Positions 1-37,145 of a stretch of 37,145 nucleotides of DNA are shown here, piece by piece (the first letter of the stretch is position 1; every line of letters begins with the position of its first letter). The translations under genes and the position numbers were made by a program. The notes below the pieces were generated by a model. That model had not been told where the DNA came from, did no database searches, and worked only from the letters and a program-made list of their open reading frames with translations. The stretch comes from an uncultured Winogradskyella sp. (lineage in GTDB: Bacteria; Bacteroidota; Bacteroidia; Flavobacteriales; Flavobacteriaceae), in the NCBI GenBank assembly GCA_913061495.1, contig CAJXVG010000008.1, positions 1 through 37,145 of the forward strand. The letters run 5' to 3'.

Positions 1-1
1 G

Positions 2-109
2 AAAGAACTCACACAAATTGCAAGTGATAGAAATTTAATTTTAGACATCTTGGTTGGTTTTTGTGTACGAAAATTAACCAATCTTGGTACTGCATCAAAA
101 TTTACATAG
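2..109 (+). CDS. Possible 3' end of a gene cut by the window edge
   Basis: An open frame enters from the left edge and runs 35 codons to a TAG at 107-109. It reads KELTQIASDRN... and ends ...LGTASKFT. I do not recognise the family, and so short a frame could occur by chance. The only support is that it is open from the edge, and that a good promoter for the next gene begins about 28 bases after its stop, which is where an upstream gene would be expected to end. Confidence 0.25.
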   Translation, partial: KELTQIASDRNLILDILVGFCVRKLTNLGTASKFT

Positions 110-136
110 AAAGTTTAACAGATTAACACAACTTGC

Positions 137-167
137 TTTGGCTTGCGTTTTTGTTTGTTTATTTTTG
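137..167 (+). promoter_or_regulatory. Bacteroidota-type promoter for the Xaa-Pro aminopeptidase gene
   Basis: TTTG at 137-140 and TATTTTTG at 160-167 are separated by 19 bases. This matches the -33 TTTG and -7 TAnnTTTG boxes of the Bacteroidota housekeeping sigma factor. Transcription would begin near 172-175, giving a leader of about 60 bases before the ATG at 232. It is the only promoter in the window in which I see both boxes clearly. Confidence 0.6.
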
Positions 168-231
168 AAGTTCTTATCTTAGTTTAATAAGTTTCCCTTT
201 TTTCGCGGGAACCAAAAAATAATTTTTTCTG

Positions 232-1527
232 ATGAAATACAGTCCAATAGACAGTAAACTTTTTATAAAAAACCGTAAAAACTTTGCCAAATTTATGCAA
301 CCTAGCAGTTTGGCCATATTTAATTCTAACGACATTTACCCAACTGGAGCAGATAGTACTTTGCCTTTTGCCCAGCATCGTGATATATTTTATCTCAGTG
401 GTGTTGACCAAGAAGAAAGTGTTTTGGTTTTATTTCCAGATTGCCCAAAGGAAAGGCATCGTGAAATTCTGTTTTTAAAAGAAACCAATGAACATATTGC
501 GGTTTGGGAAGGCGAAAAATTGACTAAGGAAAAAGCCTTTGAAACTTCAGGAATAAAGACCGTTTATTGGCTAAAAGATATGGAGAAAGTATTGTTTGAA
601 GTGATGACGCAATGCGATACCGTCTACCTCAACACCAATGAGCATTACAGAGCCAATGTAGAAACTGAAACACGCGAAGCACGTTTTGCGAAGAAATTAA
701 AAGACAAATATCCAGCACACAGTGTTGCTAAAAGCAATCCTATTTTACAACGCTTGCGTTCTGTAAAAGATCCTATTGAGTTAGATCTTATGCAAACAGC
801 CTGTGATATTACCGAAAAAGCATTCCGTCGTATCTTAAAATTCACAGAACCTGGCGTTTGGGAATACAATCTTGAAGCTGAGTTTATGCATGAGTTCCTT
901 AATAACCGTTCTAGAGGTTTTGCATATACTCCAATTATTGCCTCAGGAAACAATGCAAATGTTTTACATTATATTGAAAACAACCAACAATGTAAAGCTG
1001 GCGATTTAATTTTGATTGATGCTGGTGCTGAATATGCCAACTATTCGAGTGATATGAGTAGAACGATTCCTGTTTCTGGGAAATTCACAGACCGACAAAA
1101 AGAAGTGTACAACGCTGTAAACCGTGTGAAAAACGATGCTACAAAAATGCTCGTTCCTGGAACCCTTTGGGAAGAATACCATGTAGAAGTTGGTAAACTT
1201 ATGACTTCAGAATTGTTAGGCTTAGGTCTTTTAGACAAAGCCGATGTACAAAACGAAAACCCAGACTGGCCAGCTTATAAAAAATACTTTATGCATGGTA
1301 CGTCTCACCACATTGGATTAGACACGCACGATTATGGTTTACTCCACGAACCGATGCAAGCCAACCAAGTATTTACCGTTGAGCCTGGTATTTATATCCC
1401 AGACGAAGGCTTTGGTATCCGTTTGGAAGACGATGTCGTTATCCAAGACTCTGGTGAACCTTTTAATTTGATGCGTAATATTCCTATTGAGGTTGAGGAG
1501 ATTGAGGAGATTATGAACCAGTCATGA
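232..1527 (+). CDS. pepP: Xaa-Pro aminopeptidase (M24B family, aminopeptidase P)
   Basis: A 431-residue cytoplasmic metallopeptidase that removes the N-terminal residue from peptides with proline in second position. The N-terminal half (about 1-170) is the creatinase-like domain; the C-terminal half (about 175-430) is the pita-bread catalytic domain. The five expected dinuclear metal ligands are visible: Asp263 (LIDAGAEY), Asp274 (SSDMSRT), His359 (HGTSHHIGLDTHD), Glu384 (VEPGIY) and Glu399 (IRLEDD). Length is usual for bacterial PepP. The ATG at 232 follows a good promoter by about 60 bases. It appears to be monocistronic; the next gene begins 21 bases after its stop but is of a different kind. 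Confidence 0.93.
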   Translation: MKYSPIDSKLFIKNRKNFAKFMQPSSLAIFNSNDIYPTGADSTLPFAQHRDIFYLSGVDQEESVLVLFPDCPKERHREILFLKETNEHIAVWEGEKLTKEKAFETSGIKTVYWLKDMEKVLFEVMTQCDTVYLNTNEHYRANVETETREARFAKKLKDKYPAHSVAKSNPILQRLRSVKDPIELDLMQTACDITEKAFRRILKFTEPGVWEYNLEAEFMHEFLNNRSRGFAYTPIIASGNNANVLHYIENNQQCKAGDLILIDAGAEYANYSSDMSRTIPVSGKFTDRQKEVYNAVNRVKNDATKMLVPGTLWEEYHVEVGKLMTSELLGLGLLDKADVQNENPDWPAYKKYFMHGTSHHIGLDTHDYGLLHEPMQANQVFTVEPGIYIPDEGFGIRLEDDVVIQDSGEPFNLMRNIPIEVEEIEEIMNQS

Positions 1528-1547
1528 ATTAGATTTAACTTATCAGA

Positions 1548-1664
1548 ATGGTGAATAGAAATTGGACGAAAGAAGAAACTATTGTAGCATTTAATGTTTA
1601 CTGTAAAATCCCATTTAAAACAGTAGCAAAACAAACCCTGCTGTTATTAAATATGCAAAAATAA
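1548..1664 (+). pseudogene. Frameshifted 5' part of the HNH endonuclease gene
   Basis: This 38-codon frame starts MVNRNWTKEETIVAFNVY and leaves the family sequence after FKTVAK, ending at TAA 1662-1664. Flavobacterial HNH proteins related to the next gene normally begin with such an N-W-T-x-E-E, AFNxYCKIPF segment, followed by NPxxIxxAKxIGRxPSALxxK. Here the second half (TNPAVIKYAKIIGRSPSALN) is present in the frame of the downstream gene. Adding one A to the AAAA run at 1628-1631 joins both pieces into a single frame (...FKTVAK-TNPAV...). It is either a true inactivating mutation or a one-base assembly error. Confidence 0.75.
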
Positions 1665-1690
1665 TAGGAAGATCACCTTCTGCATTAAAT

Positions 1691-2305
1691 ATGAAAATTG
1701 GAAATTTTGGTAGGCTCGATCCAGAATTGAAAAAAAAAGGTATTACTGGTTTGGTTAATGGAAGTAAACTTGAAGAAGTGGTTTGGGATGAATTTAATGG
1801 TAATTGGGATAAATTGGCTTACGAAAGTGAGATGCTAATAGCTGATTTTCAAAATAAAGAAATAGAAGAAAAATTCAGTTTTGAGAATTTTCCAGAAGGA
1901 AAAGAAAGAAAAACAACTATCAAAACCAGAGTAAATCAAAGTTTTTTCAGAAGTGCAATTTTATCATCCTATAATTTAAAGTGCTGTATCACAAGTCTAT
2001 CAATTCCCGATTTTTTAGTTGCAAGTCATATCAAACCTTGGTCTAAAGATATTGAAAACCGAACAAATCCTCATAATGGGTTATGTTTAAATTCTATACA
2101 TGATAAAGCTTTTGATAAGGGTTTTATAACAGTTACTCCAGATTTTAAAATAAAAGTTTCAGAATACTTTAATGATTATTCAAAGGAAAAACCTGTCAAC
2201 GATTTTTTTATTAAATACAATAATCACAATATAATAAAGCCTGAGAGATTTTTACCTACGCAAGAATTTTTAGATTATCACTTTCAAAATATTTTTATTA
2301 AATGA
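1691..2305 (+). CDS. HNH endonuclease, N-terminus lost by frameshift
   Basis: The remaining open frame from the first ATG gives 204 residues. It holds the whole nuclease part: CCITSLSIPDFLVASHIKPW with the first HNH histidine, then NRTNPHNGLCLNSIHDKAFDKG, which supplies the Asn and final His region. This resembles the HNH_2 type found next to restriction or defence genes and also as solitary genes. About 48 residues that family members carry at the N-terminus lie upstream in another frame, with the junction near 1628-1631. The ATG at 1691 is internal to the family sequence (SALN-MKIGNFG), so it is probably not the native start. The product may be inactive, or intact if the shift is an assembly error. 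The stop overlaps the next start by four bases (ATGA). No methylase or restriction specificity gene is adjacent; an orphan adenine methylase lies 2.5 kb away. Confidence 0.8.
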   Translation: MKIGNFGRLDPELKKKGITGLVNGSKLEEVVWDEFNGNWDKLAYESEMLIADFQNKEIEEKFSFENFPEGKERKTTIKTRVNQSFFRSAILSSYNLKCCITSLSIPDFLVASHIKPWSKDIENRTNPHNGLCLNSIHDKAFDKGFITVTPDFKIKVSEYFNDYSKEKPVNDFFIKYNNHNIIKPERFLPTQEFLDYHFQNIFIK

Positions 2306-2547
2306 ATGAAATTCAACCCATTAATACCGATTATTTAAGATCTTCAAGAACCATTGAAACAATACTCGTTTCTAATGAAGATACAAGCAATGTATTTTTC
2401 GTTTATAATTATGAAGGATACTCATTTAGGTTATTCGAGAATCATTCAGATTTAGTTTTCTTTTTTATTAATGGAACTGAGAATCAATTTCATTTTAGCT
2501 CTGAAATTGAGCTTGATGATTTTTTAAGAAATAGAAATATTCATTAA
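2302..2547 (+). CDS. Small acidic protein coupled to the HNH gene, unknown function
   Basis: The 81-residue product is acidic, rich in Phe, Asn and Ser, and has no signal peptide, membrane segment or cysteine. I do not recognise the family. Its ATG overlaps the HNH stop codon (ATGA at 2302-2305), a layout typical of translational coupling, so the two proteins are probably made together. Coupling to a nuclease gene allows a role as immunity protein, inhibitor or accessory subunit, but nothing in the sequence proves this. The C-terminus overlaps the convergent aspartate kinase gene by four bases, leaving no room for a terminator. Confidence 0.6.
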   Translation: MNEIQPINTDYLRSSRTIETILVSNEDTSNVFFVYNYEGYSFRLFENHSDLVFFFINGTENQFHFSSEIELDDFLRNRNIH

Positions 2548-3872
2548 ACTCCCACAGCCTCACCCTCAAAAACATAACGCTGTAACTTCTGCAAAGTTTC
2601 CAGTCGATCACTAGTGTTTACCAAAAGCGAAATATTGTTATTGCTACCACCATAAGCAATCATACGTACGTTGACATCTTGTAGCACTTGGAATAATTGT
2701 GGAGTATCTGGATGGTAAATAATGTGGTTACCAACTAAGCAAACAATACTCATATAATCATCAACCTCAACAGTTGCGAATTTTTCCAATTCTTCAGTGA
2801 GGGCTTCTAAATGTGTAATGTCGTCAATTGTCAATGAAACTGCTATTTCAGAAGTGGTAATCATGTCTATTGAGGTTTCGTATTTCTCAAACACTTCAAA
2901 GACTTTCTTTAAAAACCCATGTGCCAATAACATACGCACCGACTTTATTTTTATAGCTGTAATGCCATCTTTAGCCGCAATCGCTTTAATGCCTTCTCCA
3001 TGAATTTGGTTGGTAATTAAAGTACCATGTGCATTTGGAGACATCGTGTTTTTTAGTCGTAATGGAATATCTAATGTGCGTACTGGCATTACGGTTTGTG
3101 GATGCAAAATCTTTGCACCAAAATAAGCGAGCTCAGCAGCTTCGTCATAAGATAAATGCGAAAGTGCCTGTGTATCATTAACGTAACGTGGATCATTATT
3201 ATGAAAACCGTCAATGTCTGTCCAGATTTGAACTTCCTCGGCTTCAATAGCTGCACCGATTATGGTTGCTGTGTAATCACTTCCACCACGTTGTAAGTTG
3301 GTGATTTGACCTTCGGCATCTAAACATATAAAACCTTGTGTGATGTAAATATCTGCTTCGTCTGTATTATTAATTAAACGCTCTAAATTCTGTTTAATGT
3401 AGAAATTATCGGGTTCGTTGGTTCTATCAATGCGCATAAAATCTAATGCAGGTAATAAAGCTGCTTTTAAGCCTTCTTGCTGTAACAGTCTGCTAAACAT
3501 AAAAGTGGATAACAACTCACCATTGGCCACAATGGTATTATGAAGTAGCGTTGTGTGTGGTTGATTAACACAGCCCAATACTGATTTGAAAATTGAATTG
3601 ACATAGCCACTTACCTCTTGGATTAGAGATTGATCTTGAATTAAATCGTAAATCGTCTTGTTATATGTTTTATGAAGTTGGTTAATCTGTTTTTCAGCTT
3701 GTTTGGTTTCCTTAGCCTCTATTAAACCTGAAATCTCTACCAAAGCATTTGTAGTACCAGACATTGCAGAAAGTACTACAATTTTTTTACCATTGGTGTT
3801 GATGATATTCTTTACATGGTTCATATTAATTACAGAACCTACTGATGTGCCTCCAAACTTATAAACTAACAT
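2544..3872 (-). CDS. lysC: Aspartate kinase with C-terminal ACT domains
   Basis: A 442-residue monofunctional aspartokinase, which phosphorylates aspartate in the first step of lysine, threonine, methionine and diaminopimelate synthesis. The start has the hallmark KFGGTSVGS (residues 5-13). The amino-acid kinase domain runs to about 275 and includes RGGSDYTATIIGAA and the substrate loop WTDIDGFHNNDPR. Two ACT domains follow (about 300-440), where end-product feedback would bind. There is no homoserine dehydrogenase domain, so it is not the fused ThrA type. A TAnnTTTG box lies 20 bases upstream. It is divergent from a gene for an ACT-domain protein, which suggests shared control of aspartate-family synthesis. 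Confidence 0.93.
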   Translation of the reverse strand: MLVYKFGGTSVGSVINMNHVKNIINTNGKKIVVLSAMSGTTNALVEISGLIEAKETKQAEKQINQLHKTYNKTIYDLIQDQSLIQEVSGYVNSIFKSVLGCVNQPHTTLLHNTIVANGELLSTFMFSRLLQQEGLKAALLPALDFMRIDRTNEPDNFYIKQNLERLINNTDEADIYITQGFICLDAEGQITNLQRGGSDYTATIIGAAIEAEEVQIWTDIDGFHNNDPRYVNDTQALSHLSYDEAAELAYFGAKILHPQTVMPVRTLDIPLRLKNTMSPNAHGTLITNQIHGEGIKAIAAKDGITAIKIKSVRMLLAHGFLKKVFEVFEKYETSIDMITTSEIAVSLTIDDITHLEALTEELEKFATVEVDDYMSIVCLVGNHIIYHPDTPQLFQVLQDVNVRMIAYGGSNNNISLLVNTSDRLETLQKLQRYVFEGEAVGV

Positions 3873-3892
3873 GGCTTTTTAATTTTATAAAA

Positions 3893-3900
3893 CAAATGTA
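3893..3900 (-). promoter_or_regulatory. -7 promoter box of aspartate kinase gene
   Basis: The minus strand reads TACATTTG, an exact TAnnTTTG box, with 20 bases between it and the ATG. No convincing -33 TTTG is seen at the usual spacing. Confidence 0.45.
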
Positions 3901-3985
3901 TAGGCTATGGAAATGGGAAACATAAAAATTAAAAAAATAGTTTATTTTTACACAAAATGTTAATTATATAACAAATATACCAAAT

Positions 3986-4074
3986 GTTAGTTCGAGTGAT
4001 TTTATTCGGATGTTTTAAGAATAAAATTGTATCGAGAACTATTGCAACGCCTCTTTTTGATTCACTCGAAGTGA
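3986..4074. repeat. Dispersed palindromic repeat, copy 1
   Basis: The outer arms TTCGAGTGA (3991-3999) and TCACTCGAA (4062-4070) are perfect inverted repeats. Inside, TTTTATTC (4000-4007) pairs with GAATAAAA (4019-4026). The 5' edge (from GTTAG at 3986), the AAAATTGTA core at 4023-4031 and the 3' arm recur in the second copy at 7162-7217. Both copies are intergenic. The form is that of a small non-coding palindromic element (REP- or MITE-like), and it has no coding capacity. Confidence 0.6.
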
Positions 4075-4104
4075 CGAAACTGAAATGATAATAAATAAGT
4101 AACT

Positions 4105-4758
4105 ATGAAAACCATTGCCTCTTGCGTAGAAGAAATTCTAATTGCACAGCCTTTTTTAGAAGAAGCTTTATTTAGACAGATTATTAATTTTTCGGCATTA
4201 TCGGAAGAATTACAGAAACCCATTAGTGCCATGTTGCGAAAACCTGTAAAAACAGGTGCTATAATGATGGCATTGCGTCGTTACAACCCTCCAACACATT
4301 TACGCCAATCCCAAAAACTAAAGGGTGTTTTAAATCAGTTGGGTGATATTACGGTTCGCTCAAATTTAGTAGATTTTACATTTCAGAATTCTGAAACACT
4401 AATTAAAAGCCATGCAAACGTTTTAGGAAATTTTAACCCTAAAGCATTTTATGGATTTTCTAGAGGTATTCATGAAAGTAATATTGTGGTCTCCAATTCT
4501 GAAAAACAGCAAGTTATCAAGAATTTTAAAGATGAAAACAAGATTGGAATGCAAGAAAACCTTTCAGCAATCAGTATTCGTTTACCTGAAAACAATTCGA
4601 GAATTTCAGGGTTGTATTATCAGATTTTTAAGCGTTTTGCTTGGGAAGGGATTTCGTTGTACGAAGTGATTTCTACTACCAATGAATTTACTGTTTTGGT
4701 AGAAAATCATTTGGTGGATCAGGCGTTTTCAGCCATTAAAAATTTGAATGCCCATTAA
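4105..4758 (+). CDS. ACT-domain protein, putative amino-acid metabolism regulator
   Basis: A 217-residue cytoplasmic protein. The N-terminus (about 1-60; PFLEEALFRQIINFSALSEE) looks helical and could form a winged-helix-like unit. The C-terminal part (about 152-214; LSAISIRLPENNSRISGLYY to AFSAIKNL) has the pattern of an ACT domain like those of aspartokinases, including ISTTNEFTVLVE. Residues 80-145 may be a second degenerate ACT unit. The layout resembles the COG2150 type, a predicted regulator of amino-acid metabolism known mainly from archaea; I assign this from pattern memory. It is divergent from aspartate kinase across 232 bases, so it may sense an aspartate-family amino acid and act on that promoter or on the kinase itself. 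Confidence 0.65.
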   Translation: MKTIASCVEEILIAQPFLEEALFRQIINFSALSEELQKPISAMLRKPVKTGAIMMALRRYNPPTHLRQSQKLKGVLNQLGDITVRSNLVDFTFQNSETLIKSHANVLGNFNPKAFYGFSRGIHESNIVVSNSEKQQVIKNFKDENKIGMQENLSAISIRLPENNSRISGLYYQIFKRFAWEGISLYEVISTTNEFTVLVENHLVDQAFSAIKNLNAH

Positions 4759-4856
4759 GTCTTCATCAGTTCCTGTGATTTCGATTGACTTGGTAAGATT
4801 TTGATCAAAATATATTTTCGCTCTCCACAATGCTCAAGTTGAAAGCCAACTGAATT

Positions 4857-5561
4857 TCATCCTTTAAAAATAAACAAACGCTCTAAACTTTTCTTTGCTG
4901 GTTTATTCTCCGCATGCCATGAAAAACTCGTTTTTGCTGGCTTTTCCCAAATACATTCAAAATCTTCTGGTGCATTGTATTCACTTATAAAAACCTGATG
5001 ATCTGCTTTGCTTTGTTGGCGACACCATTCCCAAAATTGGTCGTGATTGAATGTATCACGATATTTTGTTGTGGATGCATATGGAGGGTCGCAATAGATA
5101 ATGCTTTGCTTCGGAATTTCTAATTCTAAATACGATTTACAGGAAAGAATCACACCTTTAAGAAGTGGTACTTGCTTTGTGATATTTCGGTAATGTTCTC
5201 CCCAATAATCGCGCTTTCCTTCCTTATCGCGTCTATAACCCGAAAACCATTTTCCACCAAAGGAATTAAAACCTACATAACCCAACAAATATTTTGGATG
5301 TGCATCTTGATTGTTTCGTATTTCTCTATATTCTATTTCGCTTACCGATTTTGGTGGATCCCAATTATCGTAAATTAAGGCTTGCCACATTGCCATGAGT
5401 TCCTGATGTTGGTCGTTGGCAATTCTAATGCCTTCAACCTTATCAATCATATTCATACCACCAGCAAAAGGTTCAAGATAGGTTTGATTATCTTTTCTAT
5501 CTTTCAGAATAATTGGTAATAAATCTTTAGCAAAGCGCGCTTTGCTTCCCATGTATTTCAT
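4857..5561 (-). CDS. DNA adenine methylase, D12 (Dam-like) class
   Basis: A 234-residue N6-adenine methyltransferase. Visible motifs are the N-terminal YMGSKARFAKDLLPII (AdoMet-binding start of the D12 class), PFAGG at 31-35, the acidic residue of IAND (Asp50), and the catalytic DPPY at 158-161. It is a little short compared with E. coli Dam and resembles phage-type solitary methylases. No cognate restriction enzyme or specificity subunit is next to it, so it is best called an orphan methylase; its target site cannot be read from the sequence. It is convergent with the ACT-domain gene and follows the serine hydrolase gene on the same strand by 31 bases. Confidence 0.85.
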   Translation of the reverse strand: MKYMGSKARFAKDLLPIILKDRKDNQTYLEPFAGGMNMIDKVEGIRIANDQHQELMAMWQALIYDNWDPPKSVSEIEYREIRNNQDAHPKYLLGYVGFNSFGGKWFSGYRRDKEGKRDYWGEHYRNITKQVPLLKGVILSCKSYLELEIPKQSIIYCDPPYASTTKYRDTFNHDQFWEWCRQQSKADHQVFISEYNAPEDFECIWEKPAKTSFSWHAENKPAKKSLERLFIFKG

Positions 5562-5592
5562 CCTATTTTTCAGATTTAGGTTGAATATTCAC

Positions 5593-7143
5593 TTACTTGG
5601 TTTTCTTAAGTTCTAAATCGTGAAAGTCAAAACTGAAATCAGTAATTGGTGCAATGTACTTCATGGTTGCAGATTCTGCTTCACCTTTTTCATTAAAGGT
5701 GAATTGCACAAAGACATCAGCATCGTAACTTCTGTCATTCCATTTAGTAACATAAGTAGTTGCATTGTATGGCAATAATTTACCAAATAATCTTGAAGAA
5801 CGTTTAGACTTAATTTTATAGCCATTTCCATCATGCGAAATGATAATATCCCCAAACCAATCATCTGAGTAGGTTCCAACGATTTGCTCTGGTTTTGGAA
5901 GTATTGGACTTCCTTTAATGCTTTCAACTTTTGAAAATACTTCAGCTTTTATACTGTCATTATATTTAAGGTAGTCGGAATTTCGGTCTCCGTAAGATTT
6001 TAACCAATTTCGGTTTTCATAGCCTAAATAAGAATCTTTAATGGTATTTGTGATGGTGTTAAAAGCGTTTCCGTTCATTTGGTTGGTTAAAACTACAATA
6101 GCCAAATCTAAATCCGGAATCATAGTAAATTGGGTAACTGTACCAATTAAACCACCTGTATGATACACTTGTTTGTGTCCACCTTTTACGTCGGTTAAAA
6201 ACCAACCCAATCCGTAACCTCTAAAATTAGAATCGTAACTGTCATTTGCTCGTACTCTTAATGGTGTTTGCAATTGCCAAAGCTCATGAAACTGAGCTTG
6301 GCTCAAAAGGCGTTCCCCATTTTCAGTAACCGCATCATTCATTAAAAATTTTGCCCAAGTCAACATATCGTGCACATTACTTACAATGCCACCTGCAGGA
6401 TTTGCTGTTTCACTCCAATCATGTGGAATTTGAATAACTTTACCTTCAGCTCTAGTGTGTGCATCAATAATATTAGACTTATCAGCTATTCTATTGTAAG
6501 AAGCCTTGCTATTTTTCATGCCAACTGGTTTCATAATCTTGGCTTCAATAAATTCTTCCCAAGACAGACCACTGACGCGTTTTAAAACTTCACCGGCAAT
6601 GATAAACATATTGTTGTTATAAGCAAATTCACTTCTAAATGAACTTTCAGGTTCTAAATATTTTACATTATTAATAACATCGTTAACATCAAAATCATTT
6701 CCTTCAGGAAAGAACATTAAATCTCCTGCGCCTAATCCCATTCCGCTTCTATGCGTTACCAAATCTCTAACGGTAAAATTTTCCGTTACCCAAGGATCGT
6801 ATAATTGAAATTCAGGAATGTGTTTTCTCACTTTATCATCCCAATTTAGTTTACCATCATCAATCATCATCGCCAAAGCAAAACATGTAAACCCTTTACT
6901 ATTGGATGCCACACCAACTAAAGTGTTGTCGTTCATCTCTTTTTTTGTAGTCAATGAACGTAATCCATGGCCTTTGGCATACACTATTTCTCCGTCTTTT
7001 AAGATTCCGACGGAAATGCCAGGAACCTCAAATGTTGTTAAGGTTTCTTCTATTAATTTATCGAGTTTTTGGTCTTCAATTTGAGCATTTATGGTAAACG
7101 CTGAAATAAAAAAGGTAACCGTAAGCAGTCGTTTAATAATCAT
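5593..7143 (-). CDS. Secreted serine hydrolase, beta-lactamase/PBP4-like family
   Basis: A 516-residue class C beta-lactamase-type hydrolase (PF00144 family). A signal peptide (about 1-20, ending NAQ) sends it to the periplasm or beyond. The catalytic motifs are S80-N-S-K83 (SxxK), Y175-N-N177 (YxN) and H328-T-G-G331, in place of the KTG box. The region after about 400 is a separate beta-rich C-terminal domain of the type seen as DUF3471 in such proteins. The family includes D-amino-acid peptidases, esterases and lactamase-like enzymes, so the substrate is not known. The start ATG at 7143 is followed directly by the signal peptide. The palindromic repeat copy 2 lies just upstream. Confidence 0.88.
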   Translation of the reverse strand: MIIKRLLTVTFFISAFTINAQIEDQKLDKLIEETLTTFEVPGISVGILKDGEIVYAKGHGLRSLTTKKEMNDNTLVGVASNSKGFTCFALAMMIDDGKLNWDDKVRKHIPEFQLYDPWVTENFTVRDLVTHRSGMGLGAGDLMFFPEGNDFDVNDVINNVKYLEPESSFRSEFAYNNNMFIIAGEVLKRVSGLSWEEFIEAKIMKPVGMKNSKASYNRIADKSNIIDAHTRAEGKVIQIPHDWSETANPAGGIVSNVHDMLTWAKFLMNDAVTENGERLLSQAQFHELWQLQTPLRVRANDSYDSNFRGYGLGWFLTDVKGGHKQVYHTGGLIGTVTQFTMIPDLDLAIVVLTNQMNGNAFNTITNTIKDSYLGYENRNWLKSYGDRNSDYLKYNDSIKAEVFSKVESIKGSPILPKPEQIVGTYSDDWFGDIIISHDGNGYKIKSKRSSRLFGKLLPYNATTYVTKWNDRSYDADVFVQFTFNEKGEAESATMKYIAPITDFSFDFHDLELKKTK

Positions 7144-7161
7144 GTGGAAATGTATTATTTC

Positions 7162-7217
7162 GTCAGTTCGAGTGATTTTCTTAAGAAAATTGTAGAGCTC
7201 AATTGAAATTCACTCGA
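7162..7217. repeat. Dispersed palindromic repeat, copy 2
   Basis: The arms TCGAGTGA (7168-7175) and TCACTCGA (7210-7217) flank a perfect 16-base palindrome, ATTTTCTTAAGAAAAT (7175-7190). The 5' edge (GTCAGTTCGAGTGATTTT) differs from copy 1 by one base over 18. This copy lies between divergent genes and is about 30 bases shorter than copy 1. Confidence 0.6.
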
Positions 7218-7300
7218 TCTGGCGCATCGTAATCAAATTTTGTGAATGGTAAATATAACAAATATGAAATCGATTATTATAGAGAACCATTTTCAAAATT

Positions 7301-7308
7301 TATCTTTG
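7301..7308 (+). promoter_or_regulatory. -7 promoter box that decides the alpha/beta hydrolase start
   Basis: TATCTTTG is an exact TAnnTTTG box and stands only five bases before the ATG at 7314. Transcription would begin at or next to that ATG, so the mRNA may be leaderless or nearly so. It also makes the upstream in-frame GTG at 7242 an unlikely start. Confidence 0.5.
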
Positions 7309-7313
7309 CGAAT

Positions 7314-8090
7314 ATGATTTTGAAATACAAAAATAGTAACATCCATTATACCATTGAAGGAGAGGGAGAAGTAGTAATTTTACTTCATGGCTTCCTTGAA
7401 AATGTGGAGATGTGGAATAATCTTGTTCCTATATTATCAAAAAATCATCTCGTCATTTCTATAGATTTATTAGGTCATGGCAAAACAGAATGCATAGGTT
7501 ATTTACACACTATGGAAGCTATGGCAGATGCTGTTTTTGCTGTTATTAAGCACCTTAATGTTGAAAAAGCACATGTTGTTGGACATTCTATGGGTGGTTA
7601 TGCAGCTTTGGCTCTTGCCGAAAAACAACCTCAACTTTTTAAAGGCTTATGTTTAATGAACTCAACCTTTGAAGCGGACGATGAAGAAAGAAAAGCATTA
7701 AGAACAAGGGCGAATAAAATGGCGCAAAATAATCTTGATGCTATAATTAGAATGTCTTTTGCCAATTTATTTGCGCCTGCGAGTAAACAAAAATTTAGTA
7801 CAGCATATAATACCGCTTTAAAATTGGCATTGCAAACATCTCTTCAGGGTTACATTGCTGCACAAGAAGGCATGAAACTTAGGCCAGATCGTTTTGAGAT
7901 TTATAATAAACTAAACTGCAACCGACTAATAATAATTGGGAAGAAAGATTCAGTAATTGATGGTGAAAGATTGAAGTCACTTATAAAAGATTCAAACATT
8001 CCTTATAAAGTTTTATCAGAAGGACATATGAGTCATATTGAAAACATATCAGAATTAGCCTACATTTTAAACCATTTTATCGAAAATTAA
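7314..8090 (+). CDS. Alpha/beta hydrolase
   Basis: A 258-residue cytoplasmic alpha/beta-fold hydrolase. It has the oxyanion-hole motif LLHGF (24-27 region), nucleophile Ser92 in the elbow GHSMGG, acid Asp212 (GKKDSVID) and His238 (EGHMSHIE). A helical cap fills about 115-195. It resembles the family of MenH-like and esterase-like enzymes; the substrate cannot be told. I chose the ATG at 7314 because family members begin just before the first strand (LKYKNSNIHYTIEG) and a promoter box lies directly upstream. A GTG at 7242 would add 24 residues unlike the family. It is divergent from the serine hydrolase. Confidence 0.88.
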   Translation: MILKYKNSNIHYTIEGEGEVVILLHGFLENVEMWNNLVPILSKNHLVISIDLLGHGKTECIGYLHTMEAMADAVFAVIKHLNVEKAHVVGHSMGGYAALALAEKQPQLFKGLCLMNSTFEADDEERKALRTRANKMAQNNLDAIIRMSFANLFAPASKQKFSTAYNTALKLALQTSLQGYIAAQEGMKLRPDRFEIYNKLNCNRLIIIGKKDSVIDGERLKSLIKDSNIPYKVLSEGHMSHIENISELAYILNHFIEN

Positions 8091-8151
8091 AACAGTTTGG
8101 CGTTTTTTAATATTATTTTTTCATAAGTTTATCTCACCCAAACAAACAATC

Positions 8152-8412
8152 ATGAAAAAATCTACTTCCCTAACGCCTATTAAACTATACTGTGATTTTT
8201 TTGGTCATAATTATAAAATGACCAAAAAAGTCACTAATCATGTTAAAGAATACACGTGCAAGTGTTGCAAAAAGCAACTTACCACAAACAGTAATGGTAA
8301 ATTAACGGAGCTAACTCCCAAATTTCAAGAAATCAATTCTGCTTTAGAAAGATTATATAACAATCGTACAATGCGTTTAAAGCAAAAATCGCTCAGTTCA
8401 TCGATTTGTTAA
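8152..8412 (+). CDS. Small C-H-C-C putative zinc-binding protein, paralogue 1
   Basis: An 86-residue protein of unknown function. It carries Cys14, His19, Cys36 and Cys39 in the pattern C-x4-H-x16-C-x2-C, with the signature YCDFFGHNYK and later TPKFQEINSALERLYNNR. An extra Cys38 sits between the two last ligands. The four residues could bind one zinc ion, as in other CxxFGH-type small proteins (I recall phage DUF1660 having a like start, but I cannot test this). The basic C-terminal tail could touch nucleic acid. It is followed 83 bases later by a close paralogue, so this is a tandem duplication; a third copy lies at 14681. Confidence 0.7.
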   Translation: MKKSTSLTPIKLYCDFFGHNYKMTKKVTNHVKEYTCKCCKKQLTTNSNGKLTELTPKFQEINSALERLYNNRTMRLKQKSLSSSIC

Positions 8413-8495
8413 CTTGTTAACAATGTGTTAATAACTAATTCTTTATCTTTAAAAAACTAAGCTAAAGTGTAATCCTCTAAAAGATTTAGTTATTA

Positions 8496-8726
8496 ATGAA
8501 AAACGTTTATTGCTCATTATTTGGCCACGATTATAAAGTGTCAAAAAATGTTACCTATCATGTAAAAGAATTTAAATGCAAACATTGCAAGTCAGAATTG
8601 ACAATGGATGGTAATGGGAAAATGATTCCACTCACACCCAAATTCAAAGAAATTAATTCTATTTTAAGCCGTGTACACAACAAAAGATTGAAGAAAAGTC
8701 AACAGTTTTTTGTAGCAAATTCTTAA
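8496..8726 (+). CDS. Small C-H-C-C putative zinc-binding protein, paralogue 2
   Basis: A 76-residue paralogue of the preceding protein. Cys6, His11, Cys28 and Cys31 keep exactly the same spacing (C-x4-H-x16-C-x2-C). The HVKEFKCKHC and PLTPKFKEINSIL segments match paralogue 1 nearly word for word. It starts MKNVYCSLFGH without the eight extra N-terminal residues of paralogue 1. A separate transcript is possible: TATCTTTA, one base off a -7 box, lies at 8444-8451. The last four bases overlap the end of the convergent thiL gene. Confidence 0.7.
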   Translation: MKNVYCSLFGHDYKVSKNVTYHVKEFKCKHCKSELTMDGNGKMIPLTPKFKEINSILSRVHNKRLKKSQQFFVANS

Positions 8727-9772
8727 GATTCACCGAGTGCATTCCATCCTTTTGCTATAATAGGAATCTTGGTTTCCGCTCTAGTTACGAGGTGCATTCC
8801 TCTGTCTTCCTCAGTCATATAACCGATAACAGTAAGATTTGGATTACCTTTTATTTTTGGGAAATCTTCTTGAGAAATTGTCATTAACAACTCATAATCC
8901 TCACCACCATTTAAGGCTATCGTAGTACTGTCTATATTAAATTCTTCACAAGTAGAAATTACTTGAGGGTCTAACGGAATTTTATTTTCATACACATCAA
9001 CACCAACTTTACTTTGCTTGCACAAATGAATTACTTCTGATGATAATCCATCACTTATGTCTATCATACTCGTTGGTTTTACCTCTAGCTCTTTTAAAAG
9101 TTCCACAATATCCTTTCGAGCTTCAGGTTTTAATTGACGCTCAATGATATACGTGTACATGGATAGATCTGGCTGGCTATTTGGGTTTACTTTAAATACT
9201 TCTTTTTCGCGTTCTAAAATTTGTAATCCCATGTAAGCACCTCCAATATCACCTGTAATCACTAAAAGATCATTTGGTTTTGCGCCAGAACGGAGCACTT
9301 CTTCCCCTTTTTTAACTTCACCTATAGCGGTAACCGAAATTATTAATCCGGACGTAGAAGACGTGGTGTCACCACCAACAACATCCACATTGTAAATTTC
9401 GGCGGCAGTTGCAATTCCTGCGTATAATTCTTCTAAAGCCTCTAAGGGAAAACGATTAGATACTGCTATAGAAACAGTAACCTGTGTTGCTGTAGCATTC
9501 ATGGCATAAACATCTGAAAGGTTAACAATAATTGCCTTGTAGCCCAAATGTTTTAAAGGCACATAACTTAAATCAAAATGTACACCTTCAACTAACAGAT
9601 CTGTAGTAACTACAATTTGCTTTTTGTCATAATTCAAAACAGCAGCGTCATCACCAATACTGGTTACGGTAGATTTCTGTTTTACTTTAAATTGCTCAGT
9701 TAAATGCTCAATCAGTTTAAACTCGCCTAACTCGCTCAATGGAGTTCGTTTTGGATTCTTATCTTCTATCAT
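8723..9772 (-). CDS. thiL: Thiamine-monophosphate kinase
   Basis: A 349-residue kinase that makes thiamine pyrophosphate from thiamine monophosphate and ATP, the last step of vitamin B1 synthesis. It belongs to the PurM-like ATPase superfamily. Visible motifs are SIGDDAAV (38-45), TTDLLVEGVHF (56-66), NLSDVYAMNA (84-93), GGDTT (133-137) and a later ISDGLSSE, all for Mg-nucleotide and substrate binding. No other thiamine gene is nearby. The -7 box TATTTTTG is only four bases before the ATG, so the transcript may be leaderless. Confidence 0.93.
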   Translation of the reverse strand: MIEDKNPKRTPLSELGEFKLIEHLTEQFKVKQKSTVTSIGDDAAVLNYDKKQIVVTTDLLVEGVHFDLSYVPLKHLGYKAIIVNLSDVYAMNATATQVTVSIAVSNRFPLEALEELYAGIATAAEIYNVDVVGGDTTSSTSGLIISVTAIGEVKKGEEVLRSGAKPNDLLVITGDIGGAYMGLQILEREKEVFKVNPNSQPDLSMYTYIIERQLKPEARKDIVELLKELEVKPTSMIDISDGLSSEVIHLCKQSKVGVDVYENKIPLDPQVISTCEEFNIDSTTIALNGGEDYELLMTISQEDFPKIKGNPNLTVIGYMTEEDRGMHLVTRAETKIPIIAKGWNALGES

Positions 9773-9776
9773 ATTG

Positions 9777-9784
9777 CAAAAATA
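9777..9784 (-). promoter_or_regulatory. -7 promoter box of thiL
   Basis: The minus strand reads TATTTTTG (TAnnTTTG) with four bases before the ATG of thiL. A leaderless or near-leaderless transcript follows if it is used. No clear -33 box is present. Confidence 0.4.
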
Positions 9785-9880
9785 TTACGCTTTTACTAAA
9801 TATAAGTACAATAGATGCGTTAATTATTCAAGAGTTTTACGACATACATAATATTTGAAGTAAATTGCTAAAAAAAGTCT

Positions 9881-11347
9881 ATGAATTATAATGCCCTTAA
9901 AAATGTTTACCTAATTTGTTGTGCTTCATTTATGCTGTTATTAACCGCATGTTCTGATGATGATACAAATGGCAATAATGATGCTGACAACGACGGTATA
10001 ATAAATACTGTTGATAATTGTTCAGAATTATCAAATCCAGATCAGTTGGATACAGACAATGATGGGATTGGGAATATTTGTGATGAAGATGATGATGGTG
10101 ATGGTGTTTCTGATTTAGAGGATAATTGCCCACTCTTACCAAATCCAAATCAAGAGGACGAAGACAGTGACGGCATTGGAGACATATGTGACGATAGTGC
10201 TATTCAGGCACTATTTCCATGTATTGGTGGTATGGCAGGTCCATACCCTTGTAACGGTATTGATATTATGTCTATAATGAATGCTGAAACTCTAGGCGGA
10301 AGTTCTGCCACAGAAGGAAGTGATATTTGGGGCTGGACAGACCCAAGCAACGGAAACGAATATGCTATTGTTGCAATGACCAACGCAACAGCTTTTGTTG
10401 ATATAACAGATGCTATAAATCCCATTTTTTTAGGAAGATTAAACACTAATGCAGGCACAAACTTTTGGCGCGATGTAAAAGTATATAATGACTTTGCTTT
10501 TATCGTTGCTGATGGTGCTGGTGATCACGGTATGCAAGTTTTTGACCTCACTCGATTGCGAAATGTAACAAATGCACCAGAAACATTTAATGCAGATGCC
10601 GTTTATACAGGAGTTGGCAGTTGCCATAATATTGTTATAAATCAAAGTGAAGCTGTAGCTTACTTGGTAGGTTGTAGCTCTACCAATGGTGGAGGTCCAA
10701 TTTTTGTGGATATTTCAAACCCAATGAATCCAACATTTTTAGGAGATTATACAGATGGAGGATATTCACATGATGCACAAGTTGTAACATATAATGGACC
10801 TGACACCGATTATACAGGAAAAGAAATTTACGTAGGAAGCAATGGGAATACTGACAAAGTCATAATACTTGATGTGACTGATAAAAACAACATCATTCCA
10901 ATAAGCGACTTCACCTATCCGCAAACCGCTTATGCCCATCAAGGTTGGTTTACAGAGGACCAAACCTATTTTATTTTAGGTGATGAAGTTGATGAACAGA
11001 CCTTTGGTTTTAACTCAAAAACTTTGGTGTTTGATTTTACCGATTTAGACAATCCAACGTTATCTTCCACATATTTTGGTCCTTCAGCTGCTATAGATCA
11101 TAATGGTTATGTTAAAGGCAATGAATATTATCTTGCCAATTACAGAGCTGGTATGCGAATTTTAGATATTACCAATGTTTCGGCATCTTCAAATTCCATA
11201 ACGGAAACTCATTTTATAGACACATTTCCTGAAAGCAACAGTGCCAATTTTAATGGTGTCTGGAGTGTTTACCCATATTTTGAAAGTGGGAATATTGTTA
11301 TTAGTGATATTGAAAAAGGATTATTTGTCGTTAGAAAGAGTAATTAA
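9881..11347 (+). CDS. Surface lipoprotein: calcium-type repeats plus choice-of-anchor B (LVIVD-like) propeller
   Basis: A 488-residue lipoprotein and first gene of a four-gene operon. The signal peptide ends in LLTAC (Cys24), followed by SDDD, which fits the Bacteroidota lipoprotein export signal for the cell surface. Residues about 33-105 are thrombospondin type-3-like repeats (DADNDGI, DTDNDGIGNICD, DDGDGVSD, DSDGIGDICD) that should bind calcium. The rest is a beta-propeller of repeated xVDIxDxxNPxxLG units (FVDITDAINPIFLG, FVDISNPMNPTFLGDY), the type annotated as choice-of-anchor B. Its role is unknown; such propellers usually bind proteins or ligands. The stop is two bases from the next start, so translation is probably linked. 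Confidence 0.85.
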   Translation: MNYNALKNVYLICCASFMLLLTACSDDDTNGNNDADNDGIINTVDNCSELSNPDQLDTDNDGIGNICDEDDDGDGVSDLEDNCPLLPNPNQEDEDSDGIGDICDDSAIQALFPCIGGMAGPYPCNGIDIMSIMNAETLGGSSATEGSDIWGWTDPSNGNEYAIVAMTNATAFVDITDAINPIFLGRLNTNAGTNFWRDVKVYNDFAFIVADGAGDHGMQVFDLTRLRNVTNAPETFNADAVYTGVGSCHNIVINQSEAVAYLVGCSSTNGGGPIFVDISNPMNPTFLGDYTDGGYSHDAQVVTYNGPDTDYTGKEIYVGSNGNTDKVIILDVTDKNNIIPISDFTYPQTAYAHQGWFTEDQTYFILGDEVDEQTFGFNSKTLVFDFTDLDNPTLSSTYFGPSAAIDHNGYVKGNEYYLANYRAGMRILDITNVSASSNSITETHFIDTFPESNSANFNGVWSVYPYFESGNIVISDIEKGLFVVRKSN

Positions 11348-11349
11348 AA

Positions 11350-12687
11350 ATGTGGTACAGAAAAACATATCAATTGGTATTAATCTGTTTTACAATCCTT
11401 TTAGCTTGTAATTCTGATGACGCTATTCCAAGCAATCAAAATAACATTCAAAAAACATTAATCGAAACCTTTGGAGGCTCAAAAAATGACAGTGGGCAAT
11501 CCATTGTATCCACTATTGATGGTGGTTATGCCATTCTTGGCTATACCCAAAGTATGGATGGAAATATCACAAACAAACAAGACGAAAGTTATGATTATTG
11601 GCTCTTAAAGTTTACTGCTGAAGATGAGCTCCAATGGCAAAAAACATATGGAGGCTCTGGTGACGATAGAGGAAGCGCAATTATTCAAACCCAAGATGGT
11701 GGTTATGCTATTTTGGGTACTAGTAATAGCACTAATGGAGATGTAACAGGCAACTCTGGTATGCAAGATTATTGGTTGGCAAAATTAGATGCTGCAGGAA
11801 ACTTACTTTGGCAAAAGTCTTTTGGTTATCCAGGTGCAGATACAGGCATTTCTGTGATTCAAACCAATGATCAAGGTTATTTAATTTCTGGAGTTTTAGA
11901 TGTTACCGCATCTAATGGTGAGGGCAACACAGAACGTTCAACAAACCGACATGCAGGTGGTGATTATTGGGTTTTAAAACTTAATGCATTGGGTATAATT
12001 GAATGGAGCAAATATTTTGGCGGTAATTTTACCGATACTCCAGAAGGTATTGTTCAAACAGCCGATAATGGTTTCATTATTGCAGGTGGTTCAGATAGTA
12101 TGGATACAGATATTTCTGGTAATATTGGCTCTTATGATTTTTGGGTCATTAGAATTTCTTCTACAGGAAATCTAATTTGGGAAAAGTCCTTTGGTGGTGA
12201 TGAAATAGACGAAGCCAGAGCAATTGTAGCCTCTGGAGATGGCAACTTTATTATTGCTGGCGACACCAGAAGTTCCGACAATAACGTTTCAAGCAACAAC
12301 GGAGCAGCAGATTTGTGGCTCATCAAAATATCACCAAATGGTGACTTACTTTGGGAACAAACAATTGGTGGTACAAATTTTGATGTCTCAAGAGCGCTCG
12401 TAAGAACAAACGACAACGGTTTTTTATTAGCTGGTAGCTCCCGAAGCAACGACATTGATGTTTCCCAAAATAAAGGACAAAACGATGCTTGGGCAATAAA
12501 AGTAGATAATGAAGGTCATTTGCAATGGGAAACAACATTTGGTGGCTCTAATATTGATTTTGCTTATGGAATTGCAGAATTAAACGACTTATCAATTAGA
12601 GTTGTTGGAGATTCTAGCAGCAACGATGGTGACATTAATGAAAACCGAGGTTTTACGGATTTACTTTTAGTTAAACTGAATGAATAA
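11350..12687 (+). CDS. Surface lipoprotein with seven propeller repeats
   Basis: A 445-residue lipoprotein with lipobox LLAC (Cys20) followed by NSDD. Almost the whole mature protein is seven consecutive repeats of about 52-66 residues, each running roughly xxFGGxxxDxxxxIVQTxDGGFxIAGxSxSxDxDVxxNxGxxDxWxxKLDxxGxLxWEK. Seven such units suggest a closed seven-bladed beta-propeller. Blade starts are marked by TFGG, TYGG, SFGY, YFGG, SFGG, TIGG and TFGG; blade 3 has an insertion. There are no catalytic residues that I can name. It lies in the operon between the LVIVD-type propeller gene and the MbnP gene, with a three-base gap to the latter, so it probably works with that pair. Confidence 0.82.
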   Translation: MWYRKTYQLVLICFTILLACNSDDAIPSNQNNIQKTLIETFGGSKNDSGQSIVSTIDGGYAILGYTQSMDGNITNKQDESYDYWLLKFTAEDELQWQKTYGGSGDDRGSAIIQTQDGGYAILGTSNSTNGDVTGNSGMQDYWLAKLDAAGNLLWQKSFGYPGADTGISVIQTNDQGYLISGVLDVTASNGEGNTERSTNRHAGGDYWVLKLNALGIIEWSKYFGGNFTDTPEGIVQTADNGFIIAGGSDSMDTDISGNIGSYDFWVIRISSTGNLIWEKSFGGDEIDEARAIVASGDGNFIIAGDTRSSDNNVSSNNGAADLWLIKISPNGDLLWEQTIGGTNFDVSRALVRTNDNGFLLAGSSRSNDIDVSQNKGQNDAWAIKVDNEGHLQWETTFGGSNIDFAYGIAELNDLSIRVVGDSSSNDGDINENRGFTDLLLVKLNE

Positions 12688-12690
12688 AAA

Positions 12691-13464
12691 ATGAGATCGA
12701 TTTACCTTTTTTTAATATTAGCCTTGTATAGCTTCACTTCATGTAGTGATGACAATGGCGATATGCAAAGTGAAAGTGCTTCAACAACTCTAAAATTCAC
12801 ACATAATTGGAACGGCGAACTTGTAACAAGCTCTGATTTTAATACCGTACAGTACACCAATCAAAATGGTGAAATGTTAAGTATTGAACGTTTACGTTAT
12901 CTAATTTCAGACATAACTTTCACCAACGCTGATAGTGAAGATATTATTTTAGATGTTTACAATGTAGTGGATGTCACCAATGATAATGGTTTAAGTTATA
13001 CACCAACTACCGAGATTCCAGTTGGTACTTATTCAAATGTGTCATTTACATTTGGTTTTGATAACGAGGATAATTCAGAAAATTATCTTGATTTGAATTC
13101 TGCATCATTCAACGTACCAGATATGCTTGGTGGTGGTTATCACTATATGCAATTTGACGGAAAATATTTAGATTCAAATTCAAATGAACAAGGATTTAAT
13201 TATCACACTATCCGAGCAGTGGACAATCCTGGCATGAACCCTACTTTTCCACAAGACACTTTTTTCACTGTAAATCTTGGACAAGTAGTCATTGACAACA
13301 ATACAGTTATTGAAGTTGAAGCTAATTTAGCCGAGTGGTTTAAAAGTCCTAATCTTTGGGATTTAAATATTTACAATACCGTTTTAATGCCAAATTCTTC
13401 AGCACAAATAATGATGTATGAAAATGGACAAACTGTTTTTAGTTTAAGCGAAACCGCTGAATAG
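12691..13464 (+). CDS. mbnP: MbnP-like copper-binding lipoprotein
   Basis: A 257-residue lipoprotein (Cys18, then SDDN) whose sequence fits the MbnP family. The visible family features are LKFTHNWNG near the N-terminus, LRYLISDITF, FTFGFDNE, GGGYHYMQFDGKY, and a C-terminal EANLAEWF...LWDLN. In characterised MbnP proteins a tryptophan is oxidised to kynurenine by the partner MbnH and then helps bind copper; candidate tryptophans here are Trp40, Trp216 and Trp223, and I cannot say which is used. Histidines 38, 151 and 172 could add ligands. It sits ten bases before the mbnH-like gene, the usual pairing. The S-D-D start suggests surface display rather than a periplasmic location. Confidence 0.8.
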   Translation: MRSIYLFLILALYSFTSCSDDNGDMQSESASTTLKFTHNWNGELVTSSDFNTVQYTNQNGEMLSIERLRYLISDITFTNADSEDIILDVYNVVDVTNDNGLSYTPTTEIPVGTYSNVSFTFGFDNEDNSENYLDLNSASFNVPDMLGGGYHYMQFDGKYLDSNSNEQGFNYHTIRAVDNPGMNPTFPQDTFFTVNLGQVVIDNNTVIEVEANLAEWFKSPNLWDLNIYNTVLMPNSSAQIMMYENGQTVFSLSETAE

Positions 13465-13474
13465 CTCAAATCAC

Positions 13475-14530
13475 ATGCAACTGAAAATTATAACTTTAGG
13501 TATTTTAACTTGTCTTTTTTTGAATTGCTCAAGTGATGACAATACAGGCTATGAGCCTATTTCTGCACCCTTAGAAATACCTCAGTTGTTTTCAAACAAT
13601 ATCCTCTCTCCAGTCATTCCTACTGATAACCCACAAACAATGGAAGGAGTTGCATTAGGAAAAAAGCTCTTTTTTGATAAAATTCTCTCGGAAAATGGTA
13701 CTCAAGCATGCGCAAGCTGCCATAATCCTCAAAATGCTTTTTCAGACAATACACCAACAAGTAATGGAATTGATGGTGTTTTTGGCATTCGTAATGCTAT
13801 GCCACTTTTCAATTTGGCGTGGAATTACGGAGAGCGTTTTACTTGGGACGGCAAAGAGCTAAGCTTAGAGCGCCAAGCGTTAGAACCCATTCAAAACCCG
13901 AATGAACTTCATAGCGATTGGGCTAATGTAGTTGACCGATTACAATCCCACCCTGAATATCCTGAATTGTTTCGTTTAGCTTTTAAAACTTCAACCATTA
14001 CAAAAGAATTAACAACAAAAGCTATCGCTCAATTTGAACGTACCTTAATTTCTGCCAATTCAAAATTTGATAGATATTCAATGGGTGAAGCCTCTCTAAC
14101 TCCACAAGAACTTAATGGTTTAAACCTCTTTTTAAGAGAAGATAAAGGAGATTGTTTTCATTGTCACGGCAATCCAAATAATCCATTGTGGACAGATAAT
14201 ATTTTTCATAATAATGGATTAGATTCAACTTTCGAAGATTTAGGTTTGGGTGCCGTTACAGGTGACCCAACTGACAATGGAAAGTTTAAAACTCCTTCAT
14301 TGCGCAACTTAGCCTTTACAGCTCCATACATGCATGACGGTAGGTTTGACACATTAGATGAAGTGATTAACCATTACAGCGAAGGGCTTCAAAACTCTCC
14401 AACTATAGACCCACTAATGAAAAAAATCGACGAAGGTGGAGTACAATTATCCGAACAAGAAAAAGCGGATTTAAAAGCTTTTCTTCTTACACTTAGTGAC
14501 CCATCGTTTATTAATAACCAAGATTTTTAA
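13475..14530 (+). CDS. mbnH: MbnH-like di-heme enzyme (cytochrome c peroxidase/MauG family), lipoprotein
   Basis: A 351-residue di-heme protein with two c-type heme motifs: CASCH at 79-83 and CFHCH at 227-231. The family segments LGKKLFFDKILSENGTQAC, FERTL and FKTPSLRNLAFTAPYMHDGRF are present; Met286 of YMHDG or a nearby tyrosine may be a heme ligand. The N-terminus is a lipoprotein signal (FLNC, Cys18, then SSDDN), which is unlike soluble peroxidases. Bacterial cytochrome c peroxidase would be the default name. The gene directly after mbnP makes MbnH, the enzyme that oxidises a tryptophan of MbnP, the better reading. It would act outside the inner membrane and need cytochrome c maturation genes from elsewhere. 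Confidence 0.85.
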   Translation: MQLKIITLGILTCLFLNCSSDDNTGYEPISAPLEIPQLFSNNILSPVIPTDNPQTMEGVALGKKLFFDKILSENGTQACASCHNPQNAFSDNTPTSNGIDGVFGIRNAMPLFNLAWNYGERFTWDGKELSLERQALEPIQNPNELHSDWANVVDRLQSHPEYPELFRLAFKTSTITKELTTKAIAQFERTLISANSKFDRYSMGEASLTPQELNGLNLFLREDKGDCFHCHGNPNNPLWTDNIFHNNGLDSTFEDLGLGAVTGDPTDNGKFKTPSLRNLAFTAPYMHDGRFDTLDEVINHYSEGLQNSPTIDPLMKKIDEGGVQLSEQEKADLKAFLLTLSDPSFINNQDF

Positions 14531-14680
14531 AACTTATTAATTTAAAAACTATTAGCGCTATTTCTGTAGTTTTTTGGCTACAAAACTTAGTTTCATTATG
14601 CATTTCATCGAAAAAATAAGTACTTCAGCTTATCTTTTTCACGGTTTACTTAGATTGCTTTCCCCAAAATGCCCTAAATA

Positions 14681-14911
14681 ATGAAACCTACTAACAACAA
14701 AGCTCTCTCATGTTCTGTTTTTGGCCACAATTATGTGAAGTCAAAAACCAATAGTGATGAAACAATAGAGTTACAATGCTCCCAATGTCATATCATTACA
14801 ACAACTGACAAGTATGGTAATTTTATTGAATCGACTATTTCTAATAAAAATATTCAATCAGCTTTAAGAAAATTGTTTCATCTTAATTATCAGATTTCAA
14901 AGCCTGCTTAA
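14681..14911 (+). CDS. Small C-H-C-C putative zinc-binding protein, paralogue 3
   Basis: A 76-residue divergent paralogue of the pair at 8152-8726. Cys11, His16, Cys33 and Cys36 retain the identical spacing C-x4-H-x16-C-x2-C, with SCSVFGHNYVKSK and LQCSQCHI. The C-terminal half has drifted (NKNIQSALRKLFHLNY in place of FKEINSILSRVHNKR) but the helical pattern is the same. Function unknown. The gene stands alone between the mbnH-like gene and the suf operon. Confidence 0.65.
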   Translation: MKPTNNKALSCSVFGHNYVKSKTNSDETIELQCSQCHIITTTDKYGNFIESTISNKNIQSALRKLFHLNYQISKPA

Positions 14912-15016
14912 GCAATTCAAACGTTCAAAAATCAAGTCTTCCCAGCCATAATAAAAACCTATAAAACCATATCCTAATATAATGTTAGTAAGTATGGTTA
15001 AACCCTAGTTAAATCG

Positions 15017-15024
15017 TATATTTG
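15017..15024 (+). promoter_or_regulatory. -7 promoter box of the suf operon
   Basis: TATATTTG is an exact TAnnTTTG box 32 bases before the sufA ATG, giving a leader of about 25 bases. The -33 region has only a weak match (ATGG at 14994-14997, at 19-base spacing). I see no convincing IscR- or Fur-like operator. Confidence 0.5.
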
Positions 15025-15056
15025 CATTCAATTTAGAAGTAATCTATTTCAATGCT

Positions 15057-15386
15057 ATGATTAAAGTTTCTGAACATGCCAAAAGAAAGGTTATGGAACT
15101 GATGACCGAAGATGGCTTTAACCCAAGCTCAGACTATGTGAGGGTTGGAGTAAAAAGCGGTGGATGCTCTGGTCTTTCCTACGATTTAAAATTTGACAAA
15201 GCCCAAGTTGAAGGCGACAAAATGTTTGAGGACAATGGTGTAAAAATCATTGTGGACAAAAAAAGCTTTTTGTACCTTATAGGAACTACACTTGAATATT
15301 CTGGAGGCTTAAATGGATCTGGCTTTGTATTCAACAACCCAAATGCTAATAGAACTTGTGGCTGTGGTGAATCTTTTTCACTATAA
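15057..15386 (+). CDS. sufA: Iron-sulfur cluster assembly A-type carrier
   Basis: A 109-residue A-type carrier that accepts or passes on Fe-S clusters. The three conserved cysteines are present: Cys37 (SGGCSGLSY), Cys101 and Cys103 (TCGCGESF). Length is usual for SufA, IscA or ErpA. Its position as first gene of the suf operon favours SufA. The ATG at 15057 begins MIKVSEHAK, where the family begins; another ATG five bases earlier is out of frame. Confidence 0.92.
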
Positions 15387-15436
15387 AACCATCCCAACTT
15401 CCTTTAGGGAAGAAGTTCAATTATACAAAAAATATT

Positions 15437-16885
15437 ATGTCAAAATATACTGAAGACGATCTTAGAGAAGAGTTAAAGACCAAAGAATACGAATATGGTT
15501 TTTATACAGATATTGAATCTGATACATTTCCCATTGGTCTTAATGAAGAAATAGTTATTGCGATATCCAAAAAAAAGGAAGAACCAGATTGGATGACAGC
15601 TTGGAGGCTAGAAGCGTTTAAGGCTTGGAAAGAAATGATTGAGCCAGAGTGGGCAAATGTCCATTACAAAAAACCAGATTTTCAGGCTATTTCTTATTAT
15701 TCCGCACCAAACAGCAAGCCAAAATATGATAGCATCGACGAGGTTGACCCTGAGCTTTTGGCAACGTTTGAAAAATTAGGAATTTCATTAGACGAGCAAA
15801 AGAAACTTGCAGGAGTAGCAATGGACGTCGTTGTAGATTCAGTTTCGGTCGCTACAACATTTAAGAAAACTCTGGCCGAAAAAGGCATTATTTTTATGAG
15901 TATTTCTGAAGCAATAAAAGAACACCCAGAACTTGTTAAAAAATATATAGGGACTGTGGTTCCTAAAACAGACAATTTTTATGCAGCATTAAATTCTGCT
16001 GTCTTTAGTGATGGATCGTTTTGTTACATTCCAAAAGGAGTGCGTTGTCCTATGGAGCTCTCAACCTATTTTAGAATCAACCAAGCAGGCACAGGTCAGT
16101 TTGAAAGAACACTAGTAATCGCTGATGAAGGCAGTTACGTTTCTTATTTGGAAGGTTGTACAGCACCTAGCCGTGACGAAAATCAATTACACGCTGCAGT
16201 TGTAGAGTTGATTGCATTAGATGATGCCGAAATAAAATATTCAACGGTACAAAACTGGTACCCAGGAAATGCTGAAGGAAAAGGAGGAGTTTATAATTTT
16301 GTAACCAAACGAGGCCTTTGCGAGAAGAATTCAAAAATATCTTGGACTCAAGTCGAAACAGGATCTGCTGTTACTTGGAAATACCCATCTTGTATTCTCA
16401 AAGGAGATAACTCGGTTGGTGAATTTTATTCAATTGCTGTGACCAACAATTATCAGCAAGCTGATACTGGTACGAAGATGATTCACTTAGGCAAAAACAC
16501 AAAATCTACCATAATTTCAAAAGGTATTTCAGCTGGTAAATCGCAAAACTCTTATAGAGGTTTGGTGCAAATCAGCTCTAGGGCAGATAATGCACGTAAT
16601 TTTTCACAATGTGATAGCTTATTGATGGGAAATGAATGTGGTGCTCACACATTTCCATACATTGAAGCAAAGAACAAAACGGCTCAAATAGAGCATGAAG
16701 CCACAACTAGTAAAATTGGTGAAGACCAGATTTTCTATTGTAACCAACGTGGTATTGATACAGAAAAAGCGATTGCCTTAATTGTTAATGGGTTTAGTAA
16801 AGAAGTATTAAATAAATTACCAATGGAATTTGCTGTTGAGGCACAAAAATTATTGGAAATCAGTTTAGAAGGTTCAGTCGGTTAA
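15437..16885 (+). CDS. sufB: Fe-S cluster assembly scaffold SufB
   Basis: A 482-residue scaffold subunit of the SufBC2D complex, on which the nascent Fe-S cluster is built. The typical SufB core is visible: [39 protein letters not shown], the cysteine-bearing [18 protein letters not shown], and [12 protein letters not shown] near the C-terminus. Length matches the family. It lies 50 bases after sufA and is separated from sufC by a lipoprotein gene, which is not the standard order. Confidence 0.95.
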
Positions 16886-16890
16886 CTGTG

Positions 16891-16973
16891 ATTCCTGGGT
16901 AGACAGGAATTTCATATTTAATTTCTAAATTTTAGAATTGAAGTTTAATTAAATAAATTCCGTTTTCACGGAA
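16891..16973. repeat. Two small hairpins between sufB and the lipoprotein gene
   Basis: ATTCCTG (16891-16897) pairs with CAGGAAT (16904-16910) around a six-base loop. TTCCGT (16958-16963) pairs with ACGGAA (16968-16973) around a four-base loop, ending one base before the ATG. The first resembles the short ATTCCTG/CAGGAAT intergenic palindromes that I recall as common in Flavobacteriaceae. Neither is followed by a clean T-run, so they are not obvious terminators. The second could hinder ribosome access. Confidence 0.4.
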
Positions 16974-16974
16974 A

Positions 16975-17388
16975 ATGAATATGAAAAAAATAAGTTTTAT
17001 AATCATTTTATGTCTCGCTCTTACTGCATGTAAAAACGACAAAAAGCAAGAGGTCAATTTAGAAGAAAATCGCGCCAAATCCTATAATCAAAATGATGGA
17101 TTAATAACTGTGAAAGGTGACTTTGTCTATTATGCAGATGCTGCTGTTTTACAGACACCAAGAGAAATTTATGGAGTAGTAATAGATGAAAAGATGCATT
17201 TATTAAACGACCAAGTAAAGTCATTTAAAAAAGAAGCCACAGATATGGTTCCAGTGACTGTAAGGGTAAAAAAAATTGAAAAGCCCAAGGACGAAGAGGG
17301 TTGGCAATATAGGGTAGAAATTAAGGAAATACTAAAGGTTGAAGCACCTAAAGAAAATCAAGAAGACGTTATAAAATTATCAAATTAA
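16975..17388 (+). CDS. Predicted lipoprotein inside the suf operon, unknown function
   Basis: A 137-residue lipoprotein with LTAC (Cys19) and a charged linker KNDKKQE, followed by one compact domain (about 42-125) rich in beta-strand (GLITVKGDFVYYADAAVLQT, TREIYGVV-like, VPVTVRVKKIEK, YRVEIKEILKVE). I do not recognise the family. The sequence after the cysteine lacks the S-D-D of the surface lipoproteins, so it may face the periplasm. A second ATG at 16981 is an equally good start. It lies 4 bases before sufC, so it is part of the operon although Fe-S assembly is cytoplasmic; the link may be expression only. Confidence 0.7.
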   Translation: MNMKKISFIIILCLALTACKNDKKQEVNLEENRAKSYNQNDGLITVKGDFVYYADAAVLQTPREIYGVVIDEKMHLLNDQVKSFKKEATDMVPVTVRVKKIEKPKDEEGWQYRVEIKEILKVEAPKENQEDVIKLSN

Positions 17389-17392
17389 GATT

Positions 17393-18145
17393 ATGTTAAA
17401 GATAAACAACTTGCATGCAAGTGTAGAAGATAAAAGCATTTTAAAAGGTATAAATCTAGAGGTTAAACCAGGTGAAGTACATGCCATTATGGGACCAAAC
17501 GGTTCTGGTAAAAGTACTTTAGCATCTGTTATAGCAGGAAAAGAAGAGTACGAAGTTGATAAAGGTGAAATACTTTTTGAAGATGAGGATATAGATGAGC
17601 TTGGAGCTGAAGAGCGTGCGCACAAGGGCATATTTTTATCATTTCAGTATCCTATAGAAATCCCGGGAGTTAGTGTCACTAACTTTATGAAAACAGCGAT
17701 TAACGAAACTAGAAAAGCTAAAGGCATGGAAGATATGCCTGCAAATGAAATGCTAAAAATGATTCGTGAAAAATCAGAGCTTTTAGATATTGACCGTAAG
17801 TTCTTATCTCGTTCCTTAAATCAAGGGTTTTCTGGTGGTGAGAAAAAACGGAATGAGATTTTTCAAATGGCAATGTTAGAGCCAAAGTTAGCGATACTAG
17901 ATGAAACCGATTCTGGTTTAGATATCGATGCACTTCGTATTGTTGCCAATGGTGTTAATAAACTAAAGAGCAAAGATAATGCTGTTATAGTTATTACACA
18001 TTACCAGCGTTTGCTAGACCATATAGTCCCAGATTTTGTACACGTATTACACGATGGTAAAATAGTAAAATCAGGAGGCAAGGAATTAGCACACGAATTA
18101 GAAGCTAAGGGTTACGATTGGATTAAAGAAGGCGTTGGAGCATAG
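17393..18145 (+). CDS. sufC: Fe-S assembly ATPase SufC
   Basis: A 250-residue ABC-type ATPase that powers the SufBCD scaffold and works in the cytosol, not in transport. Walker A is GPNGSGKST (34-42), the signature is SGGEKKRNE (147-155), Walker B is LAILDETDSGLD (about 167-178), and the switch histidine is in VITHYQRLLDH. ETDSGLDIDAL is the SufC form of the Walker B/D-loop. Length is standard. Confidence 0.96.
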   Translation: MLKINNLHASVEDKSILKGINLEVKPGEVHAIMGPNGSGKSTLASVIAGKEEYEVDKGEILFEDEDIDELGAEERAHKGIFLSFQYPIEIPGVSVTNFMKTAINETRKAKGMEDMPANEMLKMIREKSELLDIDRKFLSRSLNQGFSGGEKKRNEIFQMAMLEPKLAILDETDSGLDIDALRIVANGVNKLKSKDNAVIVITHYQRLLDHIVPDFVHVLHDGKIVKSGGKELAHELEAKGYDWIKEGVGA

Positions 18146-18299
18146 CGCGTAGCGCTGGTTTACAGTCACAGTAGGCAGTTGCTCACTCAAAACTGATGAC
18201 TCAAAACGATTATTACATCTTCAAAATATAAATAGTATCCAGATTTTTTCGCAGTTAGAATAAGTGAAAACTGCGACTGAAAACTGAAAACTGATAAAA
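18146..18299. repeat. Repeat-like intergenic segment between sufC and sufD
   Basis: This 154-base gap breaks an otherwise tight operon. It has GCGC-GTA-GCGC at the sufC stop, scattered CAGT/ACTG units (CAGTCACAGT, GGCAGTTGC), a hairpin TCGCAGTT (18249-18256) with AACTGCGA (18269-18276), and three tandem ACTGAAA-type units at 18276-18296 just before the sufD ATG. The CAGT/ACTG-rich composition is like intergenic repeats I recall from many flavobacterial genomes. No coding frame is seen. Confidence 0.5.
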
Positions 18300-19613
18300 A
18301 TGGAATTAAAAGAAAAATTAGTATCATCATTCTTGGCATTTGAAGACAATATTGATGTCCACTCGCCAGTGCATGATATAAGAACTGAAGCTATAAAAAC
18401 ATTTGAAACGGAAGGTTTCCCAACTAAAAAACAGGAAGCTTGGAAATACACGTCTTTAAATTCAATTTTAAAGCATGATTATAGTGTTTTCCCAAAGAAC
18501 GAAAATGCTTTAGAATTTAAAGATGTAAAGAAATATTTCATTCATGATATTGATGCTTATAAAATCATCTTTGTGGATGGTAAATATTCGTCATACTTAT
18601 CGCAAACAACGCATGATGGTATTGATGTATGCTTAATGTCTTCTGCATTATCTAAACCAAAATACCGCCCAATTATTGAAAACTATTTCAATAAAATAGC
18701 ACCAAAAAATAGTCTATCTTCATTAAATACGGCATTTTCAGCTGAAGGAGCTTATATTCATATTCCTAAAAATAAATTGGTAGATAAGCCAATTCAAATT
18801 ATACATTTTTCAACAGGAAGTGAAGCTGCACTAATGTTACAACCGCGTAATTTGGTTGTGGTAGATGAAAATTCACATGTTCAAATTATAGAGCGTCATC
18901 AAAGTTTAACTGATAATCCTGTGCTTACAAACAGTGTTACTGAAATTTTTGCTGATAAACGTGCCATTGTAGATTATTACAAAATTCAGAATGACAAGCA
19001 AACGGCTTCTTTAATTGATAACACTTTTGTGAATCAAAAACAGGAAAGTTTAGCAAAAGTGCACACGTTTTCTTTTGGTGGAAAATTGATAAGAAACAAC
19101 CTTGAGTTTTACCAAAATGGAGAACGTATCGATTCTACAATGAAAGGAATTACAATCATTGGAGATAAGCAACACGTAGATCATAATACTTTAGTACATC
19201 ATATTGAACCTAATTGCGAAAGTCATCAAGATTACAAAGGGATTTTCAGTGATAATTCTACTGGTGTTTTTAACGGTAAAGTTGTTGTGGAAAAAGAGGC
19301 GCAGAAAACAAATGCTTTTCAGGCCAATAATAATATTTTAGTTGATGATAAAGCTACAATAAACACTAAACCTCAACTTGAGATTTTCGCAGATGATGTA
19401 AAATGTTCTCACGGTTGTACCATTGGGCAATTAGATGAAAGCGCTATGTTCTATTTACGCTCTCGTGGTATTCCTAAGAAAGAAGCTAGAGCTTTGCTAA
19501 TGTTTGCTTTTAGCAATAATGTTTTAGATTCTGTAACTATACCAGAAATTAAACAACGTATCACTAAAATTATCGCTAATAAATTAGGCGTTAATATTGG
19601 GTTTGAATTATAG
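18300..19613 (+). CDS. sufD: Fe-S cluster assembly protein SufD
   Basis: A 437-residue partner of SufB in the SufBC2D scaffold. Family features are QEAWKYTSL near the N-terminus, the beta-helix core (AEGAYIHIPKN, PIQIIHFS, SHVQIIERH), DHNTLVHHIEPNCESHQDYKGIF, and the C-terminal CSHGCTIGQLDESAMFYLRSRGIP. Length is standard. The last base of its stop codon is the first base of a possible GTG start for sufS. Confidence 0.95.
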   Translation: MELKEKLVSSFLAFEDNIDVHSPVHDIRTEAIKTFETEGFPTKKQEAWKYTSLNSILKHDYSVFPKNENALEFKDVKKYFIHDIDAYKIIFVDGKYSSYLSQTTHDGIDVCLMSSALSKPKYRPIIENYFNKIAPKNSLSSLNTAFSAEGAYIHIPKNKLVDKPIQIIHFSTGSEAALMLQPRNLVVVDENSHVQIIERHQSLTDNPVLTNSVTEIFADKRAIVDYYKIQNDKQTASLIDNTFVNQKQESLAKVHTFSFGGKLIRNNLEFYQNGERIDSTMKGITIIGDKQHVDHNTLVHHIEPNCESHQDYKGIFSDNSTGVFNGKVVVEKEAQKTNAFQANNNILVDDKATINTKPQLEIFADDVKCSHGCTIGQLDESAMFYLRSRGIPKKEARALLMFAFSNNVLDSVTIPEIKQRITKIIANKLGVNIGFEL

Positions 19614-19636
19614 TGAGTGTAGCCGCAAAACATAGC

Positions 19637-20851
19637 ATGTTAGATATTGAATCTATTAGAAAAGATTTCCCTATCCTAAACCGCAAGGTTAACGGAAAAC
19701 CATTAATATATTTTGATAATGCTGCAACATCTCAGACACCTCAACAGGTCATCGATGTTATTGTAGATTATTATTCAAACTACAACGCTAATATCCACAG
19801 AGGTGTTCATAGTCTGAGTCAGGAGGCAACTGATGCTTATGAGGAATCACGACTCAAAATTCAGAAGCATTTTAATGCTAAACATTCTCATGAAATCATT
19901 TTTACTGCTGGGACAACCCACGGTATTAATTTAGTGGCAAACGGATTCTCTTCTGTTTTGAAAAAAGGTGATGAAGTTTTGGTTTCGGCTTTAGAGCATC
20001 ATAGCAATATTGTTCCTTGGCAAATGTTATGCGAACGAACTGGTGCAAAACTGAAAGTAATTCCCATGAACCAAAATGGAGAATTAATACTTTCCGAATT
20101 TGATTCATTACTAAACGAAAATACCAAGCTTGTTTTTGTTAATCATATTTCAAATGCATTAGGAACTATTAATCCTATTGCAGAAATTATTGAAAAAGCG
20201 CATAAAATCGGTGCAGCTGTTTTAGTAGATGGTGCCCAATCTTGTCCACACTTAAAATCTGATGTTCAAGAGTTAGGGGTTGATTTTTACGTTTGTTCTG
20301 CTCATAAAATGTGTGGCCCAACTGGTGTTGGTATACTCTATGGAAAGGAAGAATGGCTCAATAAACTTCCTCCTTATCAAGGTGGTGGTGAAATGATTGC
20401 TGAAGTTTCTTTCGAAAAAACAACTTACGCTGGTTTACCTCATAAATTTGAAGCTGGCACACCAAATATCTGCGGAGGTATTGCTTTTGGAGCCGCTATA
20501 GATTATATGAACTCTATTGGTTTTGATACAATTGCCAACTATGAAAACGAGCTTTTAAAATACGGAACCAAAGAACTTCTAAAAATCGAAGGCTTAAAAA
20601 TTTACGGTACTGCTAAGCACAAAACTTCTGTTATTTCTTTCAACGTTAGTTCTATACATCCATACGATATAGGCACAATTCTAGATAAAATGGGTATTGC
20701 TGTGCGTACAGGTCATCACTGTGCACAACCTATTATGGATTTTTACAAAATTCCTGGCACGATAAGAGCCTCATTTATGTTCTATAACGCTAAAGAAGAA
20801 ATTGATACTTTCATTGCTGCACTTAAAAAAGCTATTATGATGTTATCTTAA
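19637..20851 (+). CDS. sufS: Cysteine desulfurase SufS
   Basis: A 404-residue PLP enzyme of the NifS/CsdA class II type that takes sulfur from cysteine for cluster assembly. The PLP lysine is Lys224 in CSAHKMCGPTG; the persulfide cysteine is Cys362 in RTGHHCAQP; the substrate and PLP contacts include DNAATSQTP and ALEHHSNIVPW. I chose the ATG at 19637 (MLDIESIRKDFP), where the family normally begins. A GTG at 19613 overlaps the sufD stop by one base and would add eight residues, so that start is possible. Confidence 0.93.
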   Translation: MLDIESIRKDFPILNRKVNGKPLIYFDNAATSQTPQQVIDVIVDYYSNYNANIHRGVHSLSQEATDAYEESRLKIQKHFNAKHSHEIIFTAGTTHGINLVANGFSSVLKKGDEVLVSALEHHSNIVPWQMLCERTGAKLKVIPMNQNGELILSEFDSLLNENTKLVFVNHISNALGTINPIAEIIEKAHKIGAAVLVDGAQSCPHLKSDVQELGVDFYVCSAHKMCGPTGVGILYGKEEWLNKLPPYQGGGEMIAEVSFEKTTYAGLPHKFEAGTPNICGGIAFGAAIDYMNSIGFDTIANYENELLKYGTKELLKIEGLKIYGTAKHKTSVISFNVSSIHPYDIGTILDKMGIAVRTGHHCAQPIMDFYKIPGTIRASFMFYNAKEEIDTFIAALKKAIMMLS

Positions 20852-20862
20852 TCATCTTTGGC

Positions 20863-20905
20863 ATTAAAAGTGTAACTTACATCTTACATTGTAAAACACT
20901 TTAAT
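20863..20905 (+). promoter_or_regulatory. Inverted repeat covering a start codon after sufS
   Basis: ATTAAAAGTGT (20863-20873) pairs with ACACTTTAAT (20896-20905) with one bulged A; inside it TTACA (20877-20881) pairs with TGTAA (20890-20894) around an eight-base loop. The 3' arm contains the first two bases of the ATG of the next gene. As RNA it would bury that start; as DNA it could be an operator. There is no T-run for a terminator. Confidence 0.45.
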
Positions 20906-21428
20906 GATGAAAATTTTATTTAGTTTTTTAGTACTCATACTCTTTACAGAATCATGTAACTCTACTAAAGAAGCTGTTTCAGAACAAAAAGAGCCTGTTG
21001 TAGCATCCAAATCTAGCAAGGAAATGACTAAAGATAAAAGTGACATTGTTGGAGATCATTATGCAACTTCGGGAGTAACCTACACTGCAATGAGTAGAGG
21101 CTTTTATGAATATGTACAAATCTCTGGCACCAAAGTCTCAGTTTCAACTGATAGAAATTTACAAGATATTGATACCTATACTTATAATGAAAGTGATTGG
21201 AAACAGCTCAAAGCACTAATGGATGCGGTTGACTTACAAACTTTAAATAAACTTAAAGCACCTACAGAAAAACGCTTACATGATGGAGCAGCACACGCTA
21301 CTTTAGCTTTTAGACAAGGTGATATGGAAGTCATGTCCCCTACTTTTGACCATGGACACCCACCAAAGGAAATTGAAGCACTAGTTAATAAAGTGTTATC
21401 CATTAAGGAAAATGTCTTAAAACAGTAG
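20904..21428 (+). CDS. Predicted lipoprotein between sufS and sufE, unknown function
   Basis: A 174-residue protein with a lipoprotein signal (FTESC, Cys18), a low-complexity charged linker (about 20-48), then a compact domain with TYTAMSRGFYEYVQISG, WKQLKALMDAVDLQTLNKL and HDGAAHATLAF. I do not recognise the family. The start is MM; the second ATG at 20907 is equally possible. It sits within the suf gene run, 27 bases before the sufE -7 box region, and is the second lipoprotein gene in this operon. Confidence 0.72.
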   Translation: MMKILFSFLVLILFTESCNSTKEAVSEQKEPVVASKSSKEMTKDKSDIVGDHYATSGVTYTAMSRGFYEYVQISGTKVSVSTDRNLQDIDTYTYNESDWKQLKALMDAVDLQTLNKLKAPTEKRLHDGAAHATLAFRQGDMEVMSPTFDHGHPPKEIEALVNKVLSIKENVLKQ

Positions 21429-21436
21429 CTATTTTG

Positions 21437-21444
21437 TAATTTTG
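21437..21444 (+). promoter_or_regulatory. Internal -7 promoter box before sufE
   Basis: TAATTTTG fits TAnnTTTG and ends 17 bases before the ATG at 21462. SufE and the two genes after it may thus be transcribed separately from the upstream suf genes. No clear -33 box is seen. Confidence 0.35.
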
Positions 21445-21461
21445 CAAAAAGAATTTTGACT

Positions 21462-21884
21462 ATGACTATTGAAGAAGTGCAAAATCAAATAATTGAAGAG
21501 TTTTCAATGTTTGAAGATTGGGAAGAACGCTACCAATATATGATTGATCTTGGAAAAACGCTTCCGTTAATTGACAAAAAATATAAAAACGAAGATCATA
21601 TCATTAAAGGTTGCCAAAGCAAGGTGTGGGTACATGCCAATATGGAAGATGACAAGGTGAAATTTACTGCAGATAGTGATGCCATTATCACCAAAGGGAT
21701 TATCGCAATACTGATAAGGGTATTTTCTAACCAGCACCCAAAAGCAATAATTGAAGCAAATACTGAGTTTATTGATAAAATAGGCCTCAAAGAACACCTA
21801 TCACCAACTAGAGCCAATGGTCTTGTGAGTATGATAAAACAATTAAAACTGTATGCCATTGCATACCAAACACAATTAAATTAA
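21462..21884 (+). CDS. sufE: Sulfur acceptor protein SufE
   Basis: A 140-residue protein that takes the persulfide from SufS and hands it to SufB. The acceptor cysteine is Cys51 in IIKGCQSKVWV. The family pattern EEFSMFEDWEERYQYMIDLGK and the C-terminal HLSPTRANGLVSMI are present. I chose the ATG at 21462; a TTG at 21456 is in frame but unlikely. It is one base from the next gene, so the two are coupled. Confidence 0.94.
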   Translation: MTIEEVQNQIIEEFSMFEDWEERYQYMIDLGKTLPLIDKKYKNEDHIIKGCQSKVWVHANMEDDKVKFTADSDAIITKGIIAILIRVFSNQHPKAIIEANTEFIDKIGLKEHLSPTRANGLVSMIKQLKLYAIAYQTQLN

Positions 21885-21885
21885 A

Positions 21886-22212
21886 ATGAGCGATACAACT
21901 ATAGATACAAACGTATTAGGCGATAAAATTGTTAGAGTACTAAAGACAATTTACGATCCAGAAATCCCTGTAGATATATATGAACTAGGTCTTATCTACG
22001 ACGTTTTTGTAAATGAAGATTACGATGTTAAAATATTAATGACACTAACTACACCAAACTGCCCAGTGGCCGAAACCTTACCGCTTGAAGTTGAGGAAAA
22101 AGTAAAGTCATTAAACGATGTTAAAAATGCTGAAGTAGAAATTACTTTTGACCCACCTTGGTCACAAGATTTAATGAGTGAGGAAGCAAAGCTAGAGTTA
22201 GGAATGCTCTAA
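21886..22212 (+). CDS. sufT: SUF-associated MIP18/DUF59 family protein
   Basis: A 108-residue protein of the MIP18 family that helps mature Fe-S proteins. The hallmarks are YDPEIPVDIYELGLIYDV (about 23-40), LTTPNCPVAETLP with Cys59, and FDPPWSQDLMSEEAK. It lies in the usual place after sufE in Bacteroidota and begins one base after the sufE stop. Confidence 0.9.
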   Translation: MSDTTIDTNVLGDKIVRVLKTIYDPEIPVDIYELGLIYDVFVNEDYDVKILMTLTTPNCPVAETLPLEVEEKVKSLNDVKNAEVEITFDPPWSQDLMSEEAKLELGML

Positions 22213-22220
22213 TTTAAATT

Positions 22221-22727
22221 ATGGCAGAAGAAATTATAAATAGAGTTGCAAATAGCAAACTAAAAACTATTGACTTAGAAGATTTTTATCCAAAGGGTCA
22301 ACGCATTCTTTTTGATATATCAGATTGGTTAATGGAAGGTTTGGTATTACGCGAAAAAGACTTCAGAAATTATGTTGCCGAACATGATTGGTCACAATAT
22401 AAGGATTGCTATGTAGCATTGCATTGTTCTACTGATGCTATAGTACCAGATTGGGCATATATGTTAATTTCTGTTCAACTTCAAGAATATTCTAAATTAA
22501 CGGTAATTGGAAACTTAAAAACATTAGAATCTATTCTATTTGCTGAAATTATTTCAAAAATAAATGTTTCAGAATATAAAGGTCTTCCTGTAATCATTAA
22601 AGGTTGCTCTAACAAACCTGTGCCTGCAAACGCTTTAGTGCTTTTAACTCAGAAATTAAAGCCCATTGCAAAATCTATAATGTTTGGTGAGGCTTGTTCT
22701 TTTGTACCATTATTTAAGCATAAATAA
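22221..22727 (+). CDS. DUF2480 family protein
   Basis: A 168-residue cytoplasmic protein matching the Bacteroidota family DUF2480, whose function is not known. Visible segments are DLEDFYPKGQRILFDISDWL, LREKDFRNYV, CSTDAIVPDWAYMLI and IIKGCSNKPVPANALVLL. It has cysteines at several places but no clear cluster motif. Its steady position after sufE and sufT, here eight bases from sufT, suggests a role in Fe-S assembly or sulfur handling; this rests on context only. Confidence 0.85.
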   Translation: MAEEIINRVANSKLKTIDLEDFYPKGQRILFDISDWLMEGLVLREKDFRNYVAEHDWSQYKDCYVALHCSTDAIVPDWAYMLISVQLQEYSKLTVIGNLKTLESILFAEIISKINVSEYKGLPVIIKGCSNKPVPANALVLLTQKLKPIAKSIMFGEACSFVPLFKHK

Positions 22728-22795
22728 TTTTAATTCACCACTTCTAACCCACGGTATTTCTTACGTCGTATCATTTATCTTCATCCTTAAAGATT

Positions 22796-22803
22796 TATAT
22801 TTG
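22796..22803 (+). promoter_or_regulatory. -7 promoter box of the DUF3078 gene
   Basis: TATATTTG fits TAnnTTTG and ends 28 bases before the ATG at 22832. This gives the outer-membrane protein gene its own start after the suf operon. The -33 region has only TTTA at 22774-22777. Confidence 0.5.
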
Positions 22804-22831
22804 CACTGTAATAACAACTAAAAAATTCACT

Positions 22832-23773
22832 ATGAACAAAAAATTACTTTTAATAGCGGTAGTAATGTTCTCTATCACATTCGGTTTCTCTCAAACCAAA
22901 GAAGAATTACAAGCCCAAAAAGCCGAAAAACAAGCACAAGCTGATAAGTTTCAATCTGAAGCTGATGCCATACAAGCACAAATAGATAATTTACCAGGTT
23001 GGCGAGTTGGTGCTTTTGGTACAATTGGAGGCAGCTTATCTAATTTCAACAATTGGTATGCACAAGGTGCACCAAACAACAGTTCTGGTAATATTGGTAT
23101 TACATTCAATGCTTTTGCGAATAAAATTGAAGAAAAATATTTTTGGAGAAACTCATTGAACACCAATTTGGCATGGGTAAAACTAGATAATAAAGATACT
23201 GAAGAAGACAGTGAGGATTTTGAGCCAACAACTGATGTCTTTAATATTTCATCACTTTACGGCTTCAGGTTAAGCGAAAAATGGGCTGTATCTGCTTTAG
23301 GAGAATATAGAACGACTTTACTAAATAACTTTAACGACCCTGGATATTTAGATATAGGTGTTGGTGGTACATGGACTCCGCTTGATAATTTAATCGTTGT
23401 AGTTCACCCATTTAACTACAACTTTGTATTTGCTGATAACGATGCCATTTTTGAGTCATCTGCTGGTGCAAAAATCGTAGCAGATTATACAAGACAAATA
23501 GGATCAATAGCTTTTAAAAGTAACTTCTCTACATTTCAGAGTTATAAATCCAGTGACCTTTCAAATTTTACTTGGACCAATTCATTTAGCTACACCCTTT
23601 GGAAAATGATTGGTGTAGGTTTTGATTTTGCACTTAGAAGTAATAAACAAGAAGCACTTGCTTTTGCACAAAGCCAGTTTGATGAAACAAGTGGTGACCC
23701 AGAACCAACTTTTGATAATATTGACAACAAGTTACAGACTTATTATACTATTGGCCTAAGCTATAAATTTTAA
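22832..23773 (+). CDS. DUF3078 outer-membrane beta-barrel protein
   Basis: A 313-residue exported protein. A signal peptide (about 1-20, ending GFSQ) is followed by a short coiled-coil stretch (about 21-52: KEELQAQKAEKQAQADKFQS) and then a DUF3078-type barrel starting GWRVGAFGTIGGSLSNFNNW. Many alternating aromatic strands end with a C-terminal TYYTIGLSYKF, the usual final barrel strand. Role unknown. A strong terminator follows 20 bases after the stop. Confidence 0.85.
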   Translation: MNKKLLLIAVVMFSITFGFSQTKEELQAQKAEKQAQADKFQSEADAIQAQIDNLPGWRVGAFGTIGGSLSNFNNWYAQGAPNNSSGNIGITFNAFANKIEEKYFWRNSLNTNLAWVKLDNKDTEEDSEDFEPTTDVFNISSLYGFRLSEKWAVSALGEYRTTLLNNFNDPGYLDIGVGGTWTPLDNLIVVVHPFNYNFVFADNDAIFESSAGAKIVADYTRQIGSIAFKSNFSTFQSYKSSDLSNFTWTNSFSYTLWKMIGVGFDFALRSNKQEALAFAQSQFDETSGDPEPTFDNIDNKLQTYYTIGLSYKF

Positions 23774-23793
23774 GTTTAAAAATCTTTAAACAG

Positions 23794-23827
23794 AAAAGAC
23801 CTATCTTAATTGATAGGTCTTTTTTTT
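23794..23827. terminator. Strong bidirectional terminator
   Basis: AAAAGACCTATC (23794-23805) and GATAGGTCTTTT (23812-23823) pair perfectly over 12 bases around a six-base loop, followed by more T to 23827. It stops the DUF3078 gene on the plus strand. The A-run on the other side makes it usable for the class A PBP gene on the minus strand, whose stop codon touches it. Confidence 0.85.
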
Positions 23828-26099
23828 ATTCAAATTTCTTCTTCTTTTCCTTTCGTTTGAATAAGCGCTTAAAAAAACCATCGCGTTTTTCTGGCTCGCA
23901 ATCCAAATCGTTTAATACCTGACTCGAAGGTTTTTCAAACTGAGCTTTAGTGATTTCGTTAAAATCAGAATCAGTATTTAGCTTTTGGTAATATTTGGCA
24001 AAAATTGGTAATGCTGAATTTGCTCCTTGACCTAAACCTGTTGTTTTAAAACCAATACTATGGTTGTCATTTCCCACCCATGTTACTGTAACCAACTTTG
24101 GTGTAATACCAACAAACCAACCGTCTTTATTCTCTTGAGTTGTTCCGGTTTTTCCTGCAATGGCATTATTTAATTTATAGGAACTTCTTAACCTTGCCGC
24201 AGTTCCTTTATTAACGGTAGATTTCATCATCTCCAAAAGTACTTGACGCGTGTAGTCACTATAAGCTTTTTCGGTTGATGCTTCAGGTTTAAATTCAAAA
24301 ATAATATTACCTTCTTTATCTTCAATTTTGGTTATGTAATAAGGTTTTACTGGCTTACTATCATTAACGTAGCTCGCATAAGCTCCGGTTAAGTTTTTTA
24401 AATTAATTTCAGCAACACCTAAAGCTAAGGATGGTTCTTTGGGTAAATCTTCAGGAATATTTAATTTTTTAACTTGTTGTAAAACTTTCGGAATTCCTAC
24501 TTTATCAAACACCTTAACTGCAATTGTGTTTACCGAATTGCTTAGCGCATTTTCTAACGTGTAATTAATATAAGGATCTTCATCCTCGTCGTCTCCAGAA
24601 TTACTCGGTGACCAATCTTCATAATTAGTATAGGTTACTTTTGATGGTGAGAAATAGGTGCACGGATCCATTCCGTTTTCAATAGCTGTGGTATAAACAA
24701 ATGGTTTAAACGTTGAACCCACTTGGCGTTTACTTTGTGAGACGTGATCGTATTTAAAATAACGGTAATCTATACCACCAACATAAGCTCTCACCGCTCC
24801 ATCGCTTGGATCAATGGATAACATACCAGTGTTTAAAAATTTTAGAAAGTGTTTTAAACTATCTATGGCTGAAACATTTCTTACCGTATCTCCTTCCCAA
24901 CCAAATAATTCGACATTACGTTTTAGGTCTAAAGAATCTTGAATTTGTTTTTCAGAAAGTCCTTCGGCTTTGTATTTTTTATATTGAATTGTTTTTTTTA
25001 ATTCGGCAGTAATTAAACTCTTTTTTGTTTTCCATGGAGCAGTATTTCCGTAAGAATTTTCAAAAGCGTCTTGTAATTTTGAAAGATGTTCTTTCACGGC
25101 ACTTTCTGCAAACTCCTGCATTTTATAATCTAAAGTGGTGTAAACTTTTAGGCCGTCTTTATATAAATTATAATTCTCACCATCTGGATTTTCAATAGAA
25201 TCTAAAATTTTTACAAGTTGCTTTTTTACATCTTCCCTAAAATAAGGTGCCAAGCCCAAATCATGATTAAAAGAACGGTAATCTAATTCTACTTCTTTTT
25301 TACGCATTACTACTAAAGAATCCTTTTCTAGATAACCATATTTTTCCATCTGACTCAAAACGACGTTTCGTCTTTCTTTACTCCGTTCTAAGTGTAATCT
25401 TGGATTAAAATAATTATTGGCTTTTAATGTACCGACTAAAGTTGCAGCCTCAAGCTTCGACAAATCTTTCACCGATTTATTGAAGAATTTTTGGGAGGCA
25501 CTTTCAATACCATATGTGTTATCTGAAAACGGGATGGTATTAAAGTATAATGTTAGAATTTCTTTCTTTGAATAAATCTCTTCTATACGTTTAGCAATTA
25601 TAGATTCCTTCAATTTATTAATGAGCATACCAAACACTAGGTAATTTTTTCGGCCATACAGATTTTTTGCCAATTGAAGTGTAATGGTACTACCACCTCC
25701 TGCCGATTTATTACCTAACAGTATGTTTTTAACGAAAACACGTGCCAAACTAATGTTATCTACACCATCATGCTCATAGAATCTAACATCTTCGGTTGCT
25801 ATTAATGCATCAAGAAGGTGTTTAGGAAAGTCTTCAAACTTTACAGGTTGCCTATCAAAAATGTAATACTTACCTATTAATTTTTCGTTTCTGTCTAGAA
25901 GTTGTGTGGCTTCTTCTTGTTTAATGGATCTTAAGTCATCAGTTGTTGGTAGCTTACCAAATGCTCCGAGGTAAATACTGATGTAAAGCCCAATAAAGAA
26001 GATGAGTACAGAAGCACATAAAATCAGCGAAAGTTTAATCCATTTATTTTGAAGTTTTTTTTGAATCCAAATTTTAAAATTAAGCCAGTGTGTCTTCAT
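23826..26099 (-). CDS. mrcA: Class A penicillin-binding protein (PBP1A family)
   Basis: A 757-residue bifunctional peptidoglycan synthase anchored by one membrane helix (about 22-46). The GT51 glycosyltransferase domain has the catalytic Glu103 in ATEDVRFYEHDG and GGSTITLQLAKN (135-146). The transpeptidase has SxxK at Ser462-Lys465 (GSTFKPF), SxN at Ser522-Asn524 (SNSVN) and KTGTT at 650-654. The tail ends in a run of basic residues. Length is normal for the family. Its ATG shares one base with the hflX stop codon, so the pair is coupled. Confidence 0.95.
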   Translation of the reverse strand: MKTHWLNFKIWIQKKLQNKWIKLSLILCASVLIFFIGLYISIYLGAFGKLPTTDDLRSIKQEEATQLLDRNEKLIGKYYIFDRQPVKFEDFPKHLLDALIATEDVRFYEHDGVDNISLARVFVKNILLGNKSAGGGSTITLQLAKNLYGRKNYLVFGMLINKLKESIIAKRIEEIYSKKEILTLYFNTIPFSDNTYGIESASQKFFNKSVKDLSKLEAATLVGTLKANNYFNPRLHLERSKERRNVVLSQMEKYGYLEKDSLVVMRKKEVELDYRSFNHDLGLAPYFREDVKKQLVKILDSIENPDGENYNLYKDGLKVYTTLDYKMQEFAESAVKEHLSKLQDAFENSYGNTAPWKTKKSLITAELKKTIQYKKYKAEGLSEKQIQDSLDLKRNVELFGWEGDTVRNVSAIDSLKHFLKFLNTGMLSIDPSDGAVRAYVGGIDYRYFKYDHVSQSKRQVGSTFKPFVYTTAIENGMDPCTYFSPSKVTYTNYEDWSPSNSGDDEDEDPYINYTLENALSNSVNTIAVKVFDKVGIPKVLQQVKKLNIPEDLPKEPSLALGVAEINLKNLTGAYASYVNDSKPVKPYYITKIEDKEGNIIFEFKPEASTEKAYSDYTRQVLLEMMKSTVNKGTAARLRSSYKLNNAIAGKTGTTQENKDGWFVGITPKLVTVTWVGNDNHSIGFKTTGLGQGANSALPIFAKYYQKLNTDSDFNEITKAQFEKPSSQVLNDLDCEPEKRDGFFKRLFKRKEKKKKFE

Positions 26100-27322
26100 T
26101 AAATGGTAATGTTACTATCCTCATCTATGTCTGGATACAGAAAGTTATTGTAAGGAAAACGTGTAATATGGATTTCTCGTACTTCTTTATAAACACGTTT
26201 TCTAAATTCTTCCATATTTTCTTTATTAATCGCAGAAATAAACAACACATTATCCCCTAGTTTAGCCATCCAGGTTTTTTGCCATTCTTCAATAGTATAG
26301 TTGGCTTTTGTGCGTTCTATGATTAAATCTTCTTCGTCAAAAGGTACAGCTTCGTATGCATCAATCTTATTGAAAACCATGATTGTTGGTTTATCTTTAC
26401 TATCAATTTCATCTAAAATTTGGTTAACGGAATCAATATGTTCTTCAAAATTAGAATGCGAAATATCTACAACATGTAACAATAAATCTGCTTCCCTAAC
26501 TTCATCTAAAGTACTCTTAAATGATTCTACCAATTGCGTTGGTAGTTTTCTAATAAAACCAACTGTATCACTGACCAAAAACGGCAAATTGCCAATAACT
26601 ACTTTTCTAACGGTTGTGTCTAATGTTGCAAAGAGTTTGTTTTCGGCAAATACTTCACTTTTGCTAATAACGTTCATCAGTGTAGATTTACCAACATTGG
26701 TATAACCCACCAAAGCAACCCTTACCAATTTTCCACGATTGCCACGCTGAACGGCCATTTGCTTATCAATCGTTTTTATCTTGGATTTTAAGAGTGCTAT
26801 TTTATCGCGTACAATACGTCTGTCTGTTTCTATTTCGGTTTCACCAGGACCACGCATACCAATACCACCTTTTTGTCTTTCGAGGTGTGTCCACATTCCT
26901 TTTAAACGAGGGAGTAAATACTCGCATTGTGCCAACTCAACTTGCGTTCTGGCATAGCTTGTTTGTGCGCGCTGGGCAAAAATATCTAGGATTAGATTTG
27001 TTCTATCTAAAATTTTGCAATTAAGAATTTTACTAATGTTGCGCTCTTGTGCTGGCGAAAGTTCATCATCAAAAATTACGGTACCAATTTCGTTTTCTTG
27101 AACGAATTCATTGACTTCTGCCATTTTTCCTGTACCAATAAAGGTTTTAGGGTTTGGCACTGTCATTTTTTGAGTAAAGCGTTTTACCACTTCTCCACCT
27201 GCAGTGTAGGTTAAAAATTCGAGCTCATCTAAATACTCTTTAGACGTTTCTTCGTCTTGATCTTGAGTAATTATTCCTATTAAAACGGCTTTCTCTAAAG
27301 CGATATCTTTTTTTTCTATCAT
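26099..27322 (-). CDS. hflX: GTPase HflX
   Basis: A 407-residue ribosome-associated GTPase that splits or rescues stalled 70S ribosomes, chiefly in stress. The N-terminal HflX domain has TFIGTGKMAEV and the glycine-rich GGIGMRGPGETEIETDRR (152-169). The GTPase domain has G1 GYTNVGKST (206-214), G3 DTVGF and G4 NKID. It is the first gene of the hflX-PBP pair, with TAACTTTG (minus strand) 15 bases upstream as a likely -7 box. Confidence 0.94.
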   Translation of the reverse strand: MIEKKDIALEKAVLIGIITQDQDEETSKEYLDELEFLTYTAGGEVVKRFTQKMTVPNPKTFIGTGKMAEVNEFVQENEIGTVIFDDELSPAQERNISKILNCKILDRTNLILDIFAQRAQTSYARTQVELAQCEYLLPRLKGMWTHLERQKGGIGMRGPGETEIETDRRIVRDKIALLKSKIKTIDKQMAVQRGNRGKLVRVALVGYTNVGKSTLMNVISKSEVFAENKLFATLDTTVRKVVIGNLPFLVSDTVGFIRKLPTQLVESFKSTLDEVREADLLLHVVDISHSNFEEHIDSVNQILDEIDSKDKPTIMVFNKIDAYEAVPFDEEDLIIERTKANYTIEEWQKTWMAKLGDNVLFISAINKENMEEFRKRVYKEVREIHITRFPYNNFLYPDIDEDSNITI

Positions 27323-27337
27323 AAATCAATTAAAGTA

Positions 27338-27345
27338 CAAAGTTA
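27338..27345 (-). promoter_or_regulatory. -7 promoter box of hflX
   Basis: The minus strand reads TAACTTTG, an exact TAnnTTTG box 15 bases before the hflX ATG. The -33 region is not convincing. Confidence 0.4.
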
Positions 27346-27395
27346 AGCAAATGCATTTTTCCTTTTTAATCTTTTAAAATCATATATTTAATCCC

Positions 27396-28343
27396 ATGGA
27401 TAAAAATTCAAAGTCTTACATCATTGCGTTCTATAATATTGAAAATTTATTTGACATTGAAAATGATCCTTTAACCAATGACGATGACTTTTTACCAACC
27501 TCTAAAAAGCGTTGGACTCCCAAACGTTACCAAAATAAACTAATGAAGTTGGGAAATGTGATTTCTAAAATAGGAACTGAAGATACTGAATCTGCTCCAG
27601 CAATAGTTGGTTTGGCAGAAGTTGAAAATAAACAAGTATTAAATGATTTGGTAAATATTGAAACTTTAGCAAATGAAAATTATAGCTATGTGCATTACGA
27701 TTCTATGGACGAACGAGGTATTGACGTTGCATTGTTATACAAATCCAAAGATTTTGAAGTATTGAATTCTGAAACGTTTTCTGTTTATCTTCAAAACAAT
27801 TTAGGATTACAAGATTACACGCGTGATATTTTATTGGTTACAGGAAAATTAAATGATGAAACTATACACATTATAGTTAATCACTGGTCATCTAAAAGGG
27901 AAGGTGAAAAAGAAACTGAACACAAACGTTTGGCTGCTTCTAATAAAGTTAATACCATTATAAGAGGTTTAAAAAACAACCATGGTGAGCCTAAAATTAT
28001 AGTAATGGGTGATTTCAACGATAACCCAAACAGTAATAGTATTGAGTCGCTAGAAAAAGAGAGCCTCCTTTACAATCCATTTAAAGTAATTTGGTCACAC
28101 CAAAAAGGTAGTTTAAGTCATAATTTTCAGTGGAACTTCTTTGATCAAATTTTAATCTCAACCAACTTTTTTGAAACTAAGACATTAAGCTTAACACTTG
28201 AGACTGCTGATGTTTATAATATAAAATTTCTAACACAATATAACGGCAAATACAAAGGACAACCATTTAGAACTTATGTTGGCAAGAAATACAAAGGTGG
28301 ATACAGCGATCATTTCCCTGTTTTTATTAAGTTGAAAACTTAA
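27396..28343 (+). CDS. Endonuclease/exonuclease/phosphatase family protein
   Basis: A 315-residue cytoplasmic member of the EEP fold. The metal and phosphate motifs are FYNIENLFD (12-20), LAEVEN (Glu of the metal site), the N-H-W-x-S segment (IVNHWSSKREGE), GDFNDNP and the final GYSDHFPVF. Family members include nucleases, sugar-phosphate and lipid phosphatases; the substrate cannot be inferred. No signal peptide is seen. It is divergent from hflX; TATATTTA at 27383-27390 is a one-mismatch -7 box seven bases before the end of the leader. Confidence 0.87.
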   Translation: MDKNSKSYIIAFYNIENLFDIENDPLTNDDDFLPTSKKRWTPKRYQNKLMKLGNVISKIGTEDTESAPAIVGLAEVENKQVLNDLVNIETLANENYSYVHYDSMDERGIDVALLYKSKDFEVLNSETFSVYLQNNLGLQDYTRDILLVTGKLNDETIHIIVNHWSSKREGEKETEHKRLAASNKVNTIIRGLKNNHGEPKIIVMGDFNDNPNSNSIESLEKESLLYNPFKVIWSHQKGSLSHNFQWNFFDQILISTNFFETKTLSLTLETADVYNIKFLTQYNGKYKGQPFRTYVGKKYKGGYSDHFPVFIKLKT

Positions 28344-28377
28344 ATTTTTCTTAAAAAAACAACCTTGCCATTTGTCG

Positions 28378-28426
28378 ATAAATAAAGTACTTTATCTATT
28401 ATCGTAATGTTAACATCACGTTAATA
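28378..28426. promoter_or_regulatory. Two adjoining palindromes upstream of the T9SS operon
   Basis: The 22-base palindrome at 28378-28399 has a perfect 14-base core, ATAAAGTACTTTAT (28382-28395), and one mismatched pair. It runs into a 30-base palindrome at 28397-28426 with 13 of 15 pairs matched, centred on GTTAAC. The second covers the -33 region of a possible promoter (TATCTTCG at 28438-28445, one base from TAnnTTTG). An operator for a dimeric repressor or activator is a reasonable reading. Confidence 0.5.
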
Positions 28427-28480
28427 GTCATTTTTTATATCTTCGGATGTGGGAATAGGTAAGCAAACTTCTCATACTTG

Positions 28481-28497
28481 CAGTACATTCTGTACTG
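28481..28497 (+). promoter_or_regulatory. Small hairpin in the T9SS operon leader
   Basis: CAGTAC (28481-28486) pairs with GTACTG (28492-28497) around a five-base loop. It would lie in the mRNA leader if transcription begins near 28452. There is no T-run, so it is not a plain terminator. Confidence 0.3.
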
Positions 28498-28516
28498 AGC
28501 TTATAAAAAGAAAAAT

Positions 28517-28552
28517 TAATCTATTTGTAATCAGATGATTATAAATAGATTA
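28517..28552 (+). promoter_or_regulatory. 36-base near-perfect palindrome just before the large adhesin gene
   Basis: The arms TAATCTATTTGTAATCA (28517-28533) and TGATTATAAATAGATTA (28536-28552) pair at 16 of 17 positions, with one G-T pair and a two-base centre. It ends 27 bases before the ATG. As RNA it makes a long, tight stem that could protect the message or control translation; as DNA it could bind a dimeric regulator. Confidence 0.55.
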
Positions 28553-28579
28553 TTGTAATTACTAACAAACTGATTAATA

Positions 28580-31500
28580 ATGAAAAAAATTACTCTCCTT
28601 TTAATCATGCTAGGTTTTCTCCTAACGGCGAATGCTCAGTATGTTTTTGACCCAATAGTTGGTCCAACAAATGTTGCAGAAGGTTCTCCTGTTACAATCA
28701 ACCTGAATGATGCTGCAAATACTGAAGGTGTTCCAGTCTCTTCAACTGGATCTTATGATTCCTTCTCAATTACTGCAGATTGGGTTGCTGGTGGAAACAA
28801 TCCTTATTCTGTTGAAGCAGATCTCACAGTAACTACAAGTGGCGGTTCCGTATTAATAGATCCTCCTACCACTAGTGGAAATTTAGGAGCAGACGCAGTG
28901 ATTACTTTTGTAGGCGATCTTCCTGCGGTATATGACCCGACCACAGATGGCTATTTCGACATAGTCCTTAATCAAAGTTGGGGTGGTTCAGATGCCAACT
29001 GGTCAAATATAGAAGTGACTTTATTTGAAAGTCCAACATGTATTGATCCTACCGGAATAAGTGCTTCAACTATAACATCGTCATCTGTTAATTTAGATTG
29101 GATGGCTGGAGATTCTGAAACTGTATGGAATTTAGAGTATGGTAGCGGAGCTGATTTCACTCCAGGAAATGGTGAAGCAGAAGAAACAGCTGTTGTAAAT
29201 GGCACTCCCAGTACTTTGCTAACAGGGCTTGCGCCAGCAACAACATACTTTGTTTATTATCAAGCGGATTGCGGTACTGATGATGGAACAAGTTTGTGGG
29301 TGGGACCCCTTATTTTTGATACAGAATGTGTAACCTTTACCGCACCATTTACCGAAGATTTTGAAAATGCAGGTGAAATACCATTATGTTGGTCAATGGA
29401 TGGAGGTGATGATTGGTTTTTTGATGACGATGCTGCAGGTTCACATGTAGGAAACAACGGAGTAGTAACAGGAAATACGTTATCAAACGGATTTTTTGCA
29501 TGGAGTGACGCTTCTGGAAACGAAGGTGTTCGTACCTTAACAAGTCCTCTTGTAGATGTTTCTGGTTTAGCTGTTCCTTCTTTATCTTTTTATGAGATTA
29601 GTGATAGAGAAGACAGTGCAAATAGTACTTTAGTAGTTGAAGTGTTTGATGGAGCTGCTTGGAATAACATGGCAACATTCAATACAAACACTAGTGGCTG
29701 GGAGCTTAAAGTTATTGATATCAGTACATTAACTATAACTGGTGATGTTCAGGCTCGTTTTATATTTTCTGAAACTGAAACAGGAGATTTTGATGATGAC
29801 ATCGCCATTGATGATGTTACTTTCGATGAAGCGCCTAGCTGTTTTGCACCAGCTGCACTTATGGCCAACGCTATTACATCTAATAGCGCAGAGTTAAGTT
29901 GGTCACAAGATGGCATGGTATCACTATGGAATATAGAAATTGTCCCATCTGGCGATCCTCAAACCGAAACACCAACTGAAAGTGACATTTCTAATCCATA
30001 TACAGCCACAGGTTTAGATCCTATAGCAAGCTATGATTACTATGTACAAGCCAACTGTGGTGGTGAGCTTAGTAACTGGACTGGTCCATTTACATTTATG
30101 ACGCTTTGTGACGTATTCATACCAGATTATATTGAGAACTTTGCAGACGTAACATTTGCAGATCCACCAGAATGTTGGGAAGAAGCCGATAGTGGTGATG
30201 TTACTACTGGCCCAATGGATTTAGGAGCTAGTTCATGGACTGCAGATGAGTTCTTAAATGTTGGTGCTGATGATGGTGCATACAAAATAAATATGTATGG
30301 TACCGCTAACTTAAATGACTGGATTATTTCGCCACAATTTGATTTAACGGGAGGCCCTTTTCAGGTAGAGTTTGATTTTGCAATAACGGAGTGGAACAGT
30401 GATGATTCTACCGAACCTTTAGATTCTGATGACACTGTTCAATTGTTAATGACTCCAGACAATGGTACAACATGGATTGAATTATTATTGTACAATAGCA
30501 CATCTAATGTACCTATCCCAGGCATACATCCAGTTGTAGATCTCACAGCGTATAGTGGGCAAACAGTACAATTTGCTATTTTTGCCTCTGAGGGAACTGC
30601 GGCGGCACCAACCGGAACAGATGTAGATGTTTTTGTTGACAATTTTAGAGTTCGAAATATCCCAACCTGTCCTGAGCCGTCAGATTTATCTGCAACAAAT
30701 TTATCTTTATCATCTACAGAATTAAGCTGGGTAGAGAGTGGAGGTTCAACTTCTTGGAACATTCAATATGGTGAAGCAGAATTTACTTTAGGCACAGGGA
30801 CTGTTGAAACTAATGTTACAGATAATCCATTTGTATTAACTGACTTAATGCCAGATACTAGCTATGAATTTTACGTGCAAGCTATTTGTGGACCAGGCGA
30901 TGAAAGTTCTTATGCTGGCCCGTTTGAATTTTTTACAGGTTATTGTGAGTCTATGCCAGCGAGTAATGATGGTGATGGTGTATTGAATACTACTATTGGT
31001 ATTACCGATTTTCCAAGTCCAGGTGACGTTGTTTATGAAAACCAAACCTCACCTGTGATTAATGTATTTCAAGGTCTTGAAACTGATTTTGAAATCATAT
31101 TTGGGCACATATTTACTCATGACACTAATATTTGGATAGATTTTAACGATGATTTGGTATTTGAAGCTTCTGAAATTGTATATCAGGGAGAATCATCTGG
31201 AGGTAGTGATCCACACACATTGGCAGATGCATTTTTAATACCTGTTACTGCACCACTAGGTGAGCATAGAATGAGAATAGGCACAGCAGATTCTGGTCAA
31301 GCTAATCCAGATCCATGTTATGATGGTTTTTTTGGTGTTACATTAGATTTTACGGTAAATATCCAAGAACTAACATGTACACTTCCTGAAGCAACGTTCT
31401 CAATAAATGAAGATTGCGATAATGATCAATTCTTTATTGATGTAGAAGTTACTGATTTAGGTGATGCTACTTCATTGGAAATATCAAATACCGTAGATGC

Positions 31501-34225
31501 CAATACTGAACAAGCTACAGCAACTGGTACTTATCAAGTAGGTCCTTTTCCATTCCCAACTACAGTTAGAGTTTTTGTTACTAACGAGCAAGATAATAAC
31601 TGTGTCATTGGTAGCGATAATTTTGAATTATTAGCATGTCCTCCAGAAAATGATAATTGTGATGGAGCTATAACTGCAGTGGTAAATAATGACCCAACTT
31701 GCGATATGGTTACTTCTGGCACAATATTAGCAGCCACACCATCTGGTGTTCCTGTTGGAAGTTGTACTGGTAATCCTGGAGATGATGTATGGTTTGAATT
31801 TACAGCTTTAAATGAGGTTCAAATTATTTCACTAATTAACATAACTGGTGGTACTACCAATTTAGACCATTCTATTTATGAAGGTACATGTGGTTCTTTA
31901 ACAGAAATAGCATGTTCTGATGATGATGCTAGTGTAAGTCCTCAACTAGTTGTAGGTGATACTTATTATGTGAGGGTATTTAGTGGCGGATCGGTAGCAG
32001 AAACCTCTACTTTTGACCTGTGTATTAGAGAAGCGCCAAATAATATTATCTGTGAAAATGCAGAAAATTTCTGTTCAGTTGGTGGTGCACTTTCAACTCC
32101 TAATATTATTGGCATACCAGATCCTAATGATTTGGCATGTTTAGGGTCGGCACCTAACCCTGTGTGGAATATTATCCAGATAGGAGAAACGGGTCCTATA
32201 GAAATTGAAATCAGTCAATTTGATGATAATGGTAATGGACTGGATGTTGATTTTGTGCTTTGGGGACCATTTACCACAGTAGAACAAGCTTGTACAGATA
32301 TAGTTTTTGAAGATTGTCCTACTTGTCCAAACAATACCACAGATCCAAACTTTTATCCTTTTGGTAATATTGTTGATTGTAGTTTTTCTTTTGTTTCAAC
32401 TGAAAACTTGAGTATTGATAATGCTCAGGAAGATGAAATTTACATGTTACTGGTTACCAATTATAATGGTGGTGCTGGTACTATCACAATAGAGCAAACT
32501 AATTTACCAGATACCGGAAGCGGAACCATTGATGCGGAAATATCTGCTGAAATTGACAGTGAAGAAGTTTTTATTGATCCTAATAACGATCCTACAGAAG
32601 TAGATGAAGTGTCTGTTTGTGGTTTTGATTCTGTAACTATAGAAGCAGATTCTCCTTTCGCGGATTCTTACATTTGGTTTAAGGATGGAATTACTATTGA
32701 TGGAGAAACTTCCTCAACGCTAACGGTTACTGAGTCTGACAACTATCAAGTACGGGCATTTGACGATCAGTGTGGAGATGATGCACTTTCTCAAATTGTT
32801 ATTGTAAACCTATATGATGATCCTGGAACTGTAAATCCTCAGAACCTTACACTATGTGATGGTCCTGGTGCAGACGGTATGGAAGATTTTGATTTAGATG
32901 CTTTAACCACATCTCTTGGATTTGGTGATGGCTTCTCCGTAAGCTATTACACAAATATGTCCGATGCTAACCAAGCTATGAATGCTGTTGTATCACCATA
33001 TACTTCTACAGGAGAAACTCTCATTATTAGAGTAGAAGATAGTGATGCAGCAAATGATAATTTCTTAGGTTGTCGTCAGCTTTCGGAAGTAGAGTTGGTT
33101 GTAAATGCTCGTCCTGTTGCAGGACAACCAGAGAATATTGAAATCTGTTCAGCTACTGGCTCAGCTTCATTTGATTTAACATCTAATGCTTCTAACATTC
33201 TCGATGGTCTAGATAGTTCAGCTTATACCATATCTTATCACGGAAGTATGATGGATGCTGATGATAATGTGAGTGAATTAACTTCACCTTACCTAAACAA
33301 TTCTAGTCCTCAAACGATTTATGCTAGGCTAGAAGACAACACAACAGGTTGTTATGAAATTGTTACTTTTGACTTGATTATAGGAGATCCTTCACAGACT
33401 GCATTTACTCAAGATATTGAAGAATGTGATGACAATGATAATATTTTAGATGATTTTGCAGATTTTGATTTAGATGCTCAAACTCCAGTTATTCTAGGAT
33501 CTCAAGATTCATCGAATTACAATGTTACTTATCACAACTCCCAAGCAGATGCTGATGCTGGTGCAAACCCTTTGGTAAGTCCATATTCAAGTGAGGGACA
33601 AACAATTTATGTAAGAGTTGAAGATGTAACATTAGAAGATTGTTATGTAACAAATACATTCGAAATTTCAGTTTTAGGTGAAGCAAACGCCTCTATTGAA
33701 AAAGATGTGTTTTATTATGATATGGATACTGATGAATTTTTATTATGCTTACAAAGCGAATCTGTAATACCATTAAGCATTTTACTTCAAGAGTTTACTG
33801 AAAACGAAGTCTCGGTGCAATGGCAATTAGATGGACAGGATTTAACAGGAGCTACAGGATTATCAATTGACGCTGATGTTGCAGGTGATTATTCAGCAAT
33901 TATCACTGTCAATGCTACAGGCTGTTCATTTATTTTGGAGGATATAACTGTTACCGAAATAGACAATTGTGTTATACCTCAAGGAATTTCACCTGGTGTA
34001 TCAGAAGGATCAAATGACACTTTTGATCTAAGATATTATGATGTTACTAAACTAGAAATATTTAATAGAAACGGTACACTAGTTTATTCTAAAAGAAACT
34101 ATACTGATGAGTGGGTTGGTCAAACCAACGATGGTGAAGAACTACCTGTAGGAACATATTTTTACACTATGGAATATGAAGGTGGAGCCAAACGACGCAG
34201 TGCTTACGTTTACATTAACCGATAA
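28580..34225 (+). CDS. Large modular T9SS surface protein (type B sorting domain)
   Basis: A 1,881-residue secreted protein with a signal peptide (about 1-19, LTANAQ). Domains in order, approximate: N-terminal domain 20-150; fibronectin III-like 153-235; jelly-roll/MAM-like 237-420; Fn3-like 422-508; jelly-roll 509-695; Fn3-like 696-785; GEVED-like 787-930 (NIWIDFNDD); Cys-rich domains 930-1340; Ig-like 1355-1415; three related repeats of about 90 residues (1420-1700) with FDLDA, SYY/SYH/TYH, SDA/ADA, SPY and RVED; an Ig-like module; and a C-terminal gliding-motility/CHU_C type B sorting domain from about 1803 (LEIFNRNGTLVY to YVYINR). The T9SS should carry it across the outer membrane. The composition is acidic and the protein is rich in DD motifs, which could bind calcium. 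It is a likely adhesin; the partner is not known. Confidence 0.9.
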   Translation: MKKITLLLIMLGFLLTANAQYVFDPIVGPTNVAEGSPVTINLNDAANTEGVPVSSTGSYDSFSITADWVAGGNNPYSVEADLTVTTSGGSVLIDPPTTSGNLGADAVITFVGDLPAVYDPTTDGYFDIVLNQSWGGSDANWSNIEVTLFESPTCIDPTGISASTITSSSVNLDWMAGDSETVWNLEYGSGADFTPGNGEAEETAVVNGTPSTLLTGLAPATTYFVYYQADCGTDDGTSLWVGPLIFDTECVTFTAPFTEDFENAGEIPLCWSMDGGDDWFFDDDAAGSHVGNNGVVTGNTLSNGFFAWSDASGNEGVRTLTSPLVDVSGLAVPSLSFYEISDREDSANSTLVVEVFDGAAWNNMATFNTNTSGWELKVIDISTLTITGDVQARFIFSETETGDFDDDIAIDDVTFDEAPSCFAPAALMANAITSNSAELSWSQDGMVSLWNIEIVPSGDPQTETPTESDISNPYTATGLDPIASYDYYVQANCGGELSNWTGPFTFMTLCDVFIPDYIENFADVTFADPPECWEEADSGDVTTGPMDLGASSWTADEFLNVGADDGAYKINMYGTANLNDWIISPQFDLTGGPFQVEFDFAITEWNSDDSTEPLDSDDTVQLLMTPDNGTTWIELLLYNSTSNVPIPGIHPVVDLTAYSGQTVQFAIFASEGTAAAPTGTDVDVFVDNFRVRNIPTCPEPSDLSATNLSLSSTELSWVESGGSTSWNIQYGEAEFTLGTGTVETNVTDNPFVLTDLMPDTSYEFYVQAICGPGDESSYAGPFEFFTGYCESMPASNDGDGVLNTTIGITDFPSPGDVVYENQTSPVINVFQGLETDFEIIFGHIFTHDTNIWIDFNDDLVFEASEIVYQGESSGGSDPHTLADAFLIPVTAPLGEHRMRIGTADSGQANPDPCYDGFFGVTLDFTVNIQELTCTLPEATFSINEDCDNDQFFIDVEVTDLGDATSLEISNTVDANTEQATATGTYQVGPFPFPTTVRVFVTNEQDNNCVIGSDNFELLACPPENDNCDGAITAVVNNDPTCDMVTSGTILAATPSGVPVGSCTGNPGDDVWFEFTALNEVQIISLINITGGTTNLDHSIYEGTCGSLTEIACSDDDASVSPQLVVGDTYYVRVFSGGSVAETSTFDLCIREAPNNIICENAENFCSVGGALSTPNIIGIPDPNDLACLGSAPNPVWNIIQIGETGPIEIEISQFDDNGNGLDVDFVLWGPFTTVEQACTDIVFEDCPTCPNNTTDPNFYPFGNIVDCSFSFVSTENLSIDNAQEDEIYMLLVTNYNGGAGTITIEQTNLPDTGSGTIDAEISAEIDSEEVFIDPNNDPTEVDEVSVCGFDSVTIEADSPFADSYIWFKDGITIDGETSSTLTVTESDNYQVRAFDDQCGDDALSQIVIVNLYDDPGTVNPQNLTLCDGPGADGMEDFDLDALTTSLGFGDGFSVSYYTNMSDANQAMNAVVSPYTSTGETLIIRVEDSDAANDNFLGCRQLSEVELVVNARPVAGQPENIEICSATGSASFDLTSNASNILDGLDSSAYTISYHGSMMDADDNVSELTSPYLNNSSPQTIYARLEDNTTGCYEIVTFDLIIGDPSQTAFTQDIEECDDNDNILDDFADFDLDAQTPVILGSQDSSNYNVTYHNSQADADAGANPLVSPYSSEGQTIYVRVEDVTLEDCYVTNTFEISVLGEANASIEKDVFYYDMDTDEFLLCLQSESVIPLSILLQEFTENEVSVQWQLDGQDLTGATGLSIDADVAGDYSAIITVNATGCSFILEDITVTEIDNCVIPQGISPGVSEGSNDTFDLRYYDVTKLEIFNRNGTLVYSKRNYTDEWVGQTNDGEELPVGTYFYTMEYEGGAKRRSAYVYINR

Positions 34226-34249
34226 TCAACTAACAGAATCAACTTAATA

Positions 34250-35155
34250 ATGAAAAAACTCTCTATAATAGCGGTGTTGCTCATAGCATTCCAAATGCAT
34301 GGGCAGCAAGACCCTCAGTACACACAGTACATGTATAATATGAATATCATTAATCCTGCCTATGCAGGTTCTAAGGAAAACCTTTCATTTGGTTTACTTT
34401 ATAGAAACCAGTGGACAGGTATAGATGGTAACCCTGAAACAGGTACATTCTTTGGTCATTCACCAATAGGAAACAATCTTGGTTTAGGTTTATCCCTAAT
34501 TGCAGATCAGATTGGTCCTGTTAAAGAAACCAACGTGTATGCAGATATATCTTATACTTTAAAATTAGGTGGCGAACATCGCTTGGCATTTGGTGTTAAG
34601 GCAGGAGCAACCTTTCATGATATTGGTTTAACGGATTTAGATGTCATTGATGATTCTGATCCTTTCTTCGAAAATGATATTAATGAAACCACACCAAATT
34701 TAGGCGCAGGATTCTTTTATTATACTAATAAATACTATTTATCTCTATCTGTTCCAAATTTATTGTCCTCAGTGCATTTAGATGCTAACGGAAATAAAAT
34801 AGGATCTGAAACGCAACATTATTTCTTAACAGGTGGTTATGTTTTTGATTTATCAGCAAACACCGAGCTTAAACCATCTGTGATGGTAAAATCTGCTTTT
34901 GACGCACCAACCTCTTTTGATGTGAATCTTAATGCTAGATTTTATAAGAAGTTTGAAATAGGTGCTTCATACAGATTAGATGATTCGTTTTCTGGATTAG
35001 TGAATTTTGCAATTACTCCATCTATAAGAGTTGGATATGCTTATGATGCTATAACATCAGACATTAAGGCGTATGCACCTGCATCGCATGAGGTCTTTTT
35101 GTTATTCGATCTCAATTTCCCAAAACGCGTCTCTCGTTCACCTAGATACTTTTAA
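34250..35155 (+). CDS. PorP/SprF family T9SS membrane protein
   Basis: A 301-residue outer-membrane beta-barrel with a signal peptide (ends HGQ). The family signature DPQYTQYMYNMNIINPAYAGS is at the start of the mature protein, followed by LYRNQWTGIDGNPET and repeated amphipathic strands. Members such as SprF are needed for secretion or surface attachment of the type B substrate encoded next door, here the 1,881-residue protein 24 bases upstream. It is therefore likely the dedicated partner of that protein. An OmpA-family gene follows 21 bases later. Confidence 0.93.
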   Translation: MKKLSIIAVLLIAFQMHGQQDPQYTQYMYNMNIINPAYAGSKENLSFGLLYRNQWTGIDGNPETGTFFGHSPIGNNLGLGLSLIADQIGPVKETNVYADISYTLKLGGEHRLAFGVKAGATFHDIGLTDLDVIDDSDPFFENDINETTPNLGAGFFYYTNKYYLSLSVPNLLSSVHLDANGNKIGSETQHYFLTGGYVFDLSANTELKPSVMVKSAFDAPTSFDVNLNARFYKKFEIGASYRLDDSFSGLVNFAITPSIRVGYAYDAITSDIKAYAPASHEVFLLFDLNFPKRVSRSPRYF

Positions 35156-35176
35156 TCCGTTAAGCTAAACACAATT

Positions 35177-37096
35177 ATGAAAAACTTAAAAACACTATTA
35201 TTTATTACGTTGATGAGTAGTTTAAGCTTAACTGCTCAAAACAACGACACTAAAAGAGCCGACAAACAGTTTGCCAGATACGAATTTGTAAAAGCTGCTG
35301 AAAGCTATAAAAAACTCGTTGAAGACGGTAAAGCTGATGCTTACGTTTATAGCCAACTCGCTGAAAGCTATTATAACATATACAATACAGTTGAGGCAGA
35401 ACGTTGGTATGCCAAAGCATTAGAAACTTCTTCTGAGCCTGAAGCTATTTTTAAATATTCAGAAATGCTTAAGGCAAATGGAAAATATGAGGAATCAAAC
35501 CAACAAATGGAGCGTTTTGCCTCTATGCGTCCATCCGACGATAGAGCTAGAGCATATAGAGCAAATCCAGATTATCTTCCTAAAATTTTAGAACAAGGCA
35601 AAAAGTTTAACCTTCAAAATGCTGGCTTTAACTCAGAGCAATCTGATTTTGGTGGCACAGTGCACGATGGTAAACTTTATATTGCCTCTGCCCGAAACAG
35701 TAGCAGAAGAACGTATGGATGGAATCAAGAACCGTTTTTAGATATTTATTCAATGACAAAAAACAGCGATGGTTCTTACCAAGAGGCTCAATTGATGAAC
35801 GATGAGATAAACACAAAATATCACGAAGGTTTAGTCTCGTTTTCACCAGATGGCAAAACCATGTATTTTTCTAGAGAAAGTTATTTTGAAAAGGACTATG
35901 AAAAAGATACACTTTCAGACACTCGTTATAGTCAATTATATTTATTTAAAGCAACCAAACTTGGTGATGATTGGGATACTGTTGAAAGTCTGAAAATTAA
36001 CAGTAAAAACTATTCGGTTAAAAATCCTTCTGTAAGTCCAGACGGTAAAACCTTATATTTTGCATCAGATATGCCAAATGGGTACGGTAAATACGATATT
36101 TATAAAGCAGCGATTAATGAAGATGGTACTATTGGTGAAGCAGAAAACTTAGGACAGAAAATAAATACTGAAGGTCAGGAAATGTTTCCGTATATAAGTA
36201 GTGATAATACTTTATATTTTTCTTCAACAGGACATTTAGGATTAGGTGGTATGGATGTATTCTATACTAAGGAAATTGATGGCAGTTTAGCACCAATTAG
36301 AAATGTTGGTATTCCTATCAGTAGTAACGGAGATGATTTTGCATTTTCTATTGATGAAGAAGCTGAAGAAGGATTTGTGTCATCAAACAGAGATGGTGGC
36401 CAAGGAAGTGATGACGTTTATGCCTTTAAAAAATTACAACCGTTATGTGATGTATTAATTATTGCAACAGTTTTAGACGATAACACACGTGAGCCAATTA
36501 GTGGAGCAACTGTTTCCCTTTATGATGCGCAAGGCAATAAGATTGTTACAAAGCAAACCAACGATGAGGGTATTGCTGAATTCATAGTAGAATGTGATGC
36601 TGATTCTGAACTCGAAGTTGTAATGGAAGATTATGATAGTAAAAAAGTGACCGTTAAAGGAACCAACGAAGAAGAAGTTGATGTGCAAATTTCTTTAGAT
36701 CCTATTGAAAAATTAATCGGACCTGAAAAAATTGATTTAGAACCTATTTACTTTGACTTTGACAAGTCTAATATTACTGCCACAGCAGCTTTTGAATTGG
36801 ATAAATTGGTTCAAATCATGAAAAAATATCCAGAAATGGAAATCAAAGCAACAAGCCATACCGATGTTAGAGGTTCTGATGCTTACAATAACCAATTATC
36901 ACAGCGAAGAGCAAAAAGTACTGAGCAATATGTAATTTCTAAAGGAATTGATGAGTCTCGTATCTCTGCTGAAGGTAAAGGAGAAAGCGAACTTGAAGTA
37001 GATTGCGGATCTAATTGTACCAAAGAACAACATCAAATGAACAGACGTTCAGAGTTTATTATTGTTAGTGGTGCGCCAGAAGCACAACCAGAATAA
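35177..37096 (+). CDS. OmpA-family protein with TPR and WD40-like repeats
   Basis: A 639-residue exported protein, last gene of the T9SS triad. After a signal peptide (ends LTAQ) come TPR-like repeats (about 25-140), a PD40/WD40-like propeller (about 150-415; FSPDGKTMYFSR, VSPDGKTLYFASD, SSDNTLYFSSTG), a carboxypeptidase-regulatory-like Ig domain (about 420-510; REPISGATVSLYD) and a C-terminal OmpA domain (about 525-632; PIYFDFDKSNIT, NNQLSQRRAKS) that binds peptidoglycan. Proteins of this layout lie downstream of PorP/SprF genes and are thought to anchor the complex to the cell wall. The stop is 13 bases before the foreign adapter sequence. Confidence 0.92.
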   Translation: MKNLKTLLFITLMSSLSLTAQNNDTKRADKQFARYEFVKAAESYKKLVEDGKADAYVYSQLAESYYNIYNTVEAERWYAKALETSSEPEAIFKYSEMLKANGKYEESNQQMERFASMRPSDDRARAYRANPDYLPKILEQGKKFNLQNAGFNSEQSDFGGTVHDGKLYIASARNSSRRTYGWNQEPFLDIYSMTKNSDGSYQEAQLMNDEINTKYHEGLVSFSPDGKTMYFSRESYFEKDYEKDTLSDTRYSQLYLFKATKLGDDWDTVESLKINSKNYSVKNPSVSPDGKTLYFASDMPNGYGKYDIYKAAINEDGTIGEAENLGQKINTEGQEMFPYISSDNTLYFSSTGHLGLGGMDVFYTKEIDGSLAPIRNVGIPISSNGDDFAFSIDEEAEEGFVSSNRDGGQGSDDVYAFKKLQPLCDVLIIATVLDDNTREPISGATVSLYDAQGNKIVTKQTNDEGIAEFIVECDADSELEVVMEDYDSKKVTVKGTNEEEVDVQISLDPIEKLIGPEKIDLEPIYFDFDKSNITATAAFELDKLVQIMKKYPEMEIKATSHTDVRGSDAYNNQLSQRRAKSTEQYVISKGIDESRISAEGKGESELEVDCGSNCTKEQHQMNRRSEFIIVSGAPEAQPE

Positions 37097-37109
37097 TAAA
37101 CTTTTAATT

Positions 37110-37145
37110 CTGTCTCTTATACACATCTCCGAGCCCACGAGACCG
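37110..37145 (+). other. Illumina Nextera adapter sequence (artefact)
   Basis: CTGTCTCTTATACACATCT at 37110-37128 is the Tn5 mosaic end used in Nextera libraries. CCGAGCCCACGAGAC at 37129-37143 is the read-2 side adapter that follows it, and the last two bases (CG) would be the start of the index. These bases are not from the organism, so this is an untrimmed contig end. Confidence 0.97.

Follow-up and report, generated by a model that had tools for sequence, protein, structure and literature searches.

A predicted surface-lipoprotein operon of flavobacteria keeps an MbnH-like di-haem enzyme beside an MbnP-like protein without the WxW tryptophan

Introduction

Work on MbnH and MbnP treats the first as the enzyme and the second as its substrate in kynurenine-assisted copper binding. 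We analysed a stretch of 37,145 nucleotides from an uncultured Winogradskyella sp. of the Flavobacteriaceae (GenBank assembly GCA_913061495.1, contig CAJXVG010000008.1, positions 1 to 37,145 of the forward strand; hereafter the window). It carries a pair of this kind in which the substrate residue is gone and the enzyme persists, within a constant operon shared by many flavobacteria. The locus poses a natural test: what does the enzyme oxidise without its known target? If another residue is oxidised, the result would be an additional protein-derived modification; if nothing is oxidised, the pair would have a second role.

Results

Gene content, order, and chromosomal site

An initial annotation of the window described four packed lipoprotein genes, all with a lipobox and an S-D-D-type signal, the last two encoding MbnP/MbnH-like proteins and the first two encoding propellers, one with calcium-type repeats. 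Our models and alignments bear out this description. The features discussed in the text are as follows.

9881..11347, + strand: gene 1, lipoprotein with TSP_3 calcium-type repeats, then a TIGR04312 (choice-of-anchor B, LVIVD) beta-propeller (models, fold search)
10625..11101, + strand: H249, H297, H353, and H407 stretch of gene 1, on four successive blades (codons at 10625, 10769, 10937, and 11099)
11350..12687, + strand: gene 2, lipoprotein with a repeat beta-propeller, kin to the repeats of CylK (alignment)
12691..13464, + strand: gene 3, lipoprotein of MbnP fold (PF20243) with the WxW site lost (family match, fold, alignment)
13108..13116, + strand: F140-N141-V142 of gene 3; V142 corresponds to the first Trp and F140 to the Met of the other-type M-x-W-x-W
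13204..13212, + strand: H172-T173-I174 of gene 3; His in 77/77 sequences, Gly replaced by Ile
13336..13359, + strand: W216 to W223 of gene 3, the conserved remaining Trp residues, candidate new targets
13475..14530, + strand: gene 4, lipoprotein, MbnH/MauG-like di-haem enzyme (family models, alignment)
13709..13723, + strand: first CxxCH of gene 4, CASCH, residues 79-83 (alignment)
14153..14167, + strand: second CxxCH of gene 4, CFHCH, residues 227-231 (alignment)
14375..14377, + strand: Y301 of gene 4, matching the VIDIYSEG Tyr of MbnH 6e1c in the alignment, a candidate MauG-type axial haem ligand

MbnP occurs in two types in a 120-genome sample of the family. Type A, which includes the window, is found in 35 of the genomes (E < 1e-49), and type B at 23 loci in 22 genomes (E 1e-5 to 1e-11); three genomes have both. 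The initial annotation proposed a search for the same gene order in other Flavobacteriaceae, and the order gene 1-gene 2-MbnP-MbnH is indeed present in 35/35 type-A loci of the sample. It is likewise complete in 78/80 named loci, the remaining two of which end at contig ends. As the 80 top-scoring of 472 matches to the type-A alignment, these named loci are near relatives of the window, and they overlap with the family sample. Together, the 35/35 and the 78/80 (best 80 of 472) rule out a four-gene order by chance. A fusion or paralogue artefact is excluded by the single copy of each gene in the genome at the thresholds used; a DNA search of this genome gave, as extra matches, three short ones only.

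The operon site is flanked downstream by suf genes in 58/59 examined loci and upstream by thiL in 57/59, whether or not MbnP/MbnH are present. Part of the order conservation therefore reflects a stable chromosomal site. The gene-2 propeller occurs in 58/120 family genomes, with MbnP/MbnH behind it in 39 and absent there in 19. Compared with the MbnP/MbnH pair, the two propellers thus have an earlier origin or a broader distribution. The proposal that the propellers are partners of MbnP/MbnH thus holds in that they are co-ordered with the type-A pair, but obligate partnership is ruled out, as 19/58 lack the pair at the locus and 19/23 type-B loci lack the propellers. No Trp column in the propellers was found to co-vary with MbnP/MbnH presence; the positions that do co-vary with it are R307 and a few others of gene 2. 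Among the window ORFs scanned, we recognised no copper genes beside the operon, no methanobactin genes, and no methylamine dehydrogenase gene.

An MbnP-like protein without its target residue

Gene 3 reaches the gathering score of PF20243, and its structure model also has the MbnP fold. With E values up to 0.001 allowed, it had no match to TIGR04052 (MbnP_like_WxW); three other-type MbnPs match that model at 48-57 bits, likewise under its cut-off of 140. Against PDB sequences, neither the window MbnP nor the type-A profile found an MbnP, whereas the other-type profile found 7l6g at E 0.003.

The first Trp of WxW in MbnP_like_WxW is the residue converted to kynurenine. Trp occupies this position in 50/77 aligned MbnPs, always together with a Gly two residues after a conserved His. 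The remaining 27, including the window protein, have Val at the WxW position and Ile or Val at the place of the Gly, and all 80 named loci (best 80 of 472) have Val/Ile at these two positions. Gene 3 of the window reads F140-N-V142 in place of the motif. The Met of M-x-W-x-W, like the first Trp, is absent, and the conserved H172 is present. Two alignments were considered: a two-profile alignment, which contains a four-residue insert, matches W-x-W to F140-x-V142, and the alignment that we adopted, of 77 sequences with intermediates, sets M-x-W on F140-x-V142. In either case there is no Trp at the WxW site. An exchange of Trp for Phe at position 140 was dropped as the target-Trp loss on the basis of the 77-sequence alignment; residue 140 is Phe in 47 and Trp in 33 of the named loci (best 80 of 472).

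The only Trp residues of gene 3 are at 40, 216, and 223. The copper binding through kynurenine that the initial annotation envisaged loses its footing here, as the WxW position is Val and no Trp lies between residues 40 and 216, and the copper-kynurenine function is set aside because of this absence. Trp40, Trp216, and Trp223, the three named in the initial annotation, are possible alternative oxidation targets. When type-A rows are divided by the motif itself into V142 and W142 groups, a grouping defined before counting, W216 is present in 27/27 rows without W142 and lost in 3/8 rows with it. W216 is also found in 22/22 class-level MbnP rows, from outside the family, that retain W142; its conservation is therefore no sure sign of a new target. 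This class-level comparison covers 20 regions, mostly best-scoring, from 100 genomes with a match. Elsewhere, the other-type alignment keeps 19/20 rows (all except L069), and BLAST did not reach the three other-type MbnPs L104, L106, and L108. Histidines 38, 151, and 172 of gene 3 may hold a metal by other means.

An apparently intact di-haem enzyme

Gene 4 belongs to the CCP_MauG family (197 bits). It scores 264.7 bits against TIGR04039 (MbnH), under the cut-off of 362.85, and 203 bits against TIGR03791 (MauG), under the cut-off of 443.85. Enzymes that act in the MauG/MbnH mode use peroxide-derived oxidising power, and a plain peroxidase has Met at the place of the MauG-branch Tyr. By alignment to 6e1c, gene 4 carries the marks of the MbnH/MauG branch, namely two CxxCH motifs, a Tyr at the sixth-ligand position, and a Trp at the inter-haem position. 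PMC6405878 describes, as traits of MauG, an inter-haem Trp and a conserved Tyr at the six-coordinate haem. Both CxxCH motifs, the Trp of WDG, two further His, and the VIDIYSEG-aligned Tyr are present in 114-115 of 115 type-A enzymes, a set that combines the overlapping 35 family-sample and 80 named loci (best 80 of 472) and whose sole gap is an incomplete row.

The MbnH-like enzymes of three genomes whose MbnP retains W142 (L063, L065, and L067) are sister to the group of the window (99/92), indicating no visible change of the enzyme upon target loss. Close relatives with and without W142, having closely related MbnH-like enzymes, offer a natural comparison.

Signals for display at the cell surface

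In all four products, the lipobox Cys is followed by S-D-D-type residues. A lipobox with S[DE][DE] is found in 4/4 operon proteins, one of them scored by eye, versus 2/45 other lipobox candidates in a 497-kb sample of the genome. When proteins with a recognised lipobox are counted at type-A loci in the family sample, the Cys is followed by an acidic pair in 32/35 MbnPs, 25/34 gene-2 proteins, 22/34 MbnHs, and 16/46 gene-1 proteins, compared with 22/99 other lipobox ORFs of the same regions. The signal is hence best kept in MbnP and weaker in gene 1, the latter counting against our overall reading. In 3/35 type-A loci, a T9SS sorting tail takes the place of this signal in the gene-1 homologue adjoining gene 2, an observation that provides independent, indirect support for an outside location. 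From these signals, the four proteins likely face the outside of the cell. The surface-exposed copper or oxidation complex suggested by the initial annotation is supported in its predicted outward orientation and is not supported in its copper binding through MbnH-made kynurenine.

For export signals of this kind, Lauber et al. 2016 (PMC5080379) derived SDDDD in B. fragilis and SDDFE in F. johnsoniae; both were shown to function in Capnocytophaga. As in these Bacteroidota LES lipoproteins, S-D-D directly follows the Cys in the operon proteins, whose surface location is a prediction.

An invariant ring in the gene-1 propeller

Gene 1 passes the TIGR04312 (choice-of-anchor B) cut-off of 100 with 514.6 bits. 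W150, W196, H249, H297, H353, H407, and W461 are each invariant in 75/75 gene-1 homologues of the family sample, counted without rows under 300 bits. These residues occupy the equivalent inner position of successive blades, one residue per blade, and form a ring of the pattern W-W-H-H-H-H-W. The ring is invariant in homologues both with and without MbnP/MbnH, and is therefore not tied to MbnH. This invariant ring is a new observation of the present analysis.

Four His on adjacent blades are reminiscent of the centres of carotenoid oxygenases and copper methanethiol oxidase, and the four-His ring of gene 1 is probably a metal centre, as predicted from sequence. The top Foldseek match of the gene-1 model is 5hrm (E 2.3e-13; 335 residues aligned, identity 16%), a metal-dependent propeller, the haloalkylphosphorus hydrolase of Sphingobium. 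The propeller domain alone found no match among PDB sequences, and no known metal-propeller family was among the 12 Pfam families listed for 52 gene-1 members.

Possible exchange of mbnP within a shared slot

Four of the 23 type-B loci have the same gene order behind the same propellers, and the MbnH tree, with its deep A/B split, places these four slot pairs inside B. In a quick gene-2 tree, the same four loci join the type-A loci, apart from propeller-only genomes (support 97). Two MbnP/MbnH types in one slot suggest at least two arrivals or replacements of the pair.

The eight type-A MbnPs with W142 form a single clade in the MbnP tree (100/98), which is recovered from the N-terminal, middle, C-terminal, and motif-free parts. 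This clade is rejected by the MbnH data (AU p 0.0012) and the gene-2 data (AU p 0.00015). In the reverse test, the MbnP data reject an MbnH-supported group, chosen after the MbnH tree was seen, with p 2.8e-6; the group is also rejected with the motif region omitted (p 0.005) and by the N part (0.019), and is not rejected by the C part (0.099). As the mbnP trees conflict with those of the neighbours, the simplest reading suggests that mbnP alone has moved between genomes.

Discussion

The families, gene order, export-type signals, enzyme motifs, and loss of the WxW Trp linked with a Gly-to-Ile change are read from sequence, and the MbnP fold of gene 3 is that of the structure model. A partner without the target Trp beside an apparently intact enzyme implies that the enzyme should have another job. 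We consider the best explanation, at a probability of roughly 0.45, to be a surface operon with a re-targeted di-haem enzyme, a copper-kynurenine site that has been given up, and propellers that act as a platform. Four outer-membrane lipoproteins from one operon would be displayed as a group on the cell surface, where gene 4 would direct peroxide-derived oxidising power at a target distinct from the former kynurenine position, preferentially W216 of gene 3, then W223, and then a propeller residue. The MbnP-like protein would have abandoned its copper-kynurenine site, the first propeller would bear its own four-His ring as a probable metal centre, and the propellers would be the platform or client of an exchangeable MbnP/MbnH module. 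The full claim of a surface complex with a re-aimed MauG-type enzyme, its lineage retained after the kynurenine Trp of the partner was lost, a modified W216, W223, or propeller residue, and a new kind of metal centre in the four-His propeller is tentative and open to considerable doubt.

An ordinary surface copper protein, as proposed in the initial annotation, in which MbnH makes kynurenine and MbnP binds Cu(I), would fit the MbnP fold, the intact enzyme, and H172 in 77/77 sequences, and has surface precedents in MopE/SACCP and CorA (part of PMC3912023). However, the window protein lacks the WxW Trp as well as the aligned Met, TIGR04052 finds no match at E up to 0.001 where three other-type members match below cut-off, and none of the window ORFs scanned next to the operon was recognised as a copper gene, so that this reading seems quite improbable. 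The di-haem enzyme could instead be a surface peroxidase or electron-transfer protein that modifies nothing, with the MbnP-like protein as a structural partner. Although its family (CCP_MauG, 197 bits) and the target-Trp loss are consistent with a modification lost, the MbnH-aligned Tyr and the WDG Trp favour the MauG branch over a plain peroxidase, and the pairing with MbnP in 35/35 loci also counts against this reading, which we find unlikely.

Retention of thiL and suf with and without the pair, together with 19 propeller pairs without MbnP/MbnH, could mean that the gene order was simply inherited vertically, at a stable site between thiL and suf, with no joint function. Two separate MbnP/MbnH lineages in the same slot, with the same order and short gaps, and propellers that persist while the pair changes, leave such descent with little weight. 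A slot common to two MbnP/MbnH types and a W142 MbnP clade rejected by MbnH and gene-2 data would also be expected of a surface module that is open to exchange and subject to diversifying pressure (as a phage, predator, or ligand receptor), in which mbnP is swapped and its neighbours stay. This account, which is compatible with the re-targeted enzyme that we prefer, has some appeal but is on balance rather unlikely: the C-terminal part alone gives p 0.099, the group was named after the MbnH tree was seen, and exchange leaves its own cause unexplained.

Several known systems resemble the operon in part. A search of the literature found no description of it, although this was judged by titles and abstract starts and is weak evidence. 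Compared with the MbnP/MbnH pair defined by TIGR04052/TIGR04039, the window pair has lost the WxW Trp and is missed by, or falls below the cut-off of, the curated NCBI models. Its members are also lipoproteins that share their operon with two propellers, and no methanobactin genes were recognised among the window ORFs scanned; parts of PMC3621798 indicate that such pairs have also spread beyond methanobactin operons, and that MopE and CorA sequences are not markedly similar to MbnP. Neither MopE nor CorA is among the matches listed in the gene-3 fold comparison, and MXAN_0977 is named, in the excerpt concerned, merely as a di-haem protein. Gene 4 resembles MauG in its CCP_MauG family and in its Tyr and inter-haem-type Trp positions, but lies below the TIGR03791 cut-off and has no methylamine dehydrogenase gene among the window ORFs scanned.

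Surface precedents, as described in part of PMC3912023, are MopE and SACCP at the surface of Methylococcus capsulatus and CorA, a copper protein at the surface of Methylomicrobium album. As in the window, MopE/SACCP and CorA/CorB each combine a partner protein with a co-transcribed di-haem enzyme. In contrast to gene 3, MopE and CorA have a kynurenine near copper and two His; CorB is mainly periplasmic, unlike the prediction for gene 4, and the sections concerned mention no propellers, of which the window operon has two. The initial annotation knew of no described role for a surface version, but MopE/SACCP is a described one. Surface pairs as such are already known from MopE/SACCP and CorA. 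New, as far as the literature searched shows, are an enzyme retained although its target is gone and the constant association with two propellers.

The thiL-suf site and its small genes

Nearly all of the loci compared carry the propeller pair between thiL and the suf genes (window 8723-20851), including those that lack MbnP and MbnH. This placement puts the propellers beside Fe-S assembly genes (suf), a positional link that may or may not be meaningful. The following additional reading frames were recorded in the window.

14681-14911, + strand: 76-aa ORF with CxxC-like pairs, between the four-gene operon and an IscA/SufA-type gene
16975-17388, + strand: small lipoprotein gene flanked by sufB and sufC
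28580-34225, + strand: ORF of 1881 aa

Members of the cluster to which the lipoprotein between sufB and sufC belongs are present in 34 of the 35 type-A loci, which carry the window's type of MbnP, compared to only 2 of 20 loci with propellers alone. NCBIfam scans returned no match for either this lipoprotein or the 76-aa ORF.

Extra copies and neighbors of MbnP/MbnH

Tandem copies of MbnP (two in loci L215 and L216) or MbnH (two in L218 and L220) occur within one family of the class. Locus L050 (2894-11000) contains five consecutive gene 1 homologues ahead of gene 2, the first with a C-terminus resembling those of type IX secretion substrates.

At loci away from the suf site, among them L073, L216, L221 and L223, an MbnP/MbnH pair retaining W142, the Trp aligned with the first Trp of the WxW motif and replaced by Val in the window, is often adjoined by small proteins whose sequence contains the motif CxNKxxPxLxCxGxCH, as well as by CDLC-type proteins. 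Pfam scans of four such neighbors gave a single weak match.

A candidate contact patch in gene 2

R307 of gene 2 and its neighbors (residues 299-320) are invariant where MbnP/MbnH stands behind the propellers and differ where the pair is absent. This pattern of sequence conservation could possibly mark a contact patch, or could reflect kinship alone.
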